A stretch of 58,063 nt of DNA from Gammaproteobacteria bacterium TMED1 (GTDB taxonomy: Bacteria > Pseudomonadota > Gammaproteobacteria > Pseudomonadales > Azotimanducaceae), in contig NHBG02000016.1 of assembly GCA_002167855.2 (NCBI GenBank), positions 44,454 through 102,516 of the forward strand. Reading direction: 5' to 3'. Below, piece by piece: positions 1 through 58,063 of the stretch (position 1 is its first letter; each line of letters starts with the position of its first letter). The notes under the pieces were generated by a model, which saw only the letters and a list, made by a program, of their open reading frames with translations, was not told the DNA's origin and did not search any database. The translations under genes were made by a program, and so were the position numbers.

Positions 1-1038
1 CATGCTGTAATTTTCAAACCTGATATCGACTTAAATATTCTTGAGGACGAGCTTCTTTTATCTGAGAGCGTAATTAGCGTTGCACCTCTCCTTGAAGGTA
101 GTGGCTTACTGGTAGCAAATGGTAAAATGGTTGGAGTCGCGATCGCTGGAATAAATTCCGAAAAAGAGGAATCGGTTTCTATTATCGACGACCTTTTTGT
201 TAAGGGTGCGCTAAGTACCCTATCTGAGACCCGCTTTTCCATTGTATTAGGAAAACGACTTGCGAAACATCTGGATATTGATATTGGTGATGTCGTAACT
301 TTTATCTCGCCTGAGGTTCATATGTCTCTGGTAGGACCGTTAAGTACCACTCGTGGGTTCAAATTAGTCGGTATCTTTTCTGCAGGCGCGGACGTAGATA
401 TTAACCAGGTATATGTCAATTTGTCCGATCTAAGCGCAATTCAGCGAGGCCAAGGTATAGCAGGGCTTCGATTGCTTACAACGGATTTGTTTGCGGTAGA
501 AGACACCGTAAAGGCTCTGTTATCTGATTCAACAGACCTAATGTACACGTCAACTTGGACTGAACGATATGGTAATTTGTACGCCGCGATCCTAATGCAA
601 AAAAGGATTATGTTCCTGATACTAATGTTGATGATCGCGGTTGCAGCGTTTAATGTTGTTTCGACTTTGATTATGGTCGTAGATGAGCGAGCTGGAGATA
701 TTGCTATAATCCGCACTATCGGCGCGTCAGCTAACTCAATACGTCACGTATTTGTTATTTATGGAGTGGTTATTGGATTCGTAGGGATAGCCTTAGGAAT
801 AATCTTTGGGATAAGTATTGCCTTCGTTATCGATGACCTAGTCAGCCTGATGGATAGTGTTTTAGGTTTAGGCCTAATGGATGAGTACTTTATTCAGTAC
901 TTGCCAGTGGATATACGTCTAGAGGATATTTGTTACGTTGCGTTTTCCTCAATCATTATTTGCGGTTTAGCAACGATCTACCCAGCATGGAAAGCAGCTA
1001 AAGCGAATCCGGTTGAGGCATTAAAGTATGAATCCTGA
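1..1038 (+). CDS. lolC: LolC/LolE-family lipoprotein-releasing permease, 5'-truncated by window edge
   Basis: Inner-membrane permease subunit of the LolCDE transporter, which pulls lipoproteins out of the inner membrane and hands them to LolA. The reading frame is open from base 1, so the true start and the first transmembrane segment lie left of the window. The visible part is the end of the periplasmic domain followed by three hydrophobic segments (around bases 600-690, 745-830 and 930-990) and the FtsX-family ending with a YPAWKAAKANPVEALKYE-type tail. Its stop overlaps the lolD start by 11 bp, implying translational coupling. LolC and LolE are homologous; the name follows gene order and is therefore an inference. 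Confidence 0.9.
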   Translation, partial: HAVIFKPDIDLNILEDELLLSESVISVAPLLEGSGLLVANGKMVGVAIAGINSEKEESVSIIDDLFVKGALSTLSETRFSIVLGKRLAKHLDIDIGDVVTFISPEVHMSLVGPLSTTRGFKLVGIFSAGADVDINQVYVNLSDLSAIQRGQGIAGLRLLTTDLFAVEDTVKALLSDSTDLMYTSTWTERYGNLYAAILMQKRIMFLILMLMIAVAAFNVVSTLIMVVDERAGDIAIIRTIGASANSIRHVFVIYGVVIGFVGIALGIIFGISIAFVIDDLVSLMDSVLGLGLMDEYFIQYLPVDIRLEDICYVAFSSIIICGLATIYPAWKAAKANPVEALKYES

Positions 1039-1714
1039 TAGTTCAATCCTGCAAGTGAGTAACCTATATAAGTCCTTCACTCAAGGGGGGAAAACTATAG
1101 CGGTTTTAAATGGACTAGAACTAGAGGTGAAGGTTGGAGAACGAATTGGTATCGTCGGGCTCTCCGGTAGCGGTAAAAGTACTCTACTGCATATCTTGGG
1201 CGGACTTGAGCACTCAGACGCAGGTAAAATTTTGATCCACGGACAGAATATTGTTCAGATGGATGATTTGAAAGTTGATCACATTAGAAATAATCATCTT
1301 GGATTTGTTTATCAATTCCATCACTTGCTTCCAGACTTTAGTGCCCTAGAAAATGTTTCCTTACCGCCACTTATAAGAGGACAATCGAAGAACGACGCAA
1401 AAATGCTATCGAGAGAGATCTTGCATAAGGTTGGGCTGGAGCATAGAGAAGACCATTTACCCGGTGAGCTATCTGGGGGTGAGAGACAAAGAGTTGCTAT
1501 CGCAAGGGCTCTTGTGAATGAACCATCATGTATCCTTGCTGATGAACCTACCGGTAACCTCGACGAGAAGACTGCAAGAGACGTAAATGATTTGATGATT
1601 TCATTGAGTGATAAGCTTGGAACCTCACTCGTAATTGTTACTCATAACGCTGAGCTTGCAGAACGAATGGATCGGGTAGTACAGCTACAAAATGGAATTT
1701 TATCCGAAGTATGA
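1028..1714 (+). CDS. lolD: Lipoprotein-releasing system ATP-binding protein LolD
   Basis: Cytoplasmic ATPase that powers LolCDE. At 228 residues it has the usual LolD length. The Walker A motif GLSGSGKST lies near residues 43-51, the ABC signature LSGGERQR near 147, and Walker B with its catalytic Glu (LADEPTGNLD) near 170. The ATG lies inside the end of lolC, and the stop overlaps the next gene's start in an ATGA arrangement, so lolC-lolD-lolE is one operon. The MacB/FtsE-like ABC family is close, but flanking by two FtsX-type permeases makes LolD secure. Confidence 0.96.
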   Translation: MNPDSSILQVSNLYKSFTQGGKTIAVLNGLELEVKVGERIGIVGLSGSGKSTLLHILGGLEHSDAGKILIHGQNIVQMDDLKVDHIRNNHLGFVYQFHHLLPDFSALENVSLPPLIRGQSKNDAKMLSREILHKVGLEHREDHLPGELSGGERQRVAIARALVNEPSCILADEPTGNLDEKTARDVNDLMISLSDKLGTSLVIVTHNAELAERMDRVVQLQNGILSEV

Positions 1715-2895
1715 GGGCTTTTTTTTTTATTGGCGTGCGCTATGCATGCTCGCGTCGGGGCAACAAAGCCCTATCATTAATTACGTGGGTCTCGATAATT
1801 GGGTTGGGGCTCGGTGTAGCCGCACTTATCGTAGTCACCTCAGTAATGAATGGTTTTGAAACGGAACTTAAGCGCCGAATATTAGGAGCAGTACCTCATG
1901 TTGTAGTAGAGGGTCTGCCGAAAAACCAGCTTGCTGGGCTCGATAATGTCATTACGGTAAGCCGTTTTTCGAGCCAGACTGCGTTGCTAGTCAATAAGTC
2001 ACTGAGTCGCTTAGTTGCCGTATATGGAATTGAACCAGTTGCGGAACATCAAATGTCGATAATCCCAAATAATATGGTTTACGGATCGATTCATGACTTG
2101 GAAAAGGATCGCTCGGGCATACTGCTTGGAACTTCTCTGGCTTTAAGGTTAGGGTTAGCTAAAGGTAGCGATGTTACTGTGATACTCCCAATCCTAAGAG
2201 ATGGTAATTTAAGGACTGAGATATTTCACGCTACTTTGGTGGGGACATTCAGCCTAGAATCGGAGCTTGATTATACGCTTGCTCTGATGAATTTCGATTC
2301 CCTAAGTAAATTTACTAATAAAAATCTACTAAGTTACCGGTTACGTCTCGATGAAGTATTTAACGCCCCCGCCGTCACTAAAGAGTTACAAGGCGTAGCG
2401 TTGCATGTAAGCGATTGGTCTATGGAACACGGAGATTTCTTTAGAGCTGTCAAGATGGAAAAAATAATGATGTTTATCTTATTGCTTCTTATTGTAGCTA
2501 TAGCCTCTTTCACGATTGTTTCTAGTTTGAGCATCGCTGTTAAAGAAAAAAAATCTGATATTGCCATCCTTAGATCTTGTGGGCTCTCAAAATATAACGT
2601 TACTTCGATTTTTATGGTTCAAGGTACATTAATCGGAGTTTTTGGCGTAATACTTGGGGCTCTGGTCGGACTGCCGCTCGCGTACCACATCACTGAAGTA
2701 GTTTCCGCGCTTGAGAGTATTTTTGGTGGAAGTCTTCTAGCAGGTACATATTTCAACTCTATTCCTTCGGATATACGTCTAACGGATATAGGAATAATTA
2801 TTCTTGCCTCTTTCTCTATAAGTGTTTTTGCTACTATTTATCCAGCTTATTGTGCTTCTAAGCTAAAGCCAGTAGAGATTCTTCGGCACTCATAG
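1711..2895 (+). CDS. lolE: Lipoprotein-releasing system permease LolE (second FtsX-type subunit)
   Basis: Second membrane subunit of LolCDE, 394 residues. It has an N-terminal transmembrane segment near residues 20-45 (ALSLITWVSIIGLGLG), a periplasmic domain of about 200 residues, then three C-terminal transmembrane segments and the family ending YPAYCASKLKPVEILR. It starts in the ATGA overlap with lolD. The C-terminal half is clearly homologous to the upstream lolC product, as expected for the LolC/LolE pair. Which of the two is functionally LolC or LolE cannot be decided from sequence reading alone. It ends the operon; no strong terminator was found downstream. Confidence 0.93.
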   Translation: MRAFFFIGVRYACSRRGNKALSLITWVSIIGLGLGVAALIVVTSVMNGFETELKRRILGAVPHVVVEGLPKNQLAGLDNVITVSRFSSQTALLVNKSLSRLVAVYGIEPVAEHQMSIIPNNMVYGSIHDLEKDRSGILLGTSLALRLGLAKGSDVTVILPILRDGNLRTEIFHATLVGTFSLESELDYTLALMNFDSLSKFTNKNLLSYRLRLDEVFNAPAVTKELQGVALHVSDWSMEHGDFFRAVKMEKIMMFILLLLIVAIASFTIVSSLSIAVKEKKSDIAILRSCGLSKYNVTSIFMVQGTLIGVFGVILGALVGLPLAYHITEVVSALESIFGGSLLAGTYFNSIPSDIRLTDIGIIILASFSISVFATIYPAYCASKLKPVEILRHS

Positions 2896-3462
2896 TTCTA
2901 TATTTCTCTTGGGAATAATATGTGGTCCTGTATCTGGACATTTTCCGTTACGAGCATATTTGGGCTGCAGTAAACATAGGGTTACTCGTAGAAATATCAA
3001 AAAGTAGTGACGTAATAGTCAATTGTCGTCAAACCACTTGTGTTTGAATGGCCTATCAAGAGAGAGATAATTGCATGGTATCGAATCTTTGCGGTTTGCT
3101 TACGAAGCAGTGTTCTTAGTAGATAGTTAAATCAAAACAGGGCAGCTTTACCGTATAGATTGCCTATCCACCCTTAAGCGATAGCGATAACCTCATAACT
3201 GTTATATATCAAAGCTATTCAGGGGAGAACATAAAGCAGAACTGCGATGGTATTAAAGGGAAGTAAAAACCCCCACAAATCATTTCTGAATGAAATTGGT
3301 ACGGATTATATTCAAGTACCTTTTCACTCAGGATGTTCGGGACTTTACGTTTCATAACTGCGGAGGACTGCAAAGACGATCTTTAAGCCCCTGGAAGATG
3401 TCTTTCATGTATGTGCATTCATAGTTCCCAAAAACTTTTTTCAGTGCTGAGTTCTCAGTAAA
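2896..3462. other. Intergenic region between lolE and hisC
   Basis: About 570 bases between the convergent lolE and hisC genes. No open frame with a plausible start and ribosome site, no tRNA-like fold, no clear stem followed by a T-run and no repeat stood out by eye. A decayed gene cannot be excluded. Confidence 0.5.
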
Positions 3463-4542
3463 TCATGGGGCTAAGATTAGTTTTTTTAATACCTTAATTA
3501 ACTGTTTATTCTCCCTTCGCGTACCCACTGTAACTCTGAGTTTATTCGACAAGCCGTCATGATTAAAAAAACGAATCAGGATATTTTTCTGTTTCAAAGC
3601 GAGATAGAGCTCTGCAGCATTATGATTCTGGGGTGCTGTCACCAGAATAAAATTGGTTTCACTCGGGGCGACTTGAAAACCAAGTTTATTAAACTCGATC
3701 CGCAATTTCGAGCGCTCGTGTCTCACGAGCTCACAGTTTTTTAAAGCGTGGGTGCTATCGTCAAGTGCTCTACAGCCAATAAATTGGGAGAGTCCGTCTA
3801 GATTGTAACTGTCTCTAGTTTTGCTTAGCATTGGCTGAATAAGTTGATGTGGACCGATACCGTATCCAAGTCTTAGACCAGCGAGTGAGTACCCTTTGCT
3901 GAGCGTTCTTAGTATAACAACGCTTTCTATTTCTTTGATGAGTGGCACCGAATCATAATTTTTTCCCGGATCAACAAAATCCACATAAGCTTCATCAAGT
4001 AATAATAGACCATCGAGATCTTGTGCTAATTGGGCTATTTTTTCTTGGTTAACTAGTACTCCGGAAGGTGCATGCGGGTTTACTAGTAAGATAAGCTTGG
4101 CCCCCGCATCGTTGAGCTTAGCTGCGAAATCGGTTGGTAAATTCCAATCATTTGAGAGCGGTATAGCTTTTAGAGGGCAATCCTGAATTGCTGCGAGAAC
4201 TGGATATAAAGAGTATGTGGGGGAGGTTGTTCCAATTACTTCTCCCGGATTTACGAAAGTTGTGATCATAAGCCTAAGTAACTCGTCACCGCCTCGAGTA
4301 GCAATAATATTATTTCGCTTCACGTTATGGATATCGGCAACTTTATCCCGAAAATCATCAGCAGTGGGAGATGGATACTTCCTTAGGGATTCTGTGGAAA
4401 ACTCCGCAAGAGCATTTGAGATAAAAGGGGAGGGGGGATATGGGTTTTCGTTTGTGTTCAATTTGATTATTTCGGGGTCGACCGATTGTTCCCCACTCTT
4501 ATAACCAGTTATTGCTGCTATGTTTTTGCGTTCCCGACTCAA
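3463..4542 (-). CDS. hisC: Histidinol-phosphate aminotransferase
   Basis: PLP-dependent class I/II aminotransferase that converts imidazole-acetol phosphate and glutamate to histidinol phosphate in histidine synthesis. Its 359 residues match HisC length. Visible landmarks are the NENPYPPSP substrate-loop motif (residues 31-39), DEAYVDF (183-189) with the cofactor-binding Asp/Tyr, and RTLSKGYSLAGLRLGYG with the Schiff-base lysine at K216. The start is TTG, preceded by GAGGAG eight bases upstream, which sits in the last codons of greB; the gap between the two genes is 5 bp. It is not near other his genes here. Closely related aromatic or cobalamin-pathway aminotransferases are possible, but HisC fits best. 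Confidence 0.88.
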   Translation of the reverse strand: MSRERKNIAAITGYKSGEQSVDPEIIKLNTNENPYPPSPFISNALAEFSTESLRKYPSPTADDFRDKVADIHNVKRNNIIATRGGDELLRLMITTFVNPGEVIGTTSPTYSLYPVLAAIQDCPLKAIPLSNDWNLPTDFAAKLNDAGAKLILLVNPHAPSGVLVNQEKIAQLAQDLDGLLLLDEAYVDFVDPGKNYDSVPLIKEIESVVILRTLSKGYSLAGLRLGYGIGPHQLIQPMLSKTRDSYNLDGLSQFIGCRALDDSTHALKNCELVRHERSKLRIEFNKLGFQVAPSETNFILVTAPQNHNAAELYLALKQKNILIRFFNHDGLSNKLRVTVGTRRENKQLIKVLKKLILAP

Positions 4543-4547
4543 TAGAA

Positions 4548-5036
4548 TTACTCCTCACAACAGTCGTAGCTAACTTCAAGAATCTCTACTTCTAAATCAC
4601 CTAGTGGACGTGTAACTAGAACACTATCACCGATGGTTTTTCCTAGGAGGCTGCTTGCCATTGGCGAATCGATGCTTATCCAGCCTTTCTCGAGGTCCAG
4701 CTCGTCTGCGCCTACAATGCGAATCTTGAAGATACCCTTATCAGTACCACGTAACGTTAGCCACGCACCAAAAAACACTTTCTCTTGATCATTAGGCTTT
4801 CGGTCAACGATTTCTAAATTATCGAGTCGCTTCGTAAGATACCTAATACGGCCATCTATTTCTCTTAACCTTTTTTTCCCATAAATGTAATCGGCATTCT
4901 CAGACCTATCGCCTAATGCTGCTGCGTCGGAGACTTTCTGCGTAATTTCGGGGCGCTCAGTTTTATATAAAAATCGGAGTTCACTTCTTAGGGCATGCGC
5001 TCCAGCCGGGGTTATGTAGATTTTTTTTTGATTCAT
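4548..5036 (-). CDS. greB: Transcription elongation factor GreB
   Basis: Rescues backtracked RNA polymerase by stimulating cleavage of the extruded transcript. It has 162 residues with the Gre coiled-coil N-terminus: the acidic-tip motif DRSENADY (residues 43-50) and the KKRLREIDGRIRYLTKRL helix are both present, and the GreB-type KVFFGAWL segment starts the C-terminal FKBP-like domain (ISIDSPMASSLLGK). The residue pattern fits GreB rather than GreA. It is upstream of hisC in the same minus-strand unit and divergent from clpB. Confidence 0.95.
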   Translation of the reverse strand: MNQKKIYITPAGAHALRSELRFLYKTERPEITQKVSDAAALGDRSENADYIYGKKRLREIDGRIRYLTKRLDNLEIVDRKPNDQEKVFFGAWLTLRGTDKGIFKIRIVGADELDLEKGWISIDSPMASSLLGKTIGDSVLVTRPLGDLEVEILEVSYDCCEE

Positions 5037-5123
5037 CTATTGACTGCAATACAGACCAAGATCTTTGATTGTTATTGTAAATTTCCAATAAGGTCGAGTC
5101 CATCCTTATCGGGGACGAAGGGA

Positions 5124-5152
5124 CTTGAATGAATCAGTGCTAACCCCAATCT
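5124..5152 (+). promoter_or_regulatory. Sigma-32 type heat-shock promoter for clpB
   Basis: CTTGAA at 5124-5129, a 14-base spacer, then CCCCAATCT at 5144-5152. This closely matches the known sigma-32 consensus (CTTGAA, 13-17 bases, CCCCATNT). It points toward clpB and gives a leader of roughly 45 bases. That it drives clpB is inference from motif and position. Confidence 0.8.
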
Positions 5153-5203
5153 ATCCGAATGATGGTATTTCAAACATTTTTTATAGTGGCCTGGGACTAA
5201 ATT

Positions 5204-7777
5204 ATGCGGTTAGATAATCTGACAGCGCAACTTCAAAAAGCAATCACTGATAGTGATTCCTGCGCGCTAGCGCGGAATCATAACTTTATTATGCCCCAGC
5301 ATTTACTGCTTTCGTTACTTCAGCAGTCTGGCGGTTCGGCTGAGCTCGCACTAAAAGGTTTAGGTGTAAATCTTAATCTATTTGTCGAAGATCTAAATCA
5401 TCAAGTTGATGAGCTACCTGTAGTACGTCATAACATTGGAGATATAAAAATATCTCCGGAATTAGTTAGAATTCTGAAGCTGGCAGAAAAAGAATCTAAT
5501 AAAAGAGGAGACCAATATATCTCCTCTGAAATTGCTTTTTTGGCCTTAAGCCAAACCTCGAATTGTCAGGAGATATTCAAAAAACACGGCATTACGCAAA
5601 CAGCATTGGAGAGGGTAATCGACGAGTTAAGAGAGGGTGAAAAAATTAATAGTCGTAATACGGAGGAAGGGCGGCAGGCCCTAGAAAAATATACCACAGA
5701 TCTTACCGCCAGGGCAGAGCTTGGGAAATTGGATCCAGTAATCGGTAGAGATCGTGAAATCCGGCGTACCATTCAGGTTTTACAACGTCGAACTAAAAAT
5801 AATCCAGTACTGATTGGTGAGCCGGGCGTTGGCAAAACAGCCATAGCGGAAGGGTTGGCGCTGCGCATTATCAACGATGAGGTGCCTGAGGGATTAAAAA
5901 ATAAAAAAATTCTTTCACTTGATATCGGGTCGCTTTTAGCAGGTGCTAAGTTCAGAGGGGATTTTGAGGAGCGCTTAAAGGCTGTTCTTCATTCTCTCTC
6001 CCGAGAAGAAGGAAGCACCATCTTGTTTATTGATGAGCTTCACACAATGGTAGGGGCTGGTAAAGCTGAGGGATCTTTGGATGCGGGGAATATGTTGAAG
6101 CCCGCTTTGGCTCGAGGAGAGTTACATTGTGTGGGTGCAACAACGTTAGATGAATACAGGCAGTATATAGAATCAGATGCCGCGTTGGAGCGACGATTCC
6201 AGAAGGTGTTAGTTGAAGAACCAACAGTTGAAGATACGATTGCTATACTGCGGGGACTAAAGGAAAGGTACGAAATCCATCATGGCGTTGACATCACGGA
6301 CCCCGCAATCATCGCAGCAGCTCGTTTGTCCGAAAGGTATATTTCTGATCGACAATTACCGGATAAAGCAATTGATTTGATAGATGAGTCAGCGAGTCTC
6401 ATTCGTATGGAAATGGACTCGAAACCAGAGGACATGGATCGGCTTGAAAGACGACTCATTCAGCTAAAGATTGAAAGGGAGGCATTGAAAAATGAAAGCG
6501 ACCCTGCGTCTATTCAACGTTTGAGTGAGTTGGAGGGTAATATAAATGAATTACAGCAAGACTTTTCGGAGCTCGAAGACTTACTGGCAAGTGAGAAGCT
6601 ATCTTTACGGGGGAACCAACAGGTAAAGCAAGATCTTGAAGATGCCAAACTTGACATGGAGACCGCTCGGCGTGCAGGTGACTTAAGCAGGATGTCAGAA
6701 TTGCAGTATGGCATCATTCCGGGACTTGAGAAAACACTGGAAAATACGGTGGACCTCGATATTTCATCAATGAAGTTATTACGTAATAAAGTGACCGAGG
6801 AAGAGATCTCTGAAGTCGTATCGAAATGGACAGGTATACCTGTTTCAAAAATGCTTACCAGTGAGAGAGAAAAACTGCTGGGACTTGAAAGCGAGTTGCA
6901 TAAACATGTCATTGGTCAGAATCAGGCAGTTTCTGCTGTCTCTAATGCCGTTCGCAGGGCCCGTGCTGGACTCTCAGATCCAAATCGTCCTAATGGATCT
7001 TTCTTATTTTTGGGCCCGACGGGCGTCGGAAAAACCGAGCTGTGTAAAGCCCTAGCTCGTTTCCTATTTGATACAGAAGGCGCGCTAGTCAGACTTGATA
7101 TGTCTGAGTTTATGGAGAAGCATTCCGTTGCACGACTTATCGGTGCGCCGCCGGGATATGTTGGCTATGAGCAGGCAGGCTATCTAACTGAGTTGGTGAG
7201 ACGCAAACCTTACTGTGTAATTTTACTTGATGAGATAGAGAAAGCCCACAGCGACGTGTTCAATATCCTATTGCAGGTTTTTGAAGATGGGAGACTAACA
7301 GATAGCCGTGGTCGAACGGTTGATTTTAAGAATACCGTCATAGTAATGACATCAAATTTAGGTTCCGATGTAATACAAGATTTAGCCGGCGCCGACTACA
7401 AAGAAATCCACGGCTCGGTAATGGGTATTGTTAGAAAGCACTTCACTCCTGAATTGCTTAATCGTATTGATGATTCAGTAGTTTTTCATGCGCTTACTAA
7501 AGACCAGATACGGTGTATTGCTAAAGCTCAGTTAAATCTTCTAAGAGATCGATTGTTAGAAACTGATATTTCTATCAAGTTTAGGGATGAAGCGATCTCG
7601 TATATTACTGACAAGGGATATGATCCAGTATATGGAGCTCGACCGCTAAAAAGGGCAATTCAGAAATTCATAGAGAACCCACTATCACAAGCATTACTAG
7701 AAGGTCGGTTTGTGCCCGAAGATGAAGTCTCGATTATAGTGCGCGACGGTTCACTTGAGATCGAGCGAAATAATTAG
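5204..7777 (+). CDS. clpB: ATP-dependent disaggregase ClpB
   Basis: Hsp100 chaperone that extracts polypeptides from heat-induced aggregates together with DnaK. Its 857 residues are the usual length. Order of domains: Clp N-domain (about 1-150), first AAA+ module with Walker [10 protein letters not shown] (about 205-213) and Walker B FIDELH (about 274), coiled-coil M-domain rich in Glu/Leu/Arg (about 405-525), second AAA+ module with Walker [10 protein letters not shown] (about 604-612) and Walker B LLDEIEK (about 673), and the sensor-2 region [15 protein letters not shown] near the C-terminus. The M-domain separates it from ClpA. It is a single gene behind a heat-shock type promoter. Confidence 0.97.
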
Positions 7778-7866
7778 ATAAGTTTTGAATTGCTTTCCCG
7801 GACAACGGCCTAGAACTGAGTTCAAAGGGCGGCAGCAGTTCTGTACAAATAGTCATTTTTAATATA

Positions 7867-7882
7867 CTGTATATATATACAT
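7867..7882. promoter_or_regulatory. Near-perfect LexA (SOS) box
   Basis: CTGTATATATATACAT at 7867-7882 matches 15 of 16 positions of the LexA consensus CTGTATATATATACAG known from gammaproteobacteria, the only difference being the last base; the preceding TA also matches. It ends 22 bases before the ATG of the small gene at 7905 and overlaps the only space where its promoter could lie. LexA control of that gene is inferred. An alternating TA tract can imitate part of the box by chance, but the flanking CTG and CA are not explained that way. Confidence 0.65.
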
Positions 7883-7904
7883 ATTAAATTAAGGTAAGTC
7901 GAGT

Positions 7905-8165
7905 ATGAGCATACAAATCAATCACCCGAGCTTGGCGATGCAGGCTGCCCAACGTATGAGAAAAGTAAGGCACAAAAGAAAAAACAGCCGCGTGATTTGT
8001 CATCATCTAAAGATGATGCTTGAGGCCAGAGAGCCTTATTTAGTTCAGAATAAAAATGAGCGTGGTCGGTTAGCGGTTGATGTTGACGTGGGAACAAAAG
8101 AGCGCCACCACATCGGTCAAGGCTTACCTTCCGTAAAGCAATATGCTTTCATGCTAAGTTGCTAG
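7905..8165 (+). CDS. Small basic protein of unknown function, possibly SOS-regulated
   Basis: An 86-residue protein I do not recognise. It is strongly basic in its first half (QRMRKVRHKRKNSR at residues 16-29) with several histidines, has no hydrophobic segment or signal peptide, and ends in a single cysteine. The basic stretch would suit nucleic-acid or membrane-surface binding, but no known domain is visible. A LexA-type box lies 22 bases upstream and a weak purine-rich AAGGTAAG precedes the ATG. It is a lone gene between clpB and a flavoprotein gene. Whether it is truly translated is uncertain; the regulatory site is the main argument in favour. Confidence 0.5.
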   Translation: MSIQINHPSLAMQAAQRMRKVRHKRKNSRVICHHLKMMLEAREPYLVQNKNERGRLAVDVDVGTKERHHIGQGLPSVKQYAFMLSC

Positions 8166-8697
8166 GCTACTTTTTCTCTCCTTAACGAAGGCAAGTTGCG
8201 GCGCTTCGCACTCAAATTTTTCGAAGATGGCATTCAAAATTGGCCCCATAGACGTCGACACTATTCCAAGTTTTCGTACACCATCAGTATAGCGATGCCT
8301 CGAGATTTCGACTTAACGGGCGATCCTACTTCGCGCGTCTTGCATTAGGCTGCTTGCTTCTCCGGTTTAGGGTGCTTTAGGTAATCGCTCTCGTTTTTCG
8401 TTGATGCATTACTTATCAATAGGCTTAGTAATATACCTTGTATCGTTAAACTATTAGAAAAGCTTCCTAATTATTTATTCATCATAGTAGCCCAGGCGTT
8501 AGCTAACGAGAGAGAAGAACCGTTTAGCGTCACGAGCTTATTGATCTTTCTAGACGCTTGTAACCGTAGTACAGAGTGTATCCATCTCTGAACTACTTAA
8601 TAGAGCATCTGTTGGGTATATATTTCCTGCTACTACTAGAGATAGGATGATGTGCCGACTCATGAGATAATACTTGAAGGTTAATACTGGGTTAAAC
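8166..8697. other. Intergenic region before the flavoprotein gene
   Basis: About 530 bases with frequent stops in all frames as far as read by eye. No tRNA, clear terminator or long inverted repeat was recognised. The promoter of the downstream oxidoreductase presumably lies in its right part, but no convincing -35/-10 pair stands out. Confidence 0.4.
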
Positions 8698-9816
8698 ATG
8701 GATTATATTCATACCTGCGTAATTGGGGGCGGAGTTGTAGGATTAGCGGTAGCTAGAAACCTCGCTACCTATGGCCGTGATATTGTTGTTTTAGACAAGG
8801 AATTGAAATACGGGCAGGGTGTTAGCAGTCGGAATAGTGAAGTTATTCATGCGGGAATTTACTATCCACCAAAATCCCTTAAAGCTGAATTGTGTGTTCG
8901 TGGGAAGCAACTGTTATATGAATATTGCGAGGAACACCAAGTTGAATATAAACGTTGTGGAAAGCTGATCGTCGCAACAGAGGCGGCTGAGGAAGAAAAA
9001 CTAAGTGAAATTCTTGAAAACGCGGATGCTAATGGGGTGCTCGATCTGGAATTTTGGTCCTCAAGGAAGATAAAAGCAGAAGAACCAAATGTCAGGGCCA
9101 CGTTAGCCCTATTCTCGCCATCCACGGGTGTGATTAGTAGCCATGATTTGATGACCTCATACCTGGCTGATATCGAAGCATGTGGCGGTGTTTTCATTGG
9201 GGGATCTCTTGTGAGAGGTATTGAGCCAGTGAATGAGCGTTTTGTCGTTAATTGTGATCTGGGGGGAGAATCTTATACTTTTGAGTGCAGTGTGCTGGTG
9301 AATTCAGCGGGTCTCGGGGCGCAAACTATAGCGGAAAATATCGCTGGTCTGGAGCAAGGTGTCGTTCCAAAGCTCCATTACTGTAAGGGAAATTACTTCG
9401 TGTTCGCGGGTAAATCGCCCTTTTCGCATTTAATCTATCCAGTCCCAGAACGATCGGGAGCAGGTCTCGGTGTGCATGCAACAATAGATATAGCGGGTCA
9501 GGTAAAGTTTGGTCCGGATGTGGAATACATAGAAACAGAGAGCTACAAAGTCTCTGATAATCGTCTCGATGATTATTACAAGGCTGTCCGTCGATACTTT
9601 CCGAGCTTGGGTGACAGTCAGTTAACGCCCGGGTATGTTGGAATTCGCCCCAAACTACAGGGCCCAAATGAACCCCCAAAAGACTATGTGATACAAACCG
9701 AGAAGGAGCATAATATACCGGGCTTGGTACAATTATTCGGCATTGAGTCTCCGGGATTGACATCCTCCTTAGCTATCGCCGAAGAGGTTCGTCTTGCAGT
9801 TTCGGAGGTTTACTAG
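8698..9816 (+). CDS. FAD-dependent oxidoreductase, L-2-hydroxyglutarate oxidase/dehydrogenase-like
   Basis: DAO-family flavoprotein resembling LhgO (YgaF), which oxidises L-2-hydroxyglutarate to 2-oxoglutarate and feeds electrons to quinone or oxygen. The FAD-binding GGGVVG lies at residues 10-15 after a beta-strand start. SSRNSEVIHAGIYYPPKSLKAELC is the segment typical of the L2HGDH group, and the C-terminal IRPKLQGPNEPPKDYVI and GIESPGLTSSLAIAEE segments fit the same group. ATG at 8698 is chosen over the in-frame TTG at 8674 because it puts the nucleotide-binding fold at the usual distance from the N-terminus. It is monocistronic; the substrate is inferred from family likeness and related 2-hydroxyacids remain possible. 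Confidence 0.82.
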   Translation: MDYIHTCVIGGGVVGLAVARNLATYGRDIVVLDKELKYGQGVSSRNSEVIHAGIYYPPKSLKAELCVRGKQLLYEYCEEHQVEYKRCGKLIVATEAAEEEKLSEILENADANGVLDLEFWSSRKIKAEEPNVRATLALFSPSTGVISSHDLMTSYLADIEACGGVFIGGSLVRGIEPVNERFVVNCDLGGESYTFECSVLVNSAGLGAQTIAENIAGLEQGVVPKLHYCKGNYFVFAGKSPFSHLIYPVPERSGAGLGVHATIDIAGQVKFGPDVEYIETESYKVSDNRLDDYYKAVRRYFPSLGDSQLTPGYVGIRPKLQGPNEPPKDYVIQTEKEHNIPGLVQLFGIESPGLTSSLAIAEEVRLAVSEVY

Positions 9817-10077
9817 AAGGGTTTAGGAGAGCACCTAGAACGATCAGTTCCCAAGTCTAATATGAGCTAGAAGCTTTCTCATGCTGTTAATGAAAATAGG
9901 TGTAGATTACCAATAATAAACAGCTAGCTCACAAGTACGCTACAACCTATAACTCACATAATAATTAGGGTGTAAAGTATTGTTTTCCATTATATTGTTA
10001 TTTAAAAAAAGGTTCGGTAATCTTTGGTTATCGCTTTGTGTTAGATTGCTCACCAGTAAAAAAGATGGAGGCTGAAT

Positions 10078-10734
10078 TTGTTTGAATTAGTCCAGGCGGG
10101 AGGGTGGCTGATGGCACCGATTATTACCTGTTCTGTGATCTCGGTTGCTATTTGTTTCGAAAGGTTTTGGTCACTGAGATCAAGTCAAATCCTACCGAAA
10201 AATCTTCTTGCCAAGGTTCTGAATTGGATAAAAAATAATGAGTTAGATGCTAAACGTTTCAAATCACTTAGGAATGGATCACCCCTTGGGAAGATTCTGG
10301 CTGCAGGTGTAATGAATCATCGTCGGGGAAGAGACGGCATGAAAGTCAGTTTAGAAGAGGCCGCAAATGACGTCATACATGACCTGGAGCGATACTTAAA
10401 TACCCTCGGAACTGTCGCTGCAATTTCGCCTTTGCTGGGTCTTTTGGGTACTGTTATTGGTATGATCAAGGTTTTTACAACGATTAAAATGGAAGGCACC
10501 GGGAACTCAATGTTACTCGCGGGCGGAATCTCTGAGGCGCTGATAACCACCGCAGCAGGGCTTACCGTAGCTATTCCAAGCCTATTTTTCCATCGCTTTT
10601 TTCAGCGCCGTGTTGATAAGCTCGTGATTGATCTTGAGCAAGAATCTTTAAAGCTCGTTGAGATTATGCAGAACAAGGATTTTGATCTGTCCGATGCCTC
10701 TAGGTACGATGTTTCGGCGACTAAAGTCAAATGA
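10078..10734 (+). CDS. exbB: MotA/TolQ/ExbB proton-channel family protein
   Basis: Inner-membrane proton-channel subunit that with ExbD energises TonB-type transport across the outer membrane. It has 218 residues with three transmembrane stretches (about 10-30, 110-131 and 157-179), and the conserved LLGLLGTVIGMIKVF and EALITTAAGLTVAIP segments of the family. The start is TTG with GGAGG six bases upstream. Its stop overlaps exbD in an ATGA, so the two are coupled, and the operon continues into msbA-lpxK. TolQ is less likely because tolR/A/B are absent and this position next to lpxK is occupied by exbB in Pseudomonas-like genomes. Confidence 0.9.
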   Translation: MFELVQAGGWLMAPIITCSVISVAICFERFWSLRSSQILPKNLLAKVLNWIKNNELDAKRFKSLRNGSPLGKILAAGVMNHRRGRDGMKVSLEEAANDVIHDLERYLNTLGTVAAISPLLGLLGTVIGMIKVFTTIKMEGTGNSMLLAGGISEALITTAAGLTVAIPSLFFHRFFQRRVDKLVIDLEQESLKLVEIMQNKDFDLSDASRYDVSATKVK

Positions 10735-11147
10735 GATTTCCTCGTCGTAATAGGGATACGTTAGAAATTAATCTCACCCCCCTGATAGATGTCGTATTCT
10801 TACTTCTTATTTTTTTTATGGTCTCGACCACGTTTAGTAAGGAGACTCAGCTTGTTATTGATCTACCCGAGTCTTCGATCGAGGAGACTTCGCTGGAAGA
10901 AGAGGTAGTCGATATATCAATATCTAAAAGGGGTTCGATAGCCGTGAATCAGAGGCTTATCTTGGATGCAGATTTAGATTCTCTGATCGCAGCGATTACT
11001 AAAGTAAGTGGGACCAAAAATACCGTACCCATAGTCATTAGCGCCGACGCAGAAACCCCGCATCAATCCGTCGTAATGGCAATGGATGCGGCGGGAAGGT
11101 TGGGTTTTACTAAAATTAAGATATCTACAAAACATGTCCAGCCTTAA
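10731..11147 (+). CDS. exbD: Biopolymer transport protein ExbD/TolR family
   Basis: Partner of the upstream ExbB in the proton-driven motor. Its 138 residues comprise a short cytoplasmic N-terminus, one transmembrane helix (LIDVVFLLLIFFMVSTTF, about 18-35) carrying the channel aspartate at D20, and a periplasmic domain ending with SADAETPHQSVVMAMDAAGRLGFTKIKIST, typical of ExbD. The ATG overlaps exbB; the 3' end overlaps the proposed msbA-lpxK start by 14 bp. Confidence 0.93.
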   Translation: MRFPRRNRDTLEINLTPLIDVVFLLLIFFMVSTTFSKETQLVIDLPESSIEETSLEEEVVDISISKRGSIAVNQRLILDADLDSLIAAITKVSGTKNTVPIVISADAETPHQSVVMAMDAAGRLGFTKIKISTKHVQP

Positions 11148-14016
11148 AAAGTATGAGGTTTCCGCGGTTATCTCCGATAGAACGGATACTGGAATATACC
11201 GGAGGCTACTAGCGTATGTATTTCCTTACTGGATACCTTTTTTTGTAAGCATTCTTGGTTACCTTTTATTTTCTTTTTCTAACGTAGCATTCGTTCAACT
11301 CATAAGTTATATCGTTGATTCTCTCCAAGGAAATGATCCATTACAGGAAGGTGGATACGCTAATATTTTATCTGATCTGTTGGGTCCGGCTGAATCGCTC
11401 AATCGAACTATCATTCCCGTGGCTATAGTCTTTTTGGTAGTTATGCGAGGGGTAGGCACTTTCGTTGGGGATACCTTCATAGCCTATGTCGCCACTAATT
11501 TAGTGCATGATTTGCGAAGACAGCTTTTTAATCAAATGATGCATTTACCAACTAGTTTTTTTGATTCTAGCCAGCAAGGCCATCTGGTCGCCAAGGTTAC
11601 CTTCCATGTAATGCAAGTAACTGGAGCGGCCACGGATGCCGTTAAAATAATCATCCGAGAGGGTTTCACTGTAATCGGCTACCTAGTGTTTTTACTTTAC
11701 CTCAATTGGAAGTTGACACTTATACTTTTAACCGTTGCTCCGATGATAGCGATTCTAGTAAAAATGGCCGGTATAAGATTCCGTCGAATCAGTCAGAAAA
11801 TCCAGCAATCCATGGGGGACGTTACTCATGTTGTCTCTGAGGCTGTTCAAGGACACCGAATCGTTAGAATTTTTGGTGGCACAGAGTACGAGAAAAAGCG
11901 CTTTGAAAAAGCTAGCAATACTTATCGACGCCAGTCTTTAAAAATGGTTGTGACGGCCTCTATCGCCACACCGGCAACGCAGCTTTTGGTAGGTCTCGCG
12001 CTTTCGGGTCTTGTTTGGTTATTGCTTGACCCAGCAGTATTAGGTTCGATGACCCCAGGAAAGGTTATTGCTTTCATTACGACGGGAGGCTTGCTAGCCA
12101 AACCGATTCGTCAATTGGCAGAAGTTAATGCTACCGTGCAGAAAGGGCTTGCTGCTGCTGAAGATATCTTCGACTTATTTGACGAGAAAAGGGAGAATGA
12201 TGACGGTACTGAAATACTGAAAATTGTTCGGGGCGAGGTAGAGTTTCGGGATGTGTCATTCCGCTATGCTAGTGATCTTCCAAATGTTTTGGAGGCCCTC
12301 AGTTTTCATATTAGCCCTGGCGAAACGATCGCACTGGTTGGAAAGTCCGGTAGTGGAAAAAGTACCCTTGCAAGTCTAATCCCACGATTCTACTCGCCGA
12401 CTAAAGGATCAATATTAATAGATGGAAAGCCAATCGATAGCTTATCTCTAGCGAATCTGCGTCAACATATTGCGATTGTTACTCAGGATATCACTCTATT
12501 TAACGACACAATAACCAGAAATATTGCTTATGGAAATCTCAATCATTTTAATAGAGATGAAGTAATTGAGGCTGCTAAAAAGGCCTATATTTGGGATTTT
12601 ATCGCAGGTCTCGACCAGGGTTTAGACACAGCCATAGGAGACGATGGAGTTCTCCTTTCTGGAGGTCAAAGGCAGCGATTAGCGATAGCTAGGGCTTTTT
12701 TGAAAGATGCACCAATATTAATTTTGGACGAGGCCACTTCTGCATTAGATTCGGAATCAGAAAGTTATATCCAATCGGCCCTTGAAGAGGTAGTCAAAGG
12801 AAGAACCACATTGATTATTGCTCATCGCCTATCCACTATTGAAAAAGCAAATCGAATTTTAGTCATTGATGAGGGGAGAGTTATTGAACAAGGAACCCAC
12901 TCAGAATTATTAAGAAAGAGTGGGCACTATGCCCATTTACACACGCAGGTTTCGAAAAATAAAAAACATCAAGATTTGGAGGAAACGGAACAAAGATTGA
13001 CCCCTCTTCGTAGAAGCACAGAAAGTAAAAGTGAGGTTTTTAATCCATTAGTGCAAGCTTGGTATTCAGAATCTTCCTTATTGTATCTACTTTTCCCTCT
13101 AGCACTAGCTTACGAAAGGATAGTTAAATTGAGAAGGCGAATGCTGGAGGCAAATCAAGTAAGGACAAGAGTGCCTGTTGTTATCGTGGGAAATATAAAT
13201 GTTGGTGGGACCGGTAAAACGCCTCTTGTTTTATGGATCGTGGAGCAACTCAAAAAGCATGGGTTCACCCCCGGCGTCGTTAGCAGAGGATACGGTGGGA
13301 CCTCCAAGCAATACCCAATTGAGGTTAGTAGCTCATCTGATCCCGCGCTAGCTGGAGATGAACCGGTTATGTTATCACGACGACTTGGCGTCCCAGTTGT
13401 AGTAGACCCTGATAGAGTACGTGCGGTTGAATATTTAGATGATAATTTTGATTGTAATGTAGTGGTAAGCGACGATGGCTTGCAACATTACCAGTTGTAT
13501 CGGGACATAGAAATCTGCGTTATAGATGGACGAAGAGGACTGGGTAATGGTCACTGCCTTCCCGCTGGACCGCTTCGGGAACCTACTGAAAGATTAAAAG
13601 AAGTGGATTTCATTGTAACCAAAGGAGATCTTTCTCAGAAAATCGATGTAAACAGTACAGCAATGCAGATGAAATCAATCGATCTTGTCAATATTTCCAC
13701 GGGGCGAAGGATTTTAACCAAAGACCTGCCTTTTGCCAGCATTCACGCAGTGGCAGGGATCGCAAATCCGACACCGTTCTTCAATACGCTCCGTGAACTT
13801 GGCTTTGAAGTTGTAGAACATGCCTTCGCTGATCATCATCGCTTCAGAGCAGAAGATCTCTACTTTGAGGACAAACTCCCGGTTGTGATGACAGAGAAAG
13901 ATGCGGTGAAGTGCGAGCGCCTTGATAGTCATAATGCATCACATTGGTACCTCGAAGTTAGTGCAATATTGCCCGATACTTTTATAGGTCCCATTCTAAA
14001 TAGAATTGCGCAATAA
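11134..14016 (+). CDS. msbA-lpxK: MsbA-LpxK fusion: lipid A flippase joined to tetraacyldisaccharide 4'-kinase
   Basis: One uninterrupted frame of 960 residues holds two enzymes of lipid A biogenesis. Residues 1-609 are MsbA, the ABC flippase of lipid A-core: six transmembrane segments in the first 320 residues, Walker A GKSGSGKST (about 403-411), signature LSGGQRQR (about 507) and Walker B LILDEATSALD (about 527). Residues 610-635 are a charged linker. Residues 636-960 are a full LpxK, which phosphorylates the lipid A precursor: membrane-anchor start WYSESSLLYLLFPLALAYER, P-loop VGGTGKTP (about 690), VVSRGYGG, SDDGLQHYQL and VMTEKDAVKC. The genes are separate neighbours in E. coli. ATG at 11134 gives a normal MsbA N-terminus; an in-frame start at 11086 is less likely. 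Confidence 0.92.
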   Translation: MSSLKKYEVSAVISDRTDTGIYRRLLAYVFPYWIPFFVSILGYLLFSFSNVAFVQLISYIVDSLQGNDPLQEGGYANILSDLLGPAESLNRTIIPVAIVFLVVMRGVGTFVGDTFIAYVATNLVHDLRRQLFNQMMHLPTSFFDSSQQGHLVAKVTFHVMQVTGAATDAVKIIIREGFTVIGYLVFLLYLNWKLTLILLTVAPMIAILVKMAGIRFRRISQKIQQSMGDVTHVVSEAVQGHRIVRIFGGTEYEKKRFEKASNTYRRQSLKMVVTASIATPATQLLVGLALSGLVWLLLDPAVLGSMTPGKVIAFITTGGLLAKPIRQLAEVNATVQKGLAAAEDIFDLFDEKRENDDGTEILKIVRGEVEFRDVSFRYASDLPNVLEALSFHISPGETIALVGKSGSGKSTLASLIPRFYSPTKGSILIDGKPIDSLSLANLRQHIAIVTQDITLFNDTITRNIAYGNLNHFNRDEVIEAAKKAYIWDFIAGLDQGLDTAIGDDGVLLSGGQRQRLAIARAFLKDAPILILDEATSALDSESESYIQSALEEVVKGRTTLIIAHRLSTIEKANRILVIDEGRVIEQGTHSELLRKSGHYAHLHTQVSKNKKHQDLEETEQRLTPLRRSTESKSEVFNPLVQAWYSESSLLYLLFPLALAYERIVKLRRRMLEANQVRTRVPVVIVGNINVGGTGKTPLVLWIVEQLKKHGFTPGVVSRGYGGTSKQYPIEVSSSSDPALAGDEPVMLSRRLGVPVVVDPDRVRAVEYLDDNFDCNVVVSDDGLQHYQLYRDIEICVIDGRRGLGNGHCLPAGPLREPTERLKEVDFIVTKGDLSQKIDVNSTAMQMKSIDLVNISTGRRILTKDLPFASIHAVAGIANPTPFFNTLRELGFEVVEHAFADHHRFRAEDLYFEDKLPVVMTEKDAVKCERLDSHNASHWYLEVSAILPDTFIGPILNRIAQ

Positions 14017-14037
14017 TATTATTTTTTGGCTCCTCTC

Positions 14038-14217
14038 ATGACAATAGACAAAAAACTAATAACGCTCTTAGTTTGTCCAATCTGTAAAATGGAACTCGAG
14101 CACCAAAAACAACCAGAAGAATTAATTTGCCGTTTTCACAAACTGGCATATCCCGTAAGGGATGGAATACCAATTATGCTTGTCTCTGAGGCGAAACGGT
14201 TAACCACGGAAAAGTAA
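14038..14217 (+). CDS. ycaR: Trm112/YcaR-family small zinc-ribbon protein
   Basis: A 59-residue protein of the Trm112-like family found between lpxK and kdsB in many gammaproteobacteria. It has the CPIC pair near residue 13, then ELICRFHKLAYPVRDGIPIML, closely matching E. coli YcaR. The related archaeal and eukaryotic Trm112 activates methyltransferases; the bacterial role is not settled. ATG at 14038 is chosen; an in-frame TTG at 14026 lacks a better ribosome site. Its TAA shares one base with the kdsB ATG, so the two are coupled. Confidence 0.9.
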   Translation: MTIDKKLITLLVCPICKMELEHQKQPEELICRFHKLAYPVRDGIPIMLVSEAKRLTTEK

Positions 14218-14999
14218 TGGGTGGTTCAGACCTAAACTTTGTCGTCGTTATTCCAGCTCGCTATGGGTCAACCAGATTGCCAGCAAAAGTTCTCCTAGAT
14301 ATTGCAGGCAAGCCTATGATCCAAAGGGTGTACGAGCAAGCAAAAAAAAGCAAGGCTAGGGATGTCATCGTTGCGACTGATGACTCTCGAATCGGATCAG
14401 TAGTGAAAGGATTTGGAGGGGTCGCCTGCCTTACCGCTACAACTCATAAATCTGGTACAGATAGAGTGCAAGAAGTGGCTAGGACGTTTGGTTTATCCGC
14501 GGATCAAATAATTGTGAATGTGCAGGGAGACGAGCCATTAATCCCCCCAGAGGCAATTAATCAGGTTGCCAGGGATTTGATTGCTAAGGATGCCCAGATT
14601 GCAACACTTGCTGAGGTGATCACCGAGCTCGCGGAGTTTCAAAATCCTAATGTAGTAAAAGTTGTTCTAGATGAAGACGGCTATGCGCTCTACTTTAGCC
14701 GAGCTCCAATTCCATGGATGCGCACAGATGACTTAGAAGAGCAGGTCATGTTGCCAAAAAATGATCAGCTCCACGCCCTGAAACATAGAGGGATTTATGC
14801 CTACAGAGTATCACTTCTGAATGAATATATTACCTGGGATGAAAGTGGGCTTGAGCAAATTGAGAAGCTTGAGCAACTGAGAGCTCTAAGCCATGGGATC
14901 AATATCTATATTGGTATTAGTAAACGACCGATACCCCCTGGGGTTGATACAGAGCAGGACCTTCGCCGAGTTGTTGAGGTGATTGAGAAAAAAATTTAG
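14217..14999 (+). CDS. kdsB: 3-deoxy-manno-octulosonate cytidylyltransferase (CMP-Kdo synthetase)
   Basis: Activates Kdo with CTP so that it can be attached to lipid A. At 260 residues it is close to the usual length. Landmarks are VVIPARYGSTRLPAKVL at the nucleotide-binding N-terminus, VATDDSRI, VQGDEPLIPPEAI with the metal-binding Asp, LYFSRAPIPW, HRGIYAYR and LEQLRAL. It starts within the ycaR stop codon. Some relatives lie next to a tyrosine phosphatase gene (ptpA) at this point; here murB follows directly. Confidence 0.96.
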   Translation: MGGSDLNFVVVIPARYGSTRLPAKVLLDIAGKPMIQRVYEQAKKSKARDVIVATDDSRIGSVVKGFGGVACLTATTHKSGTDRVQEVARTFGLSADQIIVNVQGDEPLIPPEAINQVARDLIAKDAQIATLAEVITELAEFQNPNVVKVVLDEDGYALYFSRAPIPWMRTDDLEEQVMLPKNDQLHALKHRGIYAYRVSLLNEYITWDESGLEQIEKLEQLRALSHGINIYIGISKRPIPPGVDTEQDLRRVVEVIEKKI

Positions 15000-15039
15000 T
15001 GGGGGATAACTAATTAATAAAATTTTTCCAAATTATGAG

Positions 15040-16026
15040 TTGCGTGAATTTAATACGCTGAAACTGAATTCTAGAGCTGAGAATTTCTGTTGTATCACCA
15101 ATGAGGCCGAGCTAGAGAGAGTCTGCGACTTTGTGCAAAAAAAATCTCTGCGACTCAACATAATTGGAACTGGAAGCAATGTAATTTTGCCCGAGACTTT
15201 GTCTGGTTTGACCATAAAAATCGATATTCGAGGTATAAGATATGGTCCAACCGAGGGGATGGTCTCAATTGGAGCGGGGGAGAATTGGCACGGACTGGTA
15301 CTGGATACGATTAACCACAACTTTAGTGGTTTAGAAAACTTGTCTTTAATCCCGGGTACCGTTGGTGCGGCTCCGATCCAAAATATTGGCGCATATGGAG
15401 TCGAACTCTCTGATTTTTTTCTATCGCTACGAGCTATAGATGTCTCCACAGGAGATTGGATTAACTTTGCGAAATCTGACTGTAAATTTGGTTATCGGGA
15501 TAGCATATTTAGGAATTCTAGTCGATATGTTATTTCTTCAGTGACACTTAAACTGCACTCTGAATTTAATCCGATACTCAATTATCCGGGAGTTAAAGAA
15601 GCTTTAGAATTTAATAATATCCAGTCTCCAAATGCTCAGGATTTAAGCAATATAATATCTAAGATCCGAGAATCAAAGCTTCCAAATCCTAAGCGGCTGC
15701 CAAATGTAGGCAGCTTTTTTAAAAATCCCATAATTTCTAGGGACAAATACAGAGAATTGAAGCGTGACTTTGATAATCTCCCATGTTGGGAACAACCGGA
15801 TGGTATGGTCAAGATTTCTGCAGCGAATATTTTAGATAGCCTAGGCTGTAAGGGTTATTCCGAGGGTGCTCTCGAAGTATCTAAGTCACACAGTCTTGTA
15901 ATCGTTAACCATGGGAAAGCAGTAGAGCAAGACGTTAGGAATCTTGTAGGTAAATTGAAAGCACTTGTTTACGAGAGGTGTGGTATTCAATTAATCGTGG
16001 AACCCATTTTCATCAAGTCTCACTAA
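15040..16026 (+). CDS. murB: UDP-N-acetylenolpyruvoylglucosamine reductase MurB (start uncertain)
   Basis: Flavoenzyme that reduces UDP-GlcNAc-enolpyruvate to UDP-MurNAc in peptidoglycan synthesis. It has 328 residues from TTG 15040. Recognisable are the FAD-site GTGSNVILPETLSGLTI, LSLIPGTVGAAPIQNIGAYG, GYRDSIF with the active-site Arg, NVGSFFKNP with the proton-donor Ser, and the terminal LIVEP with the catalytic Glu. The frame is open upstream to 15010 and family alignment suggests about ten more residues, but no ATG, GTG or TTG exists there. A GTGGGGGA ribosome-like site precedes an ATT at 15013, so an unusual ATT start is possible. Confidence 0.9.
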   Translation: MREFNTLKLNSRAENFCCITNEAELERVCDFVQKKSLRLNIIGTGSNVILPETLSGLTIKIDIRGIRYGPTEGMVSIGAGENWHGLVLDTINHNFSGLENLSLIPGTVGAAPIQNIGAYGVELSDFFLSLRAIDVSTGDWINFAKSDCKFGYRDSIFRNSSRYVISSVTLKLHSEFNPILNYPGVKEALEFNNIQSPNAQDLSNIISKIRESKLPNPKRLPNVGSFFKNPIISRDKYRELKRDFDNLPCWEQPDGMVKISAANILDSLGCKGYSEGALEVSKSHSLVIVNHGKAVEQDVRNLVGKLKALVYERCGIQLIVEPIFIKSH

Positions 16027-16074
16027 ATTTTATAGAGTAGCGTCTTAATCATAATCAATCTCGGACGGGCCAAC

Positions 16075-18684
16075 TTATTCCTCGCGCTCGACTCCGTCTT
16101 CATCTTCGACGAGAGGATGGCTCTCAGCAGAAATTCCAATTTCAGACTGCTGCTCGAGCAAAGTCTCACCCAGATCGCCTTGGCTTTTTGTCTCCTTTTC
16201 CTTTCGAGTTATGGGCAAAGGAGGATCATTATCAACAACATCTGTTATAAGAGGGGGCTTACCTTCTCTGTAACCTCTTGGATCGTTCGCAACTCGTCCC
16301 CAGGTACTCGGATGGTGGGAATCAAGATGTGGACCTTGGTAACTTAAAACTTTTGGAGATTGGCGTGGTTCGGCGTCAAGTAGCACAATATCCGTGCGGG
16401 GCTGACTGGGCCTTATTCTTGGATCATTGGTGGGTCTTGCCCAGAGCCATGGCTCGTGAATTGAGTCTGGTTCTAATACCTCTTGATCTTGTTTTTTATC
16501 CGCTGCGTGACAGTCACTGGAAATAATAGGGTCTCGTGAATTCGCGCCCAAGTCGGCAGAGGCTGCTTGAATTACTGACTCGCTAGGCGTGTGGGTGTTT
16601 TCTGACTGCATTAAGGCATCTTGAGACTTGGTTGTTGAGTTCTGAGACCGAGGTTTTCGTTGGGCTCGTTGGCGTTGACCACGATTACGTTTATCATTTG
16701 AATTTTCTTGTTCATTCTTTTTATCTTGATTGCCGGCTACCTGTTGATTGTCAGGCGGCTCCTTATACTTTTCCGGTTTTTGACGATTGTCATCCTTTAC
16801 TTTGATATCGTGCCTACGTTTAACTTCTTTTTGGCCCTCCAAATTTTGTTTCGAATCAACATTAGCTTTTTTCTGACTAGGGTGAGACTTCTTCACAGCA
16901 TCCTCTAACGTTTTGTCTCGGTTTAAGTCAGTTCTTTTGCGGGAACGGTTAGGTGGACGCTGGCGTCGAGCTCCTAATTTAGTTTTACGCCGTGGAGACC
17001 GCGATACAGGCCGCTTAGAGGGTAACCTAAACAGTCCAATAAACTGAGACCACAAACTTGTTTTTTTGGGAAGTTTCTTGACTGGATCAGGAGTAATAGC
17101 TTGAACAGCTGCTTTCTCAGGAGGTTGGCTTGAAAAATTCGTCTTCGTCGGTAATAGCTCTGTTTCGTCGGTACTACTCATTTCATAACTCGCGGTTGTT
17201 TCATCCGATTCATTTTCGCGAATTCTTTCTACTCTATAATGGGGTGTTTGCATCTCGGGTTCAGGGACCACAACAATTCTGACCTTATTACGCTGTTCAA
17301 TTTCACTCAAAATATTGCGCTTTTCATTCAGCAAGAAAGATGAAATTGCAATCGGTAAGAAAGCTCGTATCTCTGTACTAGTTTCTTTTAATGCTTCCTC
17401 TTCAACAATACGAATCACCGCTAATGCTGTCGACTCCACATCTCTTATGGAGCCAAGTCCGCTACATCGGGGGCAAACGATACCGCTTGTTTCTCCCAAG
17501 GAGGCCCGAAGCCTTTGCCGTGACATTTCCAATAAACCAAATTTTGAAATTCGTCCTATCTGAATTCGTGCGCGATCTACCTCTAAAGCCTCTCGCATTC
17601 TATTCTCGATAGCACGCTGATTCTTTGCAGATGTCATATCAATAAAGTCAATTACAATGAGACCGCCTATATCCCTCAATCGAAGTTGCCGACAGATCTC
17701 ATCTGCAGCCTCAAGGTTTGTATTTAAAGCTGTTTCTTCTATATCCGACCCTCTCGTGGCCCTTGCAGAATTTATATCGATAGAAACTAGGGCTTCTGTG
17801 GGGTCGATAACCAACGAGCCGCCAGAAGGCAATCTCACTTCTCTCTGGAAGGCTGTTTCGATTTGCCCTTCAATTTGATAACGATTGAAGAGAGGGACAT
17901 CGCTGTCGTAGAGTTTGATCCTATTTTTGTATTGAGGCATTACCTGTTCAATGAATTCGGTCGCTTGGCTTTGTGCATCCTTGGTATCAACAAGTATTTC
18001 TGCAACATCATCGCGAAGGTTATCTCTCACAGCGCGAGTGATAACGTCGCTCTCTTGAAATATTAAAAAGGGGCTTTTGTTTTCTGCCGCCGCCTTACTA
18101 ATAGCTTCATTCAATTGAATCAAATAATTCAGGTCCCACTGCAACTCCTTGGCACTTCGTCCAAGACCCGCTGTACGTATAATCACACCCATATTCTTCG
18201 GAATATCTAGGCTTGATAGGGCTTCTTTCAATTCATCTCTTTCTTCGCCCTCAATGCGTTTTGATATACCGCCAGCACGAGGATTATTTGGCATTAGTAC
18301 TAGATACCTTCCCGCTAGACTATAGAAACTTGTTAGCGCGGCCCCCTTGTTACCCCTTTCCTCTTTGTCCACCTGGACAATAATTTCTTTTCCTTCCTTG
18401 ACAACTTCTTGGATGTTTATGCGGCCCCTGATTTTAGATGGAGCAATAGAAAAATATTCTCTTGATATTTCTTTAAGGGGAAGGAATCCATGACGATTTC
18501 CCCCGTAATCTACAAAGGCGGCCTCAAGACTTGGCTCGACCCTTGTAATACGGGCTTTGTAAATATTGGCCTTCTTTTGTTCTCTTGATCGGCTTTCTAT
18601 GTCCAGATCATAAAGTTTTTGCCCGTCAACTAGGGCAACGCGCAACTCTTCATCATGAGTTGCATTAATTAGCATACGTTTCAT
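16075..18684 (-). CDS. rne: Ribonuclease E
   Basis: Essential endoribonuclease and scaffold of the RNA degradosome, acting at the inner membrane. Its 869 residues comprise a catalytic half with the start [21 protein letters not shown], an S1 domain (about 35-125), catalytic aspartates in SIDINS (about 303) and VIDFID (about 346), and the zinc-link CPRCSG (about 404). The C-terminal half from about 520 is disordered, rich in Arg/Lys/Gln/Asn and then acidic, as expected for the RNA-binding scaffold. It carries two copies of an NDPR motif ([10 protein letters not shown] and [10 protein letters not shown]), short motifs I recall from Pseudomonas RNase E. It is convergent with murB and divergent from rluC, the arrangement known from many gammaproteobacteria. 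Confidence 0.97.
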
Positions 18685-18777
18685 TACAAGATCACTTTAA
18701 ATGAATCCCTATGCGAATTGATATCGTCAAAGTTAAGCTGTATCGATTGAATACCAGCTGCTATCTATTATCTACCC

Positions 18778-18794
18778 GAAGGCGTGACGCCTTC
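18778..18794. repeat. Perfect hairpin in the rne/rluC divergent leader
   Basis: GAAGGCG, three-base loop, CGCCTTC: a perfect 7-bp inverted repeat about 95 bases upstream of the rne start and about 300 upstream of rluC. In the rne transcript it would lie in the 5' leader. E. coli RNase E regulates its own mRNA through leader hairpins, so a similar role is conceivable but only inferred. No T-run follows on either strand, so it is not a terminator. Confidence 0.45.
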
Positions 18795-19089
18795 AGAAGT
18801 GCATTTTATTCTGAAGCTGCCCGGAAGCTAGGGGATCAACATCAACTTCAGTCAATTTTTTAGATTTCTTCTCTTGCCAATAACTTTTTTGACGTTACAT
18901 TCACAATCTCGGGATTGCGGTTAATATCGCCCAGCACATCAATTTATCTGGGTCGAAAAAATTCTTGGTTGATTGTGCCGGGCTAAAGCCTCAGCATTAC
19001 ATTACCAAACCCTAAGAGGAAGCACCTGCACGGTGCAAAAATCTCCTCCCAAGTGCAATGATAACGAAAAACATCGAGTTCTCAAAGTC

Positions 19090-20046
19090 ATGGATAAAAA
19101 GCGAGATACTGCTCAGCGAGTCAGACAAGTCATTGTCGAACCGGACCACTGCGGACAAAGGCTCGATAATTTTCTCCAAAGAGAGTTGAAGGGCGTGCCA
19201 AAATCAAGAATTTATCGAATCATCAGGAAGGGTGAAGTGCGCATCAATGGAAAGAGAGGGAAGGCAAGTACACGGCTGTTTTCTGGTGACACCGTAAGAG
19301 TACCCCCGATACGTAGCTCGACTAAAGCACTACAAAAAACGAAGTTGCAAAGTTTGGAAGAAACAATAATTTACGAGAATAAATCCATAATTGTTATTAA
19401 CAAGCCGCCAGGTCTTGCTGTCCATGGGGGGAGTGGTATTTCGATGGGTGTCATAGAAACTTTTCGTGCCAATTCTTCGACAGCAAGCTCTCTTGAGCTC
19501 GTTCATAGGTTAGACAGAGATACCTCAGGATGCTTAATGATCGCAAAGAATAGACGTTATTTAAAAGTCCTACAGAGTGCTTTAAGGGCAACATCGATAA
19601 TAAGAAAAAATTACAGGGCAATAGTCCATGGGAATTGGCCGTCCAGATTGGGTTTTATTGATGCGCCTATAAAGAAAAATTCACTCAGTAGTGGTGAAAG
19701 AATCTCTAAAGTTTCAGAAAGTGGCAAGACAGCAAGGACAGAATTTAGTGTTTTGGCCAGAGGCGGGGGGCTAACATTTCTCTCTGTCAAACCGATCACT
19801 GGAAGAACGCATCAAATCAGGGTCCATTGTTGTCATGTAGACAAACCGATTCTTGGTGATACAAAATATGGATATCAAGCTGAGGATGGTGCGATTTCAA
19901 AAATAGCTAACTCCTATAGACTTATGCTGCATGCAGAAAGTTTAGAGGTTCCACCGATTGAAGATTTCCCAGGATTCAGCGTCAAAGCGCCTCAGGATGA
20001 TGCGTTCTCAAGGGTGCTCAGCCACATGGCAGCCGGTAAAACCTAA
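19090..20046 (+). CDS. rluC: 23S rRNA pseudouridine synthase RluC
   Basis: Makes pseudouridines in 23S rRNA (positions 955, 2504 and 2580 in E. coli). It has 318 residues from ATG 19090: an S4 RNA-binding domain (GQRLDNFLQRELKGVPKSRIYRIIRKGEVRINGKR, about 20-60) and an RluA-type catalytic domain with HRLDRDTSG carrying the catalytic Asp (about 141) and GRTHQIRVH. The frame extends upstream to 18973, but those 39 residues have no family counterpart, so the internal ATG is preferred. It is divergent from rne, and its 3' end overlaps the convergent yceF by 4 bp. Confidence 0.94.
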   Translation: MDKKRDTAQRVRQVIVEPDHCGQRLDNFLQRELKGVPKSRIYRIIRKGEVRINGKRGKASTRLFSGDTVRVPPIRSSTKALQKTKLQSLEETIIYENKSIIVINKPPGLAVHGGSGISMGVIETFRANSSTASSLELVHRLDRDTSGCLMIAKNRRYLKVLQSALRATSIIRKNYRAIVHGNWPSRLGFIDAPIKKNSLSSGERISKVSESGKTARTEFSVLARGGGLTFLSVKPITGRTHQIRVHCCHVDKPILGDTKYGYQAEDGAISKIANSYRLMLHAESLEVPPIEDFPGFSVKAPQDDAFSRVLSHMAAGKT

Positions 20047-20648
20047 GCCTTGGTAAAATCAAGGAGATCGAGCTTCAAAGAAGCAAGTTCTTCTCTCAGA
20101 AGCATGACAGGCAACCCGTAAACGCAGTTGATGTCCCGACCGCGGGCATCCTCCAATAAGGTCAATCCCGCAGACTCTACTTTAATACTACCTGCGCAGT
20201 CATAAGGGCTATCGATATTGAGATAACGTTCTATTTCTTTCTCTGAAAGACAACGAAATTTTACTTCGAAGGTTTCAATAGCGGCCTTTTCTTTGCCGTC
20301 ATGTGTCAACAAGCATAATGAGGTAGTGAAGGATACCCATTCCCCCTGAAACTGTTTAAGTTGTTTGAAGGCGCTCGCATAATTCTCGGGCTTGTTAAAT
20401 ATTCTCTCGCCTTGATGAGCAACTTGATCGCTAGATACGATCACATATTGCTTTAGTTTGACGTCTAGTGATAATGCTTTCCCATAAGCCAGCCTCATTA
20501 CTGTGGATTCAGGGCTCTCATTAGGCAATACATGTTCAGGGAAGTTAGGGGCCATCTGAATGAAGTTGACGGCTATATTAGACAATATTTCGGCTCTATA
20601 CGGCGAGGAAGATCCCAAAACTAAAAAATTAGGGCACTTTTTTAACAT
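20043..20648 (-). CDS. yceF: Maf-family nucleotide pyrophosphatase (YceF type)
   Basis: House-cleaning pyrophosphatase of the Maf family; E. coli YceF hydrolyses m7GTP. It has 201 residues with the Maf signature near the N-terminus (LGSSSPYRAEIL, about 11-22), VIVSSDQVAHQGERIFNKP with the catalytic Asp (about 74), and the C-terminal YDCAGSIKVESAGLTLLEDARGRDINCVYGLP. It is divergent from yceD, exactly as in E. coli. The YceF subgroup is inferred from this position; the substrate is not proven by sequence. Confidence 0.92.
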   Translation of the reverse strand: MLKKCPNFLVLGSSSPYRAEILSNIAVNFIQMAPNFPEHVLPNESPESTVMRLAYGKALSLDVKLKQYVIVSSDQVAHQGERIFNKPENYASAFKQLKQFQGEWVSFTTSLCLLTHDGKEKAAIETFEVKFRCLSEKEIERYLNIDSPYDCAGSIKVESAGLTLLEDARGRDINCVYGLPVMLLREELASLKLDLLDFTKA

Positions 20649-20722
20649 TTATCGAATTTCCATAGGGTAATGGCCATAAATTTTTTGACAGCATTAATCA
20701 GTATCTCTAAACTTCGCGCGAT

Positions 20723-21229
20723 ATGCTATCAGGCCCCCTTCCGGAATCGGTAAATTTCGTCGAATACCTAGACAAAGGAGCTTCCTTGCAAGGTTTCATT
20801 CCACTCTCTCGGTTCGTAAGGTTTCGCAACCTTCTAGCTAGTGAGGAAGGAGAGATAGACTTACGGTTACATTTTGAGGAAGTAGGGTCAGGTCTCGCAA
20901 GAGTGGTGGGAGCGGCCTCCGCGTCGGTCGAGCTTTTTTGCCAAAATTGCCTCCATGTCATGACTTTACAGGTGGCGATAGACGTCAATACTAGGCTAGT
21001 GAAAAGCGACTCGGAACTGCACTCGCTGGCGGAGAATATAGATGGAATGGTGGTCGATACTCCTAGGCTATCTTTAACAGAACTTTTAGAAGATGATCTA
21101 ATATTGGTGTTACCGATGGTTCCTAGACATGATGTGCCCTGCATTGAGACACTGAAAATAGTGGGGTCAGAAACTCGGAGGCCTTTCGCAGACTTATCTA
21201 AATTGCTATTGCAAAGGGAGAAGGATTAA
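20723..21229 (+). CDS. yceD: DUF177 family protein YceD
   Basis: A 168-residue YceD/DUF177 protein, a family co-transcribed with rpmF in bacteria and linked in plants and bacteria to 23S rRNA accumulation. Visible features are the cysteine pair in the central [16 protein letters not shown] segment (about 72-88) and the acidic [20 protein letters not shown] stretch near 120-135, both typical. The stop codon shares one base with the rpmF start, indicating coupling. Confidence 0.92.
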
Positions 21230-21414
21230 TGGCGGTTCAACAAAATAAAGTTACACGCGCCCGTCGGGGACAGAGACGCGCCCACGATAGCTTAAAGGGT
21301 GCTACATTGTCAGAAGACCCTACTACTGGAGAGACTCATAGACGGCATCATATTACCGCGGATGGGTTTTACAGGGGAAAAAAGGTCGTTCATAACGAAA
21401 GCGGTGAAGACTAG
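21229..21414 (+). CDS. rpmF: 50S ribosomal protein L32
   Basis: A 61-residue basic protein of the large ribosomal subunit. It begins [20 protein letters not shown] and continues with [21 protein letters not shown], the usual L32 ending in proteobacteria that lack the zinc-binding cysteines. It is coupled to yceD by a TAATG overlap. Only 39 bp separate it from fabD, so plsX and fabH, which often follow rpmF, are missing here. Confidence 0.97.
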
Positions 21415-21453
21415 CAACCTCGCCTTACTCCTGATTAAAAAATAGAGAATTTT

Positions 21454-22377
21454 ATGAGCAAACTGGCGTTTGTTTTTCCTGGTCAAGGATCTCAAAAGGT
21501 GGGAATGCTGCAAGGCTGGGGTAAGGAGTTGTCTGGAACCTTCGAGCTCGCTTCTGAAGTCCTTGGATACGACTTATGGAAGCTTATCCAAGACGGACCG
21601 GTTGAAAGGCTTAATCAGACGGAATATACCCAACCCGCTGTTTTGACCTCAAGCTTGGCTATGTGGTTCATAGCAAAGGAGCGTGGTGCCGCCCCCGACC
21701 TTGTTGCAGGTCATAGTCTTGGAGAATATGCTGCGCTTGTGGCAGCGGAAGTCGTAAGTTTCGAAGTTGCAGTAAGTCTTGTACAGAAAAGAGGTCAGCT
21801 GATGCAGTCAGCCGTGCCTATTGGCAAAGGGGGTATGGCAGCGATCCTGGGGCTCGAGGATGAAAACGTTGTCGAAATTTGCAGAACTTGTGCAGGGGCC
21901 GATATTTTGGAGGCTGCAAATTTTAACTCTCCAGGACAGGTCGTTATAGCAGGTCATACCGAGGCAATTAATAGAGCGCTTGAGGCCTGCAATGCTGCAG
22001 GAGCAAAAAGAGCGATAGTGCTACCGGTTAGCGCACCTTTCCATTGTAGATTGATGGAGCCGGCTGCAGCAGAGATGGCCACTATTCTCAATGATACCTG
22101 TTTAAGCGAACCTACTATAGGACTGCTGCAAAACGTGGACGCGCATTATGCAAGAACTACTGAGCATATAAGGGCCAATCTAGTCGCACAAATGTCTAAA
22201 GCGGTGCTTTGGACACCTATAGTCCAACATATGGTTAAAGATGGGGTGGATGTTATCGTTGAATGTGGCCCCGGCTCAGTGCTTTCTGGACTCAATCGAC
22301 GAATTGATAAATCTGTTAGTACCCTTGGTATCTCATCAGAGAAGGAGATGGGGGCCGTCATGGAAAGGATAATATAA
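21454..22377 (+). CDS. fabD: Malonyl-CoA:ACP transacylase FabD
   Basis: Loads malonate from CoA onto acyl carrier protein for fatty-acid elongation. Its 307 residues match the family. It shows FPGQGSQKVGM at the N-terminus, the nucleophile elbow GHSLGEY with Ser88, and SAPFHCRLM with the active-site His near 199. Its TAA overlaps the fabG ATG by one base. It is part of the yceD-rpmF-fabD-fabG-acpP-fabF cluster. Confidence 0.97.
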   Translation: MSKLAFVFPGQGSQKVGMLQGWGKELSGTFELASEVLGYDLWKLIQDGPVERLNQTEYTQPAVLTSSLAMWFIAKERGAAPDLVAGHSLGEYAALVAAEVVSFEVAVSLVQKRGQLMQSAVPIGKGGMAAILGLEDENVVEICRTCAGADILEAANFNSPGQVVIAGHTEAINRALEACNAAGAKRAIVLPVSAPFHCRLMEPAAAEMATILNDTCLSEPTIGLLQNVDAHYARTTEHIRANLVAQMSKAVLWTPIVQHMVKDGVDVIVECGPGSVLSGLNRRIDKSVSTLGISSEKEMGAVMERII

Positions 22378-23102
22378 TGGCTCGAGTTGCGCTTGTAACT
22401 GGCGCAAGCCGGGGTATAGGTTACGCTATTTTGAAGGCTTTCGCGTTGGATGGTATGGAGGTTATAGGTACTGCAACAAGTGAGGAAGGGGCAGAATCGA
22501 TCTCAAATACGTTAGCTGGATCCGGTAAAGGCTATGTGCTCAAAGTCGAAGAAAAAACGTCAATTGAGCGATTTTTTAAAGAAATATCGGAAAGTCATGA
22601 GTCCCCTCTAGTTCTTGTTAACAACGCGGGAATCGCGAGGGATAATATAGCACTGCGCATGAAAGAGTCTGACTGGCAGGAGGTCATTCAGACAAATTTA
22701 AGCTCCGTATATCGAATTACTAAAAATTGTCTCAGAGGTATGACAAAAGCAAGGTGGGGGCGAATTATTAACGTAAGTTCGGTAGTGTCTCGTATGGGCA
22801 ATCCAGGTCAAAGCAATTACGCGGCATCCAAGGCTGGAATGGAGGGTTACAGCAGGTCTCTAGCGATTGAGTTGGCTGCTCGGGGTATTACTGTAAACTC
22901 AGTTGCACCTGGATTTATTCAAACAGACTTAACAAAAGATTTGATTAAAGGGAAGTCAGACATACTTTTGTCTCGCGTGCCCCTAGGGCGTTTCGGAACC
23001 TCGGAAGAGGTCGCAGCGTTAGTGGCGTTTTTAGCTAGTGATAACGCCGGATATATTACGGGAGAAACACTGCATATTAATGGCGGTATGTATATGAATT
23101 AA
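22377..23102 (+). CDS. fabG: 3-oxoacyl-ACP reductase FabG
   Basis: NADPH-dependent short-chain dehydrogenase that reduces 3-oxoacyl-ACP. It has 241 residues with the cofactor-binding TGASRGIG near residue 8, NNAGI near 85, the catalytic Ser in NVSSVVSR (about 135) and the YAASK Tyr-Lys pair (about 148-152), and the C-terminal GYITGETLHINGGMYM tail. Its genome position between fabD and acpP separates it from other SDR enzymes. Confidence 0.97.
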   Translation: MARVALVTGASRGIGYAILKAFALDGMEVIGTATSEEGAESISNTLAGSGKGYVLKVEEKTSIERFFKEISESHESPLVLVNNAGIARDNIALRMKESDWQEVIQTNLSSVYRITKNCLRGMTKARWGRIINVSSVVSRMGNPGQSNYAASKAGMEGYSRSLAIELAARGITVNSVAPGFIQTDLTKDLIKGKSDILLSRVPLGRFGTSEEVAALVAFLASDNAGYITGETLHINGGMYMN

Positions 23103-23211
23103 GGTTACTGAAATGAGTGCCTGAGGCCATCTGTTAATAAAGCTTGATTGCCAGACGGGCATTTTATTAAAATATTGAAGCTTTAACTGTGAGAAACATT
23201 AGGAGTCCCCA

Positions 23212-23445
23212 ATGAGTACGACTGAAGAAAGAGTGATCAAACTGGTTTGTGAACAACTGGGTGTAAAGGAGGAAGAGGTCACTTCGGAGGCTTCCTTTGT
23301 AGAAGATCTCGGTGCCGACTCACTCGATACGGTGGAATTGGTAATGGCTCTAGAAGAAGAGTTCGAAACAGAAATCCCGGACGAAGATGCGGAAAAAATA
23401 ACCACGGTTAAGGAAGCGATGGAGTATATTGAAGCTCACACTTAA
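23212..23445 (+). CDS. acpP: Acyl carrier protein
   Basis: A 77-residue acidic carrier for growing acyl chains in fatty acid, lipid A and other pathways. The phosphopantetheine attachment site is Ser37 in [18 protein letters not shown] precedes the ATG by six bases. A hairpin with a T-run follows the gene, which may uncouple acpP mRNA level from fabF, as expected for this very highly expressed gene. Confidence 0.98.
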
Positions 23446-23469
23446 AGCAAAGTATGAATGCGAATTGAG

Positions 23470-23502
23470 GCCGCCTTTGTTTTCAAATGCGGCTTTTCTT
23501 TT
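23470..23502 (+). terminator. Rho-independent terminator or attenuator after acpP
   Basis: GCCGC at 23470-23474 pairs with GCGGC at 23489-23493; inside, TTTG pairs with CAAA around a TTTT loop, with one C/T mismatch between the stems. TTTTCTTTT follows at once. The form is that of an intrinsic terminator. fabF starts only 75 bases later, so partial read-through is likely. Confidence 0.72.
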
Positions 23503-23577
23503 ATTGAGAACTCCAAAGTAGGAATGTAGCTTATAAAAATCGATTATCACAGGAACTTTAATAAGTGAGAACAAGTC

Positions 23578-24819
23578 TTGGATAACCGCCGAGTTGTCGT
23601 AACAGGGCTGGGGATGATAAGTCCCCTTGGGGCTTCATTAGAGAGCACATGGACCGGCCTCCTCGAAGGTAGAAGTGGTATTCGTTCAATAGCAAATATC
23701 GATGTCGAGGGCTATCCTGTCCGTTTTGGCGGCCAAGTCCCTGAATTTCCGATTACCCAATATTTAAGCCCCAAAGAAACTAGGCGCATGGATGGCTTCA
23801 TTCAGTTCGGATTGGTAACCGGTATACAAGCGATGCAAGATTCAGGGATCCAAGTGACGGAAGAAAATAAAAATCGTATTGGTGTTGCTGTTGGTTCAGG
23901 TATTGGTGGTATCGCTACTATTGAGACTTGTCATACGGTGCTGGGCTTGCGCGGGCCAACAAAGGTATCGCCTTTTTTTGTTCCATCATCAGTGATAAAT
24001 ATGCTTGCAGGTCATTTGTCCATCATGTTTGGAGTGGGAGGGCCAAATATATCCATAACAACAGCTTGTGCTACCGGAACTCATAACATTGGATTTGCGT
24101 CAAGGTTGATCAGAAATGGGGATGCTGATGTGATGTTAGCGGGTGGTTCGGAGAAATCTATTTCACCAACTACGTTGGCTGGATTTGGTGCAATGAGAGC
24201 ATTGTCAACCAGGAATGAAGACCCGGAGGGTGCCTCGCGACCTTGGGACCGTGATCGTGATGGCTTTGTTCTAAGCGATGGATCAGCAACTTTATTGCTT
24301 GAGGAATATGATCACGCAAGAGCTCGGGGCGCTAAAATTTATTGCGAACTAGCTGGCTTCGGCATGAGCGCCGATGCTCACCATATGACCTCACCCGCAG
24401 CAGATGGTGCTGGAGCTGCTCGATCAATGCAGAATGCTCTGAGAGACGCGCAAATGGATCCAAAGAACATAGATTATGTCAATGCGCACGGAACTTCGAC
24501 TCCGCAGGGCGACATAGCGGAAACCGTTGCAATAAAGAGTTGCATGGGTGCTCATGCGTCAAACATAGCAATTAGTTCCACGAAAAGTATGATCGGTCAC
24601 GCCCTGGGCGCAGCGGGATCTTTGGAGGCCGTGATTAGCATTCTGTCTCTTTATAATCAAATTGCACCCCCCACAATTAATTTGGAAAATCCAGATCCAG
24701 AATGCGATCTAGACTATATTCCTAATGTTGCACGGGAGATGGAGATCTCTGCTGTTTTAAGCAATTCATTCGGGTTTGGTGGTACAAACGGTACACTTAT
24801 TTTTAGACGCTATGAGTAA
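23578..24819 (+). CDS. fabF: 3-oxoacyl-ACP synthase II FabF
   Basis: Condensing enzyme of fatty-acid elongation. It has 413 residues with the thiolase fold: nucleophile Cys164 in TTACATGTHNIG, the first active-site His in [11 protein letters not shown] (about 301-311), and the second in KSMIGHALGAAGSLEA (about 340), ending [15 protein letters not shown]. The start is TTG; no better start exists nearby. The 3' end overlaps mltG by 8 bp. pabC, which often sits between fabF and mltG, is absent. Confidence 0.97.
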   Translation: MDNRRVVVTGLGMISPLGASLESTWTGLLEGRSGIRSIANIDVEGYPVRFGGQVPEFPITQYLSPKETRRMDGFIQFGLVTGIQAMQDSGIQVTEENKNRIGVAVGSGIGGIATIETCHTVLGLRGPTKVSPFFVPSSVINMLAGHLSIMFGVGGPNISITTACATGTHNIGFASRLIRNGDADVMLAGGSEKSISPTTLAGFGAMRALSTRNEDPEGASRPWDRDRDGFVLSDGSATLLLEEYDHARARGAKIYCELAGFGMSADAHHMTSPAADGAGAARSMQNALRDAQMDPKNIDYVNAHGTSTPQGDIAETVAIKSCMGAHASNIAISSTKSMIGHALGAAGSLEAVISILSLYNQIAPPTINLENPDPECDLDYIPNVAREMEISAVLSNSFGFGGTNGTLIFRRYE

Positions 24820-25858
24820 GACTTTTTATAGGATTTTTAACGTAAAAAGTCTATTTGTCTTCATTTCGATCTTTATCTTTGCAGTAGTAAAAAGCTGTCA
24901 TGACCAAGTGAATTCGTCAATTAATTGGAATTCCGATGAAACTTTTGTGATCGAGAATGGTGCTAGCCTTGAAAGGATACTAAAACAGCTTTCTTCCAAA
25001 AATGTTGTAAAGACATCAGAGCAGTTTCTCCTAGGCTATGCTTTGTTGACCAATTTTAGAGGCACTTTTAAGGCCGGTGAGTATGACCTCTCGAAAATTA
25101 AAACTGTTACGGAACTCTTTGTGCTGCTTCGCTCGGGGAAGGTTTTAGAGAGGCAAATTACTTTCATTGAGGGATGGACCTTCGAGCAGTGGCGAAATCA
25201 TTTAAAGGATTCCCCCTATATCAAACAAGAATTAGGGGAGCGAAAAAATAGTGAGGTTATGGCAATAATTGCAGGGAAGCCCGAGCTCATGCCTGAAGGT
25301 TTTTTTTTCCCAGACACTTATCAGTTTACCCGCGGGGACAGTGACATACGGATTTTAAAGCGGGCCCACAAAAAGATGGTCGATGTGTTGGAAAAAGAGT
25401 GGGCTAATCGAATGATTGAGGGTACGCTTGAAGACGCCTACGAAGCGTTGATCTTAGCTTCGATAATTGAGAGTGAAACAGGTTTTAAAGGCGATAGAGG
25501 GAAAGTGAGTCAGGTATTTGTAAATCGTCTTAGACGAAATATACGTCTACAGTCAGATCCTACAGTGATATATGGTATGGGTAAAACCTTTGATGGGAAC
25601 CTAACAAAAAAAGATTTGCGAAAAGCTACCCCATTTAATACCTACACCAATTTAGGTTTACCACCCACTCCTATAGGAATGCCAAGTCTCGCTTCGGTCA
25701 GAGCAGCACTTCATCCAGAGGAGGGAGAGTATCTCTATTTTGTTGCTAAGGGGGACGGGAGGACATACTTTTCAAAGACACTGACAGAGCATAATCAAGC
25801 GGTAGAAAAGTATCAGAGGTCAGGTCGACCCAAGAGTTATCAAAGCACCCCTCAATGA
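24812..25858 (+). CDS. mltG: Endolytic peptidoglycan transglycosylase MltG
   Basis: Membrane-anchored lytic transglycosylase thought to end nascent glycan strands. From ATG 24812 it has 348 residues: a transmembrane anchor near residues 10-28 (SLFVFISIFIFAVVKS), a LysM-like region, and the YceG catalytic domain with ILASIIESET holding the catalytic Glu (about 220), then FVNRLRRNIRLQSDPTVIYG and TYTNLGLPPTPIGMPS. The frame opens earlier at 24776, but those residues lie within fabF and precede the anchor without family support. Confidence 0.95.
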   Translation: MSKTFYRIFNVKSLFVFISIFIFAVVKSCHDQVNSSINWNSDETFVIENGASLERILKQLSSKNVVKTSEQFLLGYALLTNFRGTFKAGEYDLSKIKTVTELFVLLRSGKVLERQITFIEGWTFEQWRNHLKDSPYIKQELGERKNSEVMAIIAGKPELMPEGFFFPDTYQFTRGDSDIRILKRAHKKMVDVLEKEWANRMIEGTLEDAYEALILASIIESETGFKGDRGKVSQVFVNRLRRNIRLQSDPTVIYGMGKTFDGNLTKKDLRKATPFNTYTNLGLPPTPIGMPSLASVRAALHPEEGEYLYFVAKGDGRTYFSKTLTEHNQAVEKYQRSGRPKSYQSTPQ

Positions 25859-25899
25859 GGCTTTTAAATGGAATTAGGAAATAAAAGGGAGATACTCTG

Positions 25900-26529
25900 A
25901 TGAATAGGGGGGCGTTCTTGACTGTCGAGGGCTTAGAAGGTGCTGGGAAGTCTTCTAGCATTAATATAATTTCCGAAGTGCTCTCACATAAGAATATCCC
26001 GTATATTTGTACGCGGGAACCTGGAGGTACTTTGCTGGGAGAGCACGTTAGGAAGACGCTACTCTCCAAATCCCAAGAACCTATGCAGCCAATGACAGAA
26101 TTATTATTGATGTTTGCATGCCGAGCCGAGCATATTACGCGAGTAATCGAGCCTCAACTAAGTGATGGTAAATGGGTGGTTTGCGATCGTTTTACCGATT
26201 CAAGTTTTGCCTATCAGGGCGGTGGCAGGGGGTTGAATTTCAGCGTTATACATAGCCTGGAAACTTTGACGCTACCAAAAATAAGACCAGATCACACGTT
26301 TATCCTAGATGTCCCCGTGGCAGAGGGCTTGAGAAGAGCTTCGAGAAGAGGCGAAAGTGATAGGTTTGAGCAGGAAGATATTAATTTTTTTGAACGCGCT
26401 CGAAAAGTTTTTCTAGATAGATCTCGTGCTAATAAAGCTTATTCGGTCGTGGATGCGAGTAATTCTGAGGGGCAAGTGCAGACCGATATCAAAAAATATC
26501 TTGAATCTTTCATTAAAAGCTTTAAGTGA
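25900..26529 (+). CDS. tmk: Thymidylate kinase
   Basis: Phosphorylates dTMP to dTDP. It has 209 residues with P-loop EGLEGAGKSS (about 9-18), the TREPGGT motif (about 44-50), and CDRFTDSSFAYQGGGRG (about 94-110) with the conserved DR(F/Y) and Q residues that bind dTMP. The LID-region arginines are in RASRRGESDRFE. It lies in the conserved mltG-tmk-holB order, 9 bp before holB. Confidence 0.97.
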   Translation: MNRGAFLTVEGLEGAGKSSSINIISEVLSHKNIPYICTREPGGTLLGEHVRKTLLSKSQEPMQPMTELLLMFACRAEHITRVIEPQLSDGKWVVCDRFTDSSFAYQGGGRGLNFSVIHSLETLTLPKIRPDHTFILDVPVAEGLRRASRRGESDRFEQEDINFFERARKVFLDRSRANKAYSVVDASNSEGQVQTDIKKYLESFIKSFK

Positions 26530-26538
26530 GTTCTACGA

Positions 26539-27522
26539 ATGGATTACTTACCTTGGCATCAAAACAATTGGGACAGGATAACAATGCAATTTATAGTGAG
26601 ACGCAATCCACATGCGCTTTTGCTTTATGGCGCAAGCGGTCTGGGGAAGCGAGTTTTCGCCGAGTCCCTGAGCTCGCTGCTTCTTTGTCAGGCACCTATG
26701 AAAAACAAACATTGTGGACGATGTAGGGGTTGTGTGTTGAAACAAGCAGGCACACACCCTGATTTGAGGCACGTAAGACCAGAAAGCTCTCGACAAATAA
26801 AGATTGATCAAATCAGAGAGCTCAATCGTTGGAGTGTGCAAACTTCGCAACAAGGCGGATATAAGATTGCAATTATCTATCCATCGGAGCAGATGAATGT
26901 GCAGTCGGCAAATGCGTTCCTGAAAGTTCTAGAGGAGCCGCCACCTCAAACTCTTTTTATCCTTGTTGCAGACAAGGTTCTAAGCATATTGCCAACGGTC
27001 CGAAGTCGTTGCCAAAGTTTGCTTTTCAGTGTTCCAAAACATACTGAAGCTTTACAGTGGCTTAAAAGTCAGCATGATCATACCGACAATCTTGCACAGT
27101 TATTGATTCAGTCAGGTGGTGCTCCGTTAGAAGTCTCAAAACTTTTGAATGGTGATTATATTCGCCTTCGTAATGATGTAGCTCAAAATATGTTGGCATT
27201 ACTATCAAGGAAGACTAATGCCTTAGAAAAGGCGGCAAATTTACAAAAGTATCAGCCTATTGACGTCTTAAAGGTGTTGGAGAGTTTTGTCTCCAAGGCA
27301 ATCAGACTCTCAATGGTAAAGGAAGAAAAGAATATTTCGTCTCAAGATGAAGACGATGCTCCATCTAGGTTATTGGCATCGTTGGAGGTGACTGCGCTTT
27401 TTCAATTCAGGGATCAGCTTCTAAAAGCGGTGCGCTACCTTAGCGGAAACTCGAATCCTAATCCGCTCCTGCTTATCGAGGCTATTTTTGTTAATTTGAG
27501 TCGCGCTCAGATCAGAAATTAG
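26539..27522 (+). CDS. holB: DNA polymerase III delta' subunit
   Basis: Part of the clamp loader that places the beta clamp on DNA. It has 327 residues: an AAA+ fold with P-loop-like GASGLGKR (about 31-38), a zinc-binding cysteine cluster (CGRCRGC, about 57-63), the NAFLKVLEEPPP segment (about 122-133) and the SRC motif near 155. The C-terminal domain is poorly conserved, as usual. ATG at 26539 is chosen because the preceding tmk ends at 26529. Nothing resembling pilZ or tatD follows. Confidence 0.94.
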   Translation: MDYLPWHQNNWDRITMQFIVRRNPHALLLYGASGLGKRVFAESLSSLLLCQAPMKNKHCGRCRGCVLKQAGTHPDLRHVRPESSRQIKIDQIRELNRWSVQTSQQGGYKIAIIYPSEQMNVQSANAFLKVLEEPPPQTLFILVADKVLSILPTVRSRCQSLLFSVPKHTEALQWLKSQHDHTDNLAQLLIQSGGAPLEVSKLLNGDYIRLRNDVAQNMLALLSRKTNALEKAANLQKYQPIDVLKVLESFVSKAIRLSMVKEEKNISSQDEDDAPSRLLASLEVTALFQFRDQLLKAVRYLSGNSNPNPLLLIEAIFVNLSRAQIRN

Positions 27523-27770
27523 ACTATTGTATTGGAAACACATTGCGCATTACCACGCTAGGGGTAAACTAGCTAGGAGTTTGTGTCGTAACGTTTAACG
27601 GAAGTACTGAGTCTTGCATGGGCGTCGCGCGATAATATGTGAAGAGAAGTCGACAAGAGTGGCCCCACCAGTCAGCGTTAATTACTGTGAGGTGTGGTAA
27701 CGGATGTAAAGCCCTTCTCGATTTGAGGTGGAGACGGGTTCGATTAGGTTTAGTTTAATGAGGAGAAACA
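27523..27770 (+). other. Leader region of the molybdenum hydroxylase operon
   Basis: About 250 bases upstream of the Mo-hydroxylase genes. It has no open frame of note. It can form a stem from CACC-AGT (27666-27672) with ACT-GTGA-GGTG (27684-27694), and further GC-rich pairing downstream (CCC at about 27713 with GGG at about 27735). This may be a structured 5' leader; I cannot assign it to any riboswitch class by eye. Confidence 0.3.
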
Positions 27771-28634
27771 ATGGTTTCGGTTGTATACGAAGCGCCTGAT
27801 ACCCTTGAGGGGGCAGTGGAACTGTTAGCTAATTCAAAAATTACGGCAAAGGTCCTCGCTGGAGGGACAGATCTTCTTATTCAGATGCAGGGCCTCCATG
27901 AGGAAAGGCTTGTTGTTGATGTGAAGAAAATCCCTAGCATGGTTGAAGCCACTTTAGATGAGGAGGGGCTTAGCCTGGGTCCAGCCATGCCCAACGCTGC
28001 ATTGACTGCGAGAGAAGATATTAAAGCCTTATTCCCAGGATTGGTGGAAGCTGCATATCTCATTGGATCTACTCAGGTTCAGGGGCGATGCAGTATTGGC
28101 GGCAATCTTTGTAATTCTTCCCCCGCAGCCGATACGATACCTGCGTTAATCGCAAATGGAGCACAGTGTGTAATTAAGGGGCCGAAAGGTAGCAGAACTA
28201 TAGCTGCTGAGAACTTCGTAACAGGGGTTGGAAGAAACTGTTTGGGGGATGGCGAATTGCTTGCAGCAATTACTGTCCCTAAGCCCAATGAGAAAACCTC
28301 AGACGCTTACTTAAGGTTTATTCCGCGCACGGAAATGGATATTGCTGTTGCCGGAGCAGCGGTAAGTATTACTCTTGGTTCAGAGGGCGTTTGCATTGCG
28401 GCTAGGGTGGCGATTGGTGCGGTTGCCACAACTGCGCTTTTGGTTCCTGAGGCTGCAGATGCCTTGATTGGATCGAAATTAGATGAAACTGCCTTGCAAG
28501 CAGCTGCGAATGCAGCGAGTAAGGTGTCTAACCCAATAACGGACCGGAGAGGTACTATAGAATTCCGAAAACATGTTGTTGGAGTTTTAGTGAAACGTGC
28601 GGCAAAAATTGCAGCAGATAGAGCGGGAGCTTAA
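27771..28634 (+). CDS. Molybdenum hydroxylase FAD-binding subunit (CoxM/XdhB type)
   Basis: Medium subunit of a three-part xanthine dehydrogenase/CO dehydrogenase family enzyme; its FAD passes electrons from the iron-sulfur subunit to an acceptor. It has 287 residues with the FAD pyrophosphate-binding AGGTDLLIQ (about 31-39) and SIGGNLCNSSPAADT (about 107-121), plus a C-terminal CO-dehydrogenase flavoprotein domain. A GAGGAG site precedes the ATG. Order FAD - 2Fe2S - molybdopterin subunit matches coxMSL-type operons. The substrate cannot be read from this subunit. Confidence 0.92.
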   Translation: MVSVVYEAPDTLEGAVELLANSKITAKVLAGGTDLLIQMQGLHEERLVVDVKKIPSMVEATLDEEGLSLGPAMPNAALTAREDIKALFPGLVEAAYLIGSTQVQGRCSIGGNLCNSSPAADTIPALIANGAQCVIKGPKGSRTIAAENFVTGVGRNCLGDGELLAAITVPKPNEKTSDAYLRFIPRTEMDIAVAGAAVSITLGSEGVCIAARVAIGAVATTALLVPEAADALIGSKLDETALQAAANAASKVSNPITDRRGTIEFRKHVVGVLVKRAAKIAADRAGA

Positions 28635-28637
28635 GTC

Positions 28638-29117
28638 ATGCAGAAAACACATGTAACTGCGACAGTGAACGGGGATGTAAAAGAATTTCTTTGCGACCCT
28701 AGCGATACATTATTACAAGTGTTGAGGGATGAATTGGGCCTAACGGGAACGAAAGAAGGTTGCGGTTCCGGTGATTGCGGAGCGTGCTCAGTGCTTATAA
28801 ACGATAGATTGGTTTGTTCCTGTTTGGTGCTCGGCGTGGAGGCTAATGGGGAAGCGATCGAAACCGTAGAGGGGATTGGCGAGGGCGATAAGTTACACGT
28901 CATACAGGAAAAATTTTTGGAACACGCCGCTCTGCAATGTGGGATCTGTACTCCTGGACTAGTAGTCTCGACCAAAGCATTGTTAGAGGAAAATCCTGAT
29001 CCAAGCGAGGAGGAAGCACGTTATTACTTGGCAGGTAATCTTTGTCGGTGTACTGGCTACGATAAAATTATAAAAGCAGTTATGGATGCTGCAAAGACTA
29101 TGAGGGAGAAAGCCTAA
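28638..29117 (+). CDS. Molybdenum hydroxylase 2Fe-2S subunit (CoxS type)
   Basis: Small electron-transfer subunit of the same enzyme. It has 159 residues with two [2Fe-2S] clusters: the plant-ferredoxin type CGSGDCGACSV near residues 42-52 followed by a further Cys near 62, and the second cluster in QCGICTPG (about 101-108) and CRCTGY (about 136-141). It starts 3 bp after the FAD subunit and ends 1 bp before the large subunit, so the three genes are tightly coupled. Confidence 0.95.
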   Translation: MQKTHVTATVNGDVKEFLCDPSDTLLQVLRDELGLTGTKEGCGSGDCGACSVLINDRLVCSCLVLGVEANGEAIETVEGIGEGDKLHVIQEKFLEHAALQCGICTPGLVVSTKALLEENPDPSEEEARYYLAGNLCRCTGYDKIIKAVMDAAKTMREKA

Positions 29118-29118
29118 A

Positions 29119-31335
29119 ATGAGTGAAGCACAAGACTTTAAATATATTGGACAGCGTACAATTCGCCCTGACGGGCATGATAAGGTCACTGGGCGAGCAA
29201 ACTATGCAGCAGATCTCTCTTTACCTGGAATGATTTGGGGGAAAATTTTAAGAAGCCCCCATGCCCACGCATTGATCAACAGGATCGACACGAGCAAAGC
29301 GGAGGCGGATCCTAATGTTTTTGCTGTCATGACTCACGCTGATATTCCGAATCAAACTGCATCTGGAATAAGGAATATTCTCGCAAGAGACAAAGTTTTT
29401 TATCATGGACATGCCGTGGCAGCTGTAGCTGCAGTCTCGGAGGCTGCGGCTGAACGCGCCCTTGGTCTGATAGAGGTTGATTATAGTATTTTAAAGCCTG
29501 TGATGAATATTGACGATGCTACGTCCAATGATTCTCCGATACTTCACGATGATTTATTCACAAAGGGCATGCCAGAAGAACCCAAGGCACCGTCCAACGT
29601 CGCGTCTCGTAATGAGCTCAGTAAGGGGGACATAGAGGCTGGTTTTGCTGAGGCAGAGGTCGTAATAGAGCGAGAATTTCGCACAGCGACGGTCCATCAA
29701 GGTTATATTGAACCGCACGCGTGTACCGTTCGGTATGATGAGGACGGGCACTCGATGATATGGTGCAGTACGCAGGGTCACTTTGCTGTGCGAGCAACGA
29801 CGGCTTCCATGCTTAATATTGAACAAACCAAGTTGAATGTAATTGCGAGTGAGATCGGCGGCGGTTTCGGCGGCAAACTAGGCGTATATCTGGAACCTGT
29901 CGCGCTTGTCCTCTCAAAGAAGTCCGGACGTCCTGTAAAAATGCAGATGGATCGCAACGAGGTCTTTATGGCTTCAGGTCCAGGTTCGGCGACCCGTAAC
30001 TGGGTAAAAATTGGAGCAAAGAAAGATGGAACGATAACAGCAATGGAGGCGAAGCTATGTTACGAGGCCGGTTGGGCCCCGGGTTCGTCGCCCCTTGGAC
30101 CCGCCTGTATGACTGTTTTTACGCCCTACGATGTCGATAATCAATATGTTGAGGGGTACGAAGTCGTAGTCAATAAAGCGAGATGTGCTGCCTACCGCGC
30201 GCCAGGCGCTCCGCAATCAGAATATGCTTGTGAAATGGTAATAAATGAATTAGCCGATGAATTAGGTATGGACCCTATCGATTTACGTTTAAAAAATGTA
30301 GCTAAGGAGGGTACCCAGACAATGTATGGCCCCAAGCTGAAGGCGGTTGGTTTGGTGGAATGTTTGGAAGCGGCGAGAGACTCCGCGCAATACAAGACTG
30401 CATTGAAAGAAAACCAGGGGCGGGGTGTGGCCTCAGGCTTTTGGTTCAATGTTGGAGGAGAATCAAGCGTCGTTATCAATATGAACGAAGATGGTACAGG
30501 TACGATCGTGGAGGGCTCTCCCGATATCGGTGGTAGCAGAGCGTCAATGCAAATGATGGCTGCTGAAGAGCTCCAGATGCCCGTTGAGGCATTTTCTGCC
30601 ATTATTGGTGATACTCAAAACTTACCTTACAGCAACCCGACAGGGGGAAGTAGAACGACTTTCGCCACAGGTATGGCCGTGGTAGAGGCTGCGGCAGACG
30701 TGGTCTCTCAACTGAAGGAGCGGGCTGCTGCAACCTGGAATATCACGCCAGAACAGGTGGAATGGAAGGATGGGAAGGCATTTAATACCAAGGGTGAAGG
30801 GGTCCTGACTGCTGCAGAAATATGTGGCTCCGCAGCTAAAACTGGTGGGCATATCAGTGGTAGAGGCAATATCAGTGCTCGTGGAGCGAGCCCTAGCTTT
30901 GCTGTGCATCTTGCAGATATTGAAGTCGATCCAGATACAGGAAAGACCACAGTGGTACGTTATACAGCAATCCAAGACGCTGGCAAGGCTATCCACCCCA
31001 GTTACGTGGAAGGCCAGTATCAAGGTGGCTCTGCTCAGGGCATCGGTTGGGCGTTAAACGAGGAGTACGTTTATAGCTCAGATGGAAGATTAGAAAATCC
31101 AGGCTTTCTTGATTACCGAATTCCGTTAGCGTCGGACCTGCCAATGATAGAGACTGTCATAGTAGAGGTTCCGAACTCTTTCCATCCTTTTGGTGTAAGG
31201 GGGATTGGTGAAACGGGGATAATTCCGCCTCTGGCGGCCTGCGGAACGGCGGTTAGTAACGCTATAGGGATCAGAATGAGTGAGTTACCAATGTCTCCGC
31301 CAAAAATACTGAAAGCAATTCAGGATGCGTCTTGA
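29119..31335 (+). CDS. Molybdenum hydroxylase molybdopterin-binding large subunit
   Basis: Catalytic subunit carrying the molybdenum-pterin cofactor. Its 738 residues include an aldehyde oxidase/xanthine dehydrogenase a/b hammerhead domain (about 15-125), cofactor-binding motifs CSTQGHFAVR, GGGFGGKLG and AAYRAPGAPQSEY, and the proposed catalytic base Glu in VRGIGETGIIPPLAA near 700. The active-site loop reads AYRAPGA. It is neither the AYRCSFR of true (form I) CO dehydrogenase nor the AYRGAGR of form II, so CO oxidation is unlikely; an aldehyde, purine or N-heterocycle substrate is more probable. Its end overlaps nothing but lies 13 bp before a MoaD-like gene. Confidence 0.93.
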   Translation: MSEAQDFKYIGQRTIRPDGHDKVTGRANYAADLSLPGMIWGKILRSPHAHALINRIDTSKAEADPNVFAVMTHADIPNQTASGIRNILARDKVFYHGHAVAAVAAVSEAAAERALGLIEVDYSILKPVMNIDDATSNDSPILHDDLFTKGMPEEPKAPSNVASRNELSKGDIEAGFAEAEVVIEREFRTATVHQGYIEPHACTVRYDEDGHSMIWCSTQGHFAVRATTASMLNIEQTKLNVIASEIGGGFGGKLGVYLEPVALVLSKKSGRPVKMQMDRNEVFMASGPGSATRNWVKIGAKKDGTITAMEAKLCYEAGWAPGSSPLGPACMTVFTPYDVDNQYVEGYEVVVNKARCAAYRAPGAPQSEYACEMVINELADELGMDPIDLRLKNVAKEGTQTMYGPKLKAVGLVECLEAARDSAQYKTALKENQGRGVASGFWFNVGGESSVVINMNEDGTGTIVEGSPDIGGSRASMQMMAAEELQMPVEAFSAIIGDTQNLPYSNPTGGSRTTFATGMAVVEAAADVVSQLKERAAATWNITPEQVEWKDGKAFNTKGEGVLTAAEICGSAAKTGGHISGRGNISARGASPSFAVHLADIEVDPDTGKTTVVRYTAIQDAGKAIHPSYVEGQYQGGSAQGIGWALNEEYVYSSDGRLENPGFLDYRIPLASDLPMIETVIVEVPNSFHPFGVRGIGETGIIPPLAACGTAVSNAIGIRMSELPMSPPKILKAIQDAS

Positions 31336-31348
31336 CCACTGTTACAGC

Positions 31349-31594
31349 ATGACCGCTCATGTAATTTTTTCTAGTGAGCTCCAAAAGTTCACAGGAGTGA
31401 GAGAGGCGACCGTGCAAGCAGAAGACTACCGTAGTCTTGTAATAGAAATCACGGACAGATACGAAGGACTAAGCGCCGCTGATATCGAAGATATGTCAGT
31501 GGCGATCAATGGAGAAATAATCGTAGAACCTATGCTGGAAAAGATCGACCATGGAAGCGAAGTGCATTTTTTATACAGGATAGAAGGCGGCTGA
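31349..31594 (+). CDS. MoaD/ThiS-like sulfur-carrier protein
   Basis: An 81-residue ubiquitin-fold protein from ATG 31349 (MTAHVIFSSELQKFTG), with the MoaD-like VAINGEII, LEKIDHGSEVHFLYRIEGG arrangement and the essential C-terminal Gly-Gly. MoaD donates sulfur to molybdopterin after adenylation by MoeB. It directly follows the Mo-hydroxylase genes and probably belongs to their operon; no moaE is adjacent. It could be the main MoaD or one dedicated to this enzyme. An in-frame upstream ATG at 31325 lies inside the large-subunit gene and is less likely. Confidence 0.8.
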   Translation: MTAHVIFSSELQKFTGVREATVQAEDYRSLVIEITDRYEGLSAADIEDMSVAINGEIIVEPMLEKIDHGSEVHFLYRIEGG

Positions 31595-31607
31595 AACTGT
31601 AGAAAGT

Positions 31608-32627
31608 TTAGCCTTTGGCATACCCTAAGGGATTATGTTTTTGCCAATTCCATGCGTCTCGACAGATATGCTCCAAAGTCCCTGTAGCTTTCCAATGTAA
31701 TTCCTTGTTTGCTTTTGTTGGATCAGTGTAGCACTCAGGAATATCGCCAACTCGCCTTGGGCCAAATATGTAAGGAACCTTTACTTTATTTACCTCTTCA
31801 AAAGTATGTATTACCTCTAAGACTGAAGAGCCCTTTCCAGTGCCTAGATTATATATCACTACACCAGGCCCCTCTTTAAGTTTAGTGAGGGCAGCGAGAT
31901 GTCCCAATGCAAGATCGACCACATGAATATAGTCGCGAATACAAGTCCCATCGCGCGTTAAATAATCTTTACCGAAAACAGTGAGCTCTTTCCGTCTCCC
32001 AGCAGCGCACTGGCTAATATACGGAACCAAGTTGTTTGGAATCCCATTGGGATCCTCGCCAATATGGCCACTTTGATGCGCCCCACCCGGGTTAAAGTAT
32101 CTCAGTATCACTGCATTCCACTGTGGATTGCTGTCACTTATATCCATCAAAATCTTTTCAATAATTAATTTAGTTTCCCCATAGGGATTGGTCGTACCTG
32201 TAACTGATGATTCCTCTTTAATAGGAAGTTCTGAAGGATCTCCATATACTGTTGCCGAAGATGAAAATATTAGATTGTGAACTCCGTGATTCACCATTGC
32301 ATTACAAAGATTTATGGTTCCAGAAATATTATTTTCATAGTAAGTCAGTGGGTTCTCTAATGATTCTGAAACGGTCTTCAGCCCAGCTAGATGGATGACT
32401 GTATCAAAATCGTGTTGTTCAAAAAGCTTGCTTAGTTTCTGTCTATCAAGCAAGTCCATGGGCAAAAACTCTACATGCTTATCCGTAAGTAGCTCAACTC
32501 TCCTAACTGCCTCAAAAGAACTGTTTACGAGGTTATCAATTACAGTGACGTCGATAGACTCTTTGATAAGCTCCAGTAAAGTGTGGGAGCCAATGTAACC
32601 CGCTCCACCTGTCAACAAGACCTTCAT
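31608..32627 (-). CDS. galE: UDP-glucose 4-epimerase
   Basis: Interconverts UDP-glucose and UDP-galactose for cell-surface sugars. It has 339 residues: NAD-binding TGGAGYIGSHT (about 6-16), the SSSATVYGDP segment with the catalytic Ser, YGETK with the Tyr-Lys pair (about 149-153), and the GalE-specific RYFNPGGAHQSGHIGEDPNGIPNNLVPYI and GTCIRDYIHV motifs. Its ATG overlaps the stop of the upstream HAD gene, so the two are co-translated. Confidence 0.95.
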   Translation of the reverse strand: MKVLLTGGAGYIGSHTLLELIKESIDVTVIDNLVNSSFEAVRRVELLTDKHVEFLPMDLLDRQKLSKLFEQHDFDTVIHLAGLKTVSESLENPLTYYENNISGTINLCNAMVNHGVHNLIFSSSATVYGDPSELPIKEESSVTGTTNPYGETKLIIEKILMDISDSNPQWNAVILRYFNPGGAHQSGHIGEDPNGIPNNLVPYISQCAAGRRKELTVFGKDYLTRDGTCIRDYIHVVDLALGHLAALTKLKEGPGVVIYNLGTGKGSSVLEVIHTFEEVNKVKVPYIFGPRRVGDIPECYTDPTKANKELHWKATGTLEHICRDAWNWQKHNPLGYAKG

Positions 32628-33280
32628 CTTATTGGAAAGTTTAAATGTGCTTGGAGATCGTCCAGAGCTTGGCTGCTGCTTACTACTTTTATCGTAAACA
32701 TTCCCATAGCTCGTGCTGGTTTGAGATTTACTCCCAGATCATCAAGGAATATAGCTTCACTTGGAGCGATGGCTAATTGATCGCAGGCGATTTTATATAT
32801 TCGAGGATCGGGTTTCCTTACTCCTAATTTGCTAGACTCAATCACGACATCAAATAGATTTAGGACTTCTTCCATGGCCTCAGCTCTCTTAGGGTTTCTG
32901 GCCATACCAGCCCCGCTCCCCGAGAGCATATTATTAGTGATGCATCCTATAGTCAGTTTGTTCTTGAGTATCTTCAGAGTTTCAACCATTTCGGGTCGAA
33001 TCTTACCAGCAATTAAAGAAAGTACTGTCTTGCCACAAATGCGTTGACCAAGTAGTTTCGATTCTTGAGAAAATTTTTGATCGAACTCGTCAACTGTTAT
33101 TTCATTGCGCTCAAACTGGGCCCAAGCATTAGTATCAGGATTTTTTGAATTTACCGTCCTTATAAAATCGATTGGAAAACCATTTTCTCTCTCATATTGG
33201 TTAAAAGCTTCAAATGGACTACTAGTTATCACACCCCCAAAGTCCCAAAGAACAGCCTTAATCATAATTGAAATCCCCAT
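32624..33280 (-). CDS. HAD-superfamily phosphatase (subclass IA, YihX/epoxide-hydrolase-N-like)
   Basis: A 218-residue haloacid-dehalogenase-fold hydrolase. Motif I reads WDFGGV, with the nucleophile Asp kept and Gly where many HAD phosphatases have a second Asp, a form also seen in YihX-like sugar phosphatases. Motif II Thr is in ITNN, motif III Lys in GVRKPDPRIY and motif IV in FLDDLG. ATG 33280 is preferred because GGAGAG lies eight bases upstream; ATG 33265 is an alternative. Pairing with galE suggests a sugar-phosphate substrate such as glucose-1-phosphate, which is inference only. Confidence 0.85.
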   Translation of the reverse strand: MGISIMIKAVLWDFGGVITSSPFEAFNQYERENGFPIDFIRTVNSKNPDTNAWAQFERNEITVDEFDQKFSQESKLLGQRICGKTVLSLIAGKIRPEMVETLKILKNKLTIGCITNNMLSGSGAGMARNPKRAEAMEEVLNLFDVVIESSKLGVRKPDPRIYKIACDQLAIAPSEAIFLDDLGVNLKPARAMGMFTIKVVSSSQALDDLQAHLNFPIR

Positions 33281-33411
33281 AATCTCTCTCCAGCTACTAT
33301 ATGCGAATCAAAAAAATAAAGCATGGGTGATGCAAAAATAGAATCAGGGTACAATCCCTAAGTCGCTTGTATAAAAAAACGCAACTCGTCCAATAAGGCT
33401 GGGAACATCTT

Positions 33412-34185
33412 ATGAACGTCATTCACAGATCCTCCATCGTCGACCAAAAGGCGATACTTGGGACGAATATAGAAATTGGTCCCTTCTGCACTGTAGGTCC
33501 TGGCGTGAAAATAGGAAATGGTTGCAAATTGGTCTCGCACGTGGTGCTCGACGGGGATACAGATATTGGAGACCGAAACACCTTTTACCCCTTCGCAATT
33601 ATAGGTGCTGAGCCACAGGATAAAAAATATCAGCAATAAAAGACCGGTTTGTTCATAGGTAACGGAAATGTATTCCGCGAGTCGGTCTCAGTTCACAGAG
33701 GTACTGTTACCGGAATTGGAGAAACTCGGATTGGTGATAATAATTTGATTATGGGATTTGTTCATGTTGCTCATGACTGTGTGCTCGGCAGTAACAATAT
33801 TCTAGCGAACTATGTCGGGCTAAGTGGTCACGTCACAATAGACGACAACGTAACCTTGGGAGGTCAAACCGGTGTCGTGCAATTTTTGAGAATTGGATCT
33901 TATGCTTATGTTGGAGGGGCGTCGGTAATTGATAAAAATATACCCCCTTATTCATCCGGTTATGGAAATAGAATTGAGATTAAGAGCGTAAATATAGTGG
34001 GTCTAAAGAGAAGTGGCTTTTCGCGGGAAGCTATTGCCGCGATATCGGATGCTCACAAGCTTTACTTTAGGTCCGAGTTGTCGGAAACAGAGGCTTTGCG
34101 GCGCATTGGTGCGGAGTTGGGCGACTTTCCGGAGGTTCAGCTATTCACTAGTTTCCTTCAGTCAGTGGGTGGGAAAGTTCACTAG
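33412..34185 (+). pseudogene. lpxA: UDP-N-acetylglucosamine acyltransferase LpxA, interrupted by one in-frame TAA
   Basis: LpxA starts lipid A synthesis by adding a 3-hydroxyacyl chain from ACP to UDP-GlcNAc. The 5' part (75 codons) and the 3' part (from 33640) lie in the same frame with a single TAA at 33637-33639 between them. Aligned with E. coli LpxA there is no gap: the stop takes the place of a glutamate in the KYAGEPT region, which a single GAA to TAA change would explain. All else is intact, including left-handed beta-helix hexapeptides, the catalytic His in HVAHDC, and the C-terminal GLKRSGFSREAI. It could be a real nonsense allele, a sequence error or a read-through gene. No lpxD, fabZ or lpxB is adjacent; fabA-fabB follow. 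Confidence 0.85.
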
Positions 34186-34227
34186 TTTTTGTTTTACATT
34201 AAGCTTTATGTTCTTTTTATAGGCCAG

Positions 34228-34236
34228 TGATATAAT
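34228..34236 (+). promoter_or_regulatory. Extended -10 promoter for fabA-fabB
   Basis: TGATATAAT at 34228-34236 is a consensus extended -10 element (TGnTATAAT), about 63 bases before the fabA ATG. The -35 region is weak, as allowed for extended -10 promoters. Its use for fabA-fabB is inferred from position. Confidence 0.55.
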
Positions 34237-34298
34237 CGAGGTTTTTGAAAAAAAGCCTAAATGGTTTTTGGAAGTAACGGATAACGAATGACAAAACT

Positions 34299-34835
34299 AT
34301 GGCTCTACTAGATCGCTCATTAATTGGTAAGCATCAGTTTACCAAAGAAGAATTACAGGAATGCGGGAGGGGAACGTTGTTCGGTCCTGGACGAGCCCAC
34401 TTACCTGTTGGGAATATGTTGATGGTGGATCGGATTGTAGAGATAAATGAAGAGGGTGGCGTTGCGGGTAAGGGTAAGGTAATAGCCGAGCTGGATATAA
34501 ATCCTGACTTATGGTTTTTTAAATGCCACTTTATCGATGATCCGGTCATGCCCGGGTGTCTTGGGCTTGACGCGCTTTGGCAGCTACTCGGTTTCTTCCT
34601 CGCATGGAAAGGAAATGCAGGACTGGGCCGTGCTCTGGGATGCGGAAAGGTTAAATTCGGAGGTCAGATATTACCAAGCGCAGAATTAGTGAAGTACCAT
34701 ATAGATATAATTAAGCTTAGGGAAGGTAAGACTGTCATGGGCATTGCGGATTGTAGAGTATACGTGGACGGTAGTCAGATATATGAAGCTAAACAGGTTA
34801 AGGTTGGACTATTTACTTCTCTGGATGATTTCTGA
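34299..34835 (+). CDS. fabA: 3-hydroxydecanoyl-ACP dehydratase/isomerase FabA
   Basis: Bifunctional enzyme that introduces the cis double bond in anaerobic-type unsaturated fatty-acid synthesis. It has 178 residues with [20 protein letters not shown], the active-site His77 in [25 protein letters not shown] and the partner Asp91. The isomerase-type sequence separates it from FabZ. It lies 9 bp before fabB, forming the classic fabA-fabB pair seen in Pseudomonas and Alphaproteobacteria. Confidence 0.97.
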
Positions 34836-34844
34836 GGGTTTGAA

Positions 34845-36056
34845 ATGAAGCGTGCAGTAGTTACAGGTATGGGATTGGTATCACCGCTAGGCAACAATGT
34901 GGTTGAGACAAAACAGTCGCTATTTAACACAACATCAGGAATTAAGTACCAGTCAGCCTATGAAGAAATGGGTCTAAGGAGCTTGGTTGCAGGAAGTATA
35001 GATATTGATTTAGATGGAATGATCGAGCGTAAACTACGACGTTTTATGGGGGATGCAGCAGCATTCTCTTTTATATCGCTGAGTGAAGCGATTGCTGATT
35101 CAGGTCTTGAGGAGTCTGATGTTTCGAACGAAAGAACAGGAATAGTAGCTGGATCGGGTGGAGCCTCTTCTTCCAATCTCACAGAAGCAGCAGATATTCT
35201 AAAAGAGAAAGGGCTGAAGCGTATTGGGCCATACCGTGTTACTAGAACTATGGGCTCTACAGTCTCTGCATGCCTTGCGACCCCTTTTAAGATAAAAGGA
35301 GTCAATTACTCCATAACTTCTGCATGTTCCACAAGCGCGCATTGTATCGGCCATGCTGTTGAACTAATCCAACTTGGTAAACAAGACGTGGTATTTGCAG
35401 GAGGGGGTGAGGAGGAACATTGGAGCATGACTTCGCTATTTGATGCAATGGGAGCACTCTCTACCGGTCGCAACGACCATCCAGAACTGGCTTCTCGGGC
35501 ATACGATAAAGATAGAGATGGTTTTGTTATTGCCGGTGGTGCGGGTTTTTTGGTGGTTGAAGAATATGAGCATGCGAGAGCACGGGGAGCAAAAGTTTAT
35601 GCGGAGATAGTAGGGTATGGGGCGACGTCGGATGGCTATGACATGGTGGCACCTTCAGGAGAGGGTGGTGAACGAGCGATGCGGATGGCGATAGCGACGG
35701 TTAATGAACCCATTGACTATATCAACGCTCACGGAACGAGTACGCCGGCGGGGGATCCTCCTGAGATTTCTGCTATATCCAGGGTTTTCGAAGAAAAAAT
35801 TCCCAAAATCAGTTCTACAAAGTCTTTGTCAGGACATTCCCTTGGCGCTGCTGGAGTTCACGAAGCTATTTATTCCTTGATTATGCTAGAAAATGATTTT
35901 ATCTGTGCATCAGCTAACATAGAAAACATCGATCCCTTATTTGAAGATATGCCAATAGTAAGAGTGCGTATAGATGGGGCTAATATTCGAACGGTAATGT
36001 CCAACAGCTTTGGCTTTGGAGGAACCAATTCCGTTTTAGTTTTCCAGAAGCTCTGA
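34845..36056 (+). CDS. fabB: 3-oxoacyl-ACP synthase I FabB
   Basis: Condensing enzyme that elongates the cis-3-decenoyl-ACP made by FabA. It has 403 residues: nucleophile Cys161 in [11 protein letters not shown], His in [11 protein letters not shown] (about 292-302), His in [15 protein letters not shown] (about 328), and a [15 protein letters not shown] ending. It pairs with fabA, which supports FabB rather than a second FabF. Confidence 0.97.
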
Positions 36057-36163
36057 AAATATAAATCGAAATATACAGCCTTTATCGGGCAAAATTTTTA
36101 GGGAAAACTTGCTAACTCTGCAAACGCTGATGTAGGCCACCCTATAGGGGGTATTTGGACAGC

Positions 36164-36853
36164 ATGCTAAAAAGAAAAATAGTTGTAATTGAGGATGAGC
36201 CCGATATCGTCGAGGTTATTTCCTACAACCTAAAACGTGAAGGATTCCAAGTAATAGCCTCGGCTCGGGGCGATGAAGGATTAAATCAAGTCAGGAATCA
36301 ATCGCCAGCGCTTGTTATCTTGGATCTTATGCTGCCAGGAAGCGATGGCCTTTCGGTATGCCAACAAATTAAATCAGATTCTTTGACCCAAGATATCCCC
36401 ATAATTATAGTGTCCGCTAAAGGTGAGGAATCTGATATTGTCATAGGCTTAGGTATGGGCGCTGATGATTACCTTGCCAAGCCTTTCAGTCCAAGGGAGC
36501 TCATAGCAAGGGTGAAGGCTGTCCTAAGAAGGGGGGCGGTTACACTGGCTGAGCAGAGTGACAGAATCTTAATCGGAGAGCTGAAAATCGATCTGGTTAG
36601 CCATGAAGTCAAGATTTCTGACGAACCGATAAGTTTGACAGCAACAGAATTTAAAATCCTTTACCAAATGGCTAGCCAACCTGGTCGTGCCTTTACTAGA
36701 GAGCAGCTACTGAATCGCGTTGTAGGGGATGGTGTTGTTGTGGTAGATCGAAATATCGATGTTCATATACGGTCAATTAGGACAAAAATTAAGGAATATA
36801 GTTTAATGATCCAAACAATACGCGGGGTGGGGTATCGCTTCAATAGCGATTAA
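36164..36853 (+). CDS. phoB: Phosphate-regulon response regulator PhoB
   Basis: OmpR-family transcription factor activated under phosphate limitation. From ATG 36164 it has 229 residues, the same length as E. coli PhoB. The receiver domain has the acidic pocket EDEPD at 10-14, phospho-acceptor Asp54 in VILDLMLPG, and the KPFSPREL switch Lys near 105. The C-terminal winged helix contains LTATEFKILYQMASQPGRAFTREQLL and the VDVHIRSIR-like recognition helix. An in-frame TTG at 36155 is the alternative start. phoR follows after 6 bp. Confidence 0.95.
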   Translation: MLKRKIVVIEDEPDIVEVISYNLKREGFQVIASARGDEGLNQVRNQSPALVILDLMLPGSDGLSVCQQIKSDSLTQDIPIIIVSAKGEESDIVIGLGMGADDYLAKPFSPRELIARVKAVLRRGAVTLAEQSDRILIGELKIDLVSHEVKISDEPISLTATEFKILYQMASQPGRAFTREQLLNRVVGDGVVVVDRNIDVHIRSIRTKIKEYSLMIQTIRGVGYRFNSD

Positions 36854-36859
36854 CTAAGC

Positions 36860-38644
36860 TTGTTAAACTCTAGATTCTTATGGCAATTTTGGGCTCTCCT
36901 GGGAGGGCTCGTGTTAGCGTGCACAATAGTCTTTGGATGGATGACTGCAAAGCAGCTTGAAAAAGATGCTCGGTTTGCTCTTGAAGAATCCCTAAAAACT
37001 CAGGCCAATACTCTCCAACAGCGTGTAATACCCCATCTTCGAAAAAACAAGCTAGTTTCTGATATCGATCTAAGTAACTTAACCCTCGGTATTAAACATA
37101 GAGTAACCCTCATTAACGCAGAAGGAAGGGTTCTCGCAGATAATAGAAAATCCGCAGGATTGATGGAAGATCACTCTGCATGGCCAGAAATTGTGGACGC
37201 TGGGAAGAATTACTTTGGAATATCTGAACGCCTTAGCGAAATTACAAAGGAAAACACGCTCTTTGTGGCCCTGAGAATAGACCAAGATGTAAAAGGTTTT
37301 ATCCGGCTTGCAATGCCTCTTAAAGTGATCCAAAAGCAGCTAATTGTATTGAACACCCAAATATTTTTCGGTGCGTTGATAATCTTAGTCGTTGGACTGG
37401 TTATTGGGTTTTTTACTACGCGGTCCATAATGAGACACCTAACGAAAATCAGAAACACTGCTGAACAAATTGCAATGGGTCACTATGACTTGAGATTGTC
37501 TAGCGATAAGACCAATGAAATAGGTAAGCTCGCTGGAGCGATGAACGATTTGGCGAGCGAAACTGAAACAAGAATTCAAGAATTAACCAATAGCCGAAAT
37601 CAATTAGAGACTGTCCTTGCCGGTCTCTCTGAGGGAGTCATTGCCGTTGATGTGGATTACTCAGTTATGCACATCAACGGGTCTGCTCAGCAGATGTTAA
37701 AAATAAATTCTGCGCATCTTAAAGGCCGACGCTTACATGACCTAAAACAAACACGTGAGTTAGCACATTTTGCAGAAAGTTGTCTCCAAGAACGGATAGC
37801 GCTTCATATTTCCGTGAAGGTGGACCAAAGGAATATCGACGTTTCAGTCGCGCCCCTCGACGGGCCTGATAATCAGCCTATCGGATTAATTATAGTGCTC
37901 CAGGACATAACAGATGTGTTATACCTTGAAAAAGTTCGCAGTGATTTCGTAGCGAATGCTTCGCATGAGTTGAAAACTCCAATTGCCGCTATTCGTGGGC
38001 TTGTCGAGACCATCATTGATGACTCGAGCATGGATAAGGTTACGGTAGATACATTTCTGTCCCGAATAAAGAATCAAGCTCTTAGACTAGACACCATTGT
38101 TCAGGACCTGATTCAACTATCGCGTTTCGACGTCCAGGAAACCAACAGAAAAAATGATAAGTTAGATTTGGGTGCCCTTTTGGTGCGGGTGTACGAGGCC
38201 AGGTTGGAGGATGCCGAAGCAAGGGGAGTAACGCTAGCTTTAGACGTTCCTTCGAAGCCAGTCATTATTAACGGCGAGGGGGAGGCGGTCGAACAAATGG
38301 TTGCAAATCTTTTAGAAAATGCTCTTAAATATAGTGGCGAGAAGGGGCAGGTCAAACTAAAACTGGAAAACATAACTCAAATGGCACGAGTTCAAGTTTC
38401 CGACAACGGTATAGGAATTCCGCTGGAAGAACAAGAACGCGTATTTGAGCGATTTTATCGCGTTGATCGCGGACGTTCTCGTCATCAAGGAGGTACCGGT
38501 TTAGGACTCTCAATAGTTAAACATATTGTTAATGCGCACGGAGGAGAGATCACTATCAAAAGTGAACTGGATAAAGGGACAATTTTTGAGGTTCTCTTAC
38601 CTACAACTGATAAAGTTAAGGTTGGCGAAGCTGAGAGCCCCTAA
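36860..38644 (+). CDS. phoR: Phosphate-regulon sensor histidine kinase PhoR, with large extracytoplasmic domain
   Basis: Membrane sensor kinase for PhoB. Its 594 residues from a TTG start comprise TM1 (about 9-27), an extracytoplasmic domain of about 140 residues, TM2 (about 168-188), HAMP (about 190-240), PAS (about 250-350), dimerisation/phospho-acceptor helix with His near 368 in NASHELKTPIAAIRGLVETI, and an ATPase domain with NLLENALKYS, DNGIGIP, RFYRVDRGRS and GTGLGLSIV. The E. coli PhoR is shorter and has no large outside domain; this architecture looks more like Gram-positive PhoR. The stop directly abuts the stop of convergent sppA. Confidence 0.9.
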   Translation: MLNSRFLWQFWALLGGLVLACTIVFGWMTAKQLEKDARFALEESLKTQANTLQQRVIPHLRKNKLVSDIDLSNLTLGIKHRVTLINAEGRVLADNRKSAGLMEDHSAWPEIVDAGKNYFGISERLSEITKENTLFVALRIDQDVKGFIRLAMPLKVIQKQLIVLNTQIFFGALIILVVGLVIGFFTTRSIMRHLTKIRNTAEQIAMGHYDLRLSSDKTNEIGKLAGAMNDLASETETRIQELTNSRNQLETVLAGLSEGVIAVDVDYSVMHINGSAQQMLKINSAHLKGRRLHDLKQTRELAHFAESCLQERIALHISVKVDQRNIDVSVAPLDGPDNQPIGLIIVLQDITDVLYLEKVRSDFVANASHELKTPIAAIRGLVETIIDDSSMDKVTVDTFLSRIKNQALRLDTIVQDLIQLSRFDVQETNRKNDKLDLGALLVRVYEARLEDAEARGVTLALDVPSKPVIINGEGEAVEQMVANLLENALKYSGEKGQVKLKLENITQMARVQVSDNGIGIPLEEQERVFERFYRVDRGRSRHQGGTGLGLSIVKHIVNAHGGEITIKSELDKGTIFEVLLPTTDKVKVGEAESP

Positions 38645-40462
38645 CTATTTCACTCTGCAGTAAGGGCAGTATGACTGCAGGCTTGGCGATTCGCTCATAG
38701 CCAAAAGATCTTGTATTTCTCTTGGCAAAACTAGATTTGAGAAAGTCTGGTTAACATATACTTCCTCTGCAATATCTGCGGCAATTTGGAATAACTCATT
38801 TGCTAGTCGTTCTGAAGCAGATAGTTCTAGGTCGATAAATACTACCTCGTATTGGGAAATGCCAGACAAAACCGCTGCACTAGAAACGGCATCATCCAAA
38901 TCCCCAATAGCATCTATCAACCCCAGCGCTAGAGCTTTTTTACCTGTCCAAACTTTACCATTCGCTGCAGTTTTAGCTTCTGTGACAGTCATATTTCGAC
39001 CGTCGGAGACTAAATTAAGGAATCGACTATAAGCTCTATTTACAGATCTCTCTAATGCATCCTCAAGAATTGGATTTATCGGCTTCAACGGATTGAAAGC
39101 ACCACTGAGGTTTGTAGTGCCTAAACCATCACCGTTAACTCCAAGCTTAGACAGCGCTGATGCATAACTACGGAACACCATAAATACTCCAATCGAGCCA
39201 GTAATTGTGCTTTCCAGCGCGAAAATTTTATTAGCGGTGCTAGAAATCCAATATCCACCGGACGTTGCATAACCACCCATAGATACAACCACTGGCTTAC
39301 CTTCTTTTTGAACTAACTCTAGTTCTCGACGAATTTCCTCCGATGCTCCCGCGCTTCCACCCGGGCTATTGATTCTAAAGACTAGAGCCCGGATGTTGTC
39401 ATCCATTCGAACTTTTTCAATTAAAGATACTATGGAATCACTTCCTACGAACCCTGCGGGCTGATCACCCTCCAAGATAGTTCCACTAGCGGTTATAACT
39501 GCTATTTTGTTAATCCCCTGATTCGATGTAGAAGCCGTATTCCGCTGGGTTCCAAGATAATCAATGTAAGTTACCTGACGGAATGAATTCCCACTGGCGC
39601 CAACCAAACTAATGATTTTGGCTTTCCAAGAAGCTGGGTCGAGTACTTTATCTACAAATCCATAATCTAAAGCAAGTTTGTCAGGATCGTCACCTGACTC
39701 GTTCAGCAATTGATCATAATCATTTGTATATCTGTGGAAAGCGTTGGAAGAGATTTGCCGATTCTTGAGAATGGTATTTTTATATGTCTCCCAAAGGCTA
39801 TCGAGCCATTGCTGATTGCCGATTTTAGCTATCTCAGACATCCCATCTCGGAGATAAGGTTCGACTGCATCTTTGTATTCCCCTGCAGCAAAAACTCTAA
39901 AATCAAGATCAAGTTTGTCGAGGAGGGTTTTGTAATAGAGGGGATGTATGCTCAAACCAGTTAGCATAACCCCCCCTAATGGGTTTAAAGACCCCCCCTC
40001 CAATATGATTTCGTCAGCAAATGAGGCTAGATAGTATTGGGTTTGAGTATAACTGGAGCCCACCGCGATTATTGTTTTTCCAGAACTTTTAAATTCCTGT
40101 AACGCTATTCCAATTTCCTCTAAATGCCCAATTGATGCCTCACCCAGCCTTGCTAGATCTAGAACCAGTAGGGCTATCCTCCCGTCTGATCTAGCATCTT
40201 TTATTACAGTCAATAGTTCTTGAAGTGATACTTCTAATGTTCTGTTCCCTGATATTATGCTGCCCAAAGGATTGACGAACGACTTTTGCTCGACGATGGA
40301 GCCTTTCGGATTTAAGACAAGAGCGCTGCCATCTTGAACCTTTACTCCTCTGGATTGGAAAAGGGCGAAAAACAAAATAGTGATGATTGAGAGAAATACA
40401 ATATTGCCGATAGCATTCTTAATATGACTTATCATTAGCCAAAGTCTTCGGAGGAAACTCAT
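38645..40462 (-). CDS. sppA: Signal peptide peptidase SppA, 67-kDa type
   Basis: Membrane-bound serine protease that degrades cleaved signal peptides. Its 605 residues are the long, duplicated form. The N-terminal anchor lies near residues 20-36 (IVFLSIITILFFALFQ). The general-base Lys is in FAAGEYKDAVEPYLRDGMS near 200, and the nucleophile Ser in GGYATSGGYWISS near 398; the region IRALVFRINSPGGSAGASE forms the C-terminal fold. It is convergent with phoR with no gap. Confidence 0.93.
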   Translation of the reverse strand: MSFLRRLWLMISHIKNAIGNIVFLSIITILFFALFQSRGVKVQDGSALVLNPKGSIVEQKSFVNPLGSIISGNRTLEVSLQELLTVIKDARSDGRIALLVLDLARLGEASIGHLEEIGIALQEFKSSGKTIIAVGSSYTQTQYYLASFADEIILEGGSLNPLGGVMLTGLSIHPLYYKTLLDKLDLDFRVFAAGEYKDAVEPYLRDGMSEIAKIGNQQWLDSLWETYKNTILKNRQISSNAFHRYTNDYDQLLNESGDDPDKLALDYGFVDKVLDPASWKAKIISLVGASGNSFRQVTYIDYLGTQRNTASTSNQGINKIAVITASGTILEGDQPAGFVGSDSIVSLIEKVRMDDNIRALVFRINSPGGSAGASEEIRRELELVQKEGKPVVVSMGGYATSGGYWISSTANKIFALESTITGSIGVFMVFRSYASALSKLGVNGDGLGTTNLSGAFNPLKPINPILEDALERSVNRAYSRFLNLVSDGRNMTVTEAKTAANGKVWTGKKALALGLIDAIGDLDDAVSSAAVLSGISQYEVVFIDLELSASERLANELFQIAADIAEEVYVNQTFSNLVLPREIQDLLAMSESPSLQSYCPYCRVK

Positions 40463-40725
40463 ATGGTCAATACTTTAAATTCGAAAATGAGGATGCTAAC
40501 ACAGTCAGCTGCTATAACCCGAGATGAAAGATTTACTGCAATGAAAACAAGACTATTTCTCCCTTAAAATACTCGCATCGCTCTTATCAAACATAGAAGT
40601 TCGGGAAACCATGCAGATTTTTCTTTGTAACATGCATTTAGATTAAATATCATAGTTTTCAGCTTCTGGATTTCGCGGTAGCACTTATTATCAGATAACC
40701 GATGATCGTCAAAAGATAACGCCCT

Positions 40726-42108
40726 ATGCTTTGGACCTCGCAAGAATTGAATGCAGCGCTTAATTTACGGCAGACGAGCTGCAGCGAGATAGGTATACAG
40801 GGAGTGAGTATCGACTCCCGCACCCTCTCGAGGGGCGATTTGTTCATTGCCTTGGATGGGATATCAGGGAAATCGCTTCAACACAATATCGTGAAAGCTA
40901 GGGATGGCCATAAGTTTATCAGTGCTGCCGAATCGAACGGTGCAGCGGCGGTAATCTGCTCAAAAAAAATTGAGTGCAAGATACCTTCCTTTCTGGTGAA
41001 CGATACCCTAGATGCCCTATGGGATTTAGCTAAATTTGCACGAGATAGGATGAATGGTGAGGTCCTTGCCATAACTGGCAGTGCAGGGAAAACTACGTCA
41101 AGGGCCTGGTTGGAGCAATTACTACGGGCACAAGGCAGTGCGCACGCATCAGTTGCTAGTTATAACAATCATTGGGGTGTACCACTTTCTTTGTCGCGTA
41201 TGCCCGCGGATGCTGACTACGGAATTTTTGAAGTAGGTATGAATCATCGCGGAGAAATAGCCCCACTTAGTATGTTAATCAGGCCGCAAGTAGCTCTAGT
41301 GCTGAATGTTCTACCGGCACACATTGGGCATTTGGGTACTCTTAATGCAATTAGGAGGGAAAAACTTGATATTAGTAAAGGTTTAGTAAGCGGGGGAACA
41401 CTGTTGTTACCCTTTGACCTAGATCAAACAGGACTTGCGAAAGATTTAAATATACTCACTTTTGGGCTAAGCGATGACGCGGATATTTCCGGAAAAATAA
41501 TTGAACGTAATGATCCCTGGCTATTAGAGGTGAAAGTCAATCAGGAACGATTTGAGTTTTCGATCCAATCCGGTGGGGAGCATCTTGCCAAGACGGCTTT
41601 GGCTACTCTAGCAGCAGTTTATGCTTTGGGTGGTAACCTTCACACAGCAGTAAAAGACATAGATAAACTAGGATTGCCATCAGGTAGAGGGAATCTCTTA
41701 AATGTATCGGGGCGTTGTATAATTGACGACAGCTATAATGCGAATGTTGTAAGCATGCAATGCGCGATCGATAATTTAGGGCGCAATCCTGGTGGAAAAA
41801 AAATTGCTCTTCTTGGAGAAATGAAAGAGGTGGGAGATCATGGGCCACCTATGCATCATGATGTTCTGATGAGCTGTGAAAAACTCGACGCAGTAATAAC
41901 CGTGGGTCGGGGTTTTTATGATAGCCGAGAGATCCTGGGAACCAGGCTGCTCCAGCATGCGGAATCCTCTGGAGACATCGATTTAGATAGTTTGGTTGCG
42001 TATACAGAACCAGGCGATACCATATTAGTCAAGGGCTCAAACGCAATTTTTTGGCGTCATCAGTTCGTTGATAGCTTGGTGTCTGCCATGAAAAACAGCC
42101 GGACTTGA
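40726..42108 (+). CDS. murF: UDP-MurNAc-tripeptide--D-alanyl-D-alanine ligase MurF
   Basis: Adds D-Ala-D-Ala to the peptidoglycan precursor. It has 460 residues with the Mur-ligase N-terminal GVSIDSRTLSRGDLFIALDG, P-loop ITGSAGKTTSR near 116-126, YNNHWGVPLSL, EVGMNHRGEI and the C-terminal DDSYNANVVSMQCAIDNL and LLGEMKEVGDHGPPMH motifs, specific to MurF. It stands alone, away from murE, mraY and murD, so the classical dcw cluster is broken up in this organism. Confidence 0.96.
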   Translation: MLWTSQELNAALNLRQTSCSEIGIQGVSIDSRTLSRGDLFIALDGISGKSLQHNIVKARDGHKFISAAESNGAAAVICSKKIECKIPSFLVNDTLDALWDLAKFARDRMNGEVLAITGSAGKTTSRAWLEQLLRAQGSAHASVASYNNHWGVPLSLSRMPADADYGIFEVGMNHRGEIAPLSMLIRPQVALVLNVLPAHIGHLGTLNAIRREKLDISKGLVSGGTLLLPFDLDQTGLAKDLNILTFGLSDDADISGKIIERNDPWLLEVKVNQERFEFSIQSGGEHLAKTALATLAAVYALGGNLHTAVKDIDKLGLPSGRGNLLNVSGRCIIDDSYNANVVSMQCAIDNLGRNPGGKKIALLGEMKEVGDHGPPMHHDVLMSCEKLDAVITVGRGFYDSREILGTRLLQHAESSGDIDLDSLVAYTEPGDTILVKGSNAIFWRHQFVDSLVSAMKNSRT

Positions 42109-42183
42109 TCTTTGTAAGTTGGCGACCACGGCGATTGGTGATTGGCTGTAAAGGCTCTCAAAAGCATGACATAATTATTATCG

Positions 42184-43146
42184 ATGATCGTAGATAAATT
42201 TGGAAGACGGTTCAGAAACCTTCGCGTTAGCCTCACAGCAGCATGCAACTATGCGTGCTCCTATTGTGTGCCTGACGGCAAGCGGCTGCTAAAAGCAAAG
42301 AACGAATTAGCAGCAACTAGGCTGTTGAAAGGAGTCAGTTTGCTGCAGCAAGCAGCGGGGATTGATAAGGTTCGTATCACTGGTGGGGAACCATTGGTTA
42401 CCCCGAAATTTGATGAATTCTTATTAGGGGTCACGTCTCTACCTTTGTCAGATGTAAGTCTGACGACCAATGGACAGTTATTACTCAAGAAAAAAGAAGT
42501 TATCCAGGAATCCGGTCTGAAAAGGATCAATGTGAGTTTAGATACTTTGAACCCAATTAGATTTAAGAAAATTGCTAGAGGCGGTGATCTTCAGACGGTC
42601 CTCAATGGCATCGAGGAGATGTTACATATTGGACTCAAGGTTAAAATAAATATGGTACCACTTAGAACTCAAAACCTTTCCGAAGTGCCCGCAATGCTTG
42701 ATTATTGTCTAGATCGAGGAATAGAACTGCGCTTTATTGAGTTAATGAGAATGGGTCATCTTCTCAACAGCTCCAGTTTCTCAAATGATTTTGTTTCGAT
42801 GGAATCTCTTCTAGATATCATAGCTGCTAATCATACTTTCGCTCGCACGGATGCCCCTTATGATTCAACGGCGGTTCGTTTCCAGATACCTGATAAGGGA
42901 TCTTTCGGAATAATAGCAAATGAAAGTGAGCCTTTCTGTCGTGCCTGTACAAGGCTAAGGCTGTCCTCAGATGGTTATCTATATGGTTGTTTGAGCAACT
43001 CCAATAAACACTATATCGGTGATTTAGTCGACTTGCCTGCACATTTGGTTTTACCGAAGCTACAAGGTGTATTAGTTAACTCATTAAGTGATAAGCGGCT
43101 TTCATTCCAGGGAGAAGTAACGGTTATGAAATTCATTGGAGGTTGA
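42184..43146 (+). CDS. moaA: GTP 3',8-cyclase MoaA
   Basis: Radical-SAM enzyme of the first step in molybdenum cofactor synthesis. It has 320 residues with the SAM cluster CNYACSYC (Cys21, 25, 28), a second 4Fe-4S cluster in CRACTRLRLSSDGYLYGC near 250-267, and the conserved C-terminal Gly-Gly. The KVRITGGEPLV segment is typical. A mobile cofactor gene here fits the Mo-hydroxylase and MoaD-like genes about 11 kb upstream, though moaC, moaE and moeB are not in the window. Confidence 0.95.
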   Translation: MIVDKFGRRFRNLRVSLTAACNYACSYCVPDGKRLLKAKNELAATRLLKGVSLLQQAAGIDKVRITGGEPLVTPKFDEFLLGVTSLPLSDVSLTTNGQLLLKKKEVIQESGLKRINVSLDTLNPIRFKKIARGGDLQTVLNGIEEMLHIGLKVKINMVPLRTQNLSEVPAMLDYCLDRGIELRFIELMRMGHLLNSSSFSNDFVSMESLLDIIAANHTFARTDAPYDSTAVRFQIPDKGSFGIIANESEPFCRACTRLRLSSDGYLYGCLSNSNKHYIGDLVDLPAHLVLPKLQGVLVNSLSDKRLSFQGEVTVMKFIGG

Positions 43147-43248
43147 AATAATTCGAACTAGATCAGTGTTATCAACTTCTCTGAGGGTCCAACTGGTTAT
43201 TTCAAAAATGTTATGGTCATGCCTACTTGAGCGCAAAGAAGCGTGTTC

Positions 43249-45354
43249 ATGCAGGTGAGGCCAAGTAAAATTATTATCGTGATGAGCATGCTAGCTTTGG
43301 TTTTTGCTGGGAATGTTGCTTTCGTTAATGCTGAGGAGTTAATCGAAAACAACGCGACACCGGATTTTGCTCCGGACTACGCTCCAGTAATAACGAAAAC
43401 ATGGTTAGATGTCCCTGATCAAGTCATAAATTCATCTCAGTTAGACATTACTCAGTGGGTCGAAATAGCCAGTCCCTTGCCGGCGGGTACAATCATTGCC
43501 GTTGAACAACCGAGTTTCTATTTGGGGCAGTTTCAATCCCTCGATTCCACTCAGGATAATTTTATTTCAGTTGAAAGTGACGCTAGTGTTGTTGTAAAAA
43601 CGATGAGAAGAAATTCCTTCCCAGGACTTGATGTTGGAAGTAACTTCGTAGTTATTGTTCAATTTACCTCTGAAATATCCTCCAGACAGCGTCTTGGTAT
43701 AAGGTACTCAAATCTCAGAATTCCGTCTATTAGTTACGATAAATTTGCGCTACCCCTTCTAGTATCAGTTGGGGACGACTTTTATCAAGTTGATGTTGAT
43801 ACTTTCTCGATAGCACCGGGTTCTGCTAAAGGGCTTTTAGTATCTGCCCCATCAATAATACCTACTGGTAAAAGCTTTGATGCGCATGTAACGGTCGTGG
43901 ATGCATTGGGTAATCCGACAGATCAGGCAATACCAAGTTTAGAGATCTTAATCGATGGGATATTTTCGAGACGTTTGGAGAGATCAAATGAACCTGAACT
44001 ACTTATAAGTGATCTCATATTCGAAAAAGAAGGTTTGCATAGAATAGATGTTCGGTCATCAGGCGGTTCTCTTCGCGGCAGGTCAAACCTCATCTATGCC
44101 GCCAGTTATAACGCGCCCAATATTTTTTGGAGTGACTTCCATCTACATATGAACGATCACGAGAAAAAAGGTGGCTTTTCTGCGGAAGTTCTGCGAGAGC
44201 GGAACAAAACAGCGCTCGACGTGCTATCAATTCCTGGGTCGAGAATTTTTTCTAGTGCCACATCCTCAGAGTTCCATAGACCCCTTGTTGAGGGTGGAAA
44301 CATGATTCTATTGAATGAGAGATATCAAATAGCCCTTGGAGATGTACCGGTAGACCATCGCAGATTAGATGCTAGATATCCAATTTTGGCTGAGATCATT
44401 GCTGGTAGGAGCCAATACGAGTGGCTCGGAATAAGGCTTGCGGGCCTAGGATACAAGGTGTCCTTCGTTGGATCGCAAAGCTCACATCTAACCGGAACCC
44501 CGAACCAGCATGCTAAATCGGCTCTGTTGGTGAGGGACGGTGAGGACTGGCAAACCGCTCTCAACGAAGGAAGAACGTATGTTGTCTCGGAGGGTAGACC
44601 TATACTTCTGGTAAAAATAAATAATGCCGACTCAGGTATGCGAATACCGTATTCTGCGCGAAGGCAAATAAAAGGCCAGGTCCATGCAGCTTATGGTATC
44701 CATACTATCGAACTTCTTAAAAACGGAGTTGTTATAGATTCAAAAAAACCTGGTACTACCGCGAATAGTAATGTGATTCAAATTCAAATGTCTTCACCTA
44801 ACAAGCCGTTGACATGGGATTTACCAAGGAATGGGCGAGAGTGGATCGGGTATCTAAAGAGTTCGAAAGGACGTCTTACAGATGTTTCCACTAAGCGGTA
44901 CGGCGATAGGCATAATATGGCCAGCTATTCAGGGGATTCATCGAGGCTTGATTTTATTACCTGGACTCATGGAGGCTCGCGAAGTTTTCTAGTAGAAGTT
45001 GACAGCGAGGACTCAAAATCATTATTTGAGTTGGCAATAATGGCAGGCTTCGAGGACTCACGAACGCAGCCAAGGTACCGCGAATCGAAGGAAACACCTG
45101 CTGTTAGGCTGGTTTTTAGCCTAGACCAGCTGGAAGGTAATGGGATTACTAGAACGCTTGAAACTTTTGGGTACTACGACCAAATAAACATTGCGCTATT
45201 AGATACAAAGTTACCTACCAGTTATGACTTTGACTTTGTTGATAGTACTAATGTGCGGCCCGGTGATTATTACTATGTGCGTATAACTGGTGCGGAAGAT
45301 GAAATGGTATGGTCAAGTCCAGTTTATGTAGGTGGTTTTGACGTTCGGGATTAA
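43249..45354 (+). CDS. Secreted DUF3604/PHP-superfamily-like protein
   Basis: A 701-residue exported protein. The N-terminal signal peptide runs to about residue 28 (VMSMLALVFAGNVAFVNA, then AEE). The first 290 residues look like beta-rich domains with VDALGNPTDQAIPSLEILIDG. The central part resembles DUF3604, a PHP-fold family: FWSDFHLHMNDHEKKGG near 295-311 keeps an HxH, GYKVSFVGSQSSHLTGTPNQH near 405-425 corresponds to the usual GSDxH site, and ALNEGRTYVVSEGRPILL follows the family's pattern. Some metal ligands seem altered. Function is unknown; a periplasmic or surface hydrolase is the safest description. It begins a five-gene block with gloA, an amidohydrolase, a Rieske protein and a flavodoxin. 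Confidence 0.7.
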   Translation: MQVRPSKIIIVMSMLALVFAGNVAFVNAEELIENNATPDFAPDYAPVITKTWLDVPDQVINSSQLDITQWVEIASPLPAGTIIAVEQPSFYLGQFQSLDSTQDNFISVESDASVVVKTMRRNSFPGLDVGSNFVVIVQFTSEISSRQRLGIRYSNLRIPSISYDKFALPLLVSVGDDFYQVDVDTFSIAPGSAKGLLVSAPSIIPTGKSFDAHVTVVDALGNPTDQAIPSLEILIDGIFSRRLERSNEPELLISDLIFEKEGLHRIDVRSSGGSLRGRSNLIYAASYNAPNIFWSDFHLHMNDHEKKGGFSAEVLRERNKTALDVLSIPGSRIFSSATSSEFHRPLVEGGNMILLNERYQIALGDVPVDHRRLDARYPILAEIIAGRSQYEWLGIRLAGLGYKVSFVGSQSSHLTGTPNQHAKSALLVRDGEDWQTALNEGRTYVVSEGRPILLVKINNADSGMRIPYSARRQIKGQVHAAYGIHTIELLKNGVVIDSKKPGTTANSNVIQIQMSSPNKPLTWDLPRNGREWIGYLKSSKGRLTDVSTKRYGDRHNMASYSGDSSRLDFITWTHGGSRSFLVEVDSEDSKSLFELAIMAGFEDSRTQPRYRESKETPAVRLVFSLDQLEGNGITRTLETFGYYDQINIALLDTKLPTSYDFDFVDSTNVRPGDYYYVRITGAEDEMVWSSPVYVGGFDVRD

Positions 45355-45393
45355 CATTGATCTGCAAGGTTTACAATGAGGAGAAGAGTAGTA

Positions 45394-45816
45394 ATGAAAT
45401 ACTTACACACAATGGTCAGAGTGAAGAATTTGGAGAAATCATTAGATTTTTACTGCGATAAACTGGGGCTTGAGGAAGTCAGACGGATAGATAGTGAGGA
45501 AGGACGGTTCAGTCTAATATACCTAGCCGCCCCGGGGGACTCAAGTGCACAAGTAGAGCTTACCTACAATTGGGATGGAGATGATTTAGGTGAAGGTTCA
45601 AGGAATTTTGGTCACTTGGCTTATGCTGTCGATAATATCTATGATGTTTGCCAGCACCTGGCCGATGGAGGCGTTGTAATAAATCGACCTCCTCGAGATG
45701 GGAATATGGCTTTTGTGCGATCGCCCGATAATATTTCTATTGAATTATTACAGACAGGGCCTGCTTTAGAACCAATGGAGCCCTGGAAATCCATGGAAAA
45801 TATTGGGGAATGGTGA
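45394..45816 (+). CDS. gloA: Lactoylglutathione lyase (glyoxalase I)
   Basis: Converts the methylglyoxal-glutathione hemithioacetal to S-lactoylglutathione. From ATG 45394 it has 140 residues of the vicinal-oxygen-chelate fold: MKYLHTMVRVKNLEKSLDFYCDKLGL with metal-ligand His5, QVELTYNW with Glu, FGHLAYAVDNIY with His and ISIELLQ with Glu, all four metal ligands present. AGGAGAAG upstream supports this start over an in-frame ATG at 45376. It sits 21 bp or more before and slightly overlaps or abuts the amidohydrolase downstream. Confidence 0.9.
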   Translation: MKYLHTMVRVKNLEKSLDFYCDKLGLEEVRRIDSEEGRFSLIYLAAPGDSSAQVELTYNWDGDDLGEGSRNFGHLAYAVDNIYDVCQHLADGGVVINRPPRDGNMAFVRSPDNISIELLQTGPALEPMEPWKSMENIGEW

Positions 45817-45823
45817 GAGCGTT

Positions 45824-46825
45824 TTGAACGCAAAATGGCTCGCCCAAGTCCAAGAGGAAGTTCTTGATCCTATGCTTGCTATCTGTGACGCTCATCACCA
45901 CCTTTGGTGGCGTTGCGAAAGCCGATACATGTTGGATGATTTTTTGCGCGATATAAATAGTGGGCATCGCATAGCGAGTACGGTGTTTGTCGAGTGCAAT
46001 GCCATGTACAAGTGGAATACAGATACATGTTTGGCACCAGTCGGTGAAACTGAGTTTGCTCAAGGTATTGCAGCTATGAGCGCTAGTAATAACTTTGGTC
46101 CAACTCGGGTGGCTAGCGCAATAGTAAGCTTTGCTGATCTGACCTTAGGAGATAAGGTTCGGAATGTGCTAGAGGCACACCAGAAGGCCAGCATCAATAG
46201 GTTTAGAGGCATTCGTCACGCATCAGGATGGCATTCAGATTTGGCAATCAAAAATTCACATACAAATCCGACAGAAGGGCTCATGTTACGGGATGATTTT
46301 CTCAGAGGTATGTCTGTATTAGACGATTTAGGTCTAAGTTTTGATGCTTGTTGCTATCATCATCAATTACCAGAGCTTGTGAAACTGGCGCATAGTTTCC
46401 CCAACGTGACCATGATTCTGGACCACTTTGGTGGCCCTCTTGGGATTGGGCCATATGAAGGCTGTCGTGATCAAGTATTCGCAGAGTGGAGCAACAATAT
46501 TCAGTGGTTGACTGATTGTAGCAACGTATACATAAAGCTTGGCGGTATAAACATGAAATTGAATGGTTATGGTTGGCACAAGAGGTCCATCCCACCTACC
46601 TCAGATGAGTTGGTCGATGCAACCGCGCCTTACTATGAAGAGTGTATCAGACTCTTTGGGGCAGATCGGTGCATGTTTGAAAGCAACTTTCCGGTTGACA
46701 AGGATTCTTGCTCCTACGCTGTTTTATGGAATGCTTTTAAAAAGATTACTAAGGGAAACTCCACTAGAGACAGAGAAAAACTATTTCACGATACTGCTGT
46801 AAAAGCTTATCGGCTTAATACTTGA
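45824..46825 (+). CDS. Amidohydrolase family 2 protein (TIM-barrel metal hydrolase)
   Basis: A COG3618-like predicted hydrolase of about 333 residues. The metal site starts with DAHHHLWW near residue 18-25; further ligands would be the His in RGIRHASGW, the His of CYHHQLPEL and LDHFGG, and the Asp/Glu of MFESNFPVD. Relatives include lactonases and 2-pyrone or sugar-lactone hydrolases, so a C-C or lactone-bond hydrolase is plausible, but the substrate is unknown. The start is uncertain: TTG 45824 has a GGTGAG site in front; TTG 45803 inside gloA is the alternative. The Rieske gene follows after 10 bp. Confidence 0.85.
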
Positions 46826-46835
46826 GCCGCTTGCG

Positions 46836-47369
46836 ATGATTGACCGGCGTCGTATTTTAACAAGAATTGTCCAATCTTTTTCAATAATCGGAGCGTTCTT
46901 CGTTAGCTATCCTTTCATAAAGTCATCCTCTATATTTGAAAAGCGTTACCTTGAGCTTGAAGTCGATCTTTCTGATCTGAGCACTGATAAAACTAAAAGG
47001 GTCTCTTGGTTAGGAAGGCCGGTTATCATAGCTAGAAGATCACGTCAGGAAATCGCAGCGATAAAAGAAAGCCAAGAGGAATTAAAAGACCCTTTCTCAG
47101 AACGCTCACACCAGCCTGATTTTGCAAAAAATAAAAAGAGATCTATGAGAGATGACATCTTCGTAGCTTTTGGAAACTGTACGCACCTTGGCTGTATTGT
47201 TAAAGATAGCCCTGATGAAGTTGGAACGAGATTCCGTTGTCCTTGCCATGAAAGTTCATTTGATGGCGCAGGTAGAGTATTCAGAGGAGCATTGGCACCT
47301 AAAAATTTAGAGATACCGAACTACGGTTTTATATCTAAAAACATACTCTTGCTGACGGTTGTCAAATAG
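46836..47369 (+). CDS. Orphan Rieske 2Fe-2S protein, PetA-like
   Basis: A 177-residue protein resembling the iron-sulfur subunit of the cytochrome bc1 complex. The N-terminus has an RRR motif and one transmembrane segment (about 11-28), as in PetA proteins exported by the Tat route. The cluster ligands are Cys115 and His117 in CTHLGC, and Cys135 and His138 in CPCHESSF, with the disulfide pair Cys120/Cys137. The [21 protein letters not shown] and [21 protein letters not shown] segments are PetA-like. Cytochrome b and c1 genes are absent; a flavodoxin gene overlaps by one base. It could be a second, specialised Rieske protein serving another redox partner. Confidence 0.85.
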
Positions 47370-47833
47370 TGGTTAGGAAACGTCTCCTAATTATTTACCA
47401 TAGCAAAACTGGAAGCAATGCTACCTTAGCTAGAGCAGTTTTCAAGGGTGCGAAGCATAAGGATATTGATGTTGATGTTAGATTTATGACGCCCTCAGAG
47501 GCTGATTATAACGATCTAGTTTGGGCGGATGGAGTAATTTTTGGGACACCTGAAAACTTCGGTTATATGTCTGGAATGTTGAAGGATTTTTTTGATCGAA
47601 CATTTTATGAGGTCGAAGGGAAGGTGGACGGCTTGCCCTTTGCTATTTTTATAAGTGCCGCTACGGATGGGCAAGGCGCCTTGAACAGTATTCGTGGGAT
47701 ATGTCGAGGTTACAAATTTAGAGAAGTACAAGAGCCTTTAGTAGTTGTGGGGAAGGTTAGCGACTCGATGATCTTGAAATGCGAAGAACTAGGTATGTCT
47801 ATGGCTGCTGGCATAGACAGCGGAATATTTTAA
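47369..47833 (+). CDS. Flavodoxin/NAD(P)H:quinone oxidoreductase-like flavoprotein
   Basis: A 154-residue flavodoxin-fold protein starting with GTG in overlap with the Rieske stop. The FMN phosphate loop is YHSKTGSNATLARAV (about 10-24), and GTPENFGYMSGMLKDFFDRTFYE (about 59-81) resembles the WrbA/flavodoxin isoalloxazine region. It is shorter than WrbA (about 200 residues). FMN binding is well supported by motif; its electron partner is not known. Coupled translation with the Rieske protein suggests that the two act in one redox step. Confidence 0.85.
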   Translation: MVRKRLLIIYHSKTGSNATLARAVFKGAKHKDIDVDVRFMTPSEADYNDLVWADGVIFGTPENFGYMSGMLKDFFDRTFYEVEGKVDGLPFAIFISAATDGQGALNSIRGICRGYKFREVQEPLVVVGKVSDSMILKCEELGMSMAAGIDSGIF

Positions 47834-47962
47834 ATAATCATAAATATACTTAGAGACTACTTAACTAAGGATTTTTAGCTAGACCACATATTGACTTTTA
47901 CGAGATTGTTTCCCTATAGCGAACAAGTTAGTCTTTCAGAAAAAAGTATTTGCTAGCAAAAA

Positions 47963-48520
47963 ATGAAACTTTCGAAAACTCCTCTACTTAAAACGAATAG
48001 GCTTATTATCAAGCTTCTTGAGCCTCCTGAAGTACCTCTGATGGTAGACTTTAGGCTCTCTAATAAACTTCACCTGAAGGAATGGGAGCCCGCAAGGTCA
48101 CCAGATTTTTATACCGAAAGATTTTGGTCAGTCCAGTCAAAGCTCGCCACCAAGCAGTTTCAAGATGGGAAGAGCGTTTGTCTAATTATTATGGATTTAA
48201 GTGCCTCGCAAATATTAGGAGTTTGCAACTATACAAATATTGTGAGGGGTACGTTCCAATCGTGCCACTTGGGCTACTCTATAGATCAAGCTAATGAGGG
48301 AAGAGGCATAATGTTTGAGGCTCTAAAAATCTCCAATCAATTTATCTTTGAACACATCAAATTGCATAGAATAATGGCTAACTACATACCAAGGAATAAG
48401 CGCAGTGGTTCTCTGCTACAACGATTAGGATTTGTGATCGAGGGTCGAGCTGAGTCTTTCATGAAGATTAATGGGGTATGGGAAGAACATATACTGACAT
48501 CATTAATAAATAGCAAATAA
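47963..48520 (+). CDS. GNAT-family N-acetyltransferase, RimJ-like
   Basis: A 185-residue GCN5-related acetyltransferase of the RimJ/RimL type, which acetylates protein N-termini (RimJ: ribosomal protein S5). LKTNRLIIKLLEP opens the fold; the acetyl-CoA loop is in QANEGRGIMFEAL (about 112-124), followed by LHRIMANYIPRNKRSGSLLQRLGFVIEGRAESFMKINGVWEEH, the usual RimJ ending. It is a single gene. The exact substrate is inferred. Confidence 0.88.
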   Translation: MKLSKTPLLKTNRLIIKLLEPPEVPLMVDFRLSNKLHLKEWEPARSPDFYTERFWSVQSKLATKQFQDGKSVCLIIMDLSASQILGVCNYTNIVRGTFQSCHLGYSIDQANEGRGIMFEALKISNQFIFEHIKLHRIMANYIPRNKRSGSLLQRLGFVIEGRAESFMKINGVWEEHILTSLINSK

Positions 48521-48531
48521 AGCTGTATAAG

Positions 48532-49581
48532 TTACCGAATCTTTAACAACAGAACTAATAGAATTGGAGTCCCTACCGCTTGAAGCAACATGAATCTCAC
48601 TAGAACCTGAGTATTAGACCAGCCCATTTTGTACCTAACATGGTCATGGAGTGGATAACGAATTTGGCTAAAAATACCAACCTTAAAAAATCGAAGTAAT
48701 GCGACTTTAATCATACCCGTCGCACCATTAACCAGCACAACAAACGCGACCACGATAATGAGGAAAGGATTACCGCAAGCCATAACCAGAATTCCAAGCA
48801 TTAGACCAATTGGTCTTGAACCCGAGTCCCCCATCATAACAGCGCTTGGATAACTGTTATGCCAGAGATAGCCCGTAAGACAACCGACCAGGACAAAAGA
48901 CATGATCGCCCAGTCTGCGCCCTGCTTATAGTGAGGTACTAATAGATACTCAGAGATATCAGCGTGACCAACTATCCCGTAGAGTATTCCCCCTAGGAAT
49001 AGTATTGCCATGCTTGAAAGGCTGGCAGATAAACCATCAACCCCATCTGTACAGTTAGTCGCATTGATCGAGGTCCAAATTAATATTGTTGAAGCAATGA
49101 CAAAAAGCGATGGGCTTATTTCTAGTGGATCTTTATATACTGGTAGCCAAATTACTAGTGGCTCAAGCCCACAGATAATTAATGATGCTAATAAAGCAAT
49201 TATTAGATCCATTGCTCCGAGACTGTATTCACTCCAGCCCCTTTTACTATTATCATCAAGAAAGCCAACTACCATAGCTAATCCTACGCAGCTTAGGATT
49301 CCAATAAATTTCCAATCAAACGGAACAACAAGGAGACTTATTAATATAAATATAGGAATAAATATTACGCCCCCAGACATCGGCTTTCCTATACTTTTAT
49401 CTGCATCAATTGCATAAGCTCGACCCCTATCAATTGGCAAATACACCCAAAGCTTTGGCATTACCCACCAAGTCAACACTGCCCCAAGTGCCGTACCCAA
49501 GCCAGCGAGCGTTATGTAAGAGTTTAGGAGCCTAAGCGGCCCTGCAAGATCAGCAAAATATTGCGCGAGATGATACAACAA
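48532..49581 (-). CDS. mraY: Divergent MraY-like phospho-MurNAc-pentapeptide transferase
   Basis: A polytopic membrane protein of 349 residues with about ten hydrophobic segments. It fits MraY, which transfers phospho-MurNAc-pentapeptide to undecaprenyl phosphate to make lipid I. The Asp pair is in GFLDDNSKRGW (about 106-116), the NATNCTDGVDGLSA motif near 173-186 and the GDSGSRPIGLMLG near 256. The C-terminal catalytic loop reads LHDHVRYKMGWSNTQVLVRF, where common MraY has a HHH-E pattern. It lies alone between rimJ-like and hemF genes, not with murF or murE. It may be the only MraY or a specialised paralogue. Confidence 0.78.
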   Translation of the reverse strand: MLYHLAQYFADLAGPLRLLNSYITLAGLGTALGAVLTWWVMPKLWVYLPIDRGRAYAIDADKSIGKPMSGGVIFIPIFILISLLVVPFDWKFIGILSCVGLAMVVGFLDDNSKRGWSEYSLGAMDLIIALLASLIICGLEPLVIWLPVYKDPLEISPSLFVIASTILIWTSINATNCTDGVDGLSASLSSMAILFLGGILYGIVGHADISEYLLVPHYKQGADWAIMSFVLVGCLTGYLWHNSYPSAVMMGDSGSRPIGLMLGILVMACGNPFLIIVVAFVVLVNGATGMIKVALLRFFKVGIFSQIRYPLHDHVRYKMGWSNTQVLVRFMLLQAVGTPILLVLLLKIR

Positions 49582-49604
49582 GAGAGATTTTCAACCCCTT
49601 TTTC

Positions 49605-49625
49605 GTATAAGTATAGAGCTTATAC
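49605..49625. repeat. Inverted repeat upstream of the mraY-like gene
   Basis: GTATAAG at 49605-49611 and CTTATAC at 49619-49625 form perfect 7-bp arms around a 7-base loop, 24 bases upstream of the mraY-like start. There is no T-run on either strand, so an operator or leader hairpin is more likely than a terminator. Confidence 0.35.
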
Positions 49626-49737
49626 AATCAGGAGAAAATGGAACATTACTGGAAATATCAAAACACTCCATATAAATCCCTCTGCGGGGAATTAAGCTAA
49701 CTCATTAATGATAAAAGCTCTGTGTAAAACGAGGAGA

Positions 49738-50643
49738 CTAGTTTAATTCGTGAATCCAATCTCGAATTCTAAGATAATCCTCGTACAATTTAGCTTCTGG
49801 ACTACCACTTTTAGGTTTCCAGTCATATTTCCAAATGGCTCGCGGTGGCATTGACGCAAGCACTGACTCAATGCGTCTCCCAGATTCAAGGCCATATTTT
49901 GTTCCTCGGTCGATTACAAGATTAAATTCGGCATATCGACCTCGCCGATATAGCATGAACTCTTCCTCCTTGGAGCCAAAAGGAATATCTTTTCGGCGCT
50001 TAATAATAGGTAGATAGGCTGGCAGAATGTGATTACCGACATTTTGAACAAATGCTAACGAGGATTCAAAACTGGTTTCATTCCAATCGTCGAAGAAAAT
50101 CCCTCCAACGCCACGAGGTTCCTTGCGATGTTGTAGGAAAAAATAATCATCGCACCAGCCTTTAAGTCTTTTATATAGGCCAGAGCCAAAGGGCGAGCAG
50201 GCTTTAGCCGCTGTGCGGTGCCAGTGCAGAACATCCTCTGGAAACGGATAATAGGGGGTTAAATCAAACCCCCCACCAAAATGCCATTGATCTTCGTTTA
50301 CGAGAAAAAAGCGAAGATTTGCATGAAATGTTGGTACATATGGATTTTTCGGATGCACAATCACAGAGATTGCCAATGCTTCAAAACTCTTTCCTTGCAG
50401 CTCAGGATTACGTGCACTCGCCGCTTTTGGAAGAGAAGTACCTTTACTATGCGTAAAATTTACTGCGGCTTTCTCAAGATAGCGCCCATCTTCAAGCACG
50501 CGAGGTCTGCTAATTCCTCCATTGGTGGTATTAAAATCTTCAAATAAGAAGGGCTTACCATCTAGGGCTTCCAGTTCGCCGCAAATCTGGGCCTGTAAAT
50601 CAATAAAATATTGTTTAACTTCTATAATATTTGGTTCAGACAT
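49738..50643 (-). CDS. hemF: Oxygen-dependent coproporphyrinogen III oxidase
   Basis: Aerobic heme-pathway enzyme that decarboxylates coproporphyrinogen III twice. Its 301 residues match HemF. Motifs: FHANLRFF and WHFGGGFDLTPYYPF with active-site His and Asp (about 112-135), EPRGVGGIFFDDW (about 173-185), and RRGRYAEFNLVIDRGTKYGLESGRRIESVLASMPP, the family signature. It points to aerobic growth, since HemN is the oxygen-independent alternative. Confidence 0.96.
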   Translation of the reverse strand: MSEPNIIEVKQYFIDLQAQICGELEALDGKPFLFEDFNTTNGGISRPRVLEDGRYLEKAAVNFTHSKGTSLPKAASARNPELQGKSFEALAISVIVHPKNPYVPTFHANLRFFLVNEDQWHFGGGFDLTPYYPFPEDVLHWHRTAAKACSPFGSGLYKRLKGWCDDYFFLQHRKEPRGVGGIFFDDWNETSFESSLAFVQNVGNHILPAYLPIIKRRKDIPFGSKEEEFMLYRRGRYAEFNLVIDRGTKYGLESGRRIESVLASMPPRAIWKYDWKPKSGSPEAKLYEDYLRIRDWIHELN

Positions 50644-50727
50644 CTAAATACCATACCATGTTTAGCTCCTGCGCCTTAGTTAGATTTAGAGGTCATAACA
50701 ATAAATTAGATAGTTACGAGAGATAGC

Positions 50728-52341
50728 TTGGAAATTCAAGAAACAACAGAGTTTAAGAACACTCGTGGTATTTTAGAAAAAAGCTTAAAGTTTATTCGCG
50801 GAAGGTGTACGAAGAATGGTGCTTTTGATGCTAACCGTTTAGATGAGTACCAGTATGCTATCTATAATCTAGCTCTATCATTCAGCGAATTAGAAGCTGC
50901 AAGAAGCTTATCAAATTATGCACTATCCAGCGGTAGTTTTGAAAAAAGATTGGCCGTTTGTTTTTTCGCTGAAGTCATCCAAACTATAAATGGGCGGCTA
51001 CTGGCATCATCTCAAGACTTTGGAAGTTTGGGTAAGGTCCCGTTGGGAACATCGTTTATCTCAGAACAGCTCTCAGCAGAAAATCTATCAGAAATTGGAC
51101 AGGAAGCTCTGGCCCGAAAGTGTGATTTTGTAGAAGCAGAGTTGACTGAAAGCCAAAAGCTAATCAAGAAAACTTTTTTTCAGTTTGCGGAACAACGAGT
51201 TGCCCCCATCTCTCAGAATATTCATCGTTTTAATAAGTCTATTCCTGACGCGCTGCTGAAAGAACTGAGCAGTTTAGGTTGTTTCGGATTGAGTATTCCT
51301 CAACGTTATGGCGGCCTCTGTCCTGATAATAAAGAAGATAATCTTAATATGATTTTGGTAACAGAAGAGCTCTCACGCGCATCCCTCGGCGCCGCGGGTA
51401 GCTTAATCACACGGCCAGAAATTATGGCTCGTGCACTGCTAAGTGGAGGGAGTGAGGAACAGAAAGAATATTGGCTACCCAAGATTGCTTCTGGAGAAAA
51501 ATTGTGCGCGATCGCGATAACGGAGCCAGACTATGGATCAGATGTTGCCTCTTTGGAGCTAAAGGCAAAACCTGTGGATAATGGTTGGATATTAAGTGGT
51601 TCCAAGACATGGTCAACCTTTGCGGGCAGGGCGGATGTCTTGCTAGTACTTGCGAGAACAGACCCGAAAAAGTCCCTTTCGCACCGAGGTTTGAGTCTCT
51701 TTATGGTTGAAAAACCGTCATTTATGGGGGAGGAGTTTGAGGTAAAGCAAAGTGTAGGGGGAGTCCTATCGGGTACGGCAATTCCAACCGTTGGCTACCG
51801 GGGTATGCATTCTTATCAATTATTTTTTGATGATTTTTTTGTTCCGAATACAAATTTGATAGGCGAGAGAGAGGGCATAAGTAAGGGGTTCTACTTCACG
51901 ATGCAGGGTCTAACCGGAGGAAGGATACAAACGGCTGCACGTGCCTGTGGCTTGATCCAAGCAGCAATAGAAAAAACGATCCGCTATACGCAAGACCGAA
52001 AGGTTTTTTTGAAACCACTGGCGGATTACCAGCTGACTCGGGTCAAGTTTGCTCGGATGACGATGCACTTGTGTGCTGCCCGAACTTTTACTTATGCTGT
52101 AGGTAAATTGCTAAACCAGGGAGAAGGGCAAATGGAGGCTAGTCTTGTAAAGCTTTTCTCTTGTCGCGCTTCGGAATGGATAACTAGAGAAGCGATGCAA
52201 CTGCACGGAGGAGTGGGCTATGCTGAGGAAACCGAAGTGGGTCGCTACTGGCTTGATGCAAGAGTACTTTCTATTTTCGAGGGAACTGAAGAAACATTGG
52301 CACTAAAGGTAATAGGACGCAGACTAATCGAGAGCGCCTAA
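50728..52341 (+). CDS. Acyl-CoA dehydrogenase with N-terminal extension
   Basis: FAD enzyme that oxidises an acyl-CoA to the 2-enoyl-CoA. It has 537 residues; the standard dehydrogenase begins near residue 140 after a helical extension of unknown role (possibly an additional bundle). Visible are AITEPDYGSDVASLELKA near 263 in the FAD/substrate region, GRIQTAARACGLIQAAIEK, and the C-terminal MQLHGGVGYAEE and LSIFEGTEETLALKVIGRRL, the latter with the usual catalytic Glu position of the medium-chain group. TTG start with GAGAG seven bases upstream. The 3' end overlaps the convergent tetR-type gene by 18 bp. Substrate unknown. Confidence 0.88.
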   Translation: MEIQETTEFKNTRGILEKSLKFIRGRCTKNGAFDANRLDEYQYAIYNLALSFSELEAARSLSNYALSSGSFEKRLAVCFFAEVIQTINGRLLASSQDFGSLGKVPLGTSFISEQLSAENLSEIGQEALARKCDFVEAELTESQKLIKKTFFQFAEQRVAPISQNIHRFNKSIPDALLKELSSLGCFGLSIPQRYGGLCPDNKEDNLNMILVTEELSRASLGAAGSLITRPEIMARALLSGGSEEQKEYWLPKIASGEKLCAIAITEPDYGSDVASLELKAKPVDNGWILSGSKTWSTFAGRADVLLVLARTDPKKSLSHRGLSLFMVEKPSFMGEEFEVKQSVGGVLSGTAIPTVGYRGMHSYQLFFDDFFVPNTNLIGEREGISKGFYFTMQGLTGGRIQTAARACGLIQAAIEKTIRYTQDRKVFLKPLADYQLTRVKFARMTMHLCAARTFTYAVGKLLNQGEGQMEASLVKLFSCRASEWITREAMQLHGGVGYAEETEVGRYWLDARVLSIFEGTEETLALKVIGRRLIESA

Positions 52342-53097
52342 ATTGTTTAATCTAGGGTTAACTGCAGTTTTCTGTCCAAACGATCCTACAGGAGGTAAAG
52401 GGCTTTGAGTTAGAGCCTTAGCTACCAGATCGGGCAACCCCAACATGCGAAGAATATAGCGTACCGCCTCGTCTGTAGCATCCGAAGCAAGATTCCCTTT
52501 TCTAATCTCCCTGTTGATATGCTCTATCATTCCTGCAATTAAGTTTTTAGCAAATAGCGTATCCTCAACCTTAAATCTCCCTGCACTAACGCCTCGCTTG
52601 ATATCTGCAAGACAACTAGCGTCACTTTGACGAAGTTCTATGGGTCCAGGCAACCCTGAAAGAGCAATAAATGTAAGCCATTCTTGGTTAAATTGGGACT
52701 GATAGAAATAAAACTTGAGTGTTGCTGTAATCACCATTGCAGGGTCTTTGAGTCGTGATCTCGTGGTTTCAATCTCCGAGGAAAACTGATCGCGATAATC
52801 TGCAATGACTGATTCAAAGACTTGCTGTTTCGTAACAAAGTAGTTATAAAAAGTGCCGGTCGCGACTCCTGCATACTCAGTAATATCTTGAATAGAGATT
52901 TTTCCGTGTCCACGCTCGAAAACTAGCGATCTTGCAGCAGCGATAAGGGCTGTTCTAGTGCGAGTTTTCTTTGATGCGGCGCTAGAACGGGGCCCGAGTA
53001 CGGGTGCTGGAAAGGATTCTGCCTCCCGGGTATTCGGCAAAATATCTTCCATAATCTCTTCCAAAGTCTCGGTTGAATATGCAGCAGACCTATTCAA
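52324..53097 (-). CDS. TetR/AcrR-family transcriptional regulator
   Basis: A 257-residue regulator with the TetR helix-turn-helix near residues 44-95: RTALIAAARSLVFERGHGKISIQDITEYAGVATGTFYNYFVTKQ. The ligand domain is not recognised. A 40-residue N-terminal tail precedes the DNA-binding domain. The TTG start has AGGA four bases upstream. It lies between two acyl-CoA dehydrogenase genes, divergent from one and convergent with the other, so control of fatty- or branched-acyl-CoA oxidation by an acyl-CoA ligand is a reasonable inference. Inverted repeats in the 167-bp divergent promoter region are candidate operators. Confidence 0.88.
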   Translation of the reverse strand: MNRSAAYSTETLEEIMEDILPNTREAESFPAPVLGPRSSAASKKTRTRTALIAAARSLVFERGHGKISIQDITEYAGVATGTFYNYFVTKQQVFESVIADYRDQFSSEIETTRSRLKDPAMVITATLKFYFYQSQFNQEWLTFIALSGLPGPIELRQSDASCLADIKRGVSAGRFKVEDTLFAKNLIAGMIEHINREIRKGNLASDATDEAVRYILRMLGLPDLVAKALTQSPLPPVGSFGQKTAVNPRLNNLGALD

Positions 53098-53152
53098 TAA
53101 TCCTGACTGCGCGAAAAGCCGTAGATATTAACAGTATCTGACCCAAAAAAAG

Positions 53153-53175
53153 TGAATAGAAAATGGAAATATTCA
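53153..53175. promoter_or_regulatory. Candidate TetR operator: inverted repeat
   Basis: TGAATA at 53153-53158 and TATTCA at 53170-53175 are perfect 6-bp arms separated by 11 bases, in the intergenic region between the divergent TetR and acyl-CoA dehydrogenase genes. Size and place suit a TetR-family operator, but no binding evidence exists. Confidence 0.4.
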
Positions 53176-53191
53176 TACAATTCGTCGAAAT

Positions 53192-53205
53192 GCCCCTTAA
53201 AGGGC
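53192..53205. promoter_or_regulatory. Second inverted repeat in the TetR/acyl-CoA dehydrogenase intergenic region
   Basis: GCCC-CTTAAA-GGGC at 53192-53205 is a near-palindrome centred on TTAA, 60 bases before the acyl-CoA dehydrogenase ATG. It may be an alternative operator to the repeat at 53153-53175. No T-run follows it. Confidence 0.35.
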
Positions 53206-53264
53206 TAATTAAGCGCAAGCATTTGAGTAATCGGTTCGACTAGCTAAAAAAAGGGGATAAAAGT

Positions 53265-54431
53265 ATGGACTTTGAACTAACTGAAGAACAGTTAGCAATC
53301 CGGAACGCTGTAGAGAGTATATGTAAAGAATTTGACGAGAAATATTGGCTTGATAGAGATAAAGATGGAAAATTTCCAGAAGCTTTCGTTAAAGCAGTTA
53401 CGGCAGGTGGTTGGCTGGGAATTGCAATGCCCGAGTTGTATGGGGGTTCAGGCTTGGGAATAACGGAAGCGACAATCCTAGCACATACGATAGCGCGCTC
53501 GGGTGCAGGCATGAGTGGTGCGTCGTCAATTCATTTAAATCTTTTTGGACCAAATCCGATCGTTGTTTTTGGTACCGATAGGCAAAAGGCTCGTTTCTTG
53601 CCACCCCTTATATCCGGCCAAGACCGGGCGTGTTTTGGCGTAACAGAACCCGATACAGGTTTAAATACGACCAAGCTACAGACTAAAGCGCAGCGAGACG
53701 GAGACAGTTATGTGGTTAATGGAAGAAAAATGTGGACCACAACAGCCCAAACCGCAAATAAAATATTATTAATCGCTAGAACGTGTGATGTAGAATTATG
53801 CGAAAAGCCCTCGGATGGCATGACCTTGTTCTATACCGATCTTGATAAAACCAGTGTGGAAATAAGAGTAATCGAGAAAATGGGCCGAAAGGCGGTGGAT
53901 TCCAATGCTTTATTTATAGATGATCTAATCGTACCCGCAGAGGATCGTATTGGAGAAGAGGGCGATGGTTGGAAATGTTTACTTCATGGTCTAAACCCTG
54001 AACGTATCTTGTTGGCTGCTGAAGCGGTTGGGCTTGGGCAAGCAGCACTGGAACGAGCATCAAATTACGCTCGGGAACGAATTGTATTTGATAGGCCTAT
54101 TGGAAAAAATCAGGCTATACAGCACCCCTTGGCAGCTAATTGGATGGAATTGGAAGCGGCAGAGTTAATGGTCTTTAAAGCTGCGGCCCTGTACGACTCA
54201 GGTAAATCATGTGGCGCCGAGGCTAACGCAGCTAAGTATCTGGCGGGAGAAGCAGCGTTCAAAGCTTGTCAGCAAGCTGTTAGAACTCATGGGGGGATGG
54301 GTTACGCCAAGGAATTTCATGTCGAAAGATATATGCGCGAGGTAATGATTCCGTTGCTGGCCCCAGTTAGTCAGGAGCTGGTTCTATCATTTATTGGGGA
54401 GCACGTCCTAGGGCTAGAAAAAAGCTATTAG
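53265..54431 (+). CDS. Acyl-CoA dehydrogenase (isovaleryl-CoA dehydrogenase-like active site)
   Basis: A 388-residue FAD enzyme of beta-oxidation or branched-chain catabolism. Features are MDFELTEEQLAIRNAV at the start, ACFGVTEPDTGLNTTKLQTKA near 128 in the flavin region, GEEGDGWKCLLHGLNPERILLAAEAVGLGQAALERA near 230 with Glu in the PER position used by isovaleryl-CoA dehydrogenase, and the C-terminal RTHGGMGYAKEFHVERYMREV. GGGGAT precedes the ATG. It is divergent from the TetR regulator and probably its target. Substrate not certain. Confidence 0.9.
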   Translation: MDFELTEEQLAIRNAVESICKEFDEKYWLDRDKDGKFPEAFVKAVTAGGWLGIAMPELYGGSGLGITEATILAHTIARSGAGMSGASSIHLNLFGPNPIVVFGTDRQKARFLPPLISGQDRACFGVTEPDTGLNTTKLQTKAQRDGDSYVVNGRKMWTTTAQTANKILLIARTCDVELCEKPSDGMTLFYTDLDKTSVEIRVIEKMGRKAVDSNALFIDDLIVPAEDRIGEEGDGWKCLLHGLNPERILLAAEAVGLGQAALERASNYARERIVFDRPIGKNQAIQHPLAANWMELEAAELMVFKAAALYDSGKSCGAEANAAKYLAGEAAFKACQQAVRTHGGMGYAKEFHVERYMREVMIPLLAPVSQELVLSFIGEHVLGLEKSY

Positions 54432-54452
54432 TACCAACAATAGCTATTAGAA

Positions 54453-55523
54453 CTAGGAGCTAAAGGACTGATTTTCAAGCCAATCTTTTATCATATCGGC
54501 CGTGCCTGAAAAAATAATCCTCTCGCTCTTATTCTTCATTTGAAAGGTATACATTGGGTCGTAATACTCCGAAATAAGAAAATTTATCCAAGCTCTATGG
54601 CTATCTATAATGCCCTTGGAATGATCAGAGAGTGCTTTTTCTACCATTACCCGCACCTCCTGATGTCTCTGCCCGCCAAGTCTGCGACGAATTGCATCGG
54701 TGGAGTTCAGAAGTTGGTTAGAAAATACCTCGAACGCAAATTCTCCATGCAGGTTTTTTAGTTCCTCATACTGACTAATAATATAGTCATTAAGGATTCT
54801 TTCTATCCTGTTTTCTCTCTCCTCAAGTAAAACGATGACGGGGGAACCATCCATTGCGGCTTTTATTTTGTGAGGTATTTGGATCCTTCCAATCAATCTT
54901 CCCTCGTCTTCCAGAATTTGAATAGGTTCTGAGCGATTTTTAATAAAGTTTATGGCTAAGGAATTCTCAAAATTGATTTGCGAGGGTTGCGGGCAAGCTC
55001 TTTTCCCAAACGCTGACCCTCTATGTGATGCAAGACCCTCCAGATCAACTCCGCCCTTAAGATCTAAAATTAGTTCAGTTTTTCCGGATCCAGTGTGGCC
55101 GCCAATCAGGATGAAGGCAGGGGGCGATTCAATTTCTGTTAATAAGAAGTTTCTGAGTGCCTTATATCCGCCAGGAATCTTATGCACTTTATATCCAGCT
55201 TCTTCAAGCCATCGAGAGGCAATTTCAGATCTTTTACCTCCCCGCCAGCAAAAAAGATGTGTGGAGGGGTGCTTTTTAAGGAAAGAAATCCAGCTTTGCA
55301 AGCGACTAGACCTCACGGGTCCAGACACAAGCCGAAATCCCAGTGCCTCAGCGTTTTGTGGACCAGCTGTTTTGTAAGTCAAACCAACTTCGTGACGTTC
55401 TTCGTTGCTGAGGATAGGCAGATTTATTGCTGTAGGGAACGTTCCTGCAGCGAATTCCGTTTCGGCTCTGATATCAATGAGGGGGACATCTCTATCAAAG
55501 AGTTCTGTGAAGGTAAGTTCCAT
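54453..55523 (-). CDS. selU: tRNA 2-selenouridine synthase SelU (MnmH)
   Basis: Exchanges sulfur for selenium at the wobble 2-thiouridine of tRNA, using selenophosphate. It has 356 residues: an N-terminal rhodanese domain with LIDIRAETEFAAGTFPTAINLPILSNEERHEVGLTYK and the active Cys92 in FCWRGGKRSEIAS, then a P-loop GGHTGSGKTELI near 141-152 and the C-terminal RIQIPHKIKAAMDGSPVIVLLEERE region. The organism must then make selenophosphate, but selD is not in the window. It is convergent with the upstream acyl-CoA dehydrogenase, 21 bp apart. Confidence 0.94.
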   Translation of the reverse strand: MELTFTELFDRDVPLIDIRAETEFAAGTFPTAINLPILSNEERHEVGLTYKTAGPQNAEALGFRLVSGPVRSSRLQSWISFLKKHPSTHLFCWRGGKRSEIASRWLEEAGYKVHKIPGGYKALRNFLLTEIESPPAFILIGGHTGSGKTELILDLKGGVDLEGLASHRGSAFGKRACPQPSQINFENSLAINFIKNRSEPIQILEDEGRLIGRIQIPHKIKAAMDGSPVIVLLEERENRIERILNDYIISQYEELKNLHGEFAFEVFSNQLLNSTDAIRRRLGGQRHQEVRVMVEKALSDHSKGIIDSHRAWINFLISEYYDPMYTFQMKNKSERIIFSGTADMIKDWLENQSFSS

Positions 55524-55739
55524 AATATCTTTAAAATTATATGTTTATGATATTATCGTAAAGTATTATCTTAATTTTTATTAGTATCAAAAAAGCCTAC
55601 TAATGTTGTCAAATCATTTAGCAAAATGCAGTGCCTATTTTCGGATTTAGAGCATTGGTATAGAATAAGGGGCATCAATTCTTTCTGCTAAAGAAATTCT
55701 TTGCTAGATTACTCACTGGAAAGAAAAAAGGGAATTAAT

Positions 55740-56030
55740 ATGACAATGTACATGAATGCAGTAAGGTTTATCGTGAAACAAGGTCTGGAAGACGATTTTG
55801 TCAAGAAATTTGAGGAAATGGATAACACCGGAGTGTCTAAGGGTTACTTGATAAAAACGGATGATCAAAATTTCACAAGCATTGGATTATTTGATAGTGA
55901 GCGGGACTTGATAAACGCGCGACCCAGAATGATTGGTAATCTTGATAGTGTGAGAGGTATGCTAGAGGAAATATCTCCAGAATTAGGCGTTACTGATCCA
56001 GTATCAGGTCCGGTAGTCTACAAATTGTAG
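55740..56030 (+). CDS. Small conserved-type protein, possible ABM/dimeric alpha-beta barrel fold
   Basis: A 96-residue protein I do not recognise with certainty. From ATG 55740 (AAGGGA eight bases upstream) it reads MTMYMNAVRFIVKQGLEDDFVKKFEEM, then SKGYLIKTDDQNFTSIGLFDSERDLINARPRM and a terminal VSGPVVYKL. The strand-helix-strand pattern with an early VRFIVKQGLEDDF resembles antibiotic-biosynthesis-monooxygenase-like (ABM) dimers. No catalytic residue can be named. It is monocistronic between selU and xthA. Confidence 0.65.
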   Translation: MTMYMNAVRFIVKQGLEDDFVKKFEEMDNTGVSKGYLIKTDDQNFTSIGLFDSERDLINARPRMIGNLDSVRGMLEEISPELGVTDPVSGPVVYKL

Positions 56031-56296
56031 CGATAGTGGCAATCAAAATGTGTTTTGAAAGCAGCGGTGTGCTCAGAGTGCCTATTTTAGTCACGATACT
56101 AGTATTTAACATAATATATATTATACGCATTAATGAAAGTACATTTTCTAGGGTATCAGCCTAAACTAGTGGAATAAACGTGACTTATACTGAACCTTGC
56201 TTTTAACCAAGCAGCATTAATTAAAAGTCATACCTTTCTATTTTTAAAATGGTAGGCTCTTAAGTGGTGTTCTAGACATTACCAGTGAGGTAACAG

Positions 56297-57112
56297 TTGA
56301 GATTTGTTTCATTTAACGTTAACAGTATAAGGGTCCGGCTACCGCAGCTTGAAAAGGTGATATCGACCTATCAACCAGAAATAATTGGCCTACAGGAAAC
56401 CAAGGTAACAGACGAGGATTTTCCGACAGAAGAAATCAATGCCATGGGTTACCATGCCGAGTTCTATGGGCAAAAAACGCACTACGGCGTCGCAATACTA
56501 TCCAAAAATCAACCAGAAGAGGTAACCTTCGGTCTTCCGACTGATGACGCACAAACACAGCGACGTTTTATTGAGTGTAAATTTAATCTATTAAATCAAC
56601 GGAACCTTAGCGTAATTAATTGTTACTTTCCCCAAGGAAGTGATCGAAAGCATGCAACAAAGTTTCCTGCAAAGAAAAAATTCTACGTTGACGTGTTTAA
56701 CTATATCGATAATCACTTCGTGCCAGGAGACTTATTGATCCTAATGGGTGATATGAATATTGCTCCTGTTGATAATGATATTGGAATTGGAGAAGAAAAT
56801 CGTAAGCGATGGTTACGTGACGGTAAAACTAGTTTTCTTCCGGAAGAACGAGAATGGCTTGATAGGATTACAAAATGGGGTATGACAGACAGTTTTCGGG
56901 CACACCATCCTGATATAGATGATCTCTTCAGTTGGTTCGACTACAGAAGCCGTGGTTTTGAACGAAGTCCGAAGAGAGGCCTCAGAATTGATTTAATCTT
57001 AAACTCGACAGGTCTGGATGAATTTAGCAAGGACTCCGGTATTGATTACGAAGTCAGGAGTATGGAGCGACCGTCAGATCACTGCCCTATTTGGACGGAG
57101 TTTGACGTTTAA
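56297..57112 (+). CDS. xthA: Exodeoxyribonuclease III / AP endonuclease
   Basis: DNA-repair nuclease that cuts at abasic sites and degrades 3' ends. Its 271 residues start at TTG with GTGAGG nine bases upstream: MRFVSFNVNSIRVRLPQLEKV, metal ligand Glu34 in LQETKV, the catalytic Tyr in INCYFPQGSDR, Asp and Asn in LLILMGDMNIAPVDNDIGIG, and His in PSDHCPIWTEF, all present. The 3' end overlaps the convergent YceI-like gene by 4 bp. Confidence 0.96.
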   Translation: MRFVSFNVNSIRVRLPQLEKVISTYQPEIIGLQETKVTDEDFPTEEINAMGYHAEFYGQKTHYGVAILSKNQPEEVTFGLPTDDAQTQRRFIECKFNLLNQRNLSVINCYFPQGSDRKHATKFPAKKKFYVDVFNYIDNHFVPGDLLILMGDMNIAPVDNDIGIGEENRKRWLRDGKTSFLPEEREWLDRITKWGMTDSFRAHHPDIDDLFSWFDYRSRGFERSPKRGLRIDLILNSTGLDEFSKDSGIDYEVRSMERPSDHCPIWTEFDV

Positions 57113-57678
57113 TTTCTGGAGAATTCGAGAGAGAAGATAACAGGGATAACGCTGGTAATTTCATCTAAGCCTGCTATCGACCTTAAAGCCTCAATCCCTT
57201 CTAACAAACCATAATTACCAGCATTGAGTATTAGTGGTTGAACACTCATAACATGCCAAAGGTTCTCCGCAGTTCGGGTAACCTTTACTGAGGCAGGCAT
57301 TTTTCCATCCACGCCATGAAGATTTATGCTAAGAGGAATTGACCTTAAAAGGCTAGCTCCATGAGGAAGCTCGACGAACTCATCTATGTTCAGTTGAGCG
57401 CTTGCAGTAGCCAAAGAGAAGTTAGTCACATCAAATAACATACTTTTTATTCGATCATTCCTTATGGGTATGTTGGTCTCAACACTTGCCAGCCCAATTT
57501 TAAGGGCAGCGCTACCATCATCATTCACACCGCCCCTGAGCGTATCAAAACGATGAACTTCTGCAACTACCCCGTTCTTGATTGAAACGAAACTTAAATG
57601 AGAGTTCTCGCTATCTAGCACCCAATCCGCGACGCACGTTGGTGCTATGAATACACAGAGTATTAACCATTTATTCAT
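57109..57678 (-). CDS. Periplasmic YceI-like protein
   Basis: A 189-residue exported protein of the YceI (isoprenoid-binding lipocalin-like) family. From ATG 57678 it has a short signal peptide MNKWLILCVFIAPTCVA, then DWVLDSENSHLSFVSIKNGVVAEVHRFDTLRGGV, a typical YceI opening, and beta-strand repeats ending PVIFSLEFSRN. An in-frame TTG at 57726 exists, but a TATAAT promoter element lies between the two, which favours the ATG. The role of YceI proteins is not settled; lipid or quinone binding is known for some relatives. Confidence 0.85.
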   Translation of the reverse strand: MNKWLILCVFIAPTCVADWVLDSENSHLSFVSIKNGVVAEVHRFDTLRGGVNDDGSAALKIGLASVETNIPIRNDRIKSMLFDVTNFSLATASAQLNIDEFVELPHGASLLRSIPLSINLHGVDGKMPASVKVTRTAENLWHVMSVQPLILNAGNYGLLEGIEALRSIAGLDEITSVIPVIFSLEFSRN

Positions 57679-57708
57679 TGGAAGTGTACTGAACAATTTC
57701 ACGGTAGG

Positions 57709-57738
57709 ATTATACCGAATTTTCAATGATTCGGTCGA
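57709..57738 (-). promoter_or_regulatory. Sigma-70 type promoter for the YceI-like gene
   Basis: Reading on the minus strand, TCGACC at 57738-57733 and TATAAT at 57714-57709 are separated by 18 bases. The -10 is perfect, the -35 matches 4 of 6. Transcription would begin about 24 bases before the ATG at 57678. Confidence 0.42.
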
Positions 57739-57818
57739 GGTTTATCTCCAACGTCCAACCACCGATTTGAGTAGTATTGCACTCGTAAGGCTTACAATGA
57801 CTGGGCCGAGCTTGAGAC

Positions 57819-58063
57819 TCAAATTAGAACATCAATGCTTCTTTGAGCCGTTTCTTCGATATCTGTTGAAGGAGCTGGTTCAGGCGCCCTATTCTGCTGC
57901 TCAAAGCGCAGATCATCCAGCGCTCTTTGTTCTACAGCGGTCAATTCACCGACTACGGAGGATTGTCGCGACCTCTCTAAATCTTGATAGGTGTCGACGT
58001 CTGCTCTAGGCTGCTCAAAGGATAATATGACCTCAACATCTCTTTGGGGTCTGACTGACTCAT
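57819..58063 (-). CDS. C-terminal end of an unidentified protein, cut by the right window edge
   Basis: On the minus strand a frame is open from the window edge for about 80 codons to a TGA at 57819-57821. It is acidic and Gln/Glu-rich (VEVILSFEQPRADVDTY, then VVGELTAVEQRALDDLRFEQQ) with a proline-rich stretch NRAPEPAPS before the end at IDVLI. The even composition and the absence of rare-codon clusters look like real coding sequence. I do not recognise the family. It would be transcribed toward the YceI-like gene, about 140 bp upstream of it. Confidence 0.4.
   Translation of the reverse strand, partial: ESVRPQRDVEVILSFEQPRADVDTYQDLERSRQSSVVGELTAVEQRALDDLRFEQQNRAPEPAPSTDIEETAQRSIDVLI

Follow-up and report, generated by a model that had tools for sequence, protein, structure and literature searches.

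A lone in-frame stop codon in the only lpxA seen in Gammaproteobacteria bacterium TMED1 is probably a base error or a very young variant

The only lpxA gene seen in the draft genome of the uncultured bacterium TMED1 carries a single in-frame TAA and is otherwise ordinary. We consider it likely (at a probability of roughly 0.75) that the assembly, drawn from a mixed population, has a consensus or sequencing error at this codon, or else that the TAA is a minor or very young nonsense variant in that population. Two results support this reading: lpxA was the only broken gene in about 110 compared with those of the nearest relative, and the age of the stop does not exceed about 2-3% of the branch that separates the two genomes. 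We infer, rather than see directly, that this base is an error or of very recent origin. Of the options listed in an earlier note, made from the letters alone, the best fit is that of a sequence error or polymorphism, as there is no relaxed selection past the stop and the assembly bears the marks of mixed strains.

Results

The lpxA frame is complete except for one codon

In the window (the whole stretch of DNA that was analysed, 58,063 nucleotides) the forward frame at 33412-34185 encodes LpxA in 257 codons, with a lone internal TAA as codon 76 (Table 1). It translates as MNVIHRSS...PQDKKYQQ*KTGLFIGNG...VGGKVH* (stops as asterisks). AAG stands directly 3' of the internal TAA and the reading frame is not shifted; the earlier description of one in-frame TAA without a frame shift was thus seen to be correct at 33637-33639. 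When the frame was read through and compared with relatives, neither a frameshift nor a second lesion was found beyond the TAA. In a six-frame search with the stop read through, the frame matched TIGR01852 over positions 1-248 with 290.1 bits (curated cut-off 231.05 bits); each piece taken singly scored below the cut-off. An uninterrupted frame would be expected of a functional LpxA of this family, and here it is interrupted at codon 76.

Where in the protein does the stop fall? When aligned to E. coli LpxA (1lxa, query offset +4), it stands at Glu80, just past the loop residues Asp74/Lys76 and well ahead of the catalytic His125. The equivalents of Asp74, Lys76 and His125 were all found, spread over both pieces; the roles of the catalytic His and of the Asp and Lys in the GlcNAc loop have been described (PMC7072397, PMC6286764). 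By this alignment the stop site is the end of the loop that extends from coil 4 (described in PMC6286764).

Table 1. Features in and around lpxA, in positions of the window
Feature	Position	Strand	Remark
galE, UDP-glucose 4-epimerase	31608..32627	-	syntenic in MED690 and G004
HAD-family hydrolase	32624..33280	-	syntenic in MED690 and G004
lpxA 5' part	33412..33639	+	75 codons, then TAA; covers the beta-helix coils as far as the extended loop; NF003657 90.5 bits alone
In-frame TAA	33637..33639	+	codon 76, equivalent to Glu80 of E. coli LpxA; relatives have Glu
lpxA 3' part	33640..34185	+	same frame, 181 codons and normal stop; catalytic His (His125 of E. coli)
TTG, first possible start after the stop	33649..33651	+	opens a 178-aa ORF; without a clear Shine-Dalgarno upstream
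fabA, 3-hydroxydecanoyl-ACP dehydratase	34299..34835	+	neighbour common to the whole genus
fabB, beta-ketoacyl-ACP synthase I	34845..36056	+	family match

The stop is absent from relatives and the codons beyond it are conserved

We compared the stop position across 112 lpxA homologues, which include a few duplicate loci of one genome. Glu occupies it in 100, Asp in 4, Thr in 4, Gly in 2 and Asn in 2. The codon in MED690 (G005; MAG record NZGG01000021), the nearest relative, is GAA, so the claim that the TAA stands where homologues have Glu was upheld. Aligning lpxA in relatives, a check that the earlier note had proposed, gave no internal stop in any of the 112. A pattern scan for the same stop site in viral contigs found nothing. 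MED690 LpxA is intact, has 257 aa and is 95% identical to that of TMED1; its gene is the only lpxA copy of MED690, and the gene order around it (galE, HAD, fabA, fabB) matches that of TMED1.

Has the sequence downstream of the stop begun to decay? In comparison with MED690, the whole lpxA has a dN of 0.026 and a dS of about 2, which makes it one of the best-conserved genes in the stretch, and the 181 codons after the stop have a dN of 0.017 and a dS of about 1.7; these rates are rough, with synonymous sites near saturation. A decayed pseudogene would show relaxed selection or further lesions, whereas dN/dS past the stop is about 0.01 and no other lesion is present. Only 2-3 amino acid changes past the stop could be assigned to the TMED1 branch (polarised with the intact copy of the sister species G004), compared to the 250-410 expected if this part had been neutral along the whole branch. 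The 95% upper bound on the age of the stop is about 2-3% of the branch since the MED690 split. This leaves three readings: a very young stop, a downstream frame that is still translated, or a wrong base.

If the downstream frame is still translated, the stop would be real and enough enzyme would be made through readthrough of the TAA, or through termination followed by a new start at the TTG nine bases further on, with the fragments joining at the coil 4 loop. The undiminished constraint past the stop agrees with this, the TTG does open the downstream frame, and the break falls near Glu80, at the end of the extended loop (PMC6286764), where a cut might be tolerated. However, TAA is the commonest terminator in TMED1 (64 of 153 long ORFs, with TGA in 49 and TAG in 40) and so is apparently not reassigned; none of the 30 tRNAs has an ochre suppressor anticodon, in a tRNA set that is incomplete and from which several expected ones are missing; and no Shine-Dalgarno sequence is visible before the TTG. 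A stop that is read through or recoded should moreover be conserved in relatives, and the arrangement occurs in none of them (0 of 112). We therefore regard this explanation as very improbable, and the option of a codon that is read through, raised in the earlier note, found no support. Less probable still is a naturally split LpxA, in which translation would stop at codon 76 and restart at the TTG, and two fragments would rebuild the beta-helix trimer at the coil 4 extended loop. A split enzyme of this kind is conceivable, what argues for it being the geometry and the lack of decay, but residues of the extended loop bind GlcNAc (PMC7072397, PMC6286764).

A second lpxA was not found in the assembly

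The TMED1 assembly is a 2.16 Mb draft in 25 contigs and is 96.5% complete. A search with TIGR01852 found no second lpxA in it, not even a fragment. The two other matches of the LpxA search were LpxD, encoded in bamA-skp-lpxD-fabZ-lpxB (gene names from reading translations and from family matches), and a 173-aa hexapeptide-repeat protein, which was too short and too unlike LpxA to be taken for a second copy.

The sister species G004 does have two copies. Its syntenic lpxA (L114, G004:C138:5809-6551) has a frameshift ~5 codons past the place of the TMED1 stop and is without the catalytic His, as it reads HIACDC compared to HVAHDC (Cys for His). A second lpxA, on another contig (C164, L115), is intact and lies downstream of an aminotransferase-like gene on the opposite strand. 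The state of G004 suggests that the syntenic lpxA locus is open to decay in genomes with a second copy. At the matching place on contig 9 of TMED1 such a copy is absent.

The gene lies outside the lpx cluster, as had been claimed: on contig 8, fabZ directly adjoins lpxB, with no lpxA between them. The accompanying hint that this location favours a second lpxA is weakened, since lpxA adjoining fabA is the norm in the genus. The two genes are co-oriented in TMED1 (G000), in MED690 and in the broken copy of G004, whereas in G001, G002, G003 and G006 the lpxA beside fabA is far more distant in sequence (34-38% identity) and points the opposite way (L117, L118, L119 and L120). In these four genomes lpxA has apparently been replaced in place (L117-L120). 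Judging from these sequences, lpxA types with 34-38% identity between them have probably been exchanged within the genus.

Could the stop then be real and fixed, in a fresh pseudogene, with a functional second lpxA in the small part of the genome (a few percent) that the assembly lacks? G004 provides a precedent, with its broken syntenic gene and intact copy elsewhere, and the exchange of lpxA types within the genus fits as well. The assembly also has gaps, with the Tyr and Leu-TAA tRNAs among those not found in it, so a second lpxA could lie in the missing part. Against this stand the lack of any second copy or fragment in the assembly, in particular at the position that corresponds to the extra copy of G004, the single, syntenic lpxA of MED690, and the lack of decay past the stop. 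This is the main rival to an error or a young variant and is ranked second, but we consider it unlikely; LPS loss and recoding are ranked last. Both places in which the earlier suggestion of another lpxA was checked, the 96.5%-complete assembly and the G004 extra-copy position, were empty.

The rest of the lipid A pathway is intact

We found lpxC, lpxD, lpxB and lptD, all unbroken, in the TMED1 assembly. As these genes are intact, lpxA should be needed, and a true lpxA null would be expected to die or to pay a very high cost. The intact genes also speak against a third possibility, namely a real stop in sequenced cells that do without LPS. We know of no selective pressure for LPS loss in this organism. 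Under colistin, A. baumannii does survive without lpxA, lpxC or lpxD (PMC6330354, PMC5555675), and the family and order to which TMED1 belongs include some genera without early lipid A genes; even so, we consider LPS loss in TMED1 very doubtful.

Three of the relatives that are 94-100% complete, G016 and G019 from the same family and G044 from the same order, have LptD; LpxC and LpxB were unmatched, and LpxA and LpxD gave weak hexapeptide matches only. This pattern of matches suggests that these lineages may have lost early lipid A synthesis and kept the transport protein. G031 (100% complete) gave no match to LpxC, LpxB or LptD. Two full-length lpxC genes were seen in many genomes of the family (G007, G011, G015, G017, G018, G020, G021, G023, G024, G026 and G034).

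Other shared genes are unbroken, but the assembly bears probable marks of mixed strains

We compared about 110 ORFs (37,000 codons, roughly 140 kb) between TMED1 and MED690 in sampled stretches, with overlapping ORFs removed. Among them lpxA was the sole one broken well inside the gene; the remaining flagged ORFs were broken <=14 residues from the start or within about 5 of the end, or were paralogue matches. A generally poor assembly was rejected as an explanation, as there was no other internal break in these shared ORFs.

Outside the window, two 20-kb stretches from the contig of the window had 80 and 203 single Ns, other stretches had 2-11, and the MED690 stretches had none. Within ORFs they fell on the first, second and third codon positions 45, 25 and 139 times, respectively. 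Because they fall mostly at third codon positions, the Ns most likely represent real, mostly synonymous strain differences, and the assembly would be a consensus of a mixed population in which variable sites were masked. From the N pattern and the relatives, TMED1 is presumably a MAG.

Dense single Ns, again mostly at third codon positions, were seen on contig 7 at 1-20000 (L172) and from 102517 onward (L174). There are no Ns within the 58-kb window, and the base next to its right end is an N; dense Ns thus begin at the right edge of the window after 58 kb without any, and look like masked strain variation.

Two observations count against an error or a variant. The base at the stop is not marked as ambiguous and lies in a window without an N in 58 kb, and the lack of other nonsense in 37,000 codons means that the assembly is not sloppy at that level.

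Discussion

If the stop is an error or a young variant, one base would have changed a Glu codon to TAA in the sole lpxA that we saw in TMED1, the gene for UDP-GlcNAc O-acyltransferase, and most living cells would presumably carry the intact gene and make the first enzyme of lipid A synthesis from it. Were the stop fixed without a second lpxA, TMED1 would be a bacterium with the later lipid A pathway complete and its first enzyme absent, or with an essential enzyme in two pieces. The evidence favours a wrong base in the draft or a fleeting variant, and it calls for caution, as a gene can hardly be called lost on the strength of a single stop when the assembly is a consensus of mixed strains.

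How does the gene compare with known systems? With LpxA (TIGR01852/NF003657; E. coli 1lxa) the TMED1 frame shares a full-length match in one frame, the loop Asp and Lys, and the catalytic His; it differs by the in-frame TAA at the Glu80 position and by lying beside fabA and not between fabZ and lpxB. The LPS-deficient lpx mutants of A. baumannii (PMC6330354) are alike in that loss of function strikes the same early pathway, but they were selected by colistin in a pathogen, whereas nothing in TMED1 shows LPS loss. The lpxA pseudogene of G004 (C138) has the same place in the gene order and is broken in the same loop region; in contrast to TMED1, it has a frameshift instead of a stop, has lost the catalytic His and is accompanied by a second intact lpxA. 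Finally, lpxA of MED690 (NZGG01000021) encodes a 95% identical protein between the same neighbours, and its frame runs through without a stop.
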